Source: Thermalbibacter longus
Lineage (GTDB): Bacteria > Chloroflexota > Chloroflexia > Thermomicrobiales > Thermomicrobiaceae
Assembly (NCBI RefSeq): GCF_023806485.1
Contig: NZ_JAMSLR010000004.1
Coordinates: 62,001 to 126,000, forward strand
Length of the DNA: 64,000 bases
Direction: 5' to 3'
Part shown: piece by piece, positions 1 to 64,000 of the stretch
Position numbering within the stretch: the stretch's first letter is position 1
Layout: every line of letters begins with the position of its first letter
Position numbers and translations under genes: made by a program
The notes under the pieces: model-generated
Told to the model about the DNA's origin: nothing
Databases searched by the model: none
The model's input: only the letters and a program-made list of their open reading frames with translations

Positions 1-2
1 CG

Positions 3-74
3 CGCCAGGACGAGCTGCTCGAGGCGTTCGAGCGGGAGTACCCCGGTGAGTGGGATGAGCCAGCCGGCCGTTAG
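3..74 (+). CDS. 3' end of an upstream gene (partial)
   Basis: An open frame enters from the left edge and stops at a TAG at 72-74. The visible C-terminus is 23 residues, acidic and coding-like (starting RQDELLEAFE). It overlaps the first codons of the glycosyltransferase that follows, the usual picture of translationally coupled genes. The function cannot be judged from this tail; it could be the upstream member of a glycan operon. Confidence 0.5.
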   Translation, partial: RQDELLEAFEREYPGEWDEPAGR

Positions 75-1116
75 CCTGATCCTGACCGTCAAGGACGAGG
101 CCGCGTCGTTACCCGAGCTGCTGGCCTCGATCGCCGCGCAGTCCCGGCCGCCCGACGAGGTCATCGTCGTGGACGGCGGCTCGTGCGACGCGACCGTGAC
201 GATCCTGAGGCAATGGGCTGAGCGGCTGCCGCTGACGGTGATCGAGCTGCCGGGTGCCTCGATCGCCGAGGGGCGAAACGCGGCGCTGGAGCAGGCGCGT
301 GGCGAGCTGGTCGCGGTGACGGACGCCGGAGTGATCCTCGAGCCGGACTGGCTTGAGCGGCTCATCGAGCCGTTCCTGGCGCCGGAGCGGGAGCAGCCCG
401 ACGTCGTCTCCGGCTTCTTCCGGGCAGCGCCGCGCACGCTCTTCGAGCTCGCGCTCGGCGTGACCACGCTGCCCGACGTCGAGGAGATCCGGGAGGAGCG
501 ATTCCTCCCCTCCAGCCGCTCGGTGGCGTTCCGGCGGAGCTGGTTCCTCGCCGGGATCCGCTACCCCGGCTGGCTCGACTACTGCGAGGACGTCGTCTTC
601 GACCTGCGCTTGCGCCGGGCGGGCGCGCGGTTCCGTTTCCAGCCGGCAGCGATCGCCTGGTTCCGTCCCCGGCGGACGCTGGCGGAGTTCTGGCGCCAGT
701 ACTACCGCTACGCGCGCGGCGACGGCAAAGCCGGGCTCTTCACGACTCGCCATTTGATCCGCTACGCGACCTATCTCGGGCTGGTTCCCGCGGTGCTGCT
801 CACGCGTGACCGCCGGCTGGCGCTTGCGGCTGGACTGGGTGCGCTGGCCTACCTGCGTCGCCCGTTGTGGCGGCTGTGGCGGCGCCGGGAAGTCGGCCCT
901 CGGTGGCTCGTGGTGGCCGCGCTGCTGGTGCCGCTGATACGGCTGGTAGGCGATCTAGCCAAGATGGCCGGCTATCCGGCCGGCCTGGCCTGGCGAGCCC
1001 GGCGCTATGGTCTACGGCGTACCTGGCGCAGCATTCCAGAGCCGGTCAGTCTGGGGCGTGCTGGCGAGCCTGCTGCAGGAGTGCAAGCCGGAGGAACTCC
1101 GCTGCCCAGAGACTGA
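46..1116 (+). CDS. Glycosyltransferase family 2, membrane-associated
   Basis: This 356-residue protein has a GT-A fold of the family 2 type. The N-terminus reads VSLILTVKDE, followed by VVDGGSCDAT, the nucleotide-sugar binding beta-strand and its acidic loop, and by VTDAGV at the metal-binding position. The C-terminal third is hydrophobic and basic, with predicted membrane-associating helices around residues 240-310. It probably transfers a sugar to a lipid carrier or polysaccharide at the inner face of the membrane. GTG at 46 is preferred over ATG at 55 because GGGAG lies about 8 nt upstream of it. The gene overlaps the tail of the preceding gene, and its own 3' end overlaps the convergent cinA by 71 bp. 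The sugar specificity is unknown. Confidence 0.85.
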   Translation: MSGMSQPAVSLILTVKDEAASLPELLASIAAQSRPPDEVIVVDGGSCDATVTILRQWAERLPLTVIELPGASIAEGRNAALEQARGELVAVTDAGVILEPDWLERLIEPFLAPEREQPDVVSGFFRAAPRTLFELALGVTTLPDVEEIREERFLPSSRSVAFRRSWFLAGIRYPGWLDYCEDVVFDLRLRRAGARFRFQPAAIAWFRPRRTLAEFWRQYYRYARGDGKAGLFTTRHLIRYATYLGLVPAVLLTRDRRLALAAGLGALAYLRRPLWRLWRRREVGPRWLVVAALLVPLIRLVGDLAKMAGYPAGLAWRARRYGLRRTWRSIPEPVSLGRAGEPAAGVQAGGTPLPRD

Positions 1117-2263
1117 CGCGCCGCCGGATCTCGTAGGCGGGCGACGTAACCTGATGCCGGCGTTGGAACGAGCCAGCGGGCGTGTCCAGGTAGAGGAGCG
1201 CTTCCCCGCGCGTGCGATCGGGCGTCTCTCCAGGCGTCATCTGGATCACCACGGCGTAGATGCAGTCGGCCTCCTCGAGGTCCGCTCGGGCCGCCGCGAT
1301 CGCCTCCCGCGCGAGCGACTCCAGGCCATCTGCGCTCCGTGCCGGCCGACCGGGAGAGACCAGGCAGCCGGCCAGCACGTCCCCCGCCAGTGGTTCCTCG
1401 ATCAGCAGGTGGGAGAGCCGGCCCCCGCCGTCGACCTCGACGATGCCGAGCTTCCACCTGAGCTGGCGCAGCGGCTCCAGCGCAGCGGCGCCGAGCGAGG
1501 TCGCCTCGTCGCCGTACACGTGGTCGCCCAATCGGGAGCGGATCTCCTCGACGACCCGCGCGATCGCATCCTCGGCCCGTCGGGCGTCAGCAGCCTGGGC
1601 CGTGATCCGCACGTGGACACCGTCGTCTTTCGCGTAGGTAGCGACGATCGGGTAGCCGGCTGCGACCAGGTCAGCGATAACTTGCTCGACGGCCGACTCG
1701 CCCAGCCCGATCGTCTTGAGCGTGGCCGAGCGGATAACCCCGCCGCCGAGATACGGCGCGAGGCGCGGCACAGCCTGCTCGCGCCACATGCGCTCCATCT
1801 CTCGCGGCACCCCGGGCATCGTGACGATGAAGTGGCCATCCTTGTGGACGAACCAGCCTGGGGCAGTGCCGATCGGGTTGGGGAGCGGCTCAGCCGAAGG
1901 GATGAGCCAGGCCTGCTTGCTGTTCTGTTCGGGCATAACCAGGCCGCGCGCGGCGAAGAACGCTCGGATCTGCTCCAACAAGTCGGGGTCGACTGTGACC
2001 GGCTCTCCGAGCAGGGCAGCGATGGCCTCACGGGTGAGATCGTCGGCTGTTGGCCCGATGCCTCCGGTGGTGATCATCAACTCGGCGTCCTCCCAGGCAC
2101 GGCGCAGCGCGCGCACGATGTGCTCCAGGCGATCGCCGACCTGGGAGACGCCCACCAGCTCGACGCCGAGTCCGGTCAGCTCCTGGGCAAGAAAGGTCGC
2201 GTTAGTGTCGGTGAGGTGGCCATCGAGGAGCTCGGAACCGATCGAGAGCACTACCGCGCGCAT
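1046..2263 (-). CDS. cinA: CinA family protein with degenerate NMN-deamidase domain
   Basis: This 405-residue protein has the standard CinA layout. The N-terminal MoaB/molybdopterin-binding-like domain is well conserved (SIGSELLDGHLTDTN near the start, ITTGGIGPTADDLTRE near residue 65), a short linker follows, and the C-terminal domain covers roughly residues 250-395. In functional PncC domains, which deamidate nicotinamide mononucleotide, the catalytic motif is ESCTGG. Here the equivalent stretch reads EVDGGG, so the nucleophilic Ser is lost, and the later Tyr/Lys region is also not conserved. The protein therefore probably keeps the nucleotide/pyrophosphatase-like N-terminal role but not deamidation. 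It is convergent with, and overlaps, the upstream glycosyltransferase. Family assignment is firm; the loss of activity is inferred. Confidence 0.9.
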   Translation of the reverse strand: MRAVVLSIGSELLDGHLTDTNATFLAQELTGLGVELVGVSQVGDRLEHIVRALRRAWEDAELMITTGGIGPTADDLTREAIAALLGEPVTVDPDLLEQIRAFFAARGLVMPEQNSKQAWLIPSAEPLPNPIGTAPGWFVHKDGHFIVTMPGVPREMERMWREQAVPRLAPYLGGGVIRSATLKTIGLGESAVEQVIADLVAAGYPIVATYAKDDGVHVRITAQAADARRAEDAIARVVEEIRSRLGDHVYGDEATSLGAAALEPLRQLRWKLGIVEVDGGGRLSHLLIEEPLAGDVLAGCLVSPGRPARSADGLESLAREAIAAARADLEEADCIYAVVIQMTPGETPDRTRGEALLYLDTPAGSFQRRHQVTSPAYEIRRRVSLWAAEFLRLALLQQARQHAPD

Positions 2264-2352
2264 CGCTACCCTCCAGCCGGGCGTGGCTCGGTCGCGGGGG
2301 CGATCTTAGCATGTCCGGCGGGCTGGTGGCGCGCGGTGCCTCGGGGAAAGCG

Positions 2353-2382
2353 CAGCGCGGGCACCGACTGGTGCCCGCGCTG
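2353..2382 (-). terminator. Hairpin terminator downstream of tRNA-Arg
   Basis: A perfect 13-bp inverted repeat (CAGCGCGGGCACC and its complement) with a 4-nt loop begins 3 nt after the tRNA 3' end on the minus strand. The sequence that follows on that strand is CGCTTTCCCC, a short weak T run. It probably ends the tRNA transcript and may also shield cinA from read-through. Confidence 0.7.
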
Positions 2383-2385
2383 GAG

Positions 2386-2458
2386 TACCCTCGGAGGGAT
2401 TCGAACCCCCAACCCCTTGGTCCGAAGCCAAGTGCTCTGTCCATTGAGCTACGAGGGC
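2386..2458 (-). tRNA. tRNA-Arg (anticodon UCG)
   Basis: On the minus strand a 73-nt cloverleaf can be folded. The acceptor stem is GCCCTCG with CGAGGGT (one G-U pair at the base), and the D arm contains TAGCTCAATGGACAGAGC. The anticodon stem CTTGG/CCAAG encloses loop CTTCGGA with anticodon TCG, and the T arm is GGGGGTTCGAATCCCTC. The discriminator is A. The 3' CCA is not encoded. The anticodon reads CGA codons (and others by wobble). Confidence 0.95.
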
Positions 2459-2478
2459 CCGTTCCCCGGCCGGCGAAT

Positions 2479-2487
2479 AGTGTAGCA
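2479..2487 (-). promoter_or_regulatory. Extended -10 promoter for tRNA-Arg
   Basis: Reading the minus strand, TGCTACACT lies about 20 nt upstream of the tRNA 5' end. It is an extended -10 element (TGn followed by TACACT). No convincing -35 is seen. Distance and orientation fit transcription of the tRNA. Confidence 0.5.
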
Positions 2488-2924
2488 CACTCGACCGCAT
2501 CCCGGCGACTCGGTGCATGCGCGCCAGGCGTGACGGCGAGCGCGAGAGGGCTCGCCAGCGGCCGGCGCCCGCTCGCTCCGTGGCTGAGCCAAAGCATGGT
2601 TAGCGAGCCTCGTTTCGGTGCGCGGGCACGGGGCGGGGATGGCCAGGCCGCGCTCGGGCAACCCTCTTATAACGCGGGCTACGCTGGGCTCGCGCGAGGA
2701 GCCTCTGCAAGCGCATCCGGCCCAGGATGGCTGGATCCGTTTCACCGCGTTTGGGAACGGGTGGGGCTGGCCATCCGGGCCAGCCCCGCTACGAGCCGTA
2801 CGATTCCCATGCGACAGGTCGCCTCGTCTGCCCTGACGGCCACCGGGCGAGCGCGCGGTGCCGGTGTCTACAGGGGAGGAGCACGCGTGTCGGTGCGCCG
2901 GGGGCAACCTATCCGTCAGGCGAG
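2488..2924. other. Intergenic region between tRNA-Arg and nrdB
   Basis: No convincing gene is seen in this stretch. It holds one strong hairpin at 2763-2787 (listed separately) and otherwise GC-rich sequence without coding character on either strand. Confidence 0.6.
2763..2787 (-). terminator. Hairpin downstream of nrdB
   Basis: The 10-bp inverted repeat GGGGCTGGCC/GGCCAGCCCC with a 5-nt loop lies about 140 nt past the nrdB stop codon. There is no T tract on the minus strand, so it is either a weak terminator or an RNA-stabilising 3' hairpin of the nrd transcript. Confidence 0.4.
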
Positions 2925-3908
2925 TCATCCTCGTGGCACGGCAACCTCGTAGCCGGTGTTGATGGCCTCGAAGAAGTTGACCTGCTCCGGCAGATCGAGC
3001 TCGGTTGCCAGCCACTTCGCCGGGTTGGGCGTGCCGAATTCGGTTCCCAGACCCAACTCCTCAAGCCGCCGGTCGGCGACGTACTCGACGTAGGCCTGCA
3101 CCAACTCCGCCGAGACGCCGAGCAGCGGGCGCGGCAGCAGCGCCTCGCTGTAGCGCCGCTCCAGCTCGACGGCCTGCAAGATGAGCCCGCGCAGCTCCCG
3201 GCCCAGCTCCGGGGTGAGTGTCTCCGGGTACTCGTCGAGGAAGCCGGTGATCAGGTGCAGGCCGAAGGACAGGTGCAGGCTCTCGTCCTTGATCACCCAG
3301 TCGATGATGCTGGCCAATCCCTTGAGCAGGTTACGACGCCGGAACGAGAGCGCGAGCAGGAAGCCGGAGTAGAAGAAGATGCCCTCGAGCACGATGTAGT
3401 AGCCGACCAGGTTCTCGAGCAGTGTCTCGCGTCCGGCCCGCGTGCTCAGGTCGGGCCGGCTCCGCAGGATCTCTTCGGTGAGCCGCTGCAGGAAGTCCTC
3501 CTTGGCGCGGATGGCCGGCTCATCGCGGTGCGCGCTGAAGATCCGCTTGCGATCTACCGGCAGCGTCTTGAGCACGTACTCGAAAGCGAGCGAGTGGTTC
3601 GCCTCCTCCCAGATCTGGCGGGCCAGGTAGAGCCGGGCTTCCGGGGCGGTGACGTAGGGGTAGATGGCCAGGATCAGGTTGTGCGTGACCAGCGACTCCA
3701 TCGGATTGAAGAAGCCCAGCAGCAAGCTGATGGCATGCCGGTCCTCAGGGGTCAGCCGCTCCCAGTCGCGCGCGTCCTCGCCCAGCGGCACCTCCTCCGG
3801 GAACCAGGTGTTGTGTTTCCCTTGCTGGAGGTGAGCGTAGGCCCAGGGATGCGAGAGCGGAAAGAGCTCGACCGCAGCGAGCGGGTCTCCACCGAACAGC
3901 GTGCGCAT
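2925..3908 (-). CDS. nrdB: Ribonucleotide reductase beta subunit, class Ic-like (Tyr to Phe)
   Basis: This 327-residue protein is the dimetal-carrying small subunit that generates the radical used by NrdA to make deoxynucleotides. The six metal ligands fall with the exact E. coli R2 spacing: Glu71, Glu102, His105, Glu175, Glu209 and His212. The residue four after His105, which is the radical Tyr in standard class Ia enzymes, is Phe109 (motif EEANHSLAF). The first ligand is Glu rather than Asp. Both features are those of class Ic enzymes such as the chlamydial Mn/Fe protein, so a Mn/Fe radical-initiating cofactor is inferred. An AAAGGGGG ribosome site precedes the ATG. The gene follows nrdA by 76 nt in the same operon. 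Confidence 0.93.
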   Translation of the reverse strand: MRTLFGGDPLAAVELFPLSHPWAYAHLQQGKHNTWFPEEVPLGEDARDWERLTPEDRHAISLLLGFFNPMESLVTHNLILAIYPYVTAPEARLYLARQIWEEANHSLAFEYVLKTLPVDRKRIFSAHRDEPAIRAKEDFLQRLTEEILRSRPDLSTRAGRETLLENLVGYYIVLEGIFFYSGFLLALSFRRRNLLKGLASIIDWVIKDESLHLSFGLHLITGFLDEYPETLTPELGRELRGLILQAVELERRYSEALLPRPLLGVSAELVQAYVEYVADRRLEELGLGTEFGTPNPAKWLATELDLPEQVNFFEAINTGYEVAVPRG

Positions 3909-3984
3909 GGATCGTCCCCCTTTCGAAGTCCGTTCTCCCTCGAACCGTATCGCCAGATTTCAGGCCGAGCCGCGGGGTGCTCGA

Positions 3985-6441
3985 TCACTGGCAGACCTCG
4001 CAGGCGAGATCGGCCGCCGGGTCGCCTTCCAGGACGTGCTCCTCGAGGTTCCAGCGCGGGCGCTTGAGCGCCTTGTTGACGCGCACGGTGCTCTGCTCCG
4101 CGTACATGCGCGGCGCCATGAAGACGTAGTAGGTCGACTTCAGCCCTAGCTCCCAGGCGGTAAGGTAGACGGCCTCCATGCGCTCTAGGGCCCGCTCCTG
4201 GAAGTAGAGGTTGCGGCTGATGCCCATGTCGACCCACTTCTGGGCGCGGGCGGCCAGGCGCACGTAGGCCTCGGGCGGTACCTGGTAAGCGGTCGGGAAG
4301 CGGCGCTTGAGATCGTCCGGGATCTCGTCGATAAAGCGCAGGTCGCCGCGCTCCTCGACCAGCCGCTCGCGGACGGACTCCCAGAGGCCACGGGCTTTGA
4401 TCTCGTCGACCAGCGTCCGGTTGACCTCCAAGAACTTGCCGGAGAGGTTCTGGCGCGTGAACAGCGCCGCGTAGTACGGATCGAGGCTAGGGCTGGTGCC
4501 GGCGATTAGGCTGATGCTGGCTGTGGGCGCGATCGCCATCACCGTCCCGTTGCGCATTCCCCGCGCGACCTCGGCCCGCAGCTCGTCCCACGGCAGCCGG
4601 GCGCTACGGTCGACCGTCACCGGCCGGCCGCGCGCCGCCTCCAGGTCGTCCAGCGTATCGATGGGCAGCGTGCCGGCCGACCAGGCGCTGCCGGCGAAGC
4701 GCGGGAAGGGGCCGCGCTCGCGGGCCAGCTCGGCCGAGGCAGCGATCGCGTGGAAGCTGATCAATTCGACTACCCGATCGGTCCACTCCTCGGATGCCTC
4801 GTCCCCGTAGGCCATCCCCAGCCGGGCGAAGGCGTCGGCGAAACCCATGACGCCGAGCCCGACTGGCCGGTTCTGGAGGTTGCTGCGCCGTGCCCGCTCC
4901 ACGGGGTAGAAGTTGATGTCGATGACGTTGTCGAGCATGCGGATCGCTGTTCGGACGCTCTCAGCCAGCTTCTGCTCGTCGAGCGTCAGGCCCGCGCCCG
5001 GGCTAGAGACCAGGTGCGCGACCAGGTTGACCGAGGCGAGGTTGCAGACCGCGATCTCCTCGCTGGACGTTGGCAGGAACACCTCGGTGCACAGGTTGCT
5101 CGAGTGGACGACCCCGGCGTGGCGGAGCGGCGAGCGGAGGTTGCCGGCGTCCTTGAAGACCAGCCAGGGATGCGAGGTCTCCTGCATGGTGGCCAGGATT
5201 TCCCGGAACAGGTCGCGGGCGCGCAGCTTGCGCCAGGCGCGGCGCGGTAGCTCGCCCCGCTCGGCGCGCTCGGCCAGTCGCCAGTAAGCCGCTTCGAACT
5301 CGGGCCCGTACAGCTCGCTGAGCTCGGGCGCGACCGCTGGGTCGAAGAGATACCACTCGCCGCCGGCCTGGATCTGCTTCATGAAGAGATCGGGGATCCA
5401 GAGTGCCGTGTTGGCGCGGCGCGCCCGCTGGTACGGGTCGCCGTCGTTCTTCTTCAGATCGAGGAAGGCCGGCAGTTCCAGGTGCCACGGCTCGAGGTAG
5501 ATGGCCAGCGTTCCCCGGCGGCGGCCACCCTGGTTCACCGCGTTGATCAGCGCGTCGTAGAGGTGGGCGAAGGGGATGACGCCGGAGGAGCGTCCGTTGA
5601 CGCCACGCACTGGAGAGCCGGCAGCTCGCAGCTTCGTCAGGCTCGCGCCCAGGCCGCCGGCGTACTTGGCGAGCTGGCCGAACTCCTCGGCGGAGGCGAG
5701 GATCGAGTCCATCGAGTCCTCCACGTCGGCCAGGTAGCAGGAAGCGAGCTGCGGGTGCGGCGTGCCGGCATTGAAGAGTGTCGGGGTCGAGGGCACCACC
5801 CGCAGTGTGCTCATGACCTCGTAGAAGCGGGCGGCCCAGGCAGTCGGGTCATCCTCCTTGAGTGCCAGGCCCATGGCGACCCGCATCCAGAAGAATTGCG
5901 GAGTCTCGAGCAGCTGGCTGTCCTCGCTCGTCGGGTCATCGCCCGGCTCCAGTTGGCGCAGCAGGTACCGGTCGATCAGCGTGGCGAGGCCGGTGTAGGT
6001 CAGGAGCTGGTCGCGCTCGGGCATCAGCCGGGCTGCCAGGGCCTCCAGCTCGAAGTCGAGCAAACGCCGATCCAGGAGCCCCGTGGAGACCGCCTGCCTG
6101 ACGTAGCCCTGGAAAGCGCGGCGATATGCAGCCTCGGCGGGCTCTGCATCGCCGAGCGCCTGGCGATAGAGGTGGCGCAGGCGCAGGCGAAGGGCCACCG
6201 GCTCCAGGTCCGGCTCGAGGTGCAGGTTCTGCAGTACGGTCTCGACGAGCACAGTCTCGATCTGCCGGAGCGAGACCTCGGAGCGCCCGTTGAGCAGCGG
6301 CGTTGCTTCGCAGAGGAGTTGATCGACTGCGATCGGATCGGCACCGGCGCGCTCTAAGAGCGCGCGAGCGACCTCTGCGGGAGAAACATCTGCGTGTGAC
6401 CGTCGGTCAAGTCCAGTCATCCGTTCCAGAGAGGAAAGCAT
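3985..6441 (-). CDS. nrdA: Ribonucleotide reductase alpha subunit, class I
   Basis: This large subunit (818 residues) reduces ribonucleoside diphosphates. The redox Cys pair (ASCYLADVED near residue 232 and AVCNLAS near 466), the catalytic triad segment NLCTEVF near 450, the PTASIS loop, the TYY radical-transfer pair near the C-terminus and the terminal CEVC swinging-arm cysteines are all visible. The N-terminal ~90 residues resemble an ATP-cone that has lost its first glycine-rich strand, so overall activity regulation by dATP may be altered. ATG at 6441 is preferred over the longer GTG start at 6552 because GGAAGGGG lies 5 nt upstream of it; the longer form would add 37 residues without family similarity. 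The gene is first in the nrdAB operon. Confidence 0.93.
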   Translation of the reverse strand: MLSSLERMTGLDRRSHADVSPAEVARALLERAGADPIAVDQLLCEATPLLNGRSEVSLRQIETVLVETVLQNLHLEPDLEPVALRLRLRHLYRQALGDAEPAEAAYRRAFQGYVRQAVSTGLLDRRLLDFELEALAARLMPERDQLLTYTGLATLIDRYLLRQLEPGDDPTSEDSQLLETPQFFWMRVAMGLALKEDDPTAWAARFYEVMSTLRVVPSTPTLFNAGTPHPQLASCYLADVEDSMDSILASAEEFGQLAKYAGGLGASLTKLRAAGSPVRGVNGRSSGVIPFAHLYDALINAVNQGGRRRGTLAIYLEPWHLELPAFLDLKKNDGDPYQRARRANTALWIPDLFMKQIQAGGEWYLFDPAVAPELSELYGPEFEAAYWRLAERAERGELPRRAWRKLRARDLFREILATMQETSHPWLVFKDAGNLRSPLRHAGVVHSSNLCTEVFLPTSSEEIAVCNLASVNLVAHLVSSPGAGLTLDEQKLAESVRTAIRMLDNVIDINFYPVERARRSNLQNRPVGLGVMGFADAFARLGMAYGDEASEEWTDRVVELISFHAIAASAELARERGPFPRFAGSAWSAGTLPIDTLDDLEAARGRPVTVDRSARLPWDELRAEVARGMRNGTVMAIAPTASISLIAGTSPSLDPYYAALFTRQNLSGKFLEVNRTLVDEIKARGLWESVRERLVEERGDLRFIDEIPDDLKRRFPTAYQVPPEAYVRLAARAQKWVDMGISRNLYFQERALERMEAVYLTAWELGLKSTYYVFMAPRMYAEQSTVRVNKALKRPRWNLEEHVLEGDPAADLACEVCQ

Positions 6442-6680
6442 CACAACCCCTTCCTGTAGCTCGCGCACGGTCCGGCGCTTCTCTGTGCGCCCAGAGCCAG
6501 CACGCGGCAGAGGGCGCCAGACGTTACCGGTGACTGAGAACGGCCATCTCACCTCCCTCGTGCCGGGCTCGCGAGCACGATCTTCCCCGCAGCCAGGAGC
6601 GCCGGAGCTCCTGACCTTGGTGCTGAGCTCGCCTAGATTGACGGGCTGTCACTATATCTAGTGTGCTATGCGTCGACGCA
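6442..6680 (-). other. Long 5' leader of nrdAB mRNA
   Basis: If transcription starts just downstream of the -10 element at 6687-6692, the mRNA has a leader of about 240 nt before the preferred nrdA start. A GTG at 6552 in frame with nrdA, preceded by GGGAGGTG, could begin a 37-residue N-terminal extension. No riboswitch could be recognised. Confidence 0.4.
6649..6664. promoter_or_regulatory. NrdR box 1 upstream of nrdAB
   Basis: TCACTATATCTAGTGT matches the NrdR operator consensus (acaCwAtATaTwGtgt) at nine of ten core positions. It lies just downstream of the predicted start site. Its core begins 32 bp from that of the second box, the roughly three-turn spacing known for paired NrdR boxes. 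Confidence 0.85.
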
Positions 6681-6696
6681 CTACTATATATAGTGG
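6681..6696. promoter_or_regulatory. NrdR box 2 overlapping the nrdAB -10 element
   Basis: The core CTATATATAG is a perfect NrdR-box core. It covers the predicted -10 hexamer, so binding of the dATP/ATP-sensing repressor NrdR would directly exclude RNA polymerase. nrdR itself is not in the window. Confidence 0.87.
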
Positions 6697-6715
6697 TCTC
6701 GCCATGGGTTGTCAA
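6687..6715 (-). promoter_or_regulatory. Promoter of nrdAB
   Basis: On the minus strand TTGACA (6715-6710) is followed after exactly 17 bp by TATATA (6692-6687), a near-consensus housekeeping-sigma promoter. The -10 is embedded in NrdR box 2. Its orientation leads into nrdA. Confidence 0.8.
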
Positions 6716-7040
6716 GAGGCGGGTGTTCTGGAATCGACCTGGCTTGCTGATGGCTGAGATCGGAGAGAAACCTGTGAAGCGGTCGAGGAGGATCGCGCTG
6801 CAGCGCTGGTGGCGCGGACCGATGCCCGGCGGCTGGGCTGCCGGCTGGCGACGCTGATCTCGGGGACGGCCGCACGGCCGCTTTAGGAGCGGCTGGACTC
6901 GCAGGCCGTCGCCACGCTCCGCCGTTGCGTAGCCGTCAGAGGCCACGGGCCCGGGCGACACGCCATCGTGACGCGATGCGGGACGTGGTAGACTGGGCCG
7001 GTGGGCGCGAGGATCGAACGCGCTGTAGTGGGGGAAGAGC
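6716..7040. other. Intergenic region upstream of the FixX-like gene
   Basis: This stretch separates the divergent nrdAB promoter from the ferredoxin gene. No coding frame with family character is seen. A GGGGGAAGA ribosome site stands at its right end, directly before the GTG of the ferredoxin gene. No strong plus-strand promoter is evident. Confidence 0.5.
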
Positions 7041-7355
7041 GTGGTTACGGTCGACGATACGATCAAGGATCGGGCCGGGCTGGAGCGCAAGCTGGCTATC
7101 ACCAGCTACAACGTCGACCCCAGCCGGGCTCACATCCGCATCATCGACCCGGACGTCTGCCTCCAGTGCGAGCGGCAACAGTGCATCAATTGTTGCCCGG
7201 CCGCCTGCTACGCGCCCCAGCCTGACGGGCGGGTGCTCTTCTCGTACGAGGGCTGCGTCGAGTGCGGCACCTGCCGGATCGTCTGCTACGAGTTCCACAA
7301 CATCGAGTGGACGTACCCGCGCGGCGGCTTCGGCGTCCAGTACCGCTACGGCTAG
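7041..7355 (+). CDS. fixX: FixX-type ferredoxin-like protein
   Basis: This 104-residue protein carries the cysteine pattern of FixX. The first group is CLQCERQQCINCCP, and the second, complete 4Fe-4S motif is CVECGTCRIVCYE. FixX normally passes electrons from the FixABC electron-transfer flavoprotein complex to quinone or to low-potential acceptors in electron bifurcation. No fixA, fixB or fixC gene lies nearby, so this copy is an orphan and its partner must be encoded elsewhere. The start is a GTG preceded by GGGGGAAGA. It stands alone between the nrd control region and a convergent aminotransferase gene. The family call is strong; the partner complex is inferred. Confidence 0.85.
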   Translation: MVTVDDTIKDRAGLERKLAITSYNVDPSRAHIRIIDPDVCLQCERQQCINCCPAACYAPQPDGRVLFSYEGCVECGTCRIVCYEFHNIEWTYPRGGFGVQYRYG

Positions 7356-7449
7356 CCTGGCTGCGTCCAGCGCCTAGTCTCCTGAAAGCGCGGAGCCGGG
7401 CCACGAGTTGGTTGCCCGGCTCGTTCGATCTCGTCTTTTCGCCTGCTCG

Positions 7450-8667
7450 CTAGCCGCGGGCCGCGGCGACGCCTGCCATCGCTCGCCGCACGACCTGCGC
7501 GAGCAGAGCGATCCCTTTGTCGATCTCCTCCGGCGTCACCGCACTATACGAGAGCCGCAGGTGCCGCTCGCCGCTACCGTCGGCATAGAAGGCCGGGCCG
7601 GGGATGAAGTCCACGCCGATCTCTCGGCACTCCGGCAGGATCGCCGGGGCGCTGACGCCTTCCGGCAGCGTCAGCCAGATGAAGAAGCCACCGTTCGGCT
7701 TCGTCCAGCTTACGCCATCCGGCATCTCCCGCTCCAAGGCCCGCAGCATGTGGTCGCACTTCTGCTGGTAGATGCGGCGCAGCTCGTCCAGGTGGGCGCT
7801 GTACTTTCCGGTGCGCAGATACCAATCGGCCAACGCGGCGCTGAAGCTGTTCCGCAGGCTGTCGACACGCGCCCGGGAGAGCGCGGCCACGACCAGCTCC
7901 GGGCCAACGATGTAACCGAGCCGCAGGCCCGCGGCGATCGTCTTGGAGAGTGTGCCGCAGTAGAGCACGTTTCCCGGCTTGGCCAGGCTGTAGATCGTCG
8001 GCGGGTACTCGCCGCGGAAGCGAAGCTCGTAGTAGGCATCGTCCTCGACGATCAACAGCCCACGCTCGTCGGCCAGCCGGGCCAATGCCTCGCGCCGCTC
8101 GACGCTCAGCTCGACGCCGGCTGGGTTCTGGAAGGTGGGCAACGTGTAGAGAAACTTGGGACGCCGCCCCTCACGCTCCAGCCGGTCGAGCACCGCCGCG
8201 ACCCGGTCGGGATCGATGCCGTGCTCGTCGATCGGGATACCGATCATCTCGGCACCGGCCAGCCGAAAGATCATGGTCGCGCCCATCCAGGCCGGGGCAT
8301 CGAGGAGCACCGTGTCGCCGGGGTCGATCAGCGCGTCGCAGATGGTGCCGAGGCCGCTGCTGGAGCCGGCAGTGATCAGAATCTGCTCTGGCCGCGCCTC
8401 GATTCCCTGGTCGCGAGCCAGCTTCTCGGCCAGCGCGCCGTTGAGCTCATCGCCGCGGATCGGGTTCTGGTAACCGAGAGCGTCGCGCCGCTCGTGCTCG
8501 GCGAGGAACTCCGCCGCCTGCGCCATCTCGTTGAGCGGAAGGCTCGGCTCGTCCGGATCGCCGTAGACGAAGGAGATGATCCCCTCGGGGGGCGTCCGGG
8601 AGGGGCGATCAGCGGACGCGGCCAGCCGCCCACGCCGAGACCACCGCTCGGCCCAACGCTCGTCCAT
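7450..8667 (-). CDS. PLP-dependent aminotransferase, class I/II (LysN/2-aminoadipate type)
   Basis: This 405-residue fold-type I aminotransferase has the PLP-binding lysine in GTLSKTIAAGLRLGY, the cofactor-holding Asp-Tyr in VEDDAYYELRF, and LPTFQNPAGVELS, a segment typical of the 2-aminoadipate/aromatic aminotransferase group related to MocR regulators. There is no N-terminal helix-turn-helix, so it is an enzyme rather than a MocR regulator. The start at 8667 is chosen because AAAGGAG precedes it; upstream in-frame codons lack similarity. Likely substrates are branched-chain, aromatic or 2-aminoadipate amino acids with 2-oxoglutarate as partner. It is transcribed divergently from the unknown gene at 8804. 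Confidence 0.9.
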   Translation of the reverse strand: MDERWAERWSRRGRLAASADRPSRTPPEGIISFVYGDPDEPSLPLNEMAQAAEFLAEHERRDALGYQNPIRGDELNGALAEKLARDQGIEARPEQILITAGSSSGLGTICDALIDPGDTVLLDAPAWMGATMIFRLAGAEMIGIPIDEHGIDPDRVAAVLDRLEREGRRPKFLYTLPTFQNPAGVELSVERREALARLADERGLLIVEDDAYYELRFRGEYPPTIYSLAKPGNVLYCGTLSKTIAAGLRLGYIVGPELVVAALSRARVDSLRNSFSAALADWYLRTGKYSAHLDELRRIYQQKCDHMLRALEREMPDGVSWTKPNGGFFIWLTLPEGVSAPAILPECREIGVDFIPGPAFYADGSGERHLRLSYSAVTPEEIDKGIALLAQVVRRAMAGVAAARG

Positions 8668-8803
8668 GCCCTGCTCCTTTCCCCGCGCGTGGTATCCTGC
8701 CAGCAGGACAGCCCTCAAGCCCTGCCGCCTCAGTATAGCGGACGGCTCGGCGGTTTGGGACGGACGGGCGTAGCGGCCTAGAGTCAGTGCACGGGGGAGG
8801 AGC

Positions 8804-9691
8804 ATGAGCGCGAGCGTCGTGGTCGAGCCGCACTTCGTGGAGCAGATGCAGCGGGCTATCGAGCGATACCGCGACCTTGAGCCGCAGAGCATTCCGGTCG
8901 ACGATCCCGAGACGCCGGAGTTGGCGATGCCCAACCGGCTGGCCTACGCGCTGGGCTGGGTGCTGGCCAGCGCCGTGGTCGGCAGCCGCTTCCCGACCGC
9001 GGCGATCGACGTGCTGCCGGTCTATCACCCGGAGCACGGGTGGGATCGTTTCCTGGTGACGCGACGCGTGAGCTGCGCGCTCCATTCAGACGAGCCTGCC
9101 GATAGCCGGGGCGTGCTATGGCTCGGCGAGGAGGACGCGCCAGTATTCACCGTCGGGCAGAGCGTGCGGTTGCCGCTGGGCACGCTCTGCCGCACCGAGC
9201 CGGCCGAGGCGATCCGTCGCCTCCTCTACGCGGTGCCTGCTCCCCGGCTGCGGCAGGGCGACCACAGCCGTTGCGCCCACACCCGGGCTGAGGCTTACCC
9301 GACTGTCCACCGGGTGGTCACAGACCTGATCGTCGACTATCCCGGCCTGATCGCCGCGCGCGAGCTGTTCATCGACGACCAGCAAGTCGACGGAGCGTAT
9401 CATCCGCTCTACCTCGCGACCGGCGCGAAGCTCGAGGGCTGGACGTACGAGTATTTCCAGCTCGTCTACGGCGACCAGATCGCGTTCCTGCGCGCTGACG
9501 GCAAGCTGCTGACCTACGAGCGAGAGCCGGGCACCTGGCGCACCGTCGGCGAGCTGCCGCTCGCCGACCCGGCGGCGCTGCGCGCGCGCCTGTGCGAGGT
9601 ACTTCGGCTCGGAGGCGCCTCAGAAGCGACGCCGGAAGCGCAAGGCGAGGGCGAGCCGGAAGAGAGCGGCACTGCCTCGGGCACGTCTTAG
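8804..9691 (+). CDS. Uncharacterised protein, 295 residues
   Basis: I do not recognise this protein. It is soluble-looking, without a signal peptide or membrane segment, and has a mixed alpha/beta composition with a low-complexity Glu/Gly/Ala/Ser tail of about 25 residues. It contains HGWDRFLVTRRVSCALHS and a stretch rich in aromatic residues (WTYEYFQLVYGDQIAFL near residue 210), which may be a beta-sheet. The ATG is preceded by GGGGGAGGAGC, a strong ribosome site. Its stop codon overlaps that of the convergent MFS gene by 4 nt. The codon use matches that of neighbouring housekeeping genes, so it is probably a real lineage-specific gene. Confidence 0.8.
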   Translation: MSASVVVEPHFVEQMQRAIERYRDLEPQSIPVDDPETPELAMPNRLAYALGWVLASAVVGSRFPTAAIDVLPVYHPEHGWDRFLVTRRVSCALHSDEPADSRGVLWLGEEDAPVFTVGQSVRLPLGTLCRTEPAEAIRRLLYAVPAPRLRQGDHSRCAHTRAEAYPTVHRVVTDLIVDYPGLIAARELFIDDQQVDGAYHPLYLATGAKLEGWTYEYFQLVYGDQIAFLRADGKLLTYEREPGTWRTVGELPLADPAALRARLCEVLRLGGASEATPEAQGEGEPEESGTASGTS

Positions 9692-10953
9692 CAGAGCGCC
9701 CGCAGGGCAGGGATACGTACCGCCAGGGCCAGGATCGCCAGCGAGGACAGCGCGGCGCCGAGGGCCACCGCGTGCGGTACACCGATCTGTTCGCCGAGGA
9801 AGCCCATCGGCAGCGCGCCGAGCGGCATGAAGCCCCAGGTCAGCATGTAGATGCCCATGACCCGGCCGCGGACCTCATCGGTCACGTTGAGGTGGAGGAG
9901 GGTGTTGTTGATCGACATGTAGGACGACCCCAGCACGCCACCCAGGACGAGCATGACCAGCGAGAGAGGCAACCAGGTCGAGTAGGCGAAGACAATGATG
10001 ATCAGCCCATAGACGAAGGTCGTGACCAGGATGAAGCGTCCCTTGTGCTCGATCCTCCGGAAGCCGGCGATGAACAGCGATCCGGTCAGGGCACCGAGGC
10101 CGCCAGCGGTATAGAGCAGGCCCAGTCCGCTGGCCCCCACTCCGAGGATGTCGCGAGCGTAGACCGGCAAGAGCTGGATGTACGGAAAGACCAGGATCGT
10201 CGGAATGGTGGCAAGCAGCATCAGGCCGACCAGCACGCTGCTGCGACGTACATAGTCGATACCCTCCGCCAGGTTGCGCAGAAAGGGCAACCTCACCCGC
10301 GTGGTGTCCTGCCTCGACGGGAGCTGCAAGGTGTTCACCAGCGCGATCGCCAGGCAGCCGACCTGCGCGAAGAGCGCGCCGCCGGAGCCGATGGCGGCGA
10401 TCAGCGGCCCAGCAAGCGAGGGCCCGACGATGCGGGTGACGTTCATCCCTGCCGAAAGCAGGGCGATCGCGTTCTGGAGCCCCTCGCGCGGCACGAAGGT
10501 GGGCACCAGCGTCTGGCGCGTCGCGTTATTGACCGCGAGCGCCGCGCCGTTGAGGAAAGCCCCTACGAGCAGATGCCACGGGCGGGCCAGGCCGAGCGTC
10601 GTCAGGATCGCCAGCGCGAGCCCGATCCCGAGCGCGCTCGCCTGGCAGGCCACCAGCAGGTTGCGGCGATCCAGCCGGTCGATCAGCGCGCCGGCCGGAA
10701 TGGACACGATAAGGAACGGGAGGCCGCTGGCGAAGCCATTGAGGCCGACCCAGAAGGGGGAGTTGGTCAACTCCAGCATCAGCCAGCCGAGCGAGACCTG
10801 GAGCATCCACTGGGCGATCTGGGTCAGCACGCTGCTGACCCAGAGGAGGCGGTAATCCCGATAGAGGATGAGCGCGGCGAAGAGTCCGCCTTCCCCGAGC
10901 CGAGCGCTTGCCCGCGCTCTCGGATCAGGCGCGGCCAGCCGGTGTCTCGCCAT
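9688..10953 (-). CDS. MFS transporter, EntS/MFS_3-like exporter
   Basis: This polytopic protein of 421 residues has about eleven to twelve hydrophobic helices. The loop GALIDRLDRRNLLVA matches the conserved D-R-x-x-R-R motif between helices 2 and 3 of the major facilitator superfamily, and DEVRGRVMGIY matches the equivalent motif in the second half (RGRVxG), typical of the EntS-like drug/siderophore exporter branch. The start at 10953 has GGAGGC upstream; a longer reading frame to 11199 adds sequence made of repeats. It probably exports a small molecule by proton antiport. It lies downstream of a glycosyltransferase on the same strand but is separated from it by palindromic repeats. Confidence 0.88.
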   Translation of the reverse strand: MARHRLAAPDPRARASARLGEGGLFAALILYRDYRLLWVSSVLTQIAQWMLQVSLGWLMLELTNSPFWVGLNGFASGLPFLIVSIPAGALIDRLDRRNLLVACQASALGIGLALAILTTLGLARPWHLLVGAFLNGAALAVNNATRQTLVPTFVPREGLQNAIALLSAGMNVTRIVGPSLAGPLIAAIGSGGALFAQVGCLAIALVNTLQLPSRQDTTRVRLPFLRNLAEGIDYVRRSSVLVGLMLLATIPTILVFPYIQLLPVYARDILGVGASGLGLLYTAGGLGALTGSLFIAGFRRIEHKGRFILVTTFVYGLIIIVFAYSTWLPLSLVMLVLGGVLGSSYMSINNTLLHLNVTDEVRGRVMGIYMLTWGFMPLGALPMGFLGEQIGVPHAVALGAALSSLAILALAVRIPALRALC

Positions 10954-11099
10954 CCAGACTGCCTCCAGGCGCCGCGCAGCGGTGCGCGGCATCCAGGAAC
11001 CGTAGCAGACGGCTGTGGCTAGCGCAAGAGGCGGATCGCTGAGGGTTGAACTGTTTTCCCACGTTTCGGGCTGGCACGCTGGTCGCGCCCGGCGCTGAA

Positions 11100-11127
11100 G
11101 TAGGGGCGACCGGCCGGTCGCCCCTAC
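11100..11127. repeat. 28-bp perfect palindromic repeat (copy 1)
   Basis: The sequence is its own reverse complement, with half-site GTAGGGGCGACCGG. A 24-bp copy with the same centre occurs at 19589-19612, and a decayed version at about 16091-16115. All are intergenic. It resembles a dispersed REP-like element rather than a gene-specific operator. Confidence 0.85.
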
Positions 11128-11141
11128 AGCTCCTACTGGCA

Positions 11142-11168
11142 CCCCTCTCCCGCAAGGCGGGAGAGGGG
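11142..11168 (-). terminator. 12-bp hairpin after the glycosyltransferase gene
   Basis: CCCCTCTCCCGC and its complement form a perfect 12-bp stem with a 3-nt loop about 30 nt past the stop codon of the gene at 11199. There is no T tract. It may act as a terminator or be a second type of dispersed palindrome, since it lies next to copy 1 of the 28-bp repeat. Confidence 0.5.
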
Positions 11169-11198
11169 ACGGGGGTGAGGGCAGATCAGCCGGCCTCA

Positions 11199-12197
11199 CT
11201 ACCGCACAGCGCTGAGACGGCGCAGCGTCGAGGTGACCAGGGCCAGGCCGCAGCGCAGGGCGATTCCAGCGTAGACGAGCAGGTTCAACGGCAACGGCGA
11301 GTGCCTAGCATAGTGCTTGCGGTAGAAGAGGTACATCGCCCGGTAGAACTCGACGATGATACGGGGTTTGCGACGGCCACCCGAGCCGCCCTTGATGTGC
11401 GTCGCTCGCGCCTCGGGGTAGTAGTACACCTGCCAGCCACACGCCTTGATCCGGTAGGCCCAGTCGAGGTCTTCTCCGTACATGAAGTAGTCCTCATCGA
11501 GCAGGCCTGCCTGGGCCACCGCCGCGAGCCGCACCAGCATGCATGCTCCGGTAACGGCATCGACCGCCAGCGTCTCGTCAGGATCGCAGTAGGTGAGGTT
11601 GTACTGGGCCAGACGGGTGTGCTTCGGGAACCAGCGTGCCAGTCCGCTCAGCTTCCAGAGCGCGCTCGACGGCGTAGGGAATGAGCGACGGCACGCGAGG
11701 TCGAGCCTCCCGTCCGGCAGCAATACCTTGGGGCCGGCGATCCCGGCCTCGGGATGCGAGTCCAGGAAGCGGGCGAGCAGCCGGACCGCGTCAGGATCGA
11801 CGAAGCAGTCGCTGTTGAGCAACAGCACGTAATCCTTGTCAAGGCGGCTCTCCTTCGCCGCCTGGGTGAGGATCTCGCGCAGAGCCAGGTTATTTGCGCG
11901 AGCAAAGCCGAGATTGCGCCCGGCCTCGATCGCGCGGGCCTGGGGGTAACGCTCCCGCAGCAGCTCGAGGCTGCCGTCGGTCGAGCCGTTATCGACGACG
12001 TAGATCCCGAGCGGGCGGTCGATGGCGCTCGCCAGCAGGTGACGCAGGCAGCGGTCGAGCAGATCGGCGGTGTTGTAGTTGACCACGACCACCCAGACCC
12101 AACCGGTGCCGGCTGGCGTCTCGGCTACTGCGAGCTGGCGATCGCTTCTGACCTGCTCATCCTCCATAGCGCCAGAGGACGTAGTGACGGCCAACAT
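11199..12197 (-). CDS. Glycosyltransferase family 2, rhamnosyltransferase-like
   Basis: This 332-residue GT-A enzyme has VVVNYNTADLLDRCL at the first strand, VVDNGSTDGS at the nucleotide-binding loop, LLNSDCFVDPDA at the metal-binding position and FMYGEDLDWAYR for the catalytic-base region. This set is characteristic of rhamnosyl/galactofuranosyl transferases of cell-surface glycan synthesis. A short hydrophobic C-terminus may anchor it to the membrane. The start at 12197 has GGAG upstream; an ATG at 12167 is the alternative. Its beginning overlaps the end of the upstream secreted-protein gene by about 40 nt, suggesting coupling. The exact sugar and acceptor are unknown. Confidence 0.88.
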   Translation of the reverse strand: MLAVTTSSGAMEDEQVRSDRQLAVAETPAGTGWVWVVVVNYNTADLLDRCLRHLLASAIDRPLGIYVVDNGSTDGSLELLRERYPQARAIEAGRNLGFARANNLALREILTQAAKESRLDKDYVLLLNSDCFVDPDAVRLLARFLDSHPEAGIAGPKVLLPDGRLDLACRRSFPTPSSALWKLSGLARWFPKHTRLAQYNLTYCDPDETLAVDAVTGACMLVRLAAVAQAGLLDEDYFMYGEDLDWAYRIKACGWQVYYYPEARATHIKGGSGGRRKPRIIVEFYRAMYLFYRKHYARHSPLPLNLLVYAGIALRCGLALVTSTLRRLSAVR

Positions 12198-14073
12198 TGC
12201 CCATCTCCACTTTCCAGCCTTGTGGGTTGTCCGGAGTATAGGTCAGGCAGCGGCGCTCGAAGCACTGGATGAGCACGTCTTTCTCCTGGCCACCGACCTT
12301 CACGCGGGCCCAGTAGGCCTCGGTAATCGGGAAACCGGTGGCGAAGAACGTGGGCTCGAACAGGCGGCCGGGAACGAAGTCGGCCCCATCCCAGACGATG
12401 CTCTCCTCCTGGAGGTATTGCCAGAAGACATCGGCGATCGTGTGGTTCGTCTCCGGCACGTAGTAAGCGGCGAAGACACCGCCGGGGCCATCCTCCACGA
12501 TGGTGCCGTCGCGGTGCACTCGGGCACGAATCTCCCGGCCGACCTGCGCCGCTGGGGCGGCCAGCAGGGAGCGGAGCGTCGCGTATGTCGGCCCGGTGCG
12601 GTCATCCAGGTCACCCGCGACCGGGATATTCGCCGGCTCGTGGTCGACGAACTGGCTGTCGCCGACTTGAAGCTGGCCGGTGATCAGCTCGCGCACCAGA
12701 AGGCCGTTGGTCACGAACCAGCGGCTCGAGCGGTCACCCGACGGCTGGTTCACCTCCATCCGGCTCTTGTCCCAGTACTGGACGGCTCTCCGGCCGCCAG
12801 CGGCGTCGGCATACCGCTCTTCCAGCGTCAGGAAAGGCTCCGGGCCCCAGATCCAGGTTCGCGCCACGGCGCCGGCAGCAACTGGCCGGTCCTCGCGGTC
12901 CCACACCGCTCTCCAGGAGCGCATTACCACTGGACTAATCGCCGAGGGTTGCCAGGCAGCCCAACCGGCCCGCTGGAGGCTGCCCGTCTGGCCAGCCCGC
13001 AGGTCGCGGACGATGACTTCCGGCGGCTTCCCGTGCGGCGTATCGAGGAACGCTAGACGGCTCCCGTCAGGCGAGACGGCCAGGAGCATCCGGTAGTCAT
13101 CAGGTACCAGCACGGTTCGCTCGCCGCTGCTGAGATCCAACCGCGTGACCATCGTCGGGTAGCTCCGGGCGACGTAGGCAAATCGACCCAGCGGGTCGAC
13201 CCAGACGTAGCTTTCCGGCAACGCTTTCGAGGGGTAGCCGATCGGCAAGTCGGCGAACACGCGCTCCTGCAGATTGTTGAGGTCGAGTACGACGAGGTCA
13301 TCCCCACCGTTGCGGAAATCCAGAAACAGCAGTCGCTGCCCGTCAGGAGTGATTTGGAACGGTCCGCTGCACGGGTTCGGGAAGCGGTTGGCGATCCGCC
13401 GCGCCGTACCGCTCTGCACGTTGTAGCTCCACACGGTCGCGTCGGCAGCCGAGGCATACAGCAGCCGCAGGCTGTCTCCAGCCCAGGTGAAGGCCCCGAA
13501 GGAGCGGGCCGCGATCCTGGTCTGCCCGCTCGCCAGGTCCACCCAACCGAGCTCGAGTACCGGGCAATCGGTGTAGTCCGGCACGCCAGTGGGGCGAGTG
13601 AAGCCGAGATAACGCCCATCCGGAGACCAGACCAGGCTCGTTGCGCCCACCTGGTATTGGCCGGCTGGCTCGCCGTCGCGGTTGACGACCTGGACGGTGC
13701 CCTCATTCACATACGCCAGCCAGCGCCCATCCCACGACCAGGCGGGATGGATGCCCGGCCCCAGTTCGCGGGTTACTGGCTCGGGGAGGAAGCGGGCGAG
13801 ACCGACGACACTGCGCCCGTCGCGCAGGAAGGTGTAAGCTAGCCGATCGCCGTCTCCCGACCAGACCGCGCCGGTAACCGCAACGCCATTGGTAAGCTGT
13901 TGCCGCCAGTTGCCCTGATCGTCGCCGATCCAGAGCGTGCGATCGCGATCGATGTAGGCCAGCAGCCGTCCCGGCTCGACCGTGGCGGCGGAGGCGGTCG
14001 AAGCCGGCAGCGACGTGAGCGTGAGTGCCAGCACGAACAGCGGTATCCACCAGGACTGTCGTCGTGCGCTCAC
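12157..14073 (-). CDS. Secreted TolB-like beta-propeller protein with a C-terminal PETGH/FGYP module
   Basis: This 638-residue protein begins with a clear signal peptide (hydrophobic core PLFVLALTLTSLPAS, cleavage near ASA). Residues of about 35-370 contain repeats of the WD40-like/TolB propeller type, such as AVWSGDGDRLAY, PAWSWDGRWLAY and LVWSPDGRYLGF. After a middle region (RAVQYWDKSRMEV, VTNGLLVREL) the last ~100 residues hold PETNHTIADVFWQYL, TGFPITEAYW and QCFERRCLTYTP. This module is also found twice in the L,D-transpeptidase at 54328. The protein is probably extracytoplasmic and structural or ligand-binding. The start is GTG. It is followed by the glycosyltransferase gene in an apparent operon. 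Confidence 0.82.
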   Translation of the reverse strand: MSARRQSWWIPLFVLALTLTSLPASTASAATVEPGRLLAYIDRDRTLWIGDDQGNWRQQLTNGVAVTGAVWSGDGDRLAYTFLRDGRSVVGLARFLPEPVTRELGPGIHPAWSWDGRWLAYVNEGTVQVVNRDGEPAGQYQVGATSLVWSPDGRYLGFTRPTGVPDYTDCPVLELGWVDLASGQTRIAARSFGAFTWAGDSLRLLYASAADATVWSYNVQSGTARRIANRFPNPCSGPFQITPDGQRLLFLDFRNGGDDLVVLDLNNLQERVFADLPIGYPSKALPESYVWVDPLGRFAYVARSYPTMVTRLDLSSGERTVLVPDDYRMLLAVSPDGSRLAFLDTPHGKPPEVIVRDLRAGQTGSLQRAGWAAWQPSAISPVVMRSWRAVWDREDRPVAAGAVARTWIWGPEPFLTLEERYADAAGGRRAVQYWDKSRMEVNQPSGDRSSRWFVTNGLLVRELITGQLQVGDSQFVDHEPANIPVAGDLDDRTGPTYATLRSLLAAPAAQVGREIRARVHRDGTIVEDGPGGVFAAYYVPETNHTIADVFWQYLQEESIVWDGADFVPGRLFEPTFFATGFPITEAYWARVKVGGQEKDVLIQCFERRCLTYTPDNPQGWKVEMGNVGRHYVLWRYGG

Positions 14074-14181
14074 CCTCGATCCCTTCCCTAGCCCTTCTTG
14101 CTTCCCGAGCGCGATGGCCCGGAAGAGGATGATACCCCAGCGCTGAGCCGGCTCGAAACCTCGGGCGTGGCGGCGCGCTGC

Positions 14182-14210
14182 TTGACGCCGCCGCTCCAGC
14201 CTGATAGGCT
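14182..14210 (+). promoter_or_regulatory. Candidate promoter of argG
   Basis: TTGACG, a 17-bp spacer and TAGGCT read toward argG. The -35 is strong and the -10 weak. A start near 14217 would give a leader of about 185 nt, which contains the stacked hairpins described next. Confidence 0.45.
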
Positions 14211-14292
14211 ACCAGCTATGCGGCGGCGCGGCTTGCCGCCCCAGGAGGATGCACGCGGCCATGCTCTATCGAATGCCCGGACGCGCCAGGTA

Positions 14293-14380
14293 CAGGTGAC
14301 GGCAGCCAGGTTGGCTGCTCGTTCGCTGCACCTGGGTGTGATGGAGACATTCGGTCTCGCTCCAGGTACCACGCTGGAGC
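14293..14380 (+). other. Structured argG leader with four stem-loops
   Basis: Four perfect stems follow one another in the leader: CAGGTG/CACCTG (14293-14298 with 14329-14334) enclosing GCAGCCA/TGGCTGC (14302-14318), then GAGAC/GTCTC (14344-14358), then GCTCCAG/CTGGAGC (14359-14380). The last ends just before the AAAGGAG ribosome site. It may be an RNA regulator of arginine synthesis, but no known riboswitch or T-box consensus was matched. Confidence 0.45.
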
Positions 14381-14402
14381 TGCGATGAAAGGAGCATGGC
14401 AC

Positions 14403-15629
<1,227 letters not shown>

Positions 15630-15647
15630 AGTCTCTCAGGTAAAGGG

Positions 15648-15679
15648 ACCGGCCGGAGCCGCTCAAAGCTCCGGCCGGT
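15648..15679 (+). terminator. argG terminator hairpin
   Basis: A perfect 12-bp stem, ACCGGCCGGAGC with its complement, and an 8-nt loop start 18 nt after the argG stop. The following TCGCCGTCTC is only moderately T-rich. Confidence 0.7.
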
Positions 15680-15759
15680 TCGCCGTCTCATGGTCAGGTG
15701 CCAGGTGTCGGACTCGGGCGTGGTCAGCCTGCGCGCAAGCTTCGAGACGACCCGGCAGC

Positions 15760-15939
15760 CTACAGAAAGATGATGCCGAGGATCATGCCGACGATGAGTG
15801 TCAGCACGCCCGCGCCGACCAGCGCAACGAAGGTGAGAAAGCCGAAACCGTAGCGGTACTCGTGGTCGAGTATCCCGGCGCGCTCAGCCCGTTCGACCCG
15901 CTCCGCAACCAGGGCCTGCACATTCTGTCCGTCTGCCAC
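15760..15939 (-). CDS. Small single-span membrane protein
   Basis: This is a short protein of about 59 residues (90 if translation begins at the ATG at 16032). The first half is hydrophilic and helical (VQALVAERVERAERAGIL). The C-terminus is one strong transmembrane helix, FLTFVALVGAGVLTLIVGMI, ending LGIIFL at the stop. It is likely a tail-anchored inner-membrane protein of unknown role. GTG at 15939 is chosen because AAGGAG lies 11 nt upstream, a slightly long spacing; the longer frame also stays open through WYLTPGDLTATWHL. It stands alone, downstream of the candidate small RNA on the same strand. Confidence 0.6.
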   Translation of the reverse strand: MADGQNVQALVAERVERAERAGILDHEYRYGFGFLTFVALVGAGVLTLIVGMILGIIFL

Positions 15940-16090
15940 TGCTCTTCGCACTCCTTCCGCCAGGTGCCAGGTCGCCGTCAAATCGCCGGGAGTAAGATAC
16001 CAGATCGGGACCCGGATTGCGATGCCCTTCACAAACCGGTTGCCACCCGGGGGCAGGGGGAGACCCGATAGAGCATGACTGATTGTTGTG

Positions 16091-16116
16091 GAGGACGACC
16101 GTCAGGTCGCCCCTAC
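16091..16116. repeat. Decayed copy of the palindromic repeat
   Basis: GACGACCGTCAGGTCGCCCC keeps one half-site of the palindrome at 11100-11127 (GGTCGCCCCTAC) and a damaged other half (GACGACC). It is therefore a degenerate member of the dispersed palindrome family. Confidence 0.5.
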
Positions 16117-16194
16117 GGGGGTCAAAGGGGCGGCTAGCGAAGCCCTGGGAGGATCGCCATCGGAGACCTCGCCGCACAGCCCGCTCTGCGGCAC

Positions 16195-16288
16195 AAAAAA
16201 CGCGGAGCACCGGGGGACGTAGTGCTCCGCGCCAAGGGAAGGGAAGGGATTGGGTTCCGGGATGGCAGTGGAGGCTGCCCATCCCAGC
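16195..16288 (-). ncRNA. Candidate ~94-nt small RNA with C-rich linker
   Basis: A near-consensus promoter (16295-16323) and a textbook Rho-independent terminator bracket a non-coding stretch on the minus strand. The predicted RNA has a 5' hairpin of ten pairs with one bulge (GGGAUGGGCAG with CUGCCAUCCC), an unpaired linker containing CCCUUCCCUUCCCUUGG, and the terminator stem. The linker is complementary to purine-rich Shine-Dalgarno sequences, the design of many antisense-acting small RNAs. No signature of SRP, 6S or tmRNA is present. The alternative is an attenuated leader of the small membrane-protein gene 255 nt downstream. Confidence 0.55.
16201..16231 (-). terminator. Rho-independent terminator of the candidate small RNA
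   Basis: A 10-bp perfect stem (CGCGGAGCAC with GTGCTCCGCG) and an 11-nt loop are followed on the minus strand by TTTTTT. The T run lies only on the minus-strand side, which fixes the direction. Confidence 0.9.
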
Positions 16289-16294
16289 GATCAT

Positions 16295-16323
16295 AGTATA
16301 CCCGTTTGACATAAGCGGTGCAA
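16295..16323 (-). promoter_or_regulatory. Promoter of the candidate small RNA
   Basis: Minus-strand TTGCAC (16323-16318), exactly 17 bp, then TATACT (16300-16295). The start is expected near 16288. No gene start lies within 300 nt downstream, which is why a non-coding transcript is proposed. Confidence 0.7.
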
Positions 16324-16418
16324 GGGCAAGTGGTACCAGCCGGTGGACGGCGGTTCGCGCTCGTCGTCCTCGTCTCTCCGATCGACCAAGGGAGAATAGC
16401 CGGCCGCAGCAGCATGCA

Positions 16419-16427
16419 TGCTATACT
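16419..16427 (+). promoter_or_regulatory. Extended -10 promoter for gatB
   Basis: TGCTATACT, an extended -10 element, lies about 60 nt upstream of the gatB start. No matching -35 is seen at the right distance, as expected for extended -10 promoters. Confidence 0.5.
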
Positions 16428-16485
16428 GGCGCCGGAAGCGCCGTGTGTCGAGTACCAGGCGCGAGCAGTCTCGGGGGTGAGACGC

Positions 16486-17937
16486 GTGGAGTTCGAGACC
16501 GTCATCGGGCTGGAAGTGCATGCCCAACTTCTCACCCGGTCGAAGATGTTCTGTGGCTGCTCGGCCGAGTATGCGGGCGCCGAGCCGAACACGCACGTCT
16601 GCCCGGTCTGCCTGGGGCTACCCGGCTCGCTCCCAGTCATCAACCGGCAGGCTGTCGTCTCGACGGTGATGACTGGGCTGGCGCTCAACTGCCGGATACC
16701 TCCGTACAGCAAATTCGACCGCAAGAACTACATGTACCCCGACCTGATGAAGGGGTATCAGATCTCGCAGTACGACTTGCCGCTGTGCGTCGAGGGTTAT
16801 CTCGAGTTCCAGCACGATGGCCAGCGGAAGCGCGTCGGCATCCGGCGGGTGCATCTGGAAGAGGACACGGCTCGGCTGGTGCACCGGACCTGGAACGGTA
16901 CGGGCTACAGCCTGGTCGATGTCAATCGCTCGGGAGTGCCGCTGATCGAGATCGTGACCGAGCCAGATCTACGCTCGCCGGAGGAGGCCCGCGCTTTTCT
17001 GATGGCGCTACGCCAGGTGCTCCGCTACCTGGGCGTCTCCACCGCGAACATGGAGGAAGGCGCCTTCCGCTGCGACGCCAACATCTCGCAGCGCAGCCTG
17101 GACGGGTCCGTTGTCGGGCCTAAGGTCGAGATCAAGAACATGAACAGTTTCCGCTCGGTCGAGCGGGCGCTGGCATACGAGGTGGAGCGCCAGCGCTCGG
17201 CTCTGCGGCGTGGCGAGCCACTCGTGCAGGAGACCCGAGGCTGGCTCGAAGATCAGGAGATCACGGTCTCGCAGCGAACCAAGGAATACGCCGAGGACTA
17301 CCGGTACTTCCCGGAGCCCGATCTACCGCCGATCTTCCTGACCGAGACTGATCTGGTCGAGATCAGGGCGCGGATGCCGGAGCTGCCGCTTACCCGCTTC
17401 GAACGCTTCGTGCGCGACTACGCTCTCGGGGCGGCAGAGGCCGGCCTGCTCACCGAGGAGCGGGCCGTGGCCGACTATTTCGAGGCATGCGTGCAGGGTG
17501 ATCGTGAGATTGCCCGCCAGGCGGCGAATTGGATCACCGGCGAGCTCTTCGCGCTGATGCGAGAGCGCGTCGTCGACATCGACGGAGTGGGAGTGAGGCC
17601 GGGGCAACTGCGCCAGCTTATCGAGCTGGTTCGGCGCGGAACCATCAATGCCCTGACGGCGAAGGAAGTCCTGGTGGCAGTGAGCGAGACTGGCCAGGAT
17701 CCTGACGCCATCGTGGCCGAGCGCGGGCTGGCGCAGGTGAGCGATGAAGCTCAGCTCCGTGCAGTGGTGCAACGAGTGATCGAGCAGAACCCGAAGGCGG
17801 TGGCCGATTACCGGCGCGGTAAAGGCGCGGCGATCGGTTTCCTGCTCGGTCAGGTCATGAAGGACCTGCGCGGCAGGGCCAACCCTGCCGTAGCCAGGAA
17901 GCTGCTCGAAGAGACTCTCGGTGCGCCGGTGGAGTGA
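16486..17937 (+). CDS. gatB: Aspartyl/glutamyl-tRNA amidotransferase subunit B
   Basis: This 483-residue subunit of the GatCAB complex converts Glu-tRNA(Gln) or Asp-tRNA(Asn) to the amide form. It begins [15 protein letters not shown], has the zinc-binding cysteines in MFCGCSAEY and CPVCLG, the kinase-like catalytic core ([32 protein letters not shown]), and the C-terminal tRNA-binding YqeY-like tail. GTG at 16486 is chosen because GGGGGTGAG lies just before it and the family starts here. gatA and gatC are not adjacent. The stop codon lies in the loop of its own terminator. Confidence 0.96.
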
Positions 17938-17948
17938 ATCCACCGGCG
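17924..17948 (+). terminator. Terminator overlapping the gatB stop codon
   Basis: CGCCGGTGGA and its complement form a 10-bp stem around a 5-nt loop that contains the TGA stop of gatB. TTCGTTTCT follows. A ribosome finishing gatB would cover this hairpin, so translation and termination may interact. Confidence 0.7.
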
Positions 17949-18081
17949 TTCGTTTCTGCTCTGCTTGACGAGCGAAACGGTGGGCAACGAGGCTCGCCCG
18001 GGTTAGGCACGATGCGGTGCCCTGACCTGCAGGGCGGAGCGTCTCTGCCGGACGGAACTTGATCGTGAGTGCAGAAGAGGC

Positions 18082-19368
18082 GTGGCCATGGTGATTACCA
18101 GTCCTGTCGTGCGGGAGAAACCACAGCAAAGTCTCTTCGACGTCGCGGTCGAGCAGTTCAATATCGCGGCCGACGTGATCGGCCTCGACGACGACCTGCG
18201 ACGGATCCTCAGTACCTGCAAGCGCGAGCTGATCGTCCACTTCCCGGTAGAGATGGACGACGGCTCGGTCCAAGTCTTCACCGGCTTTCGCGTCCAGCAC
18301 AATCTCGCCGCGGGGCCGTCCAAGGGCGGGATCCGCTATCACCCCGACGTCACGCTGGACGAGGTGAAGGCGCTGGCGATGTGGATGACTTGGAAGTGCG
18401 CCGTCATGGGGCTGCCGTACGGCGGCGCGAAGGGCGGCGTCCAGGTTGACCCGAAGCAGCTCTCCCAGAACGAGCTGCAGAACCTGACCCGGCGCTACGC
18501 GACCGAGATCTCGCTTGTGATCGGCCCGCACACCGATATCCCCGCGCCCGACGTCAATACCAACCCGCAGGTGATGGCGTGGATCCTCGACACCTACAGC
18601 ATGCACCGCGGCGGGGTTGCGGTCCCAGCGGTCGTGACTGGTAAGCCGCTGCAGCTCGGCGGCTCGGCGGGCCGGCTGGAGGCGACCGGCCGCGGCGTCG
18701 TCTTCGCGATAGAGGAGGCATCGCGGGTGTACGGCCTTGATCTTGGGAAGGCGACGGTCGCAATTCAAGGATTCGGCAATGTTGGCTCGGTCGCGGCACG
18801 GCTGCTGCACGAGCACGGAGTGCGGGTGGTGGCGGTGACCGACGTCAATGGCGGCGTCTGGAACCCGAAGGGGCTCGATATCCGCGCCCTGCTCGAGCAC
18901 GCACGGGCCACCGGGACGGTGGCCGGCTTCACCGAAGGGGAGGCCATCACTAACCGTGAACTCTTCGAGCTGCCGTGCGACATCCTTATCCCGGCAGCGA
19001 TCGAGCGGCAGATCACGCAGGAGAACGCGCCGCGCATCAAGGCCAGGCTCATCGCCGAGGCGGCCAACGGCCCCACGACGCCCGAGGCCGACCGCATCCT
19101 GTTCGACCGCGGCATCATCGTGCTGCCCGACATCTACGCCAATGCCGGTGGGGTGACCGTGTCGTACTTCGAGTGGGTGCAGAGCCTGCAGCACTTCTAC
19201 TGGTCGGAAGCGGAGGTCAACAGCCGGCTCAAGGAGATCATGACGCGGAGCTTCCACGCCATCCGTGGTGTGGCTGAGCAGTACCACGTGCATATGCGCA
19301 CGGCGGCGCTAGCACTCGCCATCCAGCGCGTGGCCGAGATCACCCGGCTGCGAGGCATTTACCCGTAG
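18082..19368 (+). CDS. gdhA: Glutamate dehydrogenase (Glu/Leu/Phe/Val family)
   Basis: This 428-residue hexameric-type enzyme interconverts glutamate and 2-oxoglutarate plus ammonia. The substrate-binding core [13 protein letters not shown], the catalytic Lys in [11 protein letters not shown], the following [12 protein letters not shown], and the dinucleotide-binding [13 protein letters not shown] are intact. The length is that of thermophile and archaeal GDH-II enzymes. Start codons GTG 18082 and ATG 18088 are both possible. It lies immediately after gatB but behind that gene's terminator. Together with the glutamate synthase 13 kb away it gives two routes of ammonia assimilation. Confidence 0.95.
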
Positions 19369-19764
19369 GGCACAGCGGTGTCCGTTACCCTGGCGCCTCG
19401 CTGGAACGAGGCTCGTACTCGGTCGAGTGCCGGGAATCAACTACCACGCAGCTCCTCGCCCCTCGCCCGACGAGCCGGCGAGGCGTGGTCGAGCCTGAAA
19501 CATGGTGACTCCAAGGCGGGGTGAGCGCGAGCCGAGGCGCGGTGGAAACGAATATTGCCATCCGGCTCTCGGCCTTGGCTGATGTGTGAGGGGCGACCGG
19601 CCGGTCGCCCCTACCACTTGCGAGGCTCGCGGGGGCGCTAAGAAAGCCTCAATGCCGTGGCCGGGCGCGTCTCCCGCGCGTGGCAGGAGAGAGGTGTCCT
19701 ATGGGTGGCTGCCCACCGCGCGATCCCCGAGCCGGCTATGGCGGCGAGCGGGATCGAGCAGTGT
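19369..19764. other. Intergenic region after gdhA
   Basis: There is no convincing gene. It contains a short GCCTCG/CGAGGC hairpin at 19395-19412 and a copy of the dispersed palindrome at 19589-19612. The tRNA-Ala promoter follows. Confidence 0.6.
19589..19612. repeat. 24-bp palindromic repeat (copy 2)
   Basis: The core AGGGGCGACCGG plus its reverse complement is identical to the central 24 bp of the palindrome at 11100-11127, and the 3' flank CTAC is also shared. Confidence 0.85.
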
Positions 19765-19794
19765 TTGACGCTGACTCGCTCGTTATGCTAGATT
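19765..19794 (+). promoter_or_regulatory. Promoter of tRNA-Ala
   Basis: TTGACG, an 18-bp spacer and TAGATT place a start site near 19801, about 30 nt before the tRNA. Confidence 0.6.
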
Positions 19795-19831
19795 TACACG
19801 TGCGCTCGGTACTCGTGCGCCGAGTTTGCCT

Positions 19832-19904
19832 GGGGCTGTAGCTCAGCTGGGAGAGCACAACGCTGGCAGCGTTGGGGTCAGGGGTTCGAGTCCCCTCAGC
19901 TCCA
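19832..19904 (+). tRNA. tRNA-Ala (anticodon GGC)
   Basis: A 73-nt cloverleaf. The acceptor is GGGGCTG with CAGCTCC (one G-U pair), the D arm contains TAGCTCAGCTGGGAGAGC, the anticodon stem CAACG/CGTTG encloses CTGGCAG with anticodon GGC, and the T arm is AGGGGTTCGAGTCCCCT. The discriminator is A. CCA is not encoded. Confidence 0.97.
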
Positions 19905-19932
19905 CCGGATGACGAGAGGTGATGCCCCTTCC

Positions 19933-19959
19933 GGCCCGGACCGCGAAACGGTTCGGGCC
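19933..19959 (+). terminator. Terminator after tRNA-Ala
   Basis: GGCCCGGACCG pairs with CGGTTCGGGCC (11 bp, one G-T pair) around a CGAAA loop, followed by GCTTCTATTC. The remaining stretch up to 20243 shows nothing further. Confidence 0.7.
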
Positions 19960-20243
19960 GCTTCTATTCATGCCGCTGGCCCGTCATCACCCCTGAGCGT
20001 CGAGCAGCGCGGTGAGGGTCACGGCGGGCGCTGGCGTGTCTAGGTGCCGGCGCTGCCCATGCATCCCTCGAGGCTCTCATAAGGAAGCCTAGCCGTGAGC
20101 CTCGGCCGCTTCAATTCGGTCGAGGTACTATCTGGCGTAGCTGGCCGCCGGAACGGTCCTCAGGCTGTCTGCCGGTAGGCACGGCGAATCAGTTACCGTC
20201 GATACGGGGATTCGAACTGAACGGTTCGCGGTCTATCTCGGGG

Positions 20244-21548
20244 CTACTCGGACGGGGCCACGTCGAGCACCTGGGGCACGGCCTGCCGCTCTGGCACCTC
20301 AGCAGCGATTGCGCGCTCGAAGGCCGCCACGACGGCGGGGTCGAACTGGGTGCCCGCGCAGCGGCGGATCTCGGCCATCGCCTGCTCATGCGTCATAGCC
20401 GGCCGGTAGGCGCGGTTGCTCGTCATGGCGTCGTAGGTGTCGGCGACCGCGATGACGCGCGAGCCGAAGGGGATCTGCTCGCCAGCAAGACCGTCCGGGT
20501 AGCCCTTGCCGTCCCAGCGCTCGTGGTGATGCCGCACGATGCGGACGATCTGGCGGTAGGGCGTGAGCCGGCGGAGGATCTCGCTGCCCTCGACCGGGTG
20601 GCGCTTGATGATGGCGAACTCCTCGTCGGTGAGGCGTCCGGGCTTGGAGAGGACGTAGTCGGTGGTCGCGATCTTGCCCAGGTCGTGGATGCGCGCGGCG
20701 GAGAGGATGGCTTCGAACTCCTCGTATGGGAGGTCCGGGAACTGCTTCAGGATCATCTCGGCGAGATGAGCGACGCGCTGCGAGTGCTCGGAGGTGTAGG
20801 GATCGCGCCGGTCGAGCAGGTCGGCGAGCAGCTCGAAGGTGGCCTGCGTCTCATGGTGGAGCTGGCGGTAGTTCCGGAACGCGAAGTAGGGGCCGAGCAG
20901 CGGGATGATCATGAGCACCAGGGCGAGCGGATTCTCGCGCGCCAAGACAGGATATAGGGTGCCGAGCGCTGGGAGCGCCAGGAATTCGACTAGGAGTCCA
21001 CGGGCGGCCGCTCTCCAGAGGTGCCACGGGCTCGTTCCCCCGGCTTGAGAGAGAATTACTGACAGGAAGATTGACTGTGCGAAACTGAAAGCCCCAGCGG
21101 CCAGGAGTGCCGCTGCGAAGTTTTGCAGTGTCGTGATCGGTGTCAACTTGAGATCAGCGAAGCTTACGTAGACCCACCCGGCGAGAAAAGTCGATAGCGC
21201 GCAGTTGATGGAATTGACAATGAGTTTGATCGGCTCGCGCCGATCGATGACATCCTCGACAAGAGAGCCAGCTACCGCAATTACCGTTCCCGGCAACGGC
21301 CCGAAGGTCAAAGCGGCCGCGAAGCACAACGCCGATGACACCGAGACGGTAATGCGCAAACGCGAGACAGGCAAGTCGATCGCAGATAAATCGGAGACAG
21401 CGATTCCTGCAATCAGGATAGCTGCGGCGACGACAAGCTGCCATGTTATGGGCGGTGCCCAGAGTGTGGGGCCGACTAACCCTATGATGCCCAGGCTGAG
21501 GACCGCGAAGAGGCCAACTATGGCGTACAGGCGATGTGGATGTTCCAC
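20244..21548 (-). CDS. Membrane HD-GYP domain protein (probable c-di-GMP phosphodiesterase)
   Basis: This protein of 434 residues has an N-terminal membrane region of about seven hydrophobic segments (roughly residues 5-215), a short linker helix, and an HD-GYP domain. The domain keeps SEHSQRVAHLA, the metal-binding HD in RIHDLGKIA, HHHERWDGKGYPDGL with the GYP signature, and VADTYDAMTSNR. It probably senses a signal in or across the membrane and degrades cyclic-di-GMP. GTG at 21548 is chosen because AGGGGG lies 5 nt upstream; a GTG at 21578 is the alternative. The upstream region holds a strong promoter, a hairpin and a tiny Trp-rich reading frame. Base composition falls in the N-terminal part. 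Confidence 0.88.
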   Translation of the reverse strand: MEHPHRLYAIVGLFAVLSLGIIGLVGPTLWAPPITWQLVVAAAILIAGIAVSDLSAIDLPVSRLRITVSVSSALCFAAALTFGPLPGTVIAVAGSLVEDVIDRREPIKLIVNSINCALSTFLAGWVYVSFADLKLTPITTLQNFAAALLAAGAFSFAQSIFLSVILSQAGGTSPWHLWRAAARGLLVEFLALPALGTLYPVLARENPLALVLMIIPLLGPYFAFRNYRQLHHETQATFELLADLLDRRDPYTSEHSQRVAHLAEMILKQFPDLPYEEFEAILSAARIHDLGKIATTDYVLSKPGRLTDEEFAIIKRHPVEGSEILRRLTPYRQIVRIVRHHHERWDGKGYPDGLAGEQIPFGSRVIAVADTYDAMTSNRAYRPAMTHEQAMAEIRRCAGTQFDPAVVAAFERAIAAEVPERQAVPQVLDVAPSE

Positions 21549-21674
21549 GAGTTCCCCCTGGCATCGGGGTGCAGACACCCGGAGTCGTATGCCGCGCTCA
21601 GTTTACTACACGACACACCTCTCGCGGCGATCGTATGCGGCAAATCACACAAAAGTACTACCCTTGGAGCGCGA

Positions 21675-21703
21675 CAGGCCGCTGATTTGAAGACAGCGGC
21701 CTG
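21675..21703 (-). other. Leader hairpin upstream of the HD-GYP gene
   Basis: CAGGCCGCTG and its complement form a 10-bp stem with a 9-nt loop in the predicted leader of the HD-GYP mRNA. There is no adjacent T run, so it is not a clear terminator; it could be part of a leader regulator. Confidence 0.5.
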
Positions 21704-21788
21704 CGCACTTCGTTCGCTAGTCTGGAACGGAAACTGAGAATTCTGACAGCTTCTGGACAGTGACCGATCCTAGCGGCTCAGCCCCTGC

Positions 21789-21818
21789 CTACTGCCACTT
21801 CCAGCCCTTCCACTTCAT
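21789..21818 (-). CDS. Possible nine-residue Trp-rich leader peptide
   Basis: In the predicted HD-GYP leader, GGAAGGGGG is followed 9 nt later by an ATG opening MKWKGWKWQ and a stop. Three Trp codons in nine residues are unusual. It lies about 110 nt downstream of the predicted transcription start. It may be an attenuator-type leader peptide, or a chance product of a short TGGAAG repetition. Confidence 0.3.
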   Translation of the reverse strand: MKWKGWKWQ

Positions 21819-21892
21819 AGAGGTGATCCCCCTTCCCAATACAAAACACCCTCTACGAACTGCGCGCCCGCGACTCGACGCGCCGACCGTGC

Positions 21893-22023
21893 TAGTACCA
21901 GAGATCCAGGACCGCCGGTACTCAGGTCATGTTTATACTAGTACTTACGAACCGATTTGTCAAGACTCTGGTACTACCCAAGCGCGCCTGGAGTTCCTAG
22001 TGCCGGAATCGCTCGCTGGTACC
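21893..22023. promoter_or_regulatory. Cluster of GTAC-centred motifs between HD-GYP and rfbB genes
   Basis: TAGTAC (21893), GGTACT (21917), ACTAGTACT (21937), TGGTACT (21969) and TGGTACC (22017) lie within 131 bp around the minus-strand promoter. They could be binding sites of one regulator. The rest of the 21549-22115 gap shows no gene beyond the tiny reading frame already listed. Confidence 0.35.
21935..21963 (-). promoter_or_regulatory. Promoter reading toward the HD-GYP gene
   Basis: On the minus strand TTGACA (21963-21958), exactly 17 bp, then TAGTAT (21940-21935). It implies a leader of about 380 nt. The -10 and spacer overlap the ACTAGTACT motif. Confidence 0.6.
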
Positions 22024-22115
22024 GGAGACCTAGCTCCTTCGTACCGCCATTGCGAGGCGTGGCGCCGCTCTGCTACGCTCAGGCGTCGAGCCGCACGCGC
22101 GGCCGTGGAGGTGTG

Positions 22116-23153
22116 ATGGAGATCGCTCGCTTCCGGCGCATCCTCGTCACTGGTGGCGCTGGCTTTATCGGCAGCAACTTCGCTCGCTACCTGCTCGAGC
22201 AGGGAGCACCCGAGATCGTCGTGCTCGACAAGCTGACGTATGCCGGGAACCTCGCTAACCTGGCTGACCTGGCCGGGCGGCCGGGGTTTCGCTTCATCCA
22301 GGGCGATATCGCTGATCCGGCGGCCGTCGCCGCAGCCATGGAGAACTGCGACGCCGTGGTCAACTTCGCCGCCGAGACGCACGTCGACCGTTCGCTGCTG
22401 GAGCCGGCGGCGTTCATCCAGACGAATGTCCAGGGCACCTACGTGTTGCTGGAGACAGCCGTGCGCTGCGGCGTCGAGCGCTTCGTCCAGGTGAGCACCG
22501 ACGAGGTCTACGGTGAGGTGTTGACCGGCAGATCGCGCGAATCTGATCCGCTCCGGCCGCGTAATCCCTACTCCGCCAGCAAGGCCAGCGGCGACCTCTT
22601 TGCCCTGGCCTACTACGCATCCTATGGCCTCCCAGTGATGGTGACCCGCGGAGCCAATACCTATGGACCCTACCAGCACCCTGAGAAGTTCATCCCGCTC
22701 TCGGTCACCAACCTGCTCGAGGGCCGTCCCATCCCGATCTATGGAGACGGTCGCCAGGAGCGTGACTGGCTCCACGTCCGCGATCACTGCCGCGCGATCG
22801 CCCTCGTGCTCACCAGAGGCGAGCCGGGACAGGTCTACAACGTCGGCGCCGGCAACCACCGGCCGAACCTCGAGGTTGCCCGCACCATCGTGCGCCTCTT
22901 GGGACTGTCGGATGACCTGATCCAGCACGTCGCCGACCGGCCGGGCCACGACCGGCGGTATGCGGTCGATGCCTCGAAGATCGAGGCGCTCGGTTGGACT
23001 CCCGAGATCCCGTTCGATGAGGGTCTGGCCGAGACCGTGCGCTGGTACGAGGCTCACCGGGAGTGGTGGACCCCGTTGAAGTCCGGCGAGTTCGCCGACT
23101 ACTACCGGCGGAACTACGGCGCGCGCGGAGTTCTCGGGCGGGGTGAACAGTAG
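22116..23153 (+). CDS. rfbB: dTDP-glucose 4,6-dehydratase
   Basis: This 345-residue extended short-chain dehydrogenase/reductase has the NAD-binding TGGAGFIGSNF at the N-terminus, DKLTYAGNLANL typical of RmlB, the catalytic STDEVYG and YSASKASGD segments, and NTYGPYQHPEKFIPL. It makes dTDP-4-keto-6-deoxyglucose, the precursor of rhamnose and other deoxysugars. The ATG at 22116 is preceded by GGAGGTGTG; an upstream in-frame ATG adds unrelated sequence. The other rml genes are not adjacent. The product could feed the rhamnosyltransferase-like gene at 11199. Confidence 0.95.
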   Translation: MEIARFRRILVTGGAGFIGSNFARYLLEQGAPEIVVLDKLTYAGNLANLADLAGRPGFRFIQGDIADPAAVAAAMENCDAVVNFAAETHVDRSLLEPAAFIQTNVQGTYVLLETAVRCGVERFVQVSTDEVYGEVLTGRSRESDPLRPRNPYSASKASGDLFALAYYASYGLPVMVTRGANTYGPYQHPEKFIPLSVTNLLEGRPIPIYGDGRQERDWLHVRDHCRAIALVLTRGEPGQVYNVGAGNHRPNLEVARTIVRLLGLSDDLIQHVADRPGHDRRYAVDASKIEALGWTPEIPFDEGLAETVRWYEAHREWWTPLKSGEFADYYRRNYGARGVLGRGEQ

Positions 23154-23167
23154 GGGGAGCTGTCCCG

Positions 23168-23881
23168 GTGGCGGTGACGATCGAGCTGGCGATCCAGAAG
23201 ACCCATCGCTTCGGCAGTCGCGAGAGCGGAGACACGGCAGAGGTCATCGAGCGGCCCGGTGGAGGCATCTCGGTTGTGCTGGTCGATGGGCAGGGGCACG
23301 GGGCGGCGGCCAAGCTGCTGAGCGTTCAGGTTGCCGGGCGGGTGGTGTCCTTGCTCAACGAGGGGGTGCGCGACGGCGCGGCGGCGCGGGCCGCGCACGA
23401 CTTTCTGTTCGCGATGCGGGGCGGAAGGGTGTCGGCCGCGCTCGACATTCTGTCGGTGGATCTGGCCAGCTCGACCCTCGTGATTACCCGCAACAGCGAG
23501 GTGCCGATGGTTCTGCGCCGGAACGGCGAGCCGCGGCTCGTCGTCGAGTCCGGCGGCCGCATCGGCATCTACCGGCACACCCGGCCATGGGTTTTGGAGG
23601 TGGGGATCGAGCCGGGTTTGGCTGTGGTGCTGGTGACCGACGGCGTGGTGGCGGCCGGCGAGCGCTGGAGCCGGCGCTTCGATCTCCTGACGGCGGTCGA
23701 GGGGGCGCTGGCGCGGGCGCCGGACGCTGAGAGCACAGCGGAGGCGGTGCTACACGCGGCGCTGGAAGCTGACCGTGGTTGCCCGCAAGACGACATGTCG
23801 GTCGTTGTGCTGCGACTGCGGCCTGGTGGGGCACCGCAGCCTGTGCGCCGGCTCCGGGTCGACTTCCCCTTGCCGGAGTAG
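23168..23881 (+). CDS. SpoIIE/RsbU-type PP2C-like phosphatase
   Basis: This 237-residue stand-alone SpoIIE-family domain has the metal-binding aspartates in VLVDGQGHGAAAK, LVTDGVVAAGE and CPQDDMSVVVL. Such phosphatases dephosphorylate anti-sigma-factor antagonists in stress and partner-switching pathways. There is no sensor domain, so regulation must come from a partner. The start is GTG at 23168, 14 nt after the rfbB stop, with GGGGGAG upstream, so the two genes are probably co-transcribed. No anti-sigma or antagonist gene is nearby. Confidence 0.82.
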   Translation: MAVTIELAIQKTHRFGSRESGDTAEVIERPGGGISVVLVDGQGHGAAAKLLSVQVAGRVVSLLNEGVRDGAAARAAHDFLFAMRGGRVSAALDILSVDLASSTLVITRNSEVPMVLRRNGEPRLVVESGGRIGIYRHTRPWVLEVGIEPGLAVVLVTDGVVAAGERWSRRFDLLTAVEGALARAPDAESTAEAVLHAALEADRGCPQDDMSVVVLRLRPGGAPQPVRRLRVDFPLPE

Positions 23882-24350
23882 GTCGGTGACGGACTCTACC
23901 TCGTGGCGTCGGGCTGAGTTCGGGTTGCTTGCGGCGCCACGAGGCAAGGGTAGGAAGCCCACGTCCCAGCAGCTCTTCCCGAGAGCCGGCGCTGTGCGTG
24001 CGCGAGCGGCTGCATGATGGCGGGCTTGCCAGAGGGGTGTGGTCAGCGGCGAAAGCGGCCAGCCTCCAGCGCTCTCCGCTCGCGCAGGCTCCAGCCGGTA
24101 AGCGGCCCCAATTCACGGATGCTCTGGGTGCCGTCGTGTAGCGCCGGGCTCACAGCGGCCGGAGATCGGTGCCCGGTCGTGCAGGAGAGAACGAGGCGCT
24201 CGGAGTGAACGCGCCGATCACGGTCGCGGGCGACACTGGCAACTGTCCGGCAGGGACGACGCTGTCTATGCATGGTCAGCTCCAGCTCCACCACCGCGAA
24301 GTTCAGGCCGGGACGAGCCCGGGATGCCGTGGACGCCTCGACACCCGCGC
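23882..24350. other. Intergenic region between convergent phosphatase and mutase genes
   Basis: No convincing coding frame, RNA gene or strong terminator is seen. A small CCGGG/CCCGG inverted repeat near 24308-24322 lies just past the mutase stop. The region may be the remains of lost genes. Confidence 0.5.
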
Positions 24351-25925
<1,575 letters not shown>

Positions 25926-25956
25926 GCCCACGCTCCTCGGACGGCTCGATGTCGCC

Positions 25957-26397
25957 CTACTGCGCTTCTGAGGCCGGGGCGACCTCGACCAGTTCGGTCA
26001 AGACTCCATTGCAGGAACGGGGATGAATGAACGCCACCCGCCAGCCGTGCAGGCCAGTGCGGGGCTCGCGGTCGACAAGCTCGAAGCCGGCCGATTCGAG
26101 CCGCCGCAGCGCCGCAGCCAGATCAGTCACGGCGTAGGCGACGTGGTGGACGCCGTCTCCACGAGCGGCCAGGAAGCGGGCCACGCCGCTCTCCGGGTCT
26201 AGCGGGGTCAGGAGCTCCAGATAGTCGTCGCCGGCGGCGAAGGCGGCAAGGCGGACGCCTTGCTCGGGCATTTCGATCAGGTCGAGCAGGCGAAAGCCGA
26301 GGCGCCGGTAGGTCTCCGTTGCCGCGGCTAGATCGGCCACGACGATCCCGACGTGGTGGATACCGAGAATCGTGATCGGTGGTGCGAGGACGTCCAC
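25957..26397 (-). CDS. mce: Methylmalonyl-CoA epimerase
   Basis: This 146-residue vicinal-oxygen-chelate protein interconverts the (2S) and (2R) forms of methylmalonyl-CoA for the mutase. The metal ligands are visible in [16 protein letters not shown] and GVLTELVEV, with the catalytic Glu region [15 protein letters not shown] at 26397 is chosen because GGAG precedes it by 5 nt and the upstream minE stop codon lies immediately before. It is transcribed between minE and mutA. Confidence 0.92.
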
Positions 26398-26398
26398 G

Positions 26399-26686
26399 CT
26401 ATCTCCGCGCCCTGGCACCGGTGCCGCCGCGCCGCACCGGCACGTTGGCGACGAGCCGGTCGCCGCGCTCGGTGCGCAAGATGTTGATTTCCAGGCGATC
26501 GACGTCCACGTCCAGGTGGCGTGAGAGGATCCGGCAGATATCGTCCCTGATCGCCTCCATCACATCGGGCGTCAGTTTCACGTGGTCGTAAACCAGTACT
26601 TCTACCAGGCGCTGCTTGGCGACCTGCGCGCTCCCCTGCGGACGGTACGCGTTCCGGCGCCCGAACAAGCTATCGAGAATCCCCAT
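26399..26686 (-). CDS. minE: Cell division topological specificity factor MinE
   Basis: This 95-residue protein has an N-terminal membrane/MinD-binding helix (MGILDSLFGR) and a C-terminal dimerisation beta-sheet (LEINILRTERGDRLVANVPV). It drives MinCD away from midcell by stimulating the MinD ATPase. Its ATG directly abuts the TAA stop of minD, which implies translational coupling. The tail RRGGTGARARR is basic and disordered. Confidence 0.95.
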   Translation of the reverse strand: MGILDSLFGRRNAYRPQGSAQVAKQRLVEVLVYDHVKLTPDVMEAIRDDICRILSRHLDVDVDRLEINILRTERGDRLVANVPVRRGGTGARARR

Positions 26687-27544
26687 TTACCCTGCTCCTC
26701 CCCCACGCACTGCCTGCCCCTGCCGGCTCCCTCCGAAACCGAGCGCACGGAGCAGACGCCGCAACGCGCCATCCGGCGCCTCCAGCACCATGAGCGGGAC
26801 ATCCTCGCCCAGCAGCCGGGCCGCGATATCGCGGAACGCCTGCCCGGCGCGCGAGAGAGGATCCAGCGCCACCGGCTCACCGCGGTTCGTCGCGGTGATG
26901 ATGGTCTCGTCGTCCGGCACGAGGCCGATCAACGGGATGGAGAGGATCTCGGTAACGTCTTCGACCGACATCATGTCGCCGCGCCGGACGAGCTCCGGAT
27001 CGATCCGGTTGACGATCAGCCGGGGTACCGGGAGTTCTGCCGCCTCGACCAGCCCGACGATCCGATCAGCGTCGCGCACCGACGACACCTCTGGATTGGT
27101 GACCACGATCACCTCGTCGGCGCCGGCGATGGCGTTACGGAACCCCTGCTCGATCCCGGCCGGCGAATCGATCAGGATGAAGTCGAACTGCCGGCGTAGC
27201 TCCTCGCAGAGCGCGCGCATCTGCTGGGGAGAGACCGCCTCCTTGTCGCGCGTCTGCGCGGCGGGGATCAGGTACAGGTTGTTCAGGCGCTTGTCCCGGA
27301 TCATCGCCTGGCGCAGGCGGCACCGCCCCTCCACCACGTCCACGATGTCGTAGACGATGCGGTTCTCCAGGCCCAGGACGATGTCCAGGTTGCGCAGGCC
27401 GATGTCGGCGTCGAGCAGCACGACCGACCGCCCGCGGGCCGCTAAGGCTGCTCCGAGGTTGGCAGTGGTCGTGGTCTTGCCGACTCCGCCCTTGCCTGAG
27501 GTGATGGTGATGACTCGCCCGTTGACCTCCTGTTGTTGCTCCAC
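26687..27544 (-). CDS. minD: Septum site-determining ATPase MinD
   Basis: This 285-residue deviant-Walker ATPase has TSGKGGVGKTTTTANLG at the N-terminus, DADIGLRNLD, DSPAGIEQGF and a C-terminal amphipathic membrane-targeting helix (LRRLLRALGFGG). It recruits MinC to the membrane and oscillates or polarises with MinE. GTG at 27544 is preferred because GGGAGGG lies 5 nt upstream and the family starts here; a start at 27589 is possible. It is preceded by minC with a gap of about 50 nt. Confidence 0.96.
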   Translation of the reverse strand: MEQQQEVNGRVITITSGKGGVGKTTTTANLGAALAARGRSVVLLDADIGLRNLDIVLGLENRIVYDIVDVVEGRCRLRQAMIRDKRLNNLYLIPAAQTRDKEAVSPQQMRALCEELRRQFDFILIDSPAGIEQGFRNAIAGADEVIVVTNPEVSSVRDADRIVGLVEAAELPVPRLIVNRIDPELVRRGDMMSVEDVTEILSIPLIGLVPDDETIITATNRGEPVALDPLSRAGQAFRDIAARLLGEDVPLMVLEAPDGALRRLLRALGFGGSRQGQAVRGGGAG

Positions 27545-27593
27545 CGTATCCCTCCCTTGGCCAGTGCTTCCCTCCACTAGCTTTTCCATCCCA

Positions 27594-28322
27594 TCAGTGT
27601 CTCCGATCTGTCCGCCACGGCTCCACGACGATGGAGCCGTCGAGTACTCGTGCCAGGGCTGGCTGTTCCAAGAGCGCTCGCCCGGAGTCGGGCGCCCGGG
27701 CAACCAGCGAGCCGATGCGAAGCTGCGTCGGCATCAGCCGCAACGCCGCGATCATTGCATCATGATTCCCATGCATGCCGGCGTGAACCGTCCCGCGCAG
27801 CACGCCCCACACCAGGACGTCGCCGGCAGCGTAGACCTCGGCGCCGGGGTTGACGTCTCCGACGATCACGAGGTCGCCATCGCTCGAGATCGACATGCCG
27901 GAGCGGAGCGTCCGCCGGACATAGAGCGCGAGATGCTCCCCCTCGGCCGGAACGCCTCCGGGTGACGGTAGCGGCCGAACCGGCGAAGGTCCGTCCTCGC
28001 GATCCACCAGGCGGAGCGGATGAAACCCCCAGGAGCGCAGTAGCTCCCGATGCTCCGGCACGCTCGAGGTTACCGCCCGCAGCCGCACGCCGCGGTCGCT
28101 CAACAGATGCTGCAGCGCCACAATCTCTTCGAGATTCGGCTCCCGCCCGCCGTAGTCGACGATCAACTCGCCGTCGCGGAAGAAATCCCGCGCGCCGTCG
28201 ATGCTGCTGCGCACCTGGCTCAGCAGCATCGGGAGCGGTACGCCCGCCGGGAGTTGGAGCACGAGCCCATCCTGCGTTCCTCGTACCCGAACCTGACCGA
28301 CCTCGCGGCGCTTCTCGACCAT
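27594..28322 (-). CDS. minC: Septum site-determining inhibitor MinC
   Basis: This 242-residue protein has an N-terminal FtsZ-interacting domain (residues ~10-105), a Pro-rich linker (SPVRPLPSPGGVP) and a C-terminal beta-helix that dimerises and binds MinD (GDVNPGAEVYAAGDVLVWGVLRG). It blocks Z-ring formation away from midcell. It is the first of the three min genes and follows mrdA by about 60 nt on the same strand. Confidence 0.95.
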   Translation of the reverse strand: MVEKRREVGQVRVRGTQDGLVLQLPAGVPLPMLLSQVRSSIDGARDFFRDGELIVDYGGREPNLEEIVALQHLLSDRGVRLRAVTSSVPEHRELLRSWGFHPLRLVDREDGPSPVRPLPSPGGVPAEGEHLALYVRRTLRSGMSISSDGDLVIVGDVNPGAEVYAAGDVLVWGVLRGTVHAGMHGNHDAMIAALRLMPTQLRIGSLVARAPDSGRALLEQPALARVLDGSIVVEPWRTDRRH

Positions 28323-28384
28323 GCCATCTACCCCTTGCCTTCTTCGACCGACCTGTGAGGTCGCCTGGGGCCGAGCCTGGTCGC

Positions 28385-30616
28385 CTATCCCGAGCGGCCG
28401 AAGTAGGTCGCCAGGATCGCGTCGGCGACTGGCACGGCGAAGGTCGATCCTTCGCCTCCGTCACGGATCAAGACCAGTACCAGCACCTCCGGCGCATCGA
28501 ACGGAGCAAACGCCGCAAACCAGGCGTGCTTCTTCTCGTACCGCCCATCGACGGCCTGGCCATACTCCGCTGTCCCAGTCTTGCCGGCAATCGGGATAGC
28601 GTCCCCCGTGCGGATGAACTTTCCCTTCGCCGTCCCGTCCGTGACCACCCGGCGCATCGCTCGGCGCACCAGCTCGATGTGCTGCGGCTCGATGCCGAGC
28701 TGCCGGACGCGCTCAGGGGCGAACTCGCGTATCACGCTCCCAGATGAGTCGCGCAGCGCCCGCACTAGCCGCGGCCGGTAGTAGGATCCGCTATTCGCGA
28801 TGGCGGCCAATGCGCAGGCGAGCTGCAGTGGCGTGCACGCCAGATGCCCCTGGCCGATTGAGACGTTTATAGTATCACCGACCGACCAGTACTCTCGCAA
28901 CGTCTGGAACAGCCACAGTGGGTTCGGAACCACGCCGGCTGCCTCGCCGGCCAGCTCGATGCCGGTCGGCTGTCCAAAGCCGAATTCCTGGCGCAGATAG
29001 CGCTCGATGCGCTCGATGCCCAGCCCGGCGAAGTAGTGCGGCGTGGGGTCTCCTGGGAGATAGTAATGCAGCGGCTCGTCGTCGCCCTCCGGGACTTGAC
29101 CGGGCGCCCCCACATTGTAGAAGAAGACGTTGCATGAGTGGGTGATCGCGTCCTCGACGGTCACCGGCCCGTGCCCGCTGGCCAGCCAGCAGACGTAGAT
29201 GTTGCCTCCCTGCTCGTCGAAGACGGTCGGCACGCGGATCTGTCCGCGGCAGAGGAACGTCGTCCCGCTGTCGATGACTCCCTCTTGCAGGCCAGCGCAG
29301 GAAAGGATGGGCTTGATCGTCGATCCAGGAGGGAACGTGCCGCTGATCGCGAAGTTCACCAGCGGGGTGAATGGGTCGTTCAAGTAGGCCTCGTATTCAG
29401 CCTGGGTGATCCCCTCGGCGAAGCGCTGGTTATCGTAAGTCGGCAAACTCACTAGCGCCAGCAGCTCACCGTTGCGCGGATCAAGCACGATGGCGACGCC
29501 GGAGCCGACCGGCTCACGGCCTTCCTGGAGTGCTGCCCGGTTCGCCTGGTCGATCCCCTCGCGCAGCGCCTGCGTCACCGCGCGTTGCAGCTCGGCATCG
29601 ATCGTCAGCTCGACTGTGTAGCCGGGTCGCGGCTCTCGCCGCCGGTGGCGCAGCTCCGCGATCTCGACGCCGCGCGCGTCGGTCTGGATCCAGCGTCCGC
29701 CGCGCTGGCCGCGCAGCATGTCTTCCATCGCCTGCTCGACCCCGCCACGCCCGACGTAGTCATCGGGCAAGTACGGGTTACGCGGGTCATACCCACCGGC
29801 CTCCTCGAACTCCTCCTCGGAGATCGGGCCGACGTAACCGAGGATGTGCGCGAATTCAGGGCCAGCGGGATACTGGCGCACCAGCGTGTCGTCGCTTACA
29901 CGCACCCCTTGCAAGTACAGCTCGTTGGCCGCCAGCGCCAGTGCCAGATCATGAGGGACGTCCTGCTTCAACACTACTGGCTCGGCCGAACCGGCGTGCA
30001 GTTGTAGCAAGTAGTCGTAGCGGTTGAGCACGTGGACTCCTGGCAGCCGCTTGGCTAGCTCGCGTAGCCGGCTGGCCTCCTCCGGGCTGAGACGTTCCCG
30101 AATGAGAGCGAGCGGCCCCTCACCAGGGTCGAACACGGTGGCGACGAGGCTTGCGGGCTCCGCGCCCAGCGCCGCGGCCAGCTCGTCCAGGACCTCGCGC
30201 TCCGCCCCTCGCGGCAGTGCCGAGCGGCGGACCACCAGCACATCGTCCAGCCCGAGTGCCTCGATGAGCTGCGCGCGGATGGCTGCGCGGCGCGTCTCAT
30301 CGTCGGGCAACTGCCCGGGGATCACCGCGACCGACCAGCTCCGCCGGTTCTGTGCCAGGACGGCTCCATGTCGGTCGACGATCAAACCGCGTGGGGCGCG
30401 GAGCGGCTCGAAGCGGATGATGTTTCCCTCGGCCTGGACCTGGTACTGCTGGGTGTCACGAACCTGCATTTGCCAGAGCTTGCCGATGACGGCACCGAAC
30501 CCGCCGAGCATCAGCCCGCGGAGCAGAAAGGCGCGGCGCGTCAGGCGTCGCTCACCGCTCTCCTGAGGATCCTCGATCCGGCCCCGCCGTCGCTCGTGCG
30601 GCGGAGCGAGTTCCAT
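28385..30616 (-). CDS. mrdA: Penicillin-binding protein 2 (elongation transpeptidase)
   Basis: This 743-residue class B PBP has a short cytoplasmic tail, one membrane anchor near residues 30-50 (RGLMLGGFGAVIGKL), the dimerisation domain, and the transpeptidase domain. The three active-site motifs are STIK near residue 432, SCN near 495 and KTG near 674. It crosslinks peptidoglycan with RodA during cell elongation. ATG at 30616 lies 4 nt after the mreD stop. No rodA gene is adjacent. Confidence 0.94.
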   Translation of the reverse strand: MELAPPHERRRGRIEDPQESGERRLTRRAFLLRGLMLGGFGAVIGKLWQMQVRDTQQYQVQAEGNIIRFEPLRAPRGLIVDRHGAVLAQNRRSWSVAVIPGQLPDDETRRAAIRAQLIEALGLDDVLVVRRSALPRGAEREVLDELAAALGAEPASLVATVFDPGEGPLALIRERLSPEEASRLRELAKRLPGVHVLNRYDYLLQLHAGSAEPVVLKQDVPHDLALALAANELYLQGVRVSDDTLVRQYPAGPEFAHILGYVGPISEEEFEEAGGYDPRNPYLPDDYVGRGGVEQAMEDMLRGQRGGRWIQTDARGVEIAELRHRRREPRPGYTVELTIDAELQRAVTQALREGIDQANRAALQEGREPVGSGVAIVLDPRNGELLALVSLPTYDNQRFAEGITQAEYEAYLNDPFTPLVNFAISGTFPPGSTIKPILSCAGLQEGVIDSGTTFLCRGQIRVPTVFDEQGGNIYVCWLASGHGPVTVEDAITHSCNVFFYNVGAPGQVPEGDDEPLHYYLPGDPTPHYFAGLGIERIERYLRQEFGFGQPTGIELAGEAAGVVPNPLWLFQTLREYWSVGDTINVSIGQGHLACTPLQLACALAAIANSGSYYRPRLVRALRDSSGSVIREFAPERVRQLGIEPQHIELVRRAMRRVVTDGTAKGKFIRTGDAIPIAGKTGTAEYGQAVDGRYEKKHAWFAAFAPFDAPEVLVLVLIRDGGEGSTFAVPVADAILATYFGRSG

Positions 30617-30620
30617 TCGC

Positions 30621-31118
30621 TTACCGCGACGGCGCACGGCGCATCCCCGACCTCTCCAGCGCGACGATCGCACCGTAGACCAGCGGTACGACCGCGACGT
30701 TCAGCAGTGCAGTCAGCCCGGCCACGCGTAACACCACGTCGATCGGCGGTCTGGTACCGAGTGCCCACTGCAGGGCTACCGCGACGAGGTGGCTAGCGAG
30801 CGTGGCCAGTATGACCAGCCCCATTGGGCTGACCAGATCGCTCCGAAACAGCCGGCGGCGTGCCAGGCCACCGATAACTGCCACCAGCAGTAGCCCCAGT
30901 CCGTGCGAGCCGAGTGGCTCCAGCGTCAGGAAATCGAGAGCGAACCCGGCGAGGGCGGCCCAGATCATGCCGGCGGCGACGCCGCCCAGGCTGCTGGAGA
31001 CCAGCACCAGCCCGAGTACCAGATCTGGGCCAACCTCGAGGGGATTTGCTTTTGGCAAGAGGGTAACCTGCACGGTGGCTGTTCCCACCAGCAGGAGGGC
31101 GAAGAGGAGGCGCTTCAC
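30621..31118 (-). CDS. mreD: Rod shape-determining protein MreD
   Basis: This small polytopic membrane protein of 165 residues has about five helices, including VGPDLVLGLVLVSSSLGG, a typical MreD loop, and GFALDFLTLEPLGSHGL. It links MreBC to the elongasome. mreB and mreC normally precede it, but here the upstream side is a divergent promoter region, so those genes must lie elsewhere. It is the first gene of the mreD-mrdA-minCDE-mce-mutA run. Confidence 0.85.
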   Translation of the reverse strand: MKRLLFALLLVGTATVQVTLLPKANPLEVGPDLVLGLVLVSSSLGGVAAGMIWAALAGFALDFLTLEPLGSHGLGLLLVAVIGGLARRRLFRSDLVSPMGLVILATLASHLVAVALQWALGTRPPIDVVLRVAGLTALLNVAVVPLVYGAIVALERSGMRRAPSR

Positions 31119-31507
31119 TGCCGGTCACGGTCCCCCACCAACCACTGCACCTCGGTCGACTATCGTATCACATCACCGGCGAGTCCCTTTCGATCGGATG
31201 CCGAGAGCGCTCGTCTCCCCTTCTCTGCTCGTTTCTGGGCCATCCGGTGACCTCGCCGTGCATTGACGAGGACGATCGCTCCTCCGTATCCTTATGTCAT
31301 CGGATTGTCGTGACAGCCAGCGCGAGGACGCGCATCGAGACGCGAGGGAGCGGCAAGCGGCCAGCACTGAAGCGGTACAGGGCGGTGCCCGCCTGAGGCG
31401 AGACGCTCTTCCGGCTCACCGAGCCCCGCGATCCAGGCGGGTGACTCTGACCAGCATCGTCGATTCGTGCGCGCACCCATCGTACGCCAACCGTCCGGGG
31501 GTCAGCA
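31119..31507. other. Divergent intergenic region, mreD / glutamate synthase
   Basis: No gene is seen. Transcription must leave in both directions. No near-consensus promoter was found. On the plus strand several short GC-rich stems precede the first glutamate-synthase gene, suggesting a leader of up to 250 nt. Confidence 0.4.
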
Positions 31508-32911
31508 GTGGTCGCCGATAGACAGCCTCGCTACCGCCGCTACCGTATTGAGATTCGCCCGGCGCCGGATCTGGTGCGCCTCCCTCCTCGCTTCCGGGTC
31601 GAGGTCAAGAAGCATCGATTAATCAGTCTCGTCCTCAAGGAGCTCATCCACTACCGGGCGAACCTGCCAGTGGTGTTGAGCCGTCCGTGCGTCTACGGGG
31701 TGTTCTCCCGGCCGATCGGCGGTCTCGCTCCCAAGGAGGAGCTCTGCGTCGGGTGCCTGCGCTGCACCGTCCAGTATCCAGAGGTCGTCCAGATCTACCC
31801 GAATCCGGAGCGGGAGCGGCTCGGGGACTCCTACCTCGGGCCCGCATGTGTCGACACGCTGCTCTACGAGGCCCGCACCGGCCACGTTCCTGTACGCGGA
31901 GCCGGCTACCGAGGGCCCTTCGGCGGAGCCGGCTGGGATGGCATGTGGACGGACATGTCGGAGATCGTCAGGCCCACTCGGGATGGCATCCATGGCCGGG
32001 AGTTCATCTCGACGGCAGTGGACATCGGCGAGAAGCCGGCGCTGCTCGCGTTCGACGAGCAGGGTCAGCCGGTCGGGACTCTGCCGAAGGTCATCACCCT
32101 TCAGGTGCCGTTCCTGTTCGATCGTCCGCCGCCGAGTGCCCGGTCGCGCCGCCTCCTGGAGATCCTGACACGGGCCGCGCGAGAGATCGACACTCTGGCG
32201 ATGGTGCCAATCGATCTGGCCATCCGGTTCGAGCTGGCTGGGCCATCCGTCGTCCCCGTCGTGGGGGAGGAGACCTGGCGCTGGCTCGGACAGTTGAACT
32301 GGCTGCCCCGCATGATCGCGCTCGAGGGCTGGGATCGGGAGCGCGTCGCCGAGCTGCGGCGCCGCCTTCCCGAGAGCATCCACTGCGCCCGCGTGCCGAT
32401 GGAGAGCGATGTTCTGGAGCTGCTGCGGCAGGGTGCCAGGGTCGTGCACCTGACGGCGGACTACCACGGCCGTCGCAACGGTCGATTCGTTATGGACTTG
32501 ATCCGGCAAGCACACCAGCGACTGGTGGATGCCGGCGTGCGCGAGGAGGTCACGCTGATCGGGAGCGGTGGGATCGTGATGGCCGAGCATGTGCCGAAGG
32601 CGATCATCTGCGGCCTCGATGCCGTCGCGCTCGACACGGCGCTCTGGGTGGCGCTGCAGGCCCGCTTCGCCGGTGAGTGCCGGGATCCGGAGACCGCGCT
32701 CGTCTCCTTCCCGCGGCTCGAGCCGGCTTGGGGCGTCCAGCGGCTCAAGAACCTGGCCGCCTCCTGGCGAGACCAGTTGCTCGAGGTGCTCGGCGCGATG
32801 GGACTGCGCGAGGTGCGGCGCCTGCGCGGTGAACTGGGTCGCTGCATGTGGCAGGCCGAGCTGGAGCGCGAGGCCTTCGCGGAGGTGGCTGGCTACTGTG
32901 CTGACGCGTAG
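31508..32911 (+). CDS. Glutamate synthase-like FMN-barrel protein (first of three)
   Basis: This 467-residue protein contains a TIM-barrel half related to the glutamate synthase/alpha-hydroxy-acid group: LIGSGGIVMAEHVPKAIICGLDAVALDT resembles the FMN-phosphate site. The N-terminal part has LCVGCLRCTVQYP, a Cys pair that could hold a cluster or metal, and GGAGWDGMWTDMSEIVRPTR. The standard catalytic iron-sulfur motif is missing, so it may be a structural or electron-transfer partner of the next gene, not the synthase itself. It starts at GTG. The next gene begins inside its last codons, indicating coupling. The exact role is unknown. Confidence 0.7.
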   Translation: MVADRQPRYRRYRIEIRPAPDLVRLPPRFRVEVKKHRLISLVLKELIHYRANLPVVLSRPCVYGVFSRPIGGLAPKEELCVGCLRCTVQYPEVVQIYPNPERERLGDSYLGPACVDTLLYEARTGHVPVRGAGYRGPFGGAGWDGMWTDMSEIVRPTRDGIHGREFISTAVDIGEKPALLAFDEQGQPVGTLPKVITLQVPFLFDRPPPSARSRRLLEILTRAAREIDTLAMVPIDLAIRFELAGPSVVPVVGEETWRWLGQLNWLPRMIALEGWDRERVAELRRRLPESIHCARVPMESDVLELLRQGARVVHLTADYHGRRNGRFVMDLIRQAHQRLVDAGVREEVTLIGSGGIVMAEHVPKAIICGLDAVALDTALWVALQARFAGECRDPETALVSFPRLEPAWGVQRLKNLAASWRDQLLEVLGAMGLREVRRLRGELGRCMWQAELEREAFAEVAGYCADA

Positions 32912-34238
32912 GGCGTCCGAGCAGTCGATTATCCGTAAGCATGAGGAGGCCCTACACCAGGGCTATCAGCGCTGGCCCACGCTCGACTTCGGGCTGCCGC
33001 CGGCAATGGGCGACGATCGCTGGCCCGCCGAGTTGATCCTGGCCACTTGGTTCCAAGCTGAGACTGGTCGCCCACCGGCGAATGGCCTGGAGTACCGGGT
33101 CGGCCGGTCAGGGGGTGGGTTCGACGCGCTCGACTTCCGCTTCTTGCCGCCTGAGCAGCAGCTTGCGGCGAGCGAGCCGGTTGATACGGTCATCCCGCTG
33201 AATCGCCGACCGGGCGACCGGGCCATCGAGATTCCGATCCCCTGGTACGGTGGCGGGATGTCCTTCGGCTCGGTCAGCGAGCAGATCATGCTCGCTCGAG
33301 CCAAGGCGGCGAGGGAGTGGCGCACCTTTACCTCGACCGGCGAGGGCGGCTATCCGGAGTCGCTCGTTCCCTACCGCGACCACGTGATCACCCAGATCGC
33401 GACCGGGATGTTCGGCGTGCGCGAGGAGACGATCCAGTGGGCGCCGATCGTGGAGTTCAAGTACGCGCAGGGGGCGAAACCCGGCTTGGGGGGACATCTC
33501 CTGGGTGATAAGGCCACTGTCGCGGTCGCCAGGATGCGGGAGAGCGTGCCCTGGGTCAGCCTCTTCTCGCCTTTCCCGTTCCACAGCGTCTATTCAGTTG
33601 AAGATCACAAGAAGCACATCGATTGGGTGCGGACGATCAACCCCGACGCGCTGGTCTCGGTCAAAGTGTCGACGCCGACCGATATCGACATGGTGGCCGT
33701 CGGGAGCTACTACGCCGGGGCCCACATCATCCACATCGATGGGGGCTATGGCGGCACCGGGGCGGCGCCGGAGATCGCCAAGAAGAACATCGCCATGCCG
33801 ATCGAACTCGCGCTGCCGCGAGTCCATCGCTTCCTCGCGCAGGAGGGGATCCGCGACGAAGTGGTCATCATGGCCAGTGGCGGTATCCGCACGGCCAACG
33901 ACATCGCCAAGGCGATCGCGCTGGGCGCCGACGGCTGCGTGCTCGGCACGACCGAGCTGGTGGCGCTCGGCTGCACGCGCTGCGGGAACTGCGAGCGCGG
34001 GCGCGGCTGCCCCTTCGGCTTGACCACGACCGACCCAGAGCTGTCGCAGCTCGTCGACCCCGACTGGGGCGCCGAGCGGCTCAGCCGGCTCTACGCCTCC
34101 TTCCAGGCGCAGCTCCGTGACATCCTTCGGCGTCTCGGGCTACGCAGCGTGCGCGAGCTCCGAGGCCGCGCCGACCTGCTGGTCTATCGCAAGCCGGGAG
34201 ATCCCGATGAGCAGGCAGACTCCATCGGATCAGGTTAG
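32898..34238 (+). CDS. Glutamate synthase FMN/synthase domain protein
   Basis: This 446-residue stand-alone synthase domain forms glutamate from 2-oxoglutarate and ammonia. Visible are GGGMSFGSVSEQ, STGEGGYPESL, QGAKPGLGGHL for 2-oxoglutarate/FMN contacts, VSVKVSTPTDID, HIDGGYGGTGAAP, IMASGGIRTANDIAKAIALGAD for FMN phosphate, and the Fe-S ligands CTRCGNCERGRGCPFG. It starts at GTG 32898, overlapping the previous gene by 14 nt. In canonical GltB this domain is fused to the glutaminase and GXGXG domains; here those are in the next gene, as in archaeal-type split enzymes. Confidence 0.9.
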   Translation: MLTRRASEQSIIRKHEEALHQGYQRWPTLDFGLPPAMGDDRWPAELILATWFQAETGRPPANGLEYRVGRSGGGFDALDFRFLPPEQQLAASEPVDTVIPLNRRPGDRAIEIPIPWYGGGMSFGSVSEQIMLARAKAAREWRTFTSTGEGGYPESLVPYRDHVITQIATGMFGVREETIQWAPIVEFKYAQGAKPGLGGHLLGDKATVAVARMRESVPWVSLFSPFPFHSVYSVEDHKKHIDWVRTINPDALVSVKVSTPTDIDMVAVGSYYAGAHIIHIDGGYGGTGAAPEIAKKNIAMPIELALPRVHRFLAQEGIRDEVVIMASGGIRTANDIAKAIALGADGCVLGTTELVALGCTRCGNCERGRGCPFGLTTTDPELSQLVDPDWGAERLSRLYASFQAQLRDILRRLGLRSVRELRGRADLLVYRKPGDPDEQADSIGSG

Positions 34239-36825
34239 GCTGGCTGAGTGCCTGCTCGCCTCGCGCCGGCCGCTCGTCGCCGGGCAGAAGGTGCCACTGC
34301 GCAAGGCTGAAGCCGAGGGGGGCTGCGGCGTCATCGGCATCGCCTCGAGCCAGCCGCTGGCCGGGAAGCATCTCCTGCAGGCACTCATCCAGATGCGCAA
34401 CCGCGGTAACGGCAAGGGTGGCGGGATCGCTGCCGCCGGGCTCGATCCAGCCTTCTTCGGGGTCTCGCCTCGTCTGCTGCAGAATGACTACCTGCTGGCC
34501 GTCGCTTACCTCGACCGCTCGGTTCGCCCCGAGGTGGAAGCTGGGTTCATCGAGCCGGTCTTCATCGTCGATCACGTCCACCGGCTCCGCGCGTTGCCGG
34601 ATTTCCACACCTTACCCGGCTTGGAGGTTCCCCCGCCGGAGGTGGTCTGCTACTTCGCCCGTGTTCGCCCCGAGGTTCGCGCGGCCTTCATGCGCGCGCA
34701 CGGCATCCCGGAGCGGCACGCCGAGGCGGCGGAGGACGAGATCGTCTACCAGAACACGTACCGGCTCAATCGCGCCTGGTATGCCGCGAGCGGCGAGAAG
34801 CGCGCATTCGTCCTCTCACACGGGAAGAACCTGCTGATCCTCAAGCTGGTCGGCCACGGCGACGACGTGGTGCGCTACTACCGGCTGGAGGAGCTGCACG
34901 CCCACGTCTGGATCGGGCACCACCGCTACCCGACCAAAGGGAAGGTCTGGCACCCGGGCGGCGCGCACCCGTTCCTCGGGATGCACGACGCGCTCGTCCA
35001 CAACGGGGACTTCGCCAACTACGCGTCCATCTGCGCCTACCTCGCCCAGCGCAACATCTATCCCCTGTTCTTAACCGACACGGAAGTGGCCGTGCTGGTC
35101 TTCGACCTTCTCCACCGGACTTACGGGTATCCGCTGGAGTACCTGATCGAGGCGATGGCCCCCACGACCGAGCGCGACTTCACCCTGTTGCCACCAGAGA
35201 AGCAGCGCGTCTACGGGATGCTCCAGACCGTCCACATACACGGCTCGCCCGACGGCCCCTGGTTCTTCCTGATCGCCCAGTCGGTCCCAGCGAGCCGGGC
35301 CTGCCGGTTGATCGGGATCACCGACACCTCGATGCTGCGGCCGCAGGTCTTCGCCCTCCAGCAGGGAGAACGCTCGATCGGCTTTGCCGCCTCGGAGAAG
35401 CAGGCGATCGATGCCGCGCTGGAGAGCATCGCGCAGGACGACCCGCGTGTCTGGCCCAGGGCCGACCTGTACTGGAACGCCCGCGGCGGCAGCCACACGG
35501 ATGGCGGCGCGTTCATCTTCACCGTGCAGTTCGACGGGAGCACCGGCGCAACGCCCACCTGCACCGACAAGTTCGGACGCCGCATCGCCCCGGACCCGCG
35601 CAAGCGGCCGCTCAGCGGTTGGCCGAGCGCGCCGGCCGTCGTCCAGAATGGCGCTCCGCCCGGCATCGACTTGGACGTGTCCCCCGAGGAGCTGTTCGCT
35701 CAACTGCGGGAGCGGCTGCCCGCCTGGGACTACGGCGAGGTCGCTGGGCTTCTGGCGTCGCTGGAGCGCCTCGCTGCCGGGAACGACGAGGACCGCGCGC
35801 GGGCCATCGCAGCCCTGACGCTGCTCGTCGACCGCCGCTACCCGACCGGAGCCATGAAGCGAAGCTGCGTCCTGGCGCTGGCCGATCGGAGACTGGCCGT
35901 CATAGTCGATCAGATCCGGCGCCGGCCGACGCCGGGGTATGCCTGGATGGGCTGGGAGAGCCCGCTGCCGTCGCCATTCGATGAGCGCACCATCCTGGTG
36001 ATCGATGCCCGCGGCTTTCCCTCGGAGGGGGAACACTCGCTGGCACGCGCCCTCGTGGCTGCCTACGAGCGCAGCTTCCGCAGCATCATCGTGGCGAACG
36101 TCCGTGGCCAGCGCTTCCTCGGCTGCGGGCTAGGGCCGAACTCGCACGGCGTACGGGTCGACGTCTACGGTTCCTCCGGTGATTACCTCGCCTCCGGACT
36201 GGACGGTGCCGAGATCGTGGTGCATGGCAGCGCCCAAGACCAGCTCGCCCAGATCATGAAGGACGGCACATTGATCGTCTACGGCGATGTCGGCCAGACG
36301 TTCGGCTACGCCGCCAAGGGTGGTCGCGCCTTCATCCTCGGGAATGCTGCCGGGCGGCCGCTGATCAATGCGGTCGGCCGGCCGCGCGTCGTGATCAACG
36401 GCACCTGCCTGGACTATCTCGCCGAGTCGTTCATGGCCGGCGATCCGCTGGAGGGCGGTGGCTTCGCGATCCTCAACGGGGTGGCCTTCGACGAGGACGG
36501 CCGGCTGCACGAGCTCGACACGCCGTATCCCGGTGGCAACCTCTTCTCCCTGGCCTCTGGCGGAGCGATCTACGTGCGTGACCCGCGGGGCCTCCTCGAC
36601 GAGAGCCAGCTCAACGGCGGCGAGTTCGCTGCGCTGACGGCGGAGGACTGGGCGTTGATCCGGCCTTACCTCGAGGAGAACGAGCGTCTCTTTGATATCC
36701 CGGTGGACTTCCTGCTCAGCGTGGACGGGCGCCGGCTGCGGCCAGAGCAGGTCTACCGCAAGATCCGGCCCGCCGGCCACGAGGCGCTCATGCCAGAAGA
36801 AGCCTGGATCAAGCGCATGGCGTGA
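34207..36825 (+). CDS. Glutamate synthase glutaminase (GATase II) fused to GXGXG domain
   Basis: This 872-residue protein begins with about 39 residues that look like a propeptide, after which Cys40 (EGGCGVIGI) would be the N-terminal nucleophile of a class II amidotransferase. Glutamine-site motifs HHRYPTKGKV and HPFLGMHDALVHNGDFANY follow. From about residue 595 the GXGXG beta-helix of glutamate synthase appears (NVRGQRFLGCGLGPNSHGV, GDVGQTFGYAAKGGRAFILG). The FMN domain normally between them is absent and encoded by the preceding gene. It starts at ATG with GGGAG upstream and overlaps the previous gene by 32 nt. It supplies ammonia to the synthase subunit. Confidence 0.9.
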   Translation: MSRQTPSDQVRLAECLLASRRPLVAGQKVPLRKAEAEGGCGVIGIASSQPLAGKHLLQALIQMRNRGNGKGGGIAAAGLDPAFFGVSPRLLQNDYLLAVAYLDRSVRPEVEAGFIEPVFIVDHVHRLRALPDFHTLPGLEVPPPEVVCYFARVRPEVRAAFMRAHGIPERHAEAAEDEIVYQNTYRLNRAWYAASGEKRAFVLSHGKNLLILKLVGHGDDVVRYYRLEELHAHVWIGHHRYPTKGKVWHPGGAHPFLGMHDALVHNGDFANYASICAYLAQRNIYPLFLTDTEVAVLVFDLLHRTYGYPLEYLIEAMAPTTERDFTLLPPEKQRVYGMLQTVHIHGSPDGPWFFLIAQSVPASRACRLIGITDTSMLRPQVFALQQGERSIGFAASEKQAIDAALESIAQDDPRVWPRADLYWNARGGSHTDGGAFIFTVQFDGSTGATPTCTDKFGRRIAPDPRKRPLSGWPSAPAVVQNGAPPGIDLDVSPEELFAQLRERLPAWDYGEVAGLLASLERLAAGNDEDRARAIAALTLLVDRRYPTGAMKRSCVLALADRRLAVIVDQIRRRPTPGYAWMGWESPLPSPFDERTILVIDARGFPSEGEHSLARALVAAYERSFRSIIVANVRGQRFLGCGLGPNSHGVRVDVYGSSGDYLASGLDGAEIVVHGSAQDQLAQIMKDGTLIVYGDVGQTFGYAAKGGRAFILGNAAGRPLINAVGRPRVVINGTCLDYLAESFMAGDPLEGGGFAILNGVAFDEDGRLHELDTPYPGGNLFSLASGGAIYVRDPRGLLDESQLNGGEFAALTAEDWALIRPYLEENERLFDIPVDFLLSVDGRRLRPEQVYRKIRPAGHEALMPEEAWIKRMA

Positions 36826-36834
36826 TGGAATTCC

Positions 36835-36872
36835 TGGGTGAGGCTGAGGTTTTATAGCCTCAGCCTCACCCA
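36835..36872. terminator. Bidirectional terminator between glutamate synthase and methyltransferase
   Basis: A perfect 15-bp stem (TGGGTGAGGCTGAGG and its complement) with an 8-nt AT-rich loop separates the convergent units. The methyltransferase stop codon sits inside the loop. It is strong enough to act in both directions. Confidence 0.8.
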
Positions 36873-37985
36873 CACGTCATGCTCCTCGAGTGGATCGCGT
36901 GTCGTCGTAAAGTGCATCGCCTGGCGCTTTCCGCGAGCCGCTGAGCCCGCGGACCGGATCGCTTCGATTTCCCATCCCGTATTCACCAACGATCGCTCTA
37001 GGAGGTGTAGCGGGTCGACACGGCGGTCGTGAATACGACCGAAGCGAATGATCATCCGCGCATTTGTGTCAGCCACACTGGCTACAAGACTCCAGACACC
37101 GCGCAAATCGCGGGCGAACGTCTCCGCGCTGCTGTGGGAGATTTGGCCGTTCTGGCTGTAGTCGGGCCATGCTGGACCCCCGAGGAACCAGAGCCGGAGC
37201 CACTGGTCTGGGCGATAGGTTCGCATACCGTAGTACGGTGGAGAAGTCACGATCCACTTGAAGCGGATACCGGAGAGCTGCGCGAAAGTGGCTGGATTAC
37301 GGCTGTCGGCTTCGATAATCCATCCCCGCGCTGGCGGCAGAGCGGAGGCGTAATAACGCTGCGCCCGAGTCGCTACGATGTCGACCAGGTCGACCCTCTC
37401 GGGCTGAAGGTCACGAGCACGCCAGAAACGCACGGCGTAGGCTGGTTTTGGTGCGTATGTACGTGGGGCCTGGTTAGACAGATAGGTTGGCCGGCATTTC
37501 GCTCGTGGACCGTGGAGCGCGCCCAAGATCACGGCTCGTAAGGCTTGGCGCTCCGGGGTCGTGCAATTGCGCAACAGTTCCTCGCGTAACCGACATAGCT
37601 CGAAGAGCACATCTGGATGGAACGCGAGTTCCCAGAAGTTCCCTTCAGGAACCGAATCCGGTGGTGGTGCGCTCTCGAGAATTGCGAGCAGCTCGTCGAC
37701 GATTGCCTGTGGAGAGACATCCAGCAGCTTGGCCTGGGCTATCGCTGCAGCGACGGGATGGCTATCGATCCCTACGGCCGGAAGCCCGCACAGACGAGCG
37801 GCGAAGACAGTCGTTCCGCGCCCACAAAAGGGATCCAGAACCCATTCACCTGGGGAAGCATAGGAGCGGAGGATGCTGAGAGGGAATTCCAGCGGGAACA
37901 TGGTGAAATACGGACAGATTGCGTTGAGTCTGCTACATGTAGGCATTGCCGATCTGTCATTCGAAACAGCTACCCAAAGAGTCAC
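36852..37985 (-). CDS. DNA methyltransferase (N4/N6 amino-type) of a HerA-NurA cassette
   Basis: This 377-residue S-adenosylmethionine-dependent methylase has YFTMFPLEFPLSIL at the N-terminus, motif I LDPFCGRGTTVFAARLCG at about residues 50-67, an acidic AdoMet ribose contact VGIDSH, and catalytic motif IV TSPPYYG at 247-253. The TSPPY form is used for N4-cytosine or N6-adenine methylation. The order motif I before motif IV places the likely target-recognition region between or after them. GTG at 37985 is chosen because AGAGGAG lies 7 nt upstream and the codon overlaps the herA stop (GTGA), showing coupling. Its base composition is lower in GC than flanking genes. It probably marks host DNA against the neighbouring nuclease. 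Confidence 0.85.
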   Translation of the reverse strand: MTLWVAVSNDRSAMPTCSRLNAICPYFTMFPLEFPLSILRSYASPGEWVLDPFCGRGTTVFAARLCGLPAVGIDSHPVAAAIAQAKLLDVSPQAIVDELLAILESAPPPDSVPEGNFWELAFHPDVLFELCRLREELLRNCTTPERQALRAVILGALHGPRAKCRPTYLSNQAPRTYAPKPAYAVRFWRARDLQPERVDLVDIVATRAQRYYASALPPARGWIIEADSRNPATFAQLSGIRFKWIVTSPPYYGMRTYRPDQWLRLWFLGGPAWPDYSQNGQISHSSAETFARDLRGVWSLVASVADTNARMIIRFGRIHDRRVDPLHLLERSLVNTGWEIEAIRSAGSAARGKRQAMHFTTTRDPLEEHDVWVRLRL

Positions 37986-40186
37986 GTTGTCTCTCCTCTT
38001 GGTCCGCACCTGATCCAGGTACGATTGCCGTCTCTGGTGGTGTGCCAGCCCCCCGCGCGTTCTGGGCCATAGAGTCGGTTAAGGACAGTAGGCACCAGCT
38101 TATAAGCGAGTTCGTCACGATCGAGAATATCTTTTGGAAGCGAATCTCGGATCACCGCCTGGAGTCGTCCCCACGGCATACCCCGTGACTCGAGTTCCTT
38201 CCTGATATCCTCATTGTCCCGCACCGCTTTCACCGCGAGAAGTTCGTATACATGCATCGGATCGAGCTCGGTAACCGGTTCGTCTATCGACTCCGTCGAG
38301 GTGGCTGCTACTTCCGAGCCGGGATTCTGGCTGGTAGAAGCGATAGTTTCGACGCGAGTAGTCTCGACACCTGTATGACCGGCGTACCCGTCTCCATTGC
38401 TCGAGATCACGCCTGCCTGGTGTGCAGCTCGCAAGATGCGTTCCTCGGCCTCCCGCCGAAGTTTCATCGCATAGGTATCGGCAGCAGCTTCGCAGTACTC
38501 GGGATCGCGCAACGGTGTCAGCTTTTCGAAGGAGAGTGCGCGTATCGGTACCGGATAACTTCGATGCCCTGAAACCGACGACCAGAAAACTCCCTGCCCT
38601 ACGATGGGCTCGTTGAGCAGAGCGCTCAGTAAGTCCTCGCTGAAATGGGCATTGGCAGCGTTGAGTGCTGCCAGATCGGCACGTGACAGAAGGTGGAAAA
38701 TGAACCAGTTATCGCCCTGGCTCAAAATCTCCTTCGGAATGCTGCCTGGCTGCTGGGTCACCATCAGCGCACCTAGGTCGTACTTTCTTCCCTCCTTGAC
38801 CCACGTGATATAGGGTTCGGTGCCTGACTTTCGCTCATCGAGAACGGCCTGTGCTTCCTCCACCACGGCAATAACTGGAATCGTCTCTGGATTCGCTGCT
38901 GTAAAGTGCTCTTGGTTGTGGTCGAAGATATATCGAAGGATCAATCCAGACAGAATGAGTGCCTGGCCACCGCTCATCTGCGAGACGTCCACGACGCAAA
39001 GCTTTCCCGCCTTCAGCGCGTGCAGCAACAGCTCCATCAACTGGCTGTGCGGGTCGTGGATCATGTTCACGATGGTTGCCATGTTAGATCGTGCCGCAAG
39101 CGCTTCGGCTTCTTGGCTACTCTCGAGGCCCAGAAGTTCCTGTATTCTTCCTAACTCTGCCTGGTATCCGTGATCGTGGATCAAATTGACCAGTTCCCGC
39201 CAGTTGTGGTCGTTGAGCGCTGCAAGCTTGCGAACGTTCTGCTGCTCCTGGCGATCTGCTGGGAGCGCGATTCGAATTACGTCACGCGGCCTGAGTGTGC
39301 GAATGTCGAGTTTAGTGCTGCCCGCGACGAAGGACCCGTAGAACGCACTGGGCGCCCGGCGAGAAGTGAAGACTACAAGCTTGTCTTCAAGCCAGGGCAC
39401 GTCGCACAGCCCTGGACGTCCCTTGTCATCGGGCCAAAAGTATTCGCCATCTGGATCGAAGATGATTGTGCCTACAGGAACTTGACGTCCACCTCGCTTG
39501 AGTACTGTCGGCGTATTTCTGTATAATTCGCTAAAGAGCAGTTTTATCAAGTTCGACTTTCCGAACCCGGCGCGCGCGAAAACAAATGAGCGTCGCGAAA
39601 CGAGATTCTCGACCGGAAATCTGATCTGAACCTCCGGCGACTTGACCTGCATCCAGGCTTGCGGTTGGAGAAGTTCGCTGCCTTCGGCATAGATGTACTC
39701 ACCGAGTGCGAGATGACCGATCACTGCTCCTGGATCGTTATGCCCTGCGATCTCCTGTAAGACGGGGGGAGAGGCGAAAGCGACCGGGCTGCCGAGATGC
39801 GGTAGGCGGCGATGTGATGGCACGAACAGGAGCTCTTCATCCCGGGCGCGCAGTACTCCGAGCACTCGAATGTTCACGCGGTACTTTAGGTAGTCCTGTC
39901 GCAAATCCTCCGGTACGGGGCGTCTCTCGCGAAGTGCTCGCAACGTAAACTCTTCTCCTGCGCCTTGGGCAAGTTTGCCCGCTGGCTCGAAGGCTGTGAT
40001 TCGTCCGAGCACTGCCTCCTCGGGAGTCTCGAGTTGAACCAGAACAAACTGACCATGCATCGGCACGCTCTGGAACTCGCTCCGATACGGCAAGACGAGA
40101 TCTGCATGGAACTCCATGCCGCCCTCGCGAAAGCCGATGAAGACACCGACAATTTGGTCGTCCGGGAAGAGCTTGAAGGTCGGCAT
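37982..40186 (-). CDS. herA: HerA-family ATPase/DNA translocase
   Basis: This 734-residue protein has an N-terminal beta-barrel (HAS-barrel-like, to about residue 150) and a FtsK/HerA ATPase core. Walker A is ARAGFGKSN near 204-212, with Ala in place of the first Gly. Then come FDPDGEYFWPDD, Walker B PVIAVVEEAQ near 437-446, and MVTQQPGSIPKEIL, a sensor segment. A helical, acidic tail follows. HerA hexamers pump DNA through the ring and work with the NurA nuclease, encoded 13 nt upstream. GGGGGGTG precedes the ATG. It may drive resection of unmethylated or invading DNA. Confidence 0.9.
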   Translation of the reverse strand: MPTFKLFPDDQIVGVFIGFREGGMEFHADLVLPYRSEFQSVPMHGQFVLVQLETPEEAVLGRITAFEPAGKLAQGAGEEFTLRALRERRPVPEDLRQDYLKYRVNIRVLGVLRARDEELLFVPSHRRLPHLGSPVAFASPPVLQEIAGHNDPGAVIGHLALGEYIYAEGSELLQPQAWMQVKSPEVQIRFPVENLVSRRSFVFARAGFGKSNLIKLLFSELYRNTPTVLKRGGRQVPVGTIIFDPDGEYFWPDDKGRPGLCDVPWLEDKLVVFTSRRAPSAFYGSFVAGSTKLDIRTLRPRDVIRIALPADRQEQQNVRKLAALNDHNWRELVNLIHDHGYQAELGRIQELLGLESSQEAEALAARSNMATIVNMIHDPHSQLMELLLHALKAGKLCVVDVSQMSGGQALILSGLILRYIFDHNQEHFTAANPETIPVIAVVEEAQAVLDERKSGTEPYITWVKEGRKYDLGALMVTQQPGSIPKEILSQGDNWFIFHLLSRADLAALNAANAHFSEDLLSALLNEPIVGQGVFWSSVSGHRSYPVPIRALSFEKLTPLRDPEYCEAAADTYAMKLRREAEERILRAAHQAGVISSNGDGYAGHTGVETTRVETIASTSQNPGSEVAATSTESIDEPVTELDPMHVYELLAVKAVRDNEDIRKELESRGMPWGRLQAVIRDSLPKDILDRDELAYKLVPTVLNRLYGPERAGGWHTTRDGNRTWIRCGPRGETT

Positions 40187-40199
40187 CTCTACACCCCCC

Positions 40200-41342
40200 T
40201 CAGTAGCGCCTGGTCGCCGGGTCGACTGTCTGTAGACGGAAGATGTCCAGGACGGGCGCTTCACACTCGAGGGCTTGTCGAATCCCCTCGAAAACTTCAT
40301 CCTGCAGGATGTCGAGATCAAAGTCCACGAGTGCCGCGTTCTCATGGGCGCGCTGGAGACAGCGCGGGTAATAGGGTATAGGAAAGCCCTCGATTGCGTC
40401 TGCTAAAAGGCAACCAAGGATCGTTTGTGCTTCACTGCGCTGTTGGCTGAAGATATCGACCGGCCAGATAGGATCTCGTGGTCCGGGACCAAACTTGACT
40501 AGAAACATATTTCCAGCCACGTACTTATTAATCTCTCCTGTGACATCGCGATCATCACCCCTGGCATATTCTGTCCAAACATATGCCTTCTCTTCAATCT
40601 CCCGAGGTACTTCGACGTAAGCTGGATAGGGGCAGGTTAGTACACCCTCGAGGGCCATCGCAAGGCGATAACGATCGAGAACCTTGCTGTGCTTGGCTAA
40701 TCCCACCAGGTAAATTCGACGGTGATGCCGCCTAAATTGTTCTTGAATGCCTTCCCATAAACCTTGACGCACGCGAGCAAAGAGATCACGACTGAAAATC
40801 TTGCTTCGGAGCAGCCCATCGAACACGATAAGCGTATCGGTGGCGAAGTGGTATTCGCGTACCAACGTGAAGAGAATTGCCCATTCGACAAGCTCGCGGT
40901 AAACCTGGATCCAGACGCGTGAGACCGGATGACCATCCGAAGTCGAGCGTGGGATCATGGGGCTCAGCTCATAGAGCTCACTCTGACCGAGATAATGCAT
41001 GAGTCGGCCGAGAGCCGTTACCGGAGCACCGTTCTCGTCGAATTGTCGCCGGGCAAGGGCTCTTACATCAGTTGTCGGTGTGACAACCTCCAGGCAGTAC
41101 TCGTTATTGCTCGAGTCGACTACGCGCACAAGTTGCACCAGGAAGGGATCGAACCGGAGGTGTATATTGCCTCCGTCTGTAGCCACGAGGGAAACAGCGG
41201 TCGTTGACCGGGGTTGAATACGGCGCATCTGATTTACAAGCGGCCGAATTTCGTCGCGAAGGCTGTCGAGCAGTGCGCGATCACTCGCCATGCGCTCGAT
41301 GATCTCCTGCCGGAGCCGTTGTCGACTTTCCGAGTCGATCAT
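40200..41342 (-). CDS. nurA: NurA-domain nuclease
   Basis: This 380-residue protein has the NurA hallmarks: a first catalytic Asp in SLVATDGGNI (Asp56), a second in LIVFDGLLRS (Asp175), and the C-terminal segment DAIEGFPIPYYPRCLQRAHENAAL seen in NurA proteins. NurA is a Mn-dependent 5'-3' exo/endonuclease that forms a dimer on the HerA ring. It is the first gene of the cassette; an AGAAGGG site precedes the ATG. The base composition is distinctly low (40501-40560 is 26/60 GC), which suggests acquisition by transfer. Confidence 0.85.
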   Translation of the reverse strand: MIDSESRQRLRQEIIERMASDRALLDSLRDEIRPLVNQMRRIQPRSTTAVSLVATDGGNIHLRFDPFLVQLVRVVDSSNNEYCLEVVTPTTDVRALARRQFDENGAPVTALGRLMHYLGQSELYELSPMIPRSTSDGHPVSRVWIQVYRELVEWAILFTLVREYHFATDTLIVFDGLLRSKIFSRDLFARVRQGLWEGIQEQFRRHHRRIYLVGLAKHSKVLDRYRLAMALEGVLTCPYPAYVEVPREIEEKAYVWTEYARGDDRDVTGEINKYVAGNMFLVKFGPGPRDPIWPVDIFSQQRSEAQTILGCLLADAIEGFPIPYYPRCLQRAHENAALVDFDLDILQDEVFEGIRQALECEAPVLDIFRLQTVDPATRRY

Positions 41343-41736
41343 GGCGGACCCTTCTGGTTGAAACGAAAGCGGTGCTGGCCCAATAATACTCTAGCTTTCG
41401 CCGGGACGATAATTCCTGCCGACTCTTCTTTCATCGTGCTACAAGGGAACTGGGCGGCCTTGCCAGAACCGGTCAGCGACAATACGTTATGCTGGCTGAG
41501 GATTCGGGTTACCTTCCCGCACGGGAACTGACCGCTGCTATGGTGAATTTTTCCTCCAGCGCACCGCTCAGACACTAGGCCGATGCGTCGGGACGCGCCG
41601 AACAGTCGCTGATCCGCACCCGGAAAACCTGGAGATAACCGCCAACTGCCGGGGTACTAGCCGGACTCGCCAGTCATCAGGCTCTGCCTGCATAGATTCA
41701 CGCAGCGCCTCGCCGAGAAGACATCACTCGTCGCCG
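41343..41736. other. Intergenic region upstream of nurA
   Basis: No gene is seen. On the minus strand AGAGTATTATTGG near 41380 contains a good -10 (TATTAT) for the nurA-herA-methyltransferase operon, without a clear -35. The region marks the right border of the low-GC cassette. Confidence 0.45.
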
Positions 41737-42984
41737 TTACGACGTGACGTGAACGGCTGGCTCGAAGGCGAAGACGGCCTTGATCACCCCCGAGGAGCCC
41801 TTGCTGGTCACGGTCTCCAATGCCTGCCGGTAGTCGGCTAGCGCGAACCGGTGGGTCACCAGCGGCTTCAGATCGACCACCTTCTGTGCCATCAGGCGAA
41901 CGGCTAGCCGCACTGCGTCGACCTGCTCACCACAGAACTCCTCGACCGCGTAGGCCACAGCCCCTCGGATCTCGACCTCGTGCAGCCATACCGGTGTCCA
42001 GTCCACCCCGCTCGGCGTGCTGGCCAGCCCGACCAGCACCACCCGGCCGCCGGCCCGCGCCAGCCGCAGCGCGTCGTCGATCGTGCGGCCGCTGCCCACG
42101 CAGTCGAACACGATGTCGGCGCCGCCCTGCACCAGTGGCCGGCCGATCACCGGCTTGAGCACCTCGGCACCGGTAAGCTGGGCTACCTGCCGGTAGAGTT
42201 CGGCCCCGCGGCGGGCGCGCAGCACCACATCGGCCCCGAACCGAGCCGCAGCCTCGGCCTGGAACGGATAGCGGGCGGTGACGATCACCCGCGCCTTCGA
42301 CCCGGTCGCCCGGATCGCCGCCACGGTCAGCAGGCCGATCACCCCGGCGCCGATCACCAGCACCGTCTGTTCGTCGCCCGGCCGGTTGCGCAGGACGGCG
42401 TGCAGTGCCACCCCGAACGGCTCGGCCAGTACCGCCTCTTCGTCCGAGAGCGTGGCCGGCACCGGGATCACCTGCGAGCGGTGGGCGACGAAGCTCGGGC
42501 TCCAGCTCCCACCGGTGTCGCGGCAGAAGCCGATCATGGTGCCGGCGGAGACCGTCCCCTGGTGGAACCGCAGGCACAGGTTCGGCTCGCCGCGCGCGCA
42601 GTTCGGGCACAGGTCGCGGAAGCCGCGGGTGACGCAGCCGAGCAGCGGGTTGACGACCACGCGCTGGCCGACCTCGATCCCATCGACGGCGTTGCCCACC
42701 TCAGCGATGATGCCCACGTTCTCGTGCCCGAGGGTGAACGGGAACGAGGTGACCGCCGAAGCGGCCGTGCTGGCGTGGAGCAGGATGGTGCCCAGGTCGC
42801 TGCCACAGATGCCACCGTAGCGTGTAGCGATCCGCACCCATTCCGGCGTCGGCAGCCTCGGCTCGGGCACGTCGCGGAGCTGGAGGCAGGCGAGGTCGCT
42901 CCAGTAGATCGAGCGGGCGACTCTTCCGAGCGCTTTCGTCAGCGCATAGCGCGGAACGCTCTGGATGAACTGAAGCGCCTGCAC
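41737..42984 (-). CDS. Zinc-dependent alcohol/polyol dehydrogenase
   Basis: This 415-residue medium-chain dehydrogenase has catalytic-zinc ligands in GGICGSDLG, GHENVGIIAEVG and an AEPFGVALHA Glu, and a structural zinc lobe with cysteines in CVTRGFRDLCPNCARGEPNLC, where the first spacing is longer than usual. The NAD-binding fold has VLVIGAGVIGLLTVAAI. It likely oxidises an alcohol or sugar alcohol to the carbonyl compound. It starts at GTG with GGAGG 7 nt upstream. It is followed on the same strand by no close gene, and the deacylase gene precedes it with a 71-nt gap, so they may share a transcript. Confidence 0.88.
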   Translation of the reverse strand: MQALQFIQSVPRYALTKALGRVARSIYWSDLACLQLRDVPEPRLPTPEWVRIATRYGGICGSDLGTILLHASTAASAVTSFPFTLGHENVGIIAEVGNAVDGIEVGQRVVVNPLLGCVTRGFRDLCPNCARGEPNLCLRFHQGTVSAGTMIGFCRDTGGSWSPSFVAHRSQVIPVPATLSDEEAVLAEPFGVALHAVLRNRPGDEQTVLVIGAGVIGLLTVAAIRATGSKARVIVTARYPFQAEAAARFGADVVLRARRGAELYRQVAQLTGAEVLKPVIGRPLVQGGADIVFDCVGSGRTIDDALRLARAGGRVVLVGLASTPSGVDWTPVWLHEVEIRGAVAYAVEEFCGEQVDAVRLAVRLMAQKVVDLKPLVTHRFALADYRQALETVTSKGSSGVIKAVFAFEPAVHVTS

Positions 42985-43055
42985 TGCGTGTCCTCCCTCC
43001 GTTCAGCCAGTAACCCGCGGCGATGGGGAGTGCCCTCGGGCCGCGGAAGCGGTCG

Positions 43056-44684
43056 CTAGCGTCGCCCCGGGCCGTCGACGATCCGGCCGGGCATGGCCCC
43101 GGTGTGCTGGCCGCCAGCGATCACCTGCACTCCATTGACGAAGACGTGCTCGATCCCGACCGAGAGCTCATGCGGGTCGGTGAAGGTGGAGCGGTCAGCC
43201 ACCGTCGTTGGATCGAAGACGACGACGTCGGCGAAGTAGCCGGGCCGGAGCAACCCGCGGTCTCGCAGTCCCAGGCGGTCGGCGACCGCCGAGCTCATCT
43301 TCCGCACGGCATCCTCGAGCGTGAGGACACGCTCTTCCCGCACGTACTTGCCGAGTACGCGGGTGTATGTGCCGTACGCTCGGGGGTGAACCGGCCCGCG
43401 CTCGGCGGCCCAGGCAGGATCGACTCCTCCAGCGTCCGTCGAGACCTTGATCCACGGTTGCCGGAGCTGCAGGCGCAGGTTGTCTTCGCTCATCACGAAG
43501 TAGATCGTGAAGATGTTTCGCCCCTCGGTCAGTAACAGGTCGAACACGGTGTCGAGCCAGTGCTGGCCACGTAGCTCGGCGATCTCGGAGAGCCGCTTTC
43601 CCACGTACGACTTCAGCTCCGGGTGTTCCATCCCGACCGGCATGACCCCTTCCGGGCCGGCCTCTGAAGCCAGCGCCTCCCAGTCGCCCGAGGGGTTCAG
43701 GACTTCCTGGCGGATCCGCTCGCGCATGGCTGGGTCGCGCAGGTTATCGAAGAACTTGCCGTCGGCCGCGACCCACGGTGGGAGAACCGAGGCCAGCCCC
43801 GTGCCGGCTGCGGTGTACGGGTACATGTCGGCGGTGACGTCCAGGCCACTGGCCCGAGCTGCGTCGATACGCTCGATGGCTTCAGGCATCTTTCCCCAGT
43901 TGCTCATGCCAGCGGCCTTCAGGTGGTAGATCTCGACGGGCAGCTCGGCCTCGCGCCCGATGCGGAAGGTCTCCTCTAGCGCCTCGAAGAGGCGATCAGC
44001 CTCGGAGCGCATATGGGTGATGTAGACACCCCCATAACGAGCGACCACGCGACAGACCTCGATGATCTCCTCGGTCGTCGCGAACGCGTCGGGCGGGTAG
44101 ATCAGCGCATAGCTGACCCCGAAGGCCCCGTCTTCCATCGCCTCGGCCATTACCCGGCGCATCGTGTCCAGCTCCTCGGGCGTCGCCGGGCCCATCGCCA
44201 TGCCCTTGGCGTACTGCCGGAGCGTCCCCCCGGCCAGGAAGGAGCCGATATTGGGCGAGACGCCACGCTCGACCATCGCCTCGAGCCAGTCTCGGAAGCG
44301 ACGCCAGCCGCGTGCTCGCTCCTCCCACTCGGGCATCCGATCGGCGAAGAAGGCGCCCGCCATCGGCGAGTCGATCAGGCCGCCGAACGGTGCTGGCGTC
44401 CAGCCCTCGCCCATGATCTCAGTGGTGACACCCTGCGTGATCTTGGAGAGGCATCTGCCGTCGAGCATCAAGGGAATGATGGAGTGGCTCTGGATGTCGA
44501 TGAAGCCGGGGCACACGACGCGCCCGCTGGCGTCAACGATCGTGCCGGCGTACTCCGTCGAGATCCGCCCCGGTGGGGACACGGCGACGATCCGGTCGCC
44601 CTCGATCGCCACATCGCCGTAAAACCAAGGATTTCCAGTCCCGTCGACGACCCGGCCGCCTCGGATCAGCACATCGATCGCCAT
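43056..44684 (-). CDS. Amidohydrolase, N-acyl-D-amino-acid deacylase relative
   Basis: This 542-residue urease-superfamily protein has N-terminal LIRGGRVVDGTGNPWF, PGFIDIQSHSIIP, a middle with YITHMRSEADRL and EIYHLKAAGMSNWGK for zinc-binding His residues, and KVSTDAGGVDPAW for the catalytic Asp. Canonical enzymes have HxH (HTH) and a bridging Cys at the first metal site. Here the first His is Gln (QSH) and the GNCG Cys segment is GEGW, so the metal site is altered. The ATG at 44684 has GAAGGGAG upstream. Likely substrate is an N-acyl amino acid or related amide; specificity is uncertain. Confidence 0.82.
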   Translation of the reverse strand: MAIDVLIRGGRVVDGTGNPWFYGDVAIEGDRIVAVSPPGRISTEYAGTIVDASGRVVCPGFIDIQSHSIIPLMLDGRCLSKITQGVTTEIMGEGWTPAPFGGLIDSPMAGAFFADRMPEWEERARGWRRFRDWLEAMVERGVSPNIGSFLAGGTLRQYAKGMAMGPATPEELDTMRRVMAEAMEDGAFGVSYALIYPPDAFATTEEIIEVCRVVARYGGVYITHMRSEADRLFEALEETFRIGREAELPVEIYHLKAAGMSNWGKMPEAIERIDAARASGLDVTADMYPYTAAGTGLASVLPPWVAADGKFFDNLRDPAMRERIRQEVLNPSGDWEALASEAGPEGVMPVGMEHPELKSYVGKRLSEIAELRGQHWLDTVFDLLLTEGRNIFTIYFVMSEDNLRLQLRQPWIKVSTDAGGVDPAWAAERGPVHPRAYGTYTRVLGKYVREERVLTLEDAVRKMSSAVADRLGLRDRGLLRPGYFADVVVFDPTTVADRSTFTDPHELSVGIEHVFVNGVQVIAGGQHTGAMPGRIVDGPGRR

Positions 44685-44956
44685 GCCCCGCTCCCTTCCG
44701 GCTCGTGCCTCACGCCTAGCCACTCCACTCCCCGCATCATACCGAAATCCCGCCGGTGGCTTGATACGCGGAACGCGGCCAGCCGTCGATCCCAGCCGAA
44801 TCGCGCTGCCGGCAGTCTGGGCTGGGCATACCGCTGCACTGGTGACACCGGCCGAGATCGCGCGCGACCGCGCCTTTGCCCGCGGTACGATAGACGCCCG
44901 GCGGCTCGACTCTCGGGTCGTCTCGTCGCGTGGCGGGGTACTGGAAGGAGCGTACC

Positions 44957-45772
44957 GTGCCCTACGTCGAGGTCGACGGCATCCGGTTGTTCTACGAGCG
45001 GACTGGGGAAGGGGTACCCCTGATCCTCCACGCTCACCATCACACCGCGTGGATGGTCTACCAGGTTCCCTATTTCTCGCAGTTCTACGAGGTCATCGTC
45101 TTCGACCGGCGGGGCACCGGGCGCTCCGACGACCCGCCCGGGCCCTGGACGGCGGCCGATCTGGCGGCCGATATCCGCCGGCTGATGGACGGGCTGGGGA
45201 TCGACCGCGCGATCGTCGGTGGCAACTCGCTCGGCGGTGTGGTCACGGCGCAGTTCGGGCTGGACTACCCCGAGCGAGCGTTCGCATTGGTCATCGGACA
45301 CACTGTGCCGTACCTTTGGCCGCTCGCGCGGGAGTGGCTGGAGGAGCAGATCGACCTCGCGCTGCGGGGCGAGCCCGCCGTCGTCTACCAACCTCGCTCC
45401 TTCGCCTGGGAGGAGCAAGGCCCGCCGACGATCCGGCCGGGGTTCCCTGAGACGGCCGAGGGGCGGTTCTGGGCGACGCTCGACCGGGCGCTGGGCCGAA
45501 GTCCAGAGGGGCGGGTGAAGTCGCTGCAGGTACTGGCTGGGTGGGATCTGCGTCATCGCTTCCCGGAATTGCGCCGGCTCTCGCTACCGACCCTCGTGAT
45601 CGTCGGGGCGAACGAGCCACAGAAGACGATCGAGCTCGCGTACGAGTGGCACCTCCAGTACGCGAACAGCGAATTCGTGATTCTGCCGGAGACGCACCAT
45701 GCGGCCGCCATCGAGAATCCGGTGGGCTGGAACCGTGCGGTGCACGGGTTCCTCCAGCGACACGGCTTCTAG
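44957..45772 (+). CDS. Alpha/beta hydrolase
   Basis: This 271-residue hydrolase has the fold's oxyanion region LILHAHHHTAW, the strand IVFDRRGTGRSDDP, the nucleophile elbow GGNSLGG (Ser) and the C-terminal catalytic His in PETHHAAAIENP. The acid position reads VIVGANEP, with Glu where Asp is usual. It probably hydrolyses an ester or amide of a small acid. GTG at 44957 is chosen because AAGGAG lies 6 nt upstream. It is divergent from the deacylase gene and could act in the same catabolic route. Confidence 0.85.
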   Translation: MPYVEVDGIRLFYERTGEGVPLILHAHHHTAWMVYQVPYFSQFYEVIVFDRRGTGRSDDPPGPWTAADLAADIRRLMDGLGIDRAIVGGNSLGGVVTAQFGLDYPERAFALVIGHTVPYLWPLAREWLEEQIDLALRGEPAVVYQPRSFAWEEQGPPTIRPGFPETAEGRFWATLDRALGRSPEGRVKSLQVLAGWDLRHRFPELRRLSLPTLVIVGANEPQKTIELAYEWHLQYANSEFVILPETHHAAAIENPVGWNRAVHGFLQRHGF

Positions 45773-45898
45773 ACGCCATACCCGCCGGGCCGACGGGTAG
45801 GGTGAACCCTTGTAGAGGGTCTCGTGGTGCCGTGGTGGCGAGCAACACCGGCTCCAGGATCGTGAAACGGCGCTCCGGCCGGTGCGTGACCGCCTTCG

Positions 45899-46633
45899 TC
45901 AGGCGCCACGCGTCTTTCGCCACTCCTCGTACTCGAGGCGTGCCTCCTCGGTGAGCGGGTAGTACTTCCGGAGGTCACCCCCGGCAGCGAGCATCTGGCG
46001 GGAGAACTCCTCCCACTCCGCATGTGCGGTGGCCTCCTCGACCACTTTCGGGGCGAGCGCGACCGGAACCACGACCGCGCCGTCGTCATCGGCGATGATG
46101 ATGTCCCCAGGCATCACCAGCCGGTCGCCGCAGGCGATCGGCACATTGACCGCGAACGGGACGATATCGGTCTGGGTGTGGAAGTTCGGGGTGACCCCGC
46201 GCAACCAGAGACCGAGGCCGAGTTCCTTGACCTTCGGATAGTCGCGGATGCAGCCGTCGATGACGACGCCGATGCCGCCCTTGGCCTTGAAATACGTGAG
46301 CATCATCTCGCCGAAGACGCCACTGCCCAGGTGGCCGCGCGCATCGACGACCACCACGTCGCCTGGCTGGGCACGGTAGAGGACGTGCCGATGGAGCTGG
46401 CGCTCTGGATCGGAGTACTCTTCCAAGCCGTACATGTCCTCACGCTTGGGCATGAACTGGAGCGTGAGCGCTGGCCCGACGACTTTTGCCCCTGGTGACC
46501 AGCAGGTAAGGCCGCGCAGGTGCGAATCGCGGATCCCGAGCCGGTTCAACACGCCTGTCGCTGTCGCGCTGCTAATCTGCTGAAGCGCTGCGATCAGAGC
46601 TGGATCTGGGCGTTCGATGTCACGGACGTCCAT
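45899..46633 (-). CDS. RraA-family protein (HMG/CHA aldolase-like)
   Basis: This 244-residue protein of the RraA / 4-hydroxy-4-methyl-2-oxoglutarate aldolase group has VVVVDARGHLGSGVFGE for the phosphate-like loop and GGIGVVIDGCIRDYPKV with the conserved Arg-Asp pair that binds substrate and divalent metal. True RNase-E inhibitors are shorter; a C-terminal extension (WEEFSRQMLAAGGDLRKYYP) is typical of sugar-acid aldolases. It would cleave a 2-keto acid produced by the dehydratase next door. ATG at 46633 has GGAG upstream. It is the last gene of the IclR-controlled operon. Confidence 0.85.
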   Translation of the reverse strand: MDVRDIERPDPALIAALQQISSATATGVLNRLGIRDSHLRGLTCWSPGAKVVGPALTLQFMPKREDMYGLEEYSDPERQLHRHVLYRAQPGDVVVVDARGHLGSGVFGEMMLTYFKAKGGIGVVIDGCIRDYPKVKELGLGLWLRGVTPNFHTQTDIVPFAVNVPIACGDRLVMPGDIIIADDDGAVVVPVALAPKVVEEATAHAEWEEFSRQMLAAGGDLRKYYPLTEEARLEYEEWRKTRGA

Positions 46634-46681
46634 CGTACCTGTCTCCTCGTTTACTCGCGCCGCCAGCGGAGACACACGGGC

Positions 46682-47872
46682 TCAGTCGAAGAAGTCCCGA
46701 TCTTCCTCCGAAAGATATGCGCGTGCCGCCTCGACGTTGAAATCGACACCGAGACCGGGACGATCCCAGACCTCGATAAAGCCGTCACGAACAATCGGAG
46801 AAGGCAACCCGGTGACGATATCGTACCACCATTCGGGACGAGCCACTGGATACTCGAACGCGATGAAATTGTCCGGTAGAGTAGCCGCTACCTGAACCAG
46901 CGCCGCAAGCCCGATGAGACCGTCGAAGATGCCGTGTGGCGCGAAGAGGATGCCGTGGAGGTCAGCGTACTCGGCAATCCACTTCAGTTCAGCGATTCCA
47001 CCGACATCGGCGGGATCCGGCCCCAGGACGCGCACCGCCCGCTTTTCAACGAGATCGACGAAGTTCTGCCGGAGATAGATCTGTTCTCCGGTGTGGGTGG
47101 GTGTCGTCGTGCGCGTGGTGACCTCACGGTAGAGGTCTGCCAGCACGTAGGGGGTATAGTCGCCGGTGATCAAGTCCTCTAGCCACAGAATGCCTAGCGG
47201 TTCGACCGCTTGGGCGAAGCGGATCGCGTCCGGCACCGTCCATCCTGGCCCGCAGTCGAGAGCCAGCCCCACTTCATCGCCCAGGACTTCTTTCATCGCT
47301 TCCACGCAAGCGACCAGGTGCTTAAGCCCGCGCTCTGTCAACGGTCCTCGATTTGGGTACCGCGTGCCTGTGCGAAATTCGCCGTACATCGCATCCGGGA
47401 GATGGCCGAGCATCGGGCCGTGATAGCCGATTGCCTGCTTGATAATCGTGAAACCCTCAGGGGCGGCCTTCATCTTGGCCATGTTTTCAGCGAAATCTTG
47501 CGGCTCATAGCCGTTGAAGGGGAAGCGGACTCCGCCGTTGTAGACGCGTACGCGGTCTCGCACCTTGCCGCCGAGGAGCTTATAAACGGGCAGACCAGCG
47601 GCCTTGCCTGCGATATCCCACAAGGCCATCTCGATGGCGCTGACAGCGCTCCCCCAGGGCTTGAATGCCCCGAGCCGCCGAATCTTGAGCATGACGCGCT
47701 CGACATCGGTCGGATCCTCTCCGAGGATGAAATCCTTATAGAAGAGCACCTGGGGCTTCAGGTACGGCTTCGTGGTTTCGATCTGGCCGTAACCGGAAAT
47801 ACCCTCGTCCGTAACGATGCGAACGACGGGACTCTGTCCGATAACTGCACACTTGAGATCGATAATCTTCAT
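46682..47872 (-). CDS. Enolase-superfamily dehydratase (mandelate racemase-like)
   Basis: This 396-residue barrel protein has metal ligands in ALDCGPG (Asp), WLEDLI (Glu) and HTGEQIY (Glu), and a base in FAPHGIFDG (His). It fits the mandelate racemase/acid-sugar dehydratase subgroup that removes water from aldonic or aldaric acids to give 2-keto-3-deoxy acids. The KxK motif of racemases is not clearly present (TIIKQAIG). It lies between the permease and the RraA-family gene, so it probably acts on the imported sugar acid. It has its own ATG with GGAGGGATAC upstream. Confidence 0.88.
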   Translation of the reverse strand: MKIIDLKCAVIGQSPVVRIVTDEGISGYGQIETTKPYLKPQVLFYKDFILGEDPTDVERVMLKIRRLGAFKPWGSAVSAIEMALWDIAGKAAGLPVYKLLGGKVRDRVRVYNGGVRFPFNGYEPQDFAENMAKMKAAPEGFTIIKQAIGYHGPMLGHLPDAMYGEFRTGTRYPNRGPLTERGLKHLVACVEAMKEVLGDEVGLALDCGPGWTVPDAIRFAQAVEPLGILWLEDLITGDYTPYVLADLYREVTTRTTTPTHTGEQIYLRQNFVDLVEKRAVRVLGPDPADVGGIAELKWIAEYADLHGILFAPHGIFDGLIGLAALVQVAATLPDNFIAFEYPVARPEWWYDIVTGLPSPIVRDGFIEVWDRPGLGVDFNVEAARAYLSEEDRDFFD

Positions 47873-47995
47873 GTATCCCTCCAGATCACAGTCCCCGCAG
47901 CGACTCGCTACGCCAGGCGAATCATCCGCTCGGTGAGCTCTCGGTGACCCAACATCAGGGGGCTAGGGCCTATGGGCTGGTTGCTCCGTCCGATC

Positions 47996-48880
47996 TCATG
48001 TCTTGAGTGCGCCTTCGGTAAGCGCACGGACGAAGTAGCGCTGGAGAACCATGAAGAGGACGACGACCGGGATGCTCATCACGAAAGACGATGCCATCAA
48101 CCCGGGCCAGTCGGTCACGAACTCGCTGAAATAACTTTGGAGGCCGACGGGCAGGGTCATCAGCTCGTCGCTGTTCAAGAACGTAAGGGCATAGAGGTAC
48201 TCGTTCCAGGCCTGAATGAAGACATAGATCGCCGCCGCTACGATCCCCGGCACCGAGAGCGGCATGACGACACGCACAAAGGCAAAGAATCGCGTCGCCC
48301 CATCGACGAGCGCAGCCTCTTCGAGCTCGGTCGGGATATTGTCGTAGTAACCCTTGAGAAGCCAGATGGCCAGGGGCAGGCCAAAGGTCATGTAGGTGAT
48401 GATCAGGGACGCGTGCCGGTCGACCAGGCCGAAGGTGCGCATCAAGATGAACAGCGGGATAAGGAAGACTACAGCAGGAAACATGTTACGCACGAGGATC
48501 GTCATGAACAGCAGCCGACGTCCCGGGAATCGGAACCGCGAGAATGCATAGGCCGCCGGAACCGCCACGGCCGTGCCGAGTACTGTCGTCGCGGTTGAGA
48601 CGATAAAGCTGTTCAGGAGATAGCGTAGGAACCACCGACCGCCTTCCCCGCGAGGATCGAGCAGCTTCGCGTAGTTCTCAAACGTCGGCACTTCCGGAAT
48701 CCAGCGTGGTGGCTGCTGCATCGCAGCGACCTGCGACTTGAACGATGTGGAGATCATCCATGCCATGGGAAGTAGCACGAAGAGAAGCAGGAGACCGATA
48801 GTCAGCGCGGCCAGGACGAGATGGGGTTGTATCCACGGTCGAGGCCGTCCGCCAGGTCGAGTCGACACGGAAGCGCTCAT
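47996..48880 (-). CDS. Carbohydrate ABC transporter permease, MalG-like
   Basis: This 294-residue membrane protein has six predicted helices and the cytoplasmic EAA loop EEAALVDGATRFFAFVRVVMPLSVPG that docks the ATPase. The ATG at 48880 overlaps the stop of the preceding permease as ATGA, which fixes the start and shows coupling. The C-terminus ends GALKT, as in the CUT1 family. No ATPase gene is in the operon, so it must share an MsiK/UgpC-like ATPase encoded elsewhere. Confidence 0.9.
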   Translation of the reverse strand: MSASVSTRPGGRPRPWIQPHLVLAALTIGLLLLFVLLPMAWMISTSFKSQVAAMQQPPRWIPEVPTFENYAKLLDPRGEGGRWFLRYLLNSFIVSTATTVLGTAVAVPAAYAFSRFRFPGRRLLFMTILVRNMFPAVVFLIPLFILMRTFGLVDRHASLIITYMTFGLPLAIWLLKGYYDNIPTELEEAALVDGATRFFAFVRVVMPLSVPGIVAAAIYVFIQAWNEYLYALTFLNSDELMTLPVGLQSYFSEFVTDWPGLMASSFVMSIPVVVLFMVLQRYFVRALTEGALKT

Positions 48881-49824
48881 CGTACCGTATCCTCCTTGGT
48901 GAGCGCGCGCACGTAGAGGTAAGCGAAAACGAGCACGATTGCAAACACGATCGTGGAATATGCCGAGGCCAGGCCGAACTGGAGCGATCGGAACGCTATC
49001 GTGTAGATGTCGATACTCCAGATCTGCGAAGCGCGCGCTGGGCCTCCGCCGGTCATGAGCCACGGGATGGTGAAGTGCTCGAGATTGCTGATGAGGAGCA
49101 GGATGAACGTGACGAAGAGCACGTTGCGCAGATACGGGACGGTCACGTGCCAGAAGCGCCTCACCGCAGTTGCACCATCGATTGCAGCCGCTTCGAGCAA
49201 CTCCCGCGGCACGGTCTGCAACCCCGCCAGGGTCATCACCATCACGAAGGGGAACGTTTTCCACACGTTCACCACAATGAGTGCTGGAATGACAAGCGTC
49301 GGAGAGTCCAGAAAGAGAATCGGTCGGCTGATCAGTCCAAGCTGCATTAAGAAGCCGTTAACCAACCCGAAGTCCGCGTGGTAGAGCCACCGCCAGACAT
49401 ACGCCGCCGTGACCGTGCTGATGACCCATGGGATGAGTAGGAGCCCTCGCAAGATCCCCTGTCCCGGCAGACCTTGATTAAGGGCGAGCGCTGCCGGGAT
49501 CCCCAGCGCGAAGGCGAGGATCGTCGACGGCAGCGCCCAGTAGACCGTGTTGAGAGTCACGTCGAAAAATTCGGCGCTGGTAAGGATGGTGCGGTAATTG
49601 CCCAGGCCAGTCCAAAAGCGACCAGGTAAGGAGGGAGGCGTCTCGTAGAAGCTCAGAACCAATGTGTAAACAATCGGGTAGCCGACAACGAAAACCAGTA
49701 CCGCGAGCGCGGGCAGGATGTATGCATAGTCGGCGGCTACTTCACTGGCCCGAGAACGCCCTTTCGTCGCCCCGCGTCTGCCCGGAAGCGCTCGTACGGC
49801 TGGACCTCGTCCTGCGTGGTCCAT
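48877..49824 (-). CDS. Carbohydrate ABC transporter permease, MalF-like
   Basis: This 315-residue permease has six hydrophobic helices and an EAA loop LLEAAAIDGATAVRRFWHVTVPYL. The N-terminal ~45 residues are polar and Arg-rich (RGPAVRALPGRRGATKGRSR). ATG at 49824 is chosen because GGGGGAG lies just upstream; a longer frame shows no similarity. It overlaps the next permease by 4 nt. It is preceded by the solute-binding protein gene, so it is the CUT1-type channel for the operon's sugar acid. Confidence 0.9.
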   Translation of the reverse strand: MDHAGRGPAVRALPGRRGATKGRSRASEVAADYAYILPALAVLVFVVGYPIVYTLVLSFYETPPSLPGRFWTGLGNYRTILTSAEFFDVTLNTVYWALPSTILAFALGIPAALALNQGLPGQGILRGLLLIPWVISTVTAAYVWRWLYHADFGLVNGFLMQLGLISRPILFLDSPTLVIPALIVVNVWKTFPFVMVMTLAGLQTVPRELLEAAAIDGATAVRRFWHVTVPYLRNVLFVTFILLLISNLEHFTIPWLMTGGGPARASQIWSIDIYTIAFRSLQFGLASAYSTIVFAIVLVFAYLYVRALTKEDTVR

Positions 49825-49841
49825 CGGTACTCCCCCGCATG

Positions 49842-51428
49842 TCAAGACGGGCGCTGCTTCATCAAGGCTTGGATCTTCTCCGCCGCGTCGTTCGCTGCCT
49901 CCTTGACGTTCATCTTGCCCGTAAGCGCGTTGTGGATCATATCCGGGATGATGATGTTCATGATCTGGGTAGATTCGGGGACTACCGGGAACGGTACCCC
50001 GTACTTGAGCATCGCCGTCGTAACCTCGAGGAACCGTACTTGCTCGAGTCGCTGTTGCATCCAGGACGTGCGAAACGCTTGCAGGGTGCCAGGGTTCGAA
50101 GAAGCCCACACCGCTTTAATTGACCATTCAGGGCTGCATCGGAAGGCGATGAACGCGCGAGCTGCCGTGCGGTCAACTTTGCCTCCACGGACGAAGCGCT
50201 CGTTGAAGATGTGGATGTTCGAGCCGCCGAGCACGACTGCACGGCGAACTGGACCCTCAGGGAGCAACGCGTATCCGATGTTGTCGAGGAGTTGCATCGC
50301 CCGTTCTTTGTCGGCGCCAGTCGCCTTGTTCGCGCGATCGACCATGACCGCGAACTCGGAGGGATGCCCGATATACATTCCAAGCTGGCCGGCGAAAAAG
50401 AGATCCGTATTCTCCGCGTTCGTATTTGTCAAGGCGCTTGCGGGCACGGACTGGTCGCGAACGAAGAGATTATAGTAAACTTCGAGCGCGGCGATACTTC
50501 CCTCGTTATTAATGAGTGTCGACTGGTAGGTCGGAGATTCCTCTGCCTCGTCGAATGCCCCGCCCCCGTACGCCCACACGATAGGCATAAATCTGAACGG
50601 AGTGTTGCCATGGTTCTGGCGCGCGACCAGGCCGTAGCCATACTTGCCGGTCGCGTCCTTAATCTGCTTTGAATAGGTGACCAGATCTTCCCAGGTCTTG
50701 GGGGGTTGTTCAGGATCTAGCCCAGCCTCTCGGAAGAGTTGCTTGTTCCAGATGAGCGCCATGCTCTCGTTGTTGGTGGGCAGACCGTACAGCTTGCCCT
50801 GCCAGCGGCAGGACTTGAGCGCGCCGGGCCAGAAGTCACTCTCCTTGAAACCGAACTCTTCTGGCGATATTTCGGCGAGCTGACCCTTAGCAGCGAACTC
50901 GACACCCCACAGGATCGGCATGGTTGCAACCATCGGGGCTGCGTTTCCGGTGGCAGCCGTGCGGATCTTATCCAGCATGTCAGCGTAGGTCAGTCTCTGC
51001 ACGTCCGTGGAGATGCCAGGATAGGTGGACTCCCAGGCATCCCAAAACTGCTTGTCGAAGTCTTTCGAAATCTGAGGATCGGTCTCAGCTGGGCCAATGT
51101 ACCAGTAGCTGAGGTTACCCGTAGTCTCGAGCGGCACCACTGAGGATACGAATGCCTTTGTGTCGGTCTCGCCGATCGTTCCGGCGATCTCCCTGACGTA
51201 ATCGGGTGACCATTGGGACAGGTCGATCTCCACCGCCTCAGTGGTCGTGGGAGTGCTGGCCTGGGCTTGTGAGGGCGCGGTTGACTGACCAGAAGGCTGA
51301 GGCGTGGGTGTCGGCTGAGCTGTTGGGGTCGGCGTTGCCGCTGGTTCGCCGCCACAGGCAGCGAGGAGCACGGAACCAGTCGCTGCTCCAGCCAACACCA
51401 GGAACTGCCGTCGGCTGATGCGTCCCAT
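49842..51428 (-). CDS. Extracellular solute-binding lipoprotein
   Basis: This 528-residue protein starts with a twin-arginine-like signal (SRRQFLVLAGAA) and lipobox LLAAC, so it is likely exported folded and lipid-anchored. A Thr/Pro-rich linker of about 45 residues (PTPTAQPTPTPQP) separates the anchor from a type-I sugar-binding fold (family 1) with WGVEFAAKGQLAEISPE and LYGLPTNNESMALIWNK. It binds the operon's substrate, probably an oligosaccharide or sugar acid. The ATG shares a base with the stop of the regulator (TAATG), and GGAGGAGG precedes it. Confidence 0.92.
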   Translation of the reverse strand: MGRISRRQFLVLAGAATGSVLLAACGGEPAATPTPTAQPTPTPQPSGQSTAPSQAQASTPTTTEAVEIDLSQWSPDYVREIAGTIGETDTKAFVSSVVPLETTGNLSYWYIGPAETDPQISKDFDKQFWDAWESTYPGISTDVQRLTYADMLDKIRTAATGNAAPMVATMPILWGVEFAAKGQLAEISPEEFGFKESDFWPGALKSCRWQGKLYGLPTNNESMALIWNKQLFREAGLDPEQPPKTWEDLVTYSKQIKDATGKYGYGLVARQNHGNTPFRFMPIVWAYGGGAFDEAEESPTYQSTLINNEGSIAALEVYYNLFVRDQSVPASALTNTNAENTDLFFAGQLGMYIGHPSEFAVMVDRANKATGADKERAMQLLDNIGYALLPEGPVRRAVVLGGSNIHIFNERFVRGGKVDRTAARAFIAFRCSPEWSIKAVWASSNPGTLQAFRTSWMQQRLEQVRFLEVTTAMLKYGVPFPVVPESTQIMNIIIPDMIHNALTGKMNVKEAANDAAEKIQALMKQRPS

Positions 51429-52210
51429 TAAGCACCTCCTCCGAATCCGAGTTGAGCCGCGATCTGCGTCGCGGCCTCCTTCACTGCCGGCGCCACGTCT
51501 TGAACCCGATCATCAGTCAATCTGGTCTCGGGCCCAGAGACGCTGATCGCAGCGATGGGGTACTGGGACGCGTTCAGGATGGGCGCTGCGATACAGCGGA
51601 TCCCTTCCTCGTTCTCCACGTTGTCTAGTGCGTACCCGCGTGCGCGGATATCTTCGAGTTCGGCAAGCAGCCGCGCGGGGTCGAGAATCGTGTTTCGTGC
51701 TCGTTTGATCAGGGTGATTCGCGACAGCACGTCGTCACGCTGTATGGTCGGCAGGAAGGCCAACAGCGCCTTGCCTAGAGCTGTGCAGTAGACGGGATTT
51801 CGGGTGCCAACGACGGAATAGAGGCGTGCCGATTTCGGAGTCTCGTACTTGTCGAGATAAAGAACTTCGGTTCCGTCGAGCATTCCCAGGTAGACGGTCT
51901 CCCCAACTGCTTGCGCGAGTGTCGAGAGAATAGGGCGGGCAACTGTGGGAAGGCTCGTGTAATCGAGCAAACCACGTGCCAGGCGCAATACCTTCGAGCC
52001 TAGCCGGTAGCGCCCATCCGCTGTCGTCGTCAGGTACCCGCGCCCAGCCAGGGTTGTCACTAATCGGTGCGCTGTCGGGCGCGTAAGACCGCACTGTTCT
52101 GCTATCTGGCTTACCGAGAGTGGACGGTGCTCCGTCGCAAAGCAGTCAAGAATGTCCAGTGCTTTCAGTACAGTGGACGAGATTTGCCGTCTGCCGTTCT
52201 GACGAACCAT
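51428..52210 (-). CDS. IclR-family transcriptional regulator
   Basis: This 260-residue regulator has an N-terminal winged helix-turn-helix (VLKALDILDCFATE, SVSQIAEQCGLTRPTAHRLVTTL) and a C-terminal GAF-like effector domain (GLLDYTSLPTVARPILSTLAQAVGETVYLGM, ISVSGPETRL). It senses a small carboxylate and controls the downstream transport and catabolic genes, with which it overlaps. ATG at 52210 is chosen because AAGGATA lies about 9 nt upstream; 52243 is a weaker alternative. The operon promoter just upstream contains a palindrome that may be its own operator. Confidence 0.92.
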   Translation of the reverse strand: MVRQNGRRQISSTVLKALDILDCFATEHRPLSVSQIAEQCGLTRPTAHRLVTTLAGRGYLTTTADGRYRLGSKVLRLARGLLDYTSLPTVARPILSTLAQAVGETVYLGMLDGTEVLYLDKYETPKSARLYSVVGTRNPVYCTALGKALLAFLPTIQRDDVLSRITLIKRARNTILDPARLLAELEDIRARGYALDNVENEEGIRCIAAPILNASQYPIAAISVSGPETRLTDDRVQDVAPAVKEAATQIAAQLGFGGGA

Positions 52211-52287
52211 GATGGGCAGTATCCTTTTGTGACCGTTGTCCATTATGCGGACATCTGCTCAGAACACAGCGTGAAAGGCTATTTGCG

Positions 52288-52316
52288 ATTTTAATGTCAT
52301 ATGGTGACCATGTCAA
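52288..52316 (-). promoter_or_regulatory. Promoter of the IclR-ABC-dehydratase operon
   Basis: TTGACA (52316-52311), exactly 17 bp, then TAAAAT (52293-52288) on the minus strand. This is nearly a consensus housekeeping promoter. Confidence 0.8.
52301..52311. promoter_or_regulatory. Palindromic operator in the promoter spacer
   Basis: ATGGTGACCAT is an 11-bp palindrome (odd centre) inside the -35/-10 spacer. Its position would block polymerase when bound, fitting repression by the IclR regulator encoded directly downstream. Confidence 0.55.
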
Positions 52317-52448
52317 GCGGTTTTGTAACATAAGACAGCCCATGCTGGCGATCCATCGTAGCCTCACGCGACTTGGACGCTGGATTGCGTGTGCGGCCCT
52401 GCCTTCTGAACTCTTACCCGGAGACGCTGAAACTACGTGCCTTTGCTA

Positions 52449-53975
52449 CTACGGGGCTGTAGTGGGACTCTCCTGCGTGAAGGCCTGGGCGAGGGCCAGC
52501 AGATCCTCCTGCGACCAGCTCCCCGGCTCGGCCTCCAGGACGACCAGGTGGTAGCGGCGCCGCCCATCGTCCCAGACCGCCGCCTGCGGCCACCCTCCCC
52601 GCGGGTCGTCCTGCCAGCACATCGGCCCGATGCCCGCTGCGCCCTCGACGCACCGGGTTGCCCCGGCCAGCTCTAGGGGTCCGGGGCCTGAGAGGCCCAC
52701 GCTCAGCCGGATGACGAGCGACTCGTTCCACAAGGCCAGGCGTACCTGGTCAGCACCGGCGCGAAATGCCGAGAGGACGATCAGCCCGCGCGGCAGGCTC
52801 TCCTGGGGGGGCAAGGGGAGCACGTCATCGGGTGTGCCAGAGATCGCCTGGAACACGATCACCTGCTGAAAGTCGGCACCATCGATCTGGATGGCGTAGC
52901 AGCCAGGGCCGGGAACGATGACCGCGACCGGCCAGGTGGTCCACCCGGCGGCGTCGGTCGTCGCTTCGCCCTCGAGCGCCGGTGGCAGAAGCAGCTCGTC
53001 CCTCGCCGCGCTCGATTTATCGTCTGCCAGGAGCAGGGTGCCCGAGCCGTCGATCTGGCGGCCGCGAATCAGCAACGGACCGCTGTAGTCAGGGCCGACG
53101 AACCAGGAGGCGCTCCAGCGGGAAGTGCCGTCTTCCTGCTCGGAGGCCATCGGCCCACCGAGATTGACCACGCTGTCAGGCCCGATCGTAACGTAGACCG
53201 GGCCTTCGCCGATCGTTAATCCAAACGCCCAGGACGACCGCGGGCAATCATCGTTCGGCTCCAGCTCGGGCAGCCGGAGCGGACGCTGGCGTAGTGCCCC
53301 TTCGAGCACGCCGGTGGGATCCTCCGGGATGACGTTGGGGGCCGAGTCTCCGACGCTGAGACCGAGGATCAGTCGATCTGGGCAGGAGAGTCGGAACTGG
53401 GCCAGCACTGGGCGCGCCAGGAGATCTCGGGCCTGCCGAAGCAGCGCGACGGTCACCGAGACCTGTTCGCCGCCGGTACGCGCGGTTCCGAGCGCGTGGA
53501 TATCGACGAGCTCCAGCGGCTCCAATCGTTCCTCTTGCGCGTGTCGCTGAGCGACATAGCGGAGATAGTCTTCAGGCGTGGTCGCAAAGGTGCCGGTGGT
53601 GACACCAGCCTCGTCACGTGCGACCACCGCGTACCAGGAGGTGGTCGTGGGCGTTCCAGCGCTCGCAAACAGCCGGCGCAGGCGGTCTACATCTCCCAGA
53701 TTGAACGACGAGAGATACTCGTCGAGAAGCCGGCTCACCTCCTCGACCGAGCAACCGGCCGGCAGGGCGACTGGGGTCAACGATGGAGTCGGCATCGGAT
53801 AGATCGTCGGGGTGGGCGACGGGATAGGCGTGGCGGTCTCGGCTGAACGCGCAGGCGGGGTCGGTGCCGGTGCAGGGAGTTGCGTCCCTGGTCCCGGCTC
53901 ATCTCGGGACGGACAGGCGATGGCGATAGTCGTCAAAACGATGAGCGCGATCAGGATGCGAACTCGGCGGGCCAC
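52449..53975 (-). CDS. Secreted lipoprotein of unknown function
   Basis: This 508-residue protein has a signal peptide with lipobox-like TIAIAC near residue 21, then a Pro/Thr-rich linker (PTPTIYPMPTPSLTP). A folded domain around residues 75-165 resembles a small NTF2-like/SnoaL-like alpha-beta unit (LDEYLSSFNLGDVDRLRRLFA). The rest is beta-rich and not recognised. It is likely anchored outside the membrane. It is encoded on the minus strand just upstream of the IclR promoter region, in the same direction but separated. The function is unknown. Confidence 0.78.
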   Translation of the reverse strand: MARRVRILIALIVLTTIAIACPSRDEPGPGTQLPAPAPTPPARSAETATPIPSPTPTIYPMPTPSLTPVALPAGCSVEEVSRLLDEYLSSFNLGDVDRLRRLFASAGTPTTTSWYAVVARDEAGVTTGTFATTPEDYLRYVAQRHAQEERLEPLELVDIHALGTARTGGEQVSVTVALLRQARDLLARPVLAQFRLSCPDRLILGLSVGDSAPNVIPEDPTGVLEGALRQRPLRLPELEPNDDCPRSSWAFGLTIGEGPVYVTIGPDSVVNLGGPMASEQEDGTSRWSASWFVGPDYSGPLLIRGRQIDGSGTLLLADDKSSAARDELLLPPALEGEATTDAAGWTTWPVAVIVPGPGCYAIQIDGADFQQVIVFQAISGTPDDVLPLPPQESLPRGLIVLSAFRAGADQVRLALWNESLVIRLSVGLSGPGPLELAGATRCVEGAAGIGPMCWQDDPRGGWPQAAVWDDGRRRYHLVVLEAEPGSWSQEDLLALAQAFTQESPTTAP

Positions 53976-54327
53976 GCGTTCCTCCGGGCCATGCGTGCGG
54001 CACGACCTGCCGGGCGACAGCCTACTACATCCCGTTCATTTCAGAGGGCTCGCTCCGGCGCGATCGGCCTGCGATGCCACCTCGAAATAGGCGAGCGGGA
54101 CGCGGAGGCGCAATTCCGTTGTCCCCGGCAGAAGATCGACGTGTTCCGGTTGGAGAGGGTTCGGGGAGCCGATCGAGTCCGGCAGCGTTGTCCCCGGCGA
54201 GAATGTGCCCATCGTAGCCCGTAAGCATTCAGGGATGCCGGCTGGCCCGACATCCCAGGCTGTCGCGCACCTGCGCCGGGGGCTGCTCTGCCGGGCGCCG
54301 CGTGAGACTGGCCATGCGCTGACTCGC
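53976..54327. other. Intergenic region with 12-bp direct repeats
   Basis: GTTGTCCCCGGC occurs at 54118-54129 and again at 54187-54198. The only candidate gene is the weak 58-residue frame at 54036-54212. Nothing else is recognised. Confidence 0.4.
54036..54212 (-). CDS. Possible small protein, 58 residues
   Basis: A minus-strand frame from ATG at 54212 shows GC-rich third codon positions and a sequence without low complexity, including LRLRVPLAYFEVASQADRAG. The dipeptide-like PGTT occurs twice because of a DNA direct repeat. No clear ribosome site precedes it and no family is recognised. It may be a real small gene, a remnant, or chance. Confidence 0.3.
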   Translation of the reverse strand: MGTFSPGTTLPDSIGSPNPLQPEHVDLLPGTTELRLRVPLAYFEVASQADRAGASPLK

Positions 54328-55416
54328 TTACGGGTGGATCCAGACCAAGGTCCCGACGGGCGCCCAGCTATACATCCACTCCGCTGCTCCCAGCGGCAGG
54401 TTGACACAGCCGTGGCTCATCACTCTCCCGAAGTTCTTGTGCCAGTACGCGCCGTGGATGGCATAGCCTCCGTAGAAGTACATCGTATGCGGCACGTTGG
54501 GCAGATCGTAGTAATCGATGCCAGGGGTGCCGCCGCGCATGCGCTCGTAGCGCAGCTTCGCGTAGATCCGGTAGGTGCCGGGCGGCGTCGCGTACTGGGG
54601 CAAGCCCGTCGAGACGTACGTCCCGAAGACAAGCCGGTTGTTCTCCCAGGCCCGTAGATACTGGTCCGAGAGGTCTACCTCGATCCACTTCGACTCGTGG
54701 ACAGGTGCGCCCGCCAGCGGTGACGTGACGCTGGCTGGACCGATCTGCTGCCAGAGTCCGGGATCGTAGTTCGGGACGCCGGGGACCGGAGCCAGCGGCG
54801 CCCGGTCGACCCCCGCGGTCTCTGCGACAGCCAGGCCCAGGTGGCCGAGCTGCACCTCGTAGGGGGTGCCAGCGTGCTCGGGGTGATACTCGAAACGCGC
54901 CCGCTCGAAATACTGGACGATGAAGCCGTCCTCGACAAATTCCTCGCTCAGCGGGTAGCCGAAGATTCGCAGGCCACCGTGCTGTTCCCAGTATGCCCGG
55001 AAGCCGTTGCACAGACGGTGCCCGGTCTCCGGAAAGAACGTGCAGTGAGCGTCGCTCGACGCGTCGATGCGCCGGAAGGCCAGCGCGTTGGAGCCGCTCC
55101 CGGCCAGCTCGGCCCCCAACCGTCGGAGCTGCACTTTCCAGCCGTCAGGCGCATCGGGGCGCCACTCGAACACCGCGCGCTCGAAGTACTGGACGGTCAC
55201 ACCGTTCTCGGTCAACTCCTCGGAGATCGGGTAGCCGAAGATCGCCAGGCCACCGTTGTGCCGCCAGTAATCGAGAAAGGCGTTGCTCAGGTAATGGCCG
55301 GTTTCGGGGAAGTAGACCCGCGTGGGACCTGTGTCATGGTCGGCGCGAGCAAGCTCGGGCGTGCCGAGCGCCAGCGTAACCAGCGCGAAGAGTACCACCA
55401 GAACTCGATACCACAT
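54328..55416 (-). CDS. L,D-transpeptidase with two N-terminal PETGH/FGYP repeats
   Basis: This 362-residue exported protein has a signal peptide (VLVVLFALVTLALG). Two tandem repeats of about 70 residues follow, each with F-PETGH, YW...GGLxIFGYP-SEE, QYFERAxFE and VQLxxLG. The C-terminal YkuD domain (from about residue 225) has IHGAYWHKNFG and catalytic SHGCVNLP with the nucleophilic Cys near 335. It crosslinks peptidoglycan through L,D-bonds, or anchors surface proteins. ATG at 55416 has GGGAGGG upstream. The repeats probably bind wall or glycan. Confidence 0.92.
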   Translation of the reverse strand: MWYRVLVVLFALVTLALGTPELARADHDTGPTRVYFPETGHYLSNAFLDYWRHNGGLAIFGYPISEELTENGVTVQYFERAVFEWRPDAPDGWKVQLRRLGAELAGSGSNALAFRRIDASSDAHCTFFPETGHRLCNGFRAYWEQHGGLRIFGYPLSEEFVEDGFIVQYFERARFEYHPEHAGTPYEVQLGHLGLAVAETAGVDRAPLAPVPGVPNYDPGLWQQIGPASVTSPLAGAPVHESKWIEVDLSDQYLRAWENNRLVFGTYVSTGLPQYATPPGTYRIYAKLRYERMRGGTPGIDYYDLPNVPHTMYFYGGYAIHGAYWHKNFGRVMSHGCVNLPLGAAEWMYSWAPVGTLVWIHP

Positions 55417-55863
55417 AGTCCCTCCCATCTACGATCGCTCGCGAGGTCTGTGGATTTCGCGCCGGTTCGCGTCTCCAATACCCCCATCACCTGAGTGGGG
55501 CCAACCAAACCGTAGGCGAATGATCGGTAGGATCTCGGCGAACGATGCGCTCTCCTGCTCGTCAGCTCCCTAGTAAATGTTGTACTCTCGATGATTGGGT
55601 TCTAACGAGACCATTCTCGCCCGATGCGGGCGATGTGTCAAGACGCTCCGGTAGCCGGCTACCCGTGCCTGAACGCCGGGTTCCGGAACGGCTGGCCTAT
55701 TTGAAACAGACCGCGGACGCGCGGCCCGTAATCAACGACGCTGGAGATGGCTGATAGGTTCCCACTCGCACCCCACGATGCCAGGGAAGCGAAACCCGGC
55801 TACGATTCCGCGCGCGATGCCGGATACGAGAGCCACCCGAGCAGGAGGGCGAGTGCGGGAACG
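55417..55863. other. Leader and intergenic region between L,D-transpeptidase and pyrE
   Basis: It contains the L,D-transpeptidase promoter at 55613-55641. No gene is seen. The 200-nt leader is AT-richer than its surroundings near 55570-55600. No terminator is recognised past pyrE, whose transcript ends in this region. Confidence 0.5.
55613..55641 (-). promoter_or_regulatory. Promoter of the L,D-transpeptidase gene, with spacer palindrome
   Basis: On the minus strand TTGACA (55641-55636), 17 bp, then GAGAAT (55618-55613). The spacer carries the inverted repeat CGCCCG-CAT-CGGGCG, which could be an operator. Confidence 0.55.
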
Positions 55864-56490
55864 CTACGGCCTCTCGGGCGATGTGCCTGCGCGCTGGCTC
55901 GCTGCGCGTTCCGGAGCTGAGGTACCCGGCTTGACCAGCGGCGTCCCCCGCTGGCACAGGGGGCACTCGGCGGCGTCCCAGCTCGCGATCTCGAGCCGGG
56001 CCAGCGCGATCAACGGCACACCGAGGTCTACCGGGGTTGTGCTCCGATCGACCAGCACGGCCGCGCCCAGAACGGCGACAGGGTATCCCCGCAGCGCTGC
56101 CAGCGTCTCGCGTACCGAACCGCCGGTCGTGAGGATGTCGTCGACGACCAGCACCCGCGCGCCTTCTGGGAACGTCGTGCCCCGGCGGAACACGCGCTGC
56201 GCCGCTCCGGCCTCCGCCCGCTCGGCGTAGGCCGCTCGCACGCCGAGTTGGCGTGCGAGCTCGTAGGCCAGCAGAATGCCACCGGTCGTCGGGCCCGCGA
56301 CGACATCGATCTCCCGCCAGGGCAGCCGGCGGAGCAGCTCGGCACAGGCCGCTTCGACCAGCCTCGGACGGCGCAGCAGCTCGAACTTTTCCACGTAGCG
56401 ATCGCTGTGACGGCCGGAGGCGAGCAGGAAATGCCCGCTCCGTAGCGCGCCGATCTCCTCGAGTACCGGTTCCAGCATGAACTCGCTCAC
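55864..56490 (-). CDS. pyrE: Orotate phosphoribosyltransferase
   Basis: This 208-residue enzyme adds ribose phosphate from PRPP to orotate. The PRPP-binding signature VLVVDDILTTGGSV and the substrate segments SGHFLLASGRHSD and VVAGPTTGGILLAYELA are intact. The C-terminal extension contains CPLCQRGTPLVKPG, a Cys pair typical of thermophile versions and possibly zinc-binding. GTG at 56490 has GGAGG upstream; ATG at 56478 is an alternative. It is the last gene of the pyr run, after the cation antiporter gene. Confidence 0.95.
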   Translation of the reverse strand: MSEFMLEPVLEEIGALRSGHFLLASGRHSDRYVEKFELLRRPRLVEAACAELLRRLPWREIDVVAGPTTGGILLAYELARQLGVRAAYAERAEAGAAQRVFRRGTTFPEGARVLVVDDILTTGGSVRETLAALRGYPVAVLGAAVLVDRSTTPVDLGVPLIALARLEIASWDAAECPLCQRGTPLVKPGTSAPERAASQRAGTSPERP

Positions 56491-56541
56491 CTCGCGAACC
56501 TCCCGCACCGCTGGTGGCGTTGTCGGACAACCACCGAGCTA

Positions 56542-57588
56542 TCAGGGTAGGAAGAAGAACCCCAGCCCGAGGGCGATGTAGACGACCAGGAGCTGTGCGC
56601 CCTCGAGCCAGTTCGATTCCCCATCTGCCGCGATCAGCGACGAGATGAGCGCCGCGCCGACCAGGGCGATCAGCTCGTACATGTTGAAGACCAGCGTCAT
56701 CGGCTGCCCGAGCGCGAGACTGCCGAAGACCAGCAGCGGCGCCACCAGCAGCGCGATTTGCAGGCTCGATCCGTAAGCGATGCCCAGGCTGAGATCCATC
56801 TTATTATCGGCTGCCACTTGCACGGCAACGAAGTGCTCGGCGACGTTGCCGACCAGCGGAATCAGCATCACCCCGAGGAAGAACTCGGAGATGCCGGTGG
56901 CGGCGATGACCGGCTCGACGGCCGCGACGAGCAGCTCGCTCATGATCACGACGCCGATCGTGGACCCGATGAGGACTGCCAGTGCGGTCCTCGGGCGCCA
57001 GTGGACGCCCGCCTCCTCGGCCGGAGCCGCATGCGGTACCTCTTGCTGATGGCGAATGCTGTAGAGCAAATAGAGCCCGTAGATGACGATCAGCACTGCG
57101 GAGACGGTCAAGCTCAGGAACTCCACTGAGGCACCCTGGATCGGTTGGGGCCCGAGGATGAACAGCCCGGGAACCACCAGCACGATCACTGCGAGCGTCA
57201 TCATGGTGGCGGAGACGCCGGCGATATGGGGATTGAACCGCTGGCGTCCGTGTCGTAGGCCGCCAACGAGCAGGCTGGCGCCGAGGATCAGCAGCAGGTT
57301 GCCTAGGATCGACCCCGAGATGCTGGCCTTCACCAGTTCCGGTAAACCGGCCCGGATGCCAGCGAAGGCAATGATCAGCTCCGCGGCATTGCCGAGCGTC
57401 GAGTTCAGCAACGCGCCGACCCAAGCCCCAGCGTGCGCCGCGAGCGCCTCCGTAGCCCGGCCGAGGAGGGCAGCCAGCGGGATCAATGCCACTGCTGAGA
57501 CGATGAGAATCAGCAGCGGGCTGGCGTGTAGGAACTCGAGCGCGATGGCCAGCGGGATGAGTGCCAGGAGCGGCACGATCCAGCGCAT
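56542..57588 (-). CDS. cax: Calcium/proton antiporter (CaCA family)
   Basis: This 348-residue polytopic protein has about eleven helices and both halves of the cation-exchanger repeat: GALLNSTLGNAAELIIAFAG in the first half and LIPLVGNVAEHFVAVQVA in the second, each with the essential Glu. It exports Ca2+ in exchange for H+. It lies 11 nt after carB and 50 nt before pyrE in the pyrimidine operon, an unusual position. ATG at 57588 is chosen; longer frames have no similarity. Confidence 0.92.
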   Translation of the reverse strand: MRWIVPLLALIPLAIALEFLHASPLLILIVSAVALIPLAALLGRATEALAAHAGAWVGALLNSTLGNAAELIIAFAGIRAGLPELVKASISGSILGNLLLILGASLLVGGLRHGRQRFNPHIAGVSATMMTLAVIVLVVPGLFILGPQPIQGASVEFLSLTVSAVLIVIYGLYLLYSIRHQQEVPHAAPAEEAGVHWRPRTALAVLIGSTIGVVIMSELLVAAVEPVIAATGISEFFLGVMLIPLVGNVAEHFVAVQVAADNKMDLSLGIAYGSSLQIALLVAPLLVFGSLALGQPMTLVFNMYELIALVGAALISSLIAADGESNWLEGAQLLVVYIALGLGFFFLP

Positions 57589-57599
57589 GGCGGCCGTCC

Positions 57600-60500
57600 T
57601 CAGCCGGTGATTGGGGCCGGCACCGCCCGGCGGTACAGCGGCAGTGGCTGGACGGTGAATGTGTCGCCGCCGAGGCTCGCGGCCTTGACGACGGCCCTCG
57701 CGGTGTCGAGCGAGGTGATGCACGGGATGCCGCGCTCTACCGCTGCCCGGCGAATCTTGAAGCCGTCCTGAACCGTATAGTCATCTCGCCCTGGGGTGTT
57801 GATCACTGCCCGGACCGTACCGTCGAGGATCAGATCCAGCACGTTCGGGGAGCCCTGGCCGATACGCTTGGGCACCATCTGGACCGGGAGACCCTGCCGC
57901 TCGATGGCCGTTGCCGTCCCCTCGGTCGCGTAGATGCGGTGACCCATCTGCACGAGCGTTTCCACGATATCCATCGCGGCAGCCTTGTCTTGGTCGGCCA
58001 AACTCACCAGCACGCCGCAGCGCGGCGGCAGCGCCAGCCCGGCCGCGATCAGTGCCTTGTACAGCGCCGGCGCAAAGCTGCGATCGATACCCATCGCCTC
58101 ACCGGTGGACTTCATCTCGGGTCCCAGATAGACCTCGGCGCCGCGCAGCTTGGACATCGAGAAGACCGGTGCCTTGACCGCGACCAGAGGCTGGCGTGGC
58201 CAGAGCCCACCTTCGTATCCCTGCTCCCGTAGGGAGCGGCCCAGCAGCACGTTGGTCGCCACCGGCACCATCGGCACCCCAGTCACCTTGCTCAGGAACG
58301 GGACTGTCCGGCTGGCGCGGGGGTTGACCTCCAGCACGTGGATACGCCCGCAGTGGATCACGAACTGGATGTTGATGAGCCCGATCGCTCCTAAGGCCAG
58401 CGCGATCCGGGTAGTGTATTCGACCAGCTCATCGACCTCTGACGGGTCGAGATGGACTCCGGGATAGACCGCGAAGCTGTCGCCGGAGTGGACTCCAGCG
58501 CGCTCGATGTGCTCCATCACGCCGGGGATCAACACCTCTCGCCCGTCGCAGATGGCGTCGACTTCGACCTCCTTGCCCTCCAGGTACTTATCGATCAGCA
58601 CTGGACGGCCGTTGGCGAAGGCGCCCGATGTCATCAGGTAGCGCTCGAGGTACTCCGGGCTGTGGACGACCTCCATCGCGCGCCCGCCGAGCACGTACGA
58701 GGGTCGTGCCAGAACTGGGTACCCGATACGCTCGGCTGCCTCCAACGCCTCGCGCAGCGAGGTCACGCCGGCGCCCGGAGGCTGGGGGATCCCTAGCTCT
58801 GCCAGGAACCGCTCGAACCGGCGACGATCCTCCGCGATATCGATCACCTCGTCCGAGGTGCCCAGGATCGGCACCCCGAGCCGCGCCAGCGGTTGTGCCA
58901 GGTTGATCGCCGTCTGCCCGCCGAACTGGAGGATTACCGGGGGGAGCGCGGCAGGAACCTGGCCACGGGTCTCGTGGCGCAAGACCTCGTAGACGCTCTC
59001 CTCGTCCAGTGGCTCGACATAAAGACGATCCGAGGCGTCGAAATCGGTCGAGACCGTCTCCGGGTTGTTGTTGAGCATGATGGCGGCAACGCCCGCCTCG
59101 TGGAGCGCTTGGGCGGCTTTGACGCTACAGTAGTCGAACTCGATCCCCTGGCCGATCCGGATGGGCCCGGAGCCGATCACTGCCGCCTTCGGGCCGGGGA
59201 GCGGTGACGCTTCGTCCTCGTCCTCGTAGGTGCTGTAGAAGTACGGGGTGGCGGCCTCGAACTCAGCGGCGCAGGTGTCCACCATCTTGTAGACCGGCAC
59301 GAAGCCTGCTTGCCAGCGCCGGTGCCGGATCTCTTCCAAAGGGACGCCGCTGAGCGCGCTCATCGTGTGGTCGGCGAAGCCGGCCCGCTTGGCTTCCCAG
59401 AGGAGCGCATCGCTCAGCGGCTCTTCGGCGATCCGTCGCTCCAGGGCGACGATGTTGCGGAGCTTGCGCGTAAACCAGGGATCGATGCCGCTCAGCTCGC
59501 TCAGCTCCTCTGGCGTGTAGCCGCGCCGGAGCGCGGCCGCCAGGGCCCAGAGCCGGAGATCGTTCGGGCGCCGCACGGACTCGAGCAGCCGCTCGGGGTC
59601 GTCCCAGGCAGAATCTTCCCACAAGAGATCACGCTGGTCGGTCTCGAGCGAGCGCACAGCCTTCTGCAGGGCAGCCTCGAAGGAGCGGTCGATCGCCATC
59701 ACCTCGCCGGTGGCCTTCATCTGGCTTCCCAGCGTGCGGTCGGCCTGGCGGAACTTGTCGAAGGGCCAGCGCGGGATCTTGACGACACAGTAGTCGAGCG
59801 CTGGCTCGAACGCGGCCGACGTCTGGCCGGTCACCGAGTTCATCAGCTCGTCCAGCGTGCGGCCGACCGCGATCTTGGCCGCCACGCGAGCGATCGGGTA
59901 GCCGGTGGCCTTGGAGGCCAAGGCCGAGCTGCGGCTGACGCGCGGGTTTACCTCGATCACGTAGTACTGCGACGACTTGGGATCGAGCGCGAACTGGATG
60001 TTGCACCCACCCTCGATCCCGAGCGCGCGGATGATCTTGAGCGCCGCCGAGCGCAGCATCTGGTAGTCGCGGTCGCTGAGCGTCTGGCTGGGCGCTACCA
60101 CGATGCTGTCACCGGTGTGGACGCCCATCGGGTCGAAGTTCTCCATGTTGCAGATGGTGATGCAGGTATCGTTGCTGTCCCGCATCACCTCGTACTCGAT
60201 CTCCTTCCAGCCCAGCAGCGAGCGCTCGACCAGCACCTGGCCGATCGGGCTGGCATTGATGCCACTGCGGACGAGGGCCTCGAGCTCCTCCAGGGTCGTC
60301 GCGACACCCCCGCCGGTGCCCCCGAGTGTATAGGCCGGGCGGACAATGAGCGGGAGCGGTACCTGGCGGGCGAAGCGGCGCGCCTCCTCGAACGAGTAGG
60401 CGATCACGCTCTCGACCACCGGCTCGCCGATCTCGATCAGGAGTTCCTTGAAGAGCTGTCGATCCTCGGCCTTGCGGATCGCGTCCAGTGGCGTGCCCAG

Positions 60501-60845
60501 CACGCGCACCCCGTAGCGGTCGAGGATACCGGCCTCGGCGAGCTGCACGGCCAGGTTGAGCCCCGTCTGCCCGCCGAGCGTGGGCAGCAGCCCGTCAGGC
60601 CGCTCGCGAGCGATCACCCGGTGCAGCACCTCAACGGTGAGCGGCTCGATGTAGACCACATCCGCGACGTCCTCGTCGGTCATGATGGTAGCCGGGTTGG
60701 AGTTGACGAGGATCGAGCGGACGCCTTCCTCGCGCAGGGCCCGCAGGGCCTGAGACCCAGAGTAGTCGAACTCGGCTGCTTGGCCGATGACGATCGGCCC
60801 GGAGCCGATGACGAGGACGTTCGAGACGTTCGCCCGGGAGCCCAC
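57600..60845 (-). CDS. carB: Carbamoyl-phosphate synthase large subunit
   Basis: This 1081-residue enzyme makes carbamoyl phosphate from bicarbonate, ammonia (from CarA) and two ATP. Both ATP-grasp halves are present: [18 protein letters not shown] and later [20 protein letters not shown], with [13 protein letters not shown] and [20 protein letters not shown]. The C-terminal MGS-like allosteric domain (from about 945) may bind UMP or ornithine. GTG start at 60845, 2 nt after the carA stop. It belongs to the pyrimidine operon. Confidence 0.97.
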
Positions 60846-60847
60846 GG

Positions 60848-62017
60848 CTACTCACTCCCTCCGGTGGATGCCTGGGCGGCCAGGCCCACGCTCGCGGCCG
60901 GCTGGCGTCGCTCCCAGTGTGCCCTGACGAGCGCGAGGAACTCGTCGAAGAGGTACTGGTTGTCCTGCGGCCCCGGAGACCCTTCCGGGTGGTACTGCAC
61001 CGACATGACCGGCAAGCGCTGGTGCCGCAAGCCCTCAACAGTGCCGTCGTTGACGTTGACCATCCAGATCTGCCAGCCCTGGTCTACCGGCAGGCTCTCC
61101 GCATCCACCTGGTAGCCGTGGTTCTGCGAGGTCATGTGCACCTGGCCGCTGAGCAGGTCTTTGACCGGGTGGTTCCCCCCGCGGTGACCGAACTTGAGCT
61201 TGCTCGTCTGCGCGCCGGCCGCCAGCGCTAGAAGCTGGTGACCGAGACAGATGCCGAAGAACGGGAGACCGCTTCGCGCCAAGTCACGGACGGTGAAGAC
61301 CGCGGCGGCTGCGTTGACCGGGTCGCCCGGCCCCGGCGAGGTCACCACGCCGTCGGGGCCCAGCGCGAGGATCGCCTTCGCCGTTGTGCCGTAGGGCACG
61401 ACGGTGACCCGTACCTCCCGCCGGAGCAGTGACTCGATGATGTGCTCCTTGACGCCGAGGTCGATGAGGACAACGTGCGGGGCGTCCTTCGGCCCCAGCG
61501 CGCGGAAATCGCCGGCTACAGCCGGCACGACATCGGCAGTGTTCGGCGTCCAGGCCTTCCCAGCCAGCTCGCGCAGCTCATCGTCGCTGCGGCCGGCGCG
61601 GTCAGAAACCAGCACCGCCCGCATCACCCCGCGGGTGCGGAGGTGCCGGGTCAAAGCCCGGGTATCGACCGAGTGGAGCGCCGGGATGCCGTGGCGCGCG
61701 AGGTACTCGCCGAGCGTGCCGGTCGAGCGCCAGTGGCTCGGCTCGTCGCAGTACTCCCGTACGACCATGCCGGCGATCCAGGGCCGGCGCGACTGGTCGT
61801 CTTCTGGGCAGACCCCGTAGTTTCCGATCAGCGGGTAGGTCATGCAGACGATCTGCCCGTAAAACGAGGGATCGGTGGCGACTTCCTGATAGCCTGTCAT
61901 CACAGTGGTGAAGACCGCTTCCCCCTCGGCATCGGTCTCAGCGCCGAAGGGCACGCCGGGGAAGATCCGGCCGTCCTCAAGGACCAGCGCGCCAGGCAAC
62001 TGCGTCCGTATCGACAT
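60848..62017 (-). CDS. carA: Carbamoyl-phosphate synthase small (glutaminase) subunit
   Basis: This 389-residue subunit releases ammonia from glutamine for CarB. The N-terminal [12 protein letters not shown] and [17 protein letters not shown], and the class I amidotransferase triad GICLGHQLL (Cys), QNHGYQV and QYHPEGSPG (His, Glu) are intact. Its start overlaps the end of pyrC by 41 nt, which suggests coupling. Confidence 0.97.
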
Positions 62018-63461
62018 ACACTACCTTCCCGTCCACCATCGTGAGCACCGCCTGTCCGTGGAGCTCCATCCCCAGGAGCGGGGTGTTGCAGCTCCGCGAG
62101 GCCAGCGTCGCTCGCTCGACCTGCCAGGTTGCTTCGGGATCGAACACCACTACATCGGCCGGGGAACCCGGCCTGAGTGTTCCCCCTGGCAGGCCGAAGA
62201 GGGCAGCGGGTCGGGTGGAGAGCACGTCGATCAGCTCCGGTAGCGACAACTCGCCGCGGGCGACCAGCCGGAGCATCAGCGGCAGCGCCAGCTCCAGGCC
62301 GATCATGCCGAACGCGGCCCGGGTCAGATCGTCCGGCTTATCTCGCTCGCTGTGCGGGGCGTGGTCGGTGGCGATGATGTCGATCGTGCCGTCGCGCAAG
62401 CCGGCGAGCAGGTCGCGGGCGTCGGCCTCGGTGCGCAGAGGTGGATTCACCTTGGCGTGAGGGTCGGGGCAGGGGCCGGTGAAGACGCGGTCTTCTCCGA
62501 CGAAGCGGCGTCGCCCGGCTACCCACTCGTCGGTCAAAAGCAGGTGATGAGGCATCACTTCGGCCGTGACCCGGACCCCCTCGAGCTTGGCGGCGCGCAC
62601 CAGCCGTCGCCCGCGGGCCGTGGTCAGGTGCAGCACGTGCAGCCATCCGCCAGTGAGGCGCGCCAGCTCCAGGTCGCGTAGCAGGATGATCTCTTCGGCG
62701 GCGGCCGGGATGCCCGGCAGTCCCAGCTCGCGTGAGACCGCTCCTTCGTGCATGACGCCGCCCGCTGCTAGCGCGCGATCCTCGCAGTGCGCCATGATCG
62801 GCCGGCCGGAGCGGGCCGACCAGGCGAGCGCTGCTCGCATCACCCGGCTGTCGCGCGTGCTGTCGCCGTCGTCCGAGAAGCCGATGGCTCCGGCCTCGGC
62901 CATCCCCCCGAGGTCGGCCAGCTCCAGCCCCTGGCGACCGCGCGAGATCGCGCCGATCGGGTAGACGCGAACCGGGAGGCCACGCGAGCGGGTGATGACG
63001 TCGGCGACTCGTTCCGGCGTGTCGAGCGGTGGTTCCGTGTTGGGCATGCAGCAGATGGCGGTGAAGCCGCCAGTGGCGGCAGCGACCGCACCGGTTTCCA
63101 GCGTCTCCTTCTCCGGGAAGCCGGGATCTCGCAGGTGGACGTGGACATCGACCAGGCCGGGGGCCACGACGAGATCCCGCGCGTCGAAGACTGCTGTGCC
63201 GTGTGGCGCAGCCAGCTCAGTGCCGATCCCCGCGACGCGGCCGTCGATGACCAGGAGATCGGCTGTCTGGTCGAGCCCCTGCGACGGGTCGACGACCCGG
63301 CCGCCGCGGATGAGGAGCGCCGGGCTCTGAGCCCATGAAAAAAGCCTCTGGGTTCGGCCTGAACCCAGAGGCCGCGCGCCACACTCTATGACAATTCCCG
63401 GGTTTTCCGGTCCTCGCACGCTGCTGCCCTGAGTGTCCGTACACACACGTGCTCGTTGCAT
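61977..63461 (-). CDS. pyrC: Dihydroorotase
   Basis: This amidohydrolase closes carbamoyl-aspartate to dihydroorotate. Zinc ligands appear in VDVHVHLRDPG, MAHCEDRAL, LHVLHLTTARG and IIATDHAPHS. Conservation starts at LLIRGGRVVDPSQG, about residue 49 of the longest frame. No ATG, GTG or TTG lies in frame between that point and the attenuator-like hairpin at 63344-63372. The frame is open upstream to a GTG at 63419 and an ATG at 63461, which almost coincides with the predicted transcription start. The true start is thus unclear: read through the hairpin, or from a rare start codon. The gene heads the pyr operon; pyrB is not present. Confidence 0.9.
   Translation of the reverse strand: MQRARVCTDTQGSSVRGPENPGIVIECGARPLGSGRTQRLFSWAQSPALLIRGGRVVDPSQGLDQTADLLVIDGRVAGIGTELAAPHGTAVFDARDLVVAPGLVDVHVHLRDPGFPEKETLETGAVAAATGGFTAICCMPNTEPPLDTPERVADVITRSRGLPVRVYPIGAISRGRQGLELADLGGMAEAGAIGFSDDGDSTRDSRVMRAALAWSARSGRPIMAHCEDRALAAGGVMHEGAVSRELGLPGIPAAAEEIILLRDLELARLTGGWLHVLHLTTARGRRLVRAAKLEGVRVTAEVMPHHLLLTDEWVAGRRRFVGEDRVFTGPCPDPHAKVNPPLRTEADARDLLAGLRDGTIDIIATDHAPHSERDKPDDLTRAAFGMIGLELALPLMLRLVARGELSLPELIDVLSTRPAALFGLPGGTLRPGSPADVVVFDPEATWQVERATLASRSCNTPLLGMELHGQAVLTMVDGKVVYVDTDAVAWRAGP
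63338..63372 (-). terminator. Attenuator-like terminator at the start of pyrC
   Basis: GCCTCTGGGTTC and its complement form a perfect 12-bp stem with a 5-nt loop, followed on the minus strand by TTTTTT. The 5' part can instead pair as GGCCT with AGGCC, an alternative fold that would disrupt the terminator. It lies about 90-125 nt after the predicted start of transcription, between the promoter and the conserved part of pyrC, as expected for pyrimidine-responsive attenuation. Confidence 0.85.
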
Positions 63462-63469
63462 TCCCGGCT

Positions 63470-63498
63470 AGTATACGGATACGGATGAGCCCCGTCAA
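63470..63498 (-). promoter_or_regulatory. Promoter of the pyr operon
   Basis: TTGACG (63498-63493), exactly 17 bp, then TATACT (63475-63470) on the minus strand. Transcription should begin at about 63462-63464, almost at the ATG at 63461, so a leaderless message is possible. Confidence 0.78.
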
Positions 63499-63519
63499 GA
63501 GAAACTGGGATGAGGCTCG

Positions 63520-63843
63520 TTATCCAGCCAGCCGGTGGCCGGGCGCTGTGGTACCGCTGGTCCCCTCACGCAGTAGTGCGGTCGGGAGCGATGTTCCCCG
63601 GGCTGCTGCGGTGTCGCTCGGCGGCCAGACCGCGTGTAGGGGGCTTCGATCCGGGCTCACATACAACGCGTCCGTCGGGCAATAGATCTCACAGAGGAAG
63701 CAGCTCTGGCATTCCTCCGGATAGGCGATCACCGCCTTCGACCTGCCCGACGTGTCCAGGGCCATCCGAAGCACGTCCACCGGGCAGACCTTGACGCAGA
63801 GGGTGCAACCGATGCAACGGTCAGCATCGACTCGCTCGATCAC
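63520..63843 (-). CDS. Two-[4Fe-4S] ferredoxin-type subunit (AprB-like)
   Basis: This 107-residue protein has two complete cluster motifs, CIGCTLCVKVCP and CQSCFLCEIYCP, separated by about 25 residues, a layout seen in the beta subunit of adenylylsulfate reductase and related flavoprotein partners. GTG at 63843 overlaps the stop codon of the upstream gene (GTGA), so it is an electron-transfer partner co-translated with that gene. GGAGGGCG precedes the start. The C-terminal tail is low in complexity. The identity of the flavoprotein partner is not visible in the window. Confidence 0.82.
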   Translation of the reverse strand: MIERVDADRCIGCTLCVKVCPVDVLRMALDTSGRSKAVIAYPEECQSCFLCEIYCPTDALYVSPDRSPLHAVWPPSDTAAARGTSLPTALLREGTSGTTAPGHRLAG

Positions 63844-63998
63844 GCGGCGCCCTCCTCGCACGCTGTGGCACGAAATGCCTCAGGTTCGTCCAGCTCGACC
63901 GGCCAAACCGTGAAGTCCGGCAGGCGCTCTCCGGATGGGTCGCTCGTGGGTTCCGCCACGAGCCAGACCTTTTCCAACGCTGGGTCTCTCTCTGGATA
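63840..63998 (-). CDS. 3' end of the gene upstream of the ferredoxin (partial)
   Basis: A minus-strand frame runs in from the right edge and ends in TGA within the GTGA overlap with the ferredoxin gene. The visible 52 residues (for example PDFTVWPVELDEPEAFRA) are coding-like. The likely partner of a ferredoxin of this kind is a flavoprotein or oxidoreductase, but the tail alone cannot show this. Confidence 0.55.
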   Translation of the reverse strand, partial: YPERDPALEKVWLVAEPTSDPSGERLPDFTVWPVELDEPEAFRATACEEGAA

Positions 63999-64000
63999 GT

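Follow-up and report, generated by a model that had tools for sequence, protein, structure and literature searches.

Our study of a 64,000-nucleotide stretch of the Thermalbibacter longus genome (the window) identified three adjacent minus-strand genes, encoding a putative NurA/TdpB-like nuclease, a HerA-type translocase and a DNA methylase, and the NurA-HerA-methylase triplet to which they belong is a real module that recurs in other genomes. We consider it likely that this cassette is a mobile, restriction-modification-like anti-invader system working on a TdpAB-like engine, a defence reading supported by association and homology. Restriction-modification logic had already been suggested by a sequence-only reading of the same DNA, and the recurrent linkage and homology described below are in favour of it.

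The cassette and its genomic setting

The nuclease gene (40200-41342, 380 aa), the translocase gene (37982-40186, 734 aa, DUF87) and the methylase gene (36852-37985, 377 aa, GTG start) form the tight operon that the sequence-only reading had described, with ORFs and junctions as given there: the HerA start lies 13 nt downstream of the NurA-like stop, and the GTG start of the methylase overlaps the TGA stop of HerA as GTGA. Reading of the flanking genes assigned them to glutamate synthase and alcohol dehydrogenase. The strong hairpin noted at the cassette end was recovered at 36835-36872, with 15-bp perfect arms (36835-36849 and 36858-36872), an 8-nt loop and a stability z of -6.2 against shuffles, where the methylase and glutamate synthase genes converge at their 3' ends. 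We hold a role as a terminator to be plausible and go no further, because the hairpin is without a T-tract and its loop contains the methylase stop codon region. Promoter and terminator scans gave scores no better than shuffles, and Rfam returned no match.

The cassette is, as had been claimed, lower in GC than its surroundings (0.569 compared to 0.656 for the window, with 7 of 596 same-size windows equally low), and the stretch of the window below 0.585 GC is centred on it. Low GC was nevertheless rejected as proof of foreign origin, as the signal is unspecific: the catabolic ABC-transporter operon found at 46.5-52.3 kb is GC-poor as well. This second low-GC block (45899-52243) was read as an IclR-type regulator, a sugar-type ABC transporter and mandelate-racemase-like and RraA-like genes, and looks like an acquired catabolic operon.

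Three congeners carry the same flanks at 82-90 % identity with ~1.6 kb between them, compared to 4.9 kb in the window. Congener nucleotide identity ends at about the glutamate synthase stop (36821) and restarts at the end of the alcohol dehydrogenase gene (41759), leaving an acquired segment at 36822-41758; in G002, the ~1.6-kb segment encodes LmbE-like and MerR-like proteins. Among the 60 relatives searched, the nuclease was found in 0/20 same-family genomes and in one same-order genome at 64 % identity, with another giving a marginal, partial match only. The patchiness anticipated by the sequence-only reading was therefore seen, and the opposite pattern, a triplet kept at this locus with normal GC in all relatives, was not. 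A canonical NurA is encoded elsewhere in the source genome (G000:C78) and in 3/3 congeners, and the source genome holds two further DUF87 genes.

Recurrence, mobility and neighbourhoods

Scanning a genome collection with the nuclease yielded 13 loci, 12 of them full-length at 57-67 % identity (the L013 nuclease is a fragment only), with record titles that span Terriglobia, Chloroflexus, delta-proteobacterial, Firmicutes, Myxococcota, Phycisphaerales, 'Cyanobacteria' and Acidobacteriota. HerA was adjacent in 12/12 of the full-length scan loci and the methylase was present in 11/12. Adding the window, G037, G154, G395, G144, G407 and the viral contig L083 gave a set of 19 full-length NurA-family loci, in which HerA was adjacent in all 19 and the same methylase lay beside the pair or within ~3 kb in 15 (14/18 once the near duplicates L006 and L008 are counted as one). 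Within a sample of 400 genomes from the phylum, two gave strong methylase matches and both belong to the five that carry NurA, an overlap with a chance of ~1e-4 by our own calculation. Co-occurrence of the three families, which the sequence-only reading had proposed as a check, thus extends to many phyla, with a gene order that varies: NurA-HerA-methylase in the window, L001, L004, L070 and L083; methylase-NurA-HerA in L069; and a convergent methylase in L003, L006 and L009-L012. That the order is not fixed argues for functional linkage rather than an inherited neighbourhood. Trees of the three genes were congruent across all loci (Mantel r 0.89-0.93), but significance was lost with the seven distant lineages, so the congruence comes from shallow clades only and we give it little weight.

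The methylase, treated from the outset as a part of the cassette, accompanies most loci and is not obligatory. Four of the 19 NurA-HerA loci are without it (L002, G154, G395 and G144), and NurA-HerA may therefore function without the methylase. G154 has a different DNA methylase next door and G144 an AccI-like restriction-modification system ~4 kb off, and no methylase or restriction-modification gene was seen near L002 and G395.

Other arrangements were also observed. In L066 (6502-12660), the genes immediately upstream of NurA-HerA encode an N4/N6 methylase of a different kind (TSPPF) and an overlapping HEAT-repeat protein of 505 aa, and L012 holds a truncated second NurA-HerA copy (11168-12902) near its intact triplet. 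The locus of L008, a metagenome-assembled genome (MAG) titled Cyanobacteria, is nearly identical to that of the Phycisphaerales MAG L006, and we therefore suspect a mislabelled or mixed bin.

A second, deeply diverged NurA branch was found through distant methylases in the same-phylum genomes L071 and L072, which sit with HerA-like and NurA-like genes. The L072 NurA-like protein has a Cys-rich insert in addition to IDGS, DGPLA and EKSG motifs, and it matched a hypothetical protein of a Halorarius plasmid (L088; 27 %, E 2.6e-39) and the annotated NurA of the Deferribacter megaplasmid pDF308 (L087; 19 %, E 1.4e-16), both of which also carry HerA and a methylase. The order is HerA-NurA-methylase in L072 and L088, and methylase-HerA-NurA in L087. 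Profile comparison between the two NurA branches was weak (E 0.0042, probability 8 %), and their relation is drawn from shared motif order and context. On pDF308 (L087:6953-13426), the HerA gene within the methylase-HerA-NurA cluster is split by an IS200/IS605 TnpA-TnpB element.

The cassette moves between very distant bacteria, as well as a phage and plasmids, one of them archaeal. Horizontal spread is seen in that identity reaches 57-67 % across phyla while the nuclease is absent from the 20 same-family genomes and other DNA takes its place in the congeners. In the class of the Phycisphaerales genome L009, the NurA family was found in 4/298 genomes; known plasmid and phage collections lacked a close NurA relative. 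On the viral contig L083 (1079-12044), the triplet is phage-borne cargo, with the gene of the terminase large subunit on one side and head protease/decoration genes on the other.

Defence and mobile-element neighbourhoods, expected by the sequence-only reading, recur among the loci, in a raw listing of neighbours. The L003 cassette abuts HsdR, HsdS and HsdM; the L009 cassette has Type III Mod, a DrmD-like helicase and AbiU as neighbours, and the L010 cassette Type III-like genes; in L005, GmrSD-N and HEPN genes separate HerA from the methylase. In L106 (6519-16023), DruA (PADLOC E 2.5e-177) and a DruE-like helicase in convergent orientation flank a diverged pair of NurA and HerA, which match the window profiles at E 8e-88 and 8e-202; this is possibly a Druantia variant that uses NurA-HerA. 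No other restriction gene was seen alongside the window cassette or those of L001, L004, L070 and L083.

The nuclease, translocase and methylase

The claim of a NurA-type nuclease stood in its fold and motifs and less well in its sequence. The window protein had no match in Pfam, PADLOC or NCBIfam (PADLOC 2023 has no model for it), sequence-only searches of the PDB returned nothing, and PF09376 (NurA) was matched by 5/12 homologues (best E 0.0015) but not by the window protein. Foldseek with an AlphaFold model of low confidence (pLDDT 59, shallow alignment) placed TdpB first (8wfd_G, E 9.5e-7, prob 1.00) as the sole significant PDB fold match, and the second match, Sulfolobus NurA (2ygk, E 0.085), was below significance. 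D56-G-G, E150/E153, D175-G-x-L-R-S-K, K217-x-S-K and H333 are invariant in the 12 homologues, an order that we take to be that of the NurA active site. The protein is thus probably a NurA/TdpB-like nuclease, a label that is weak by sequence and draws on TdpB/NurA fold likeness and ordered conserved motifs. In Thermococcus kodakarensis NurA, the N-terminal Asp D49 is essential (PMC12977600).

HerA, a translocase of the hexameric type, matched PF01935 (DUF87; E 8.9e-20), and its closest solved sequence was TdpA (8wet), at E 1e-16 for the window protein and E 2.8e-26 for a 12-sequence profile; archaeal HerA (7e-17 with the profile) and the known anti-phage HerA structures ranked behind. Both Walker regions, A and B, are covered by the profile match to TdpA, and the Walker A motif ARAGFGKSN and the Walker B region VVEEAQ are near-invariant among the homologues. 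Within PADLOC, the window HerA was matched by HerA-clade models plus mad8 and DndH only, and the Type I/III motor models were unmatched. Residues 642-734 (37985-38263, minus strand) lie outside the TdpA alignment and have a predicted winged-helix-like fold (pLDDT 90, helices followed by a beta hairpin as the wing). This segment had no significant match in the PDB, where the weak matches were largely winged-helix domains, and it is a candidate domain for reading DNA or a partner.

The third gene is the TSPPY-type DNA methylase that had been named from the sequence, with matches to PF01555 (N6_N4 methylase; E 1.5e-15) and, among solved structures, to 2zie (E 1.7e-12). Motif X/I (DPFCGRGTT) is N-terminal and motif IV (TSPPYYG) C-terminal, and since motif I precedes motif IV, the enzyme is permuted in the order X-I-IV. 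It is probably of the N4-cytosine type, to which TSPPY presumably points. Catalytic-motif residues of all three proteins are invariant or near-invariant across 12 homologues.

The wider methylase family was also encountered in other settings. Lone distant relatives (LWGHxxHPMCSYLxSFPA proteins, L073-L082) recur in a single same-phylum family, where neither HerA nor NurA accompanies them. On two rhizobial plasmids (L085:8965-14315 and L086:8965-14324), a 41-43 % identical methylase is convergent with a ~1415-aa protein, which in L085 has SF1 helicase domains, giving the same methylase family with another motor; both pairs sit amid other defence-like genes.

Proposed function and comparison with known systems

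In the anti-invader system that we favour, the methylase would mark the host chromosome at a specific site, probably as N4-methylcytosine. A HerA ring on duplex DNA would use ATP to feed that DNA to a NurA dimer, which would degrade what is threaded into it; the mark would halt the process, so that marked DNA is spared and unmarked DNA destroyed. The winged-helix-like domain of HerA may help to read DNA or contact the methylase. Self-protection by the methylase, its chemistry and target site, the sensing of the mark and phage restriction are elements that we infer. There is biochemical precedent for the degrading step: HerA-NurA breaks down the ends of dsDNA and possibly has an antiviral role (PMC12977600). 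The four NurA-HerA loci that lack the methylase are the chief difficulty for this reading; also counted against it are the members of the wider methylase family that are solitary or paired with an SF1 helicase, and the low confidence of the NurA model.

A broader proposal, which we advance tentatively, is that NurA-HerA of the window clade acts as a general-purpose, DNA-destroying plug-in, recruited by a variety of marking or sensing modules. Its partners would include the methylase, in two deep branches and in both bacteria and archaea, TdpC in TdpABC, and the Druantia genes of L106, where DruA-NurA-HerA would face DruE; other restriction-modification systems possibly recruit it too. In the window cassette, the destroyer would be a translocating ring nuclease gated by the methylation state of the threaded duplex, as opposed to one that cuts endonucleolytically at a specific site.

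An unlikely explanation makes NurA-HerA a general end-degrading clean-up nuclease that sits in defence islands and destroys DNA cut by other restriction systems, with no gating and the methylase an accessory, either a modifier protecting against a co-resident restriction-modification system or a regulator. The four loci without the methylase, the restriction-modification genes beside or near NurA-HerA in L003, L009, L010, G154 and G144, and the published HerA-NurA complexes that degrade DNA from ends (PMC12977600) would fit such a role. However, the window, L001, L004, L070 and L083 keep the methylase, sometimes translationally coupled, where no other restriction gene was seen, and the methylase is found again in both of the deeply diverged branches and in several gene orders.

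We regard as very improbable an inverted logic in which invading or replicating DNA is what the methylase marks, or in which HerA-NurA recognizes modified DNA in a Type IV-like manner. The present data fit either direction of the mark, and in two Myxococcota-labelled loci HerA and the methylase are separated by GmrSD, a restriction family that depends on modification; yet the methylase would then methylate, and hence target, its own genome, and the nearest relative, TdpAB, reportedly spares modified self DNA. Least credible of all is housekeeping DNA-end resection with the methylase as a chance neighbour, for although in archaea and Deinococcus HerA and NurA are known to process DNA ends as a pair (PMC4351679, PMC9960219), the cassette is not a housekeeping locus, as 20/20 same-family genomes are without the nuclease, the congener slot differs, a conventional NurA lies elsewhere in the source genome and congeners, and the methylase linkage recurs across phyla.

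If the mobile, restriction-modification-like reading is true, the cassette would represent a class in which restriction is carried out by a HerA-NurA degrader and not by a site-specific endonuclease, and the mark, whether methylation or phosphorothioation, would be swappable on one conserved effector. The cassette is also relevant to the question of whether HerA-NurA pairs serve in repair or against viruses, which recent biochemical work (PMC12977600) has reopened, and as a small three-gene system it is open to direct testing.

The triplet was not described in the literature searched (NurA with HerA, methylase or defence), which lay mostly outside subscription papers, and its novelty, also proposed by the sequence-only reading, is accordingly provisional. 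The D. radiodurans m4C papers (PMC10855626, PMC6712171) were rejected as precedent, as they cite HerA/NurA only as a repair pair and the restriction-modification system there uses a GIY-YIG enzyme. Housekeeping HerA-NurA of archaea and Deinococcus shares the same two protein superfamilies and the adjacency of their genes, whereas the cassette is patchy, mobile and methylase-linked, with a very divergent NurA and a canonical NurA co-resident. The HerA-SIR2 and HerA-DUF4297 anti-phage systems likewise couple a HerA ring to an effector (PMC11291478, PMC12977600), but the cassette effector is NurA-like, with no SIR2 or DUF4297, and a DNA methylase is included. MADS (mad1-8) and the HerA/FtsK capture systems contain a methylase and/or a HerA-like ATPase; the cassette HerA matches mad8 (E 4.3e-11) as a generic HerA, no other mad genes are present in the cassette, and the capture-system papers (PMC10853773, PMC12839542) do not mention NurA. 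Type I/III restriction-modification systems also combine a methylase, an ATP-driven translocase and a nuclease, but the cassette motor is of the HerA/FtsK clade rather than SF2 and the cassette has no specificity subunit (HsdS/Mod). With restriction-modification-like systems at large, it shares a DNA methylase genetically coupled to a nuclease (GTGA overlap; 15/19 loci).

TdpABC is a phosphorothioate-based three-gene organisation for modification plus degradation, of which TdpA and TdpB make up the restriction half. The cassette differs from it in that the third gene, in the place of TdpC, encodes a SAM-dependent DNA methylase, with nothing that qualifies as TdpC, presumably the phosphorothioate-installing enzyme, in the cassette or its flanks, and in that its HerA has the extra C-terminal winged-helix-like domain. 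The two are alike as compact modification-plus-degradation sets, with TdpA the best solved-sequence match of the cassette HerA and TdpB the best fold match of the nuclease. As both effector subunits have their closest relatives in TdpA and TdpB, the logic of the cassette has a near precedent that the sequence-only reading had missed.
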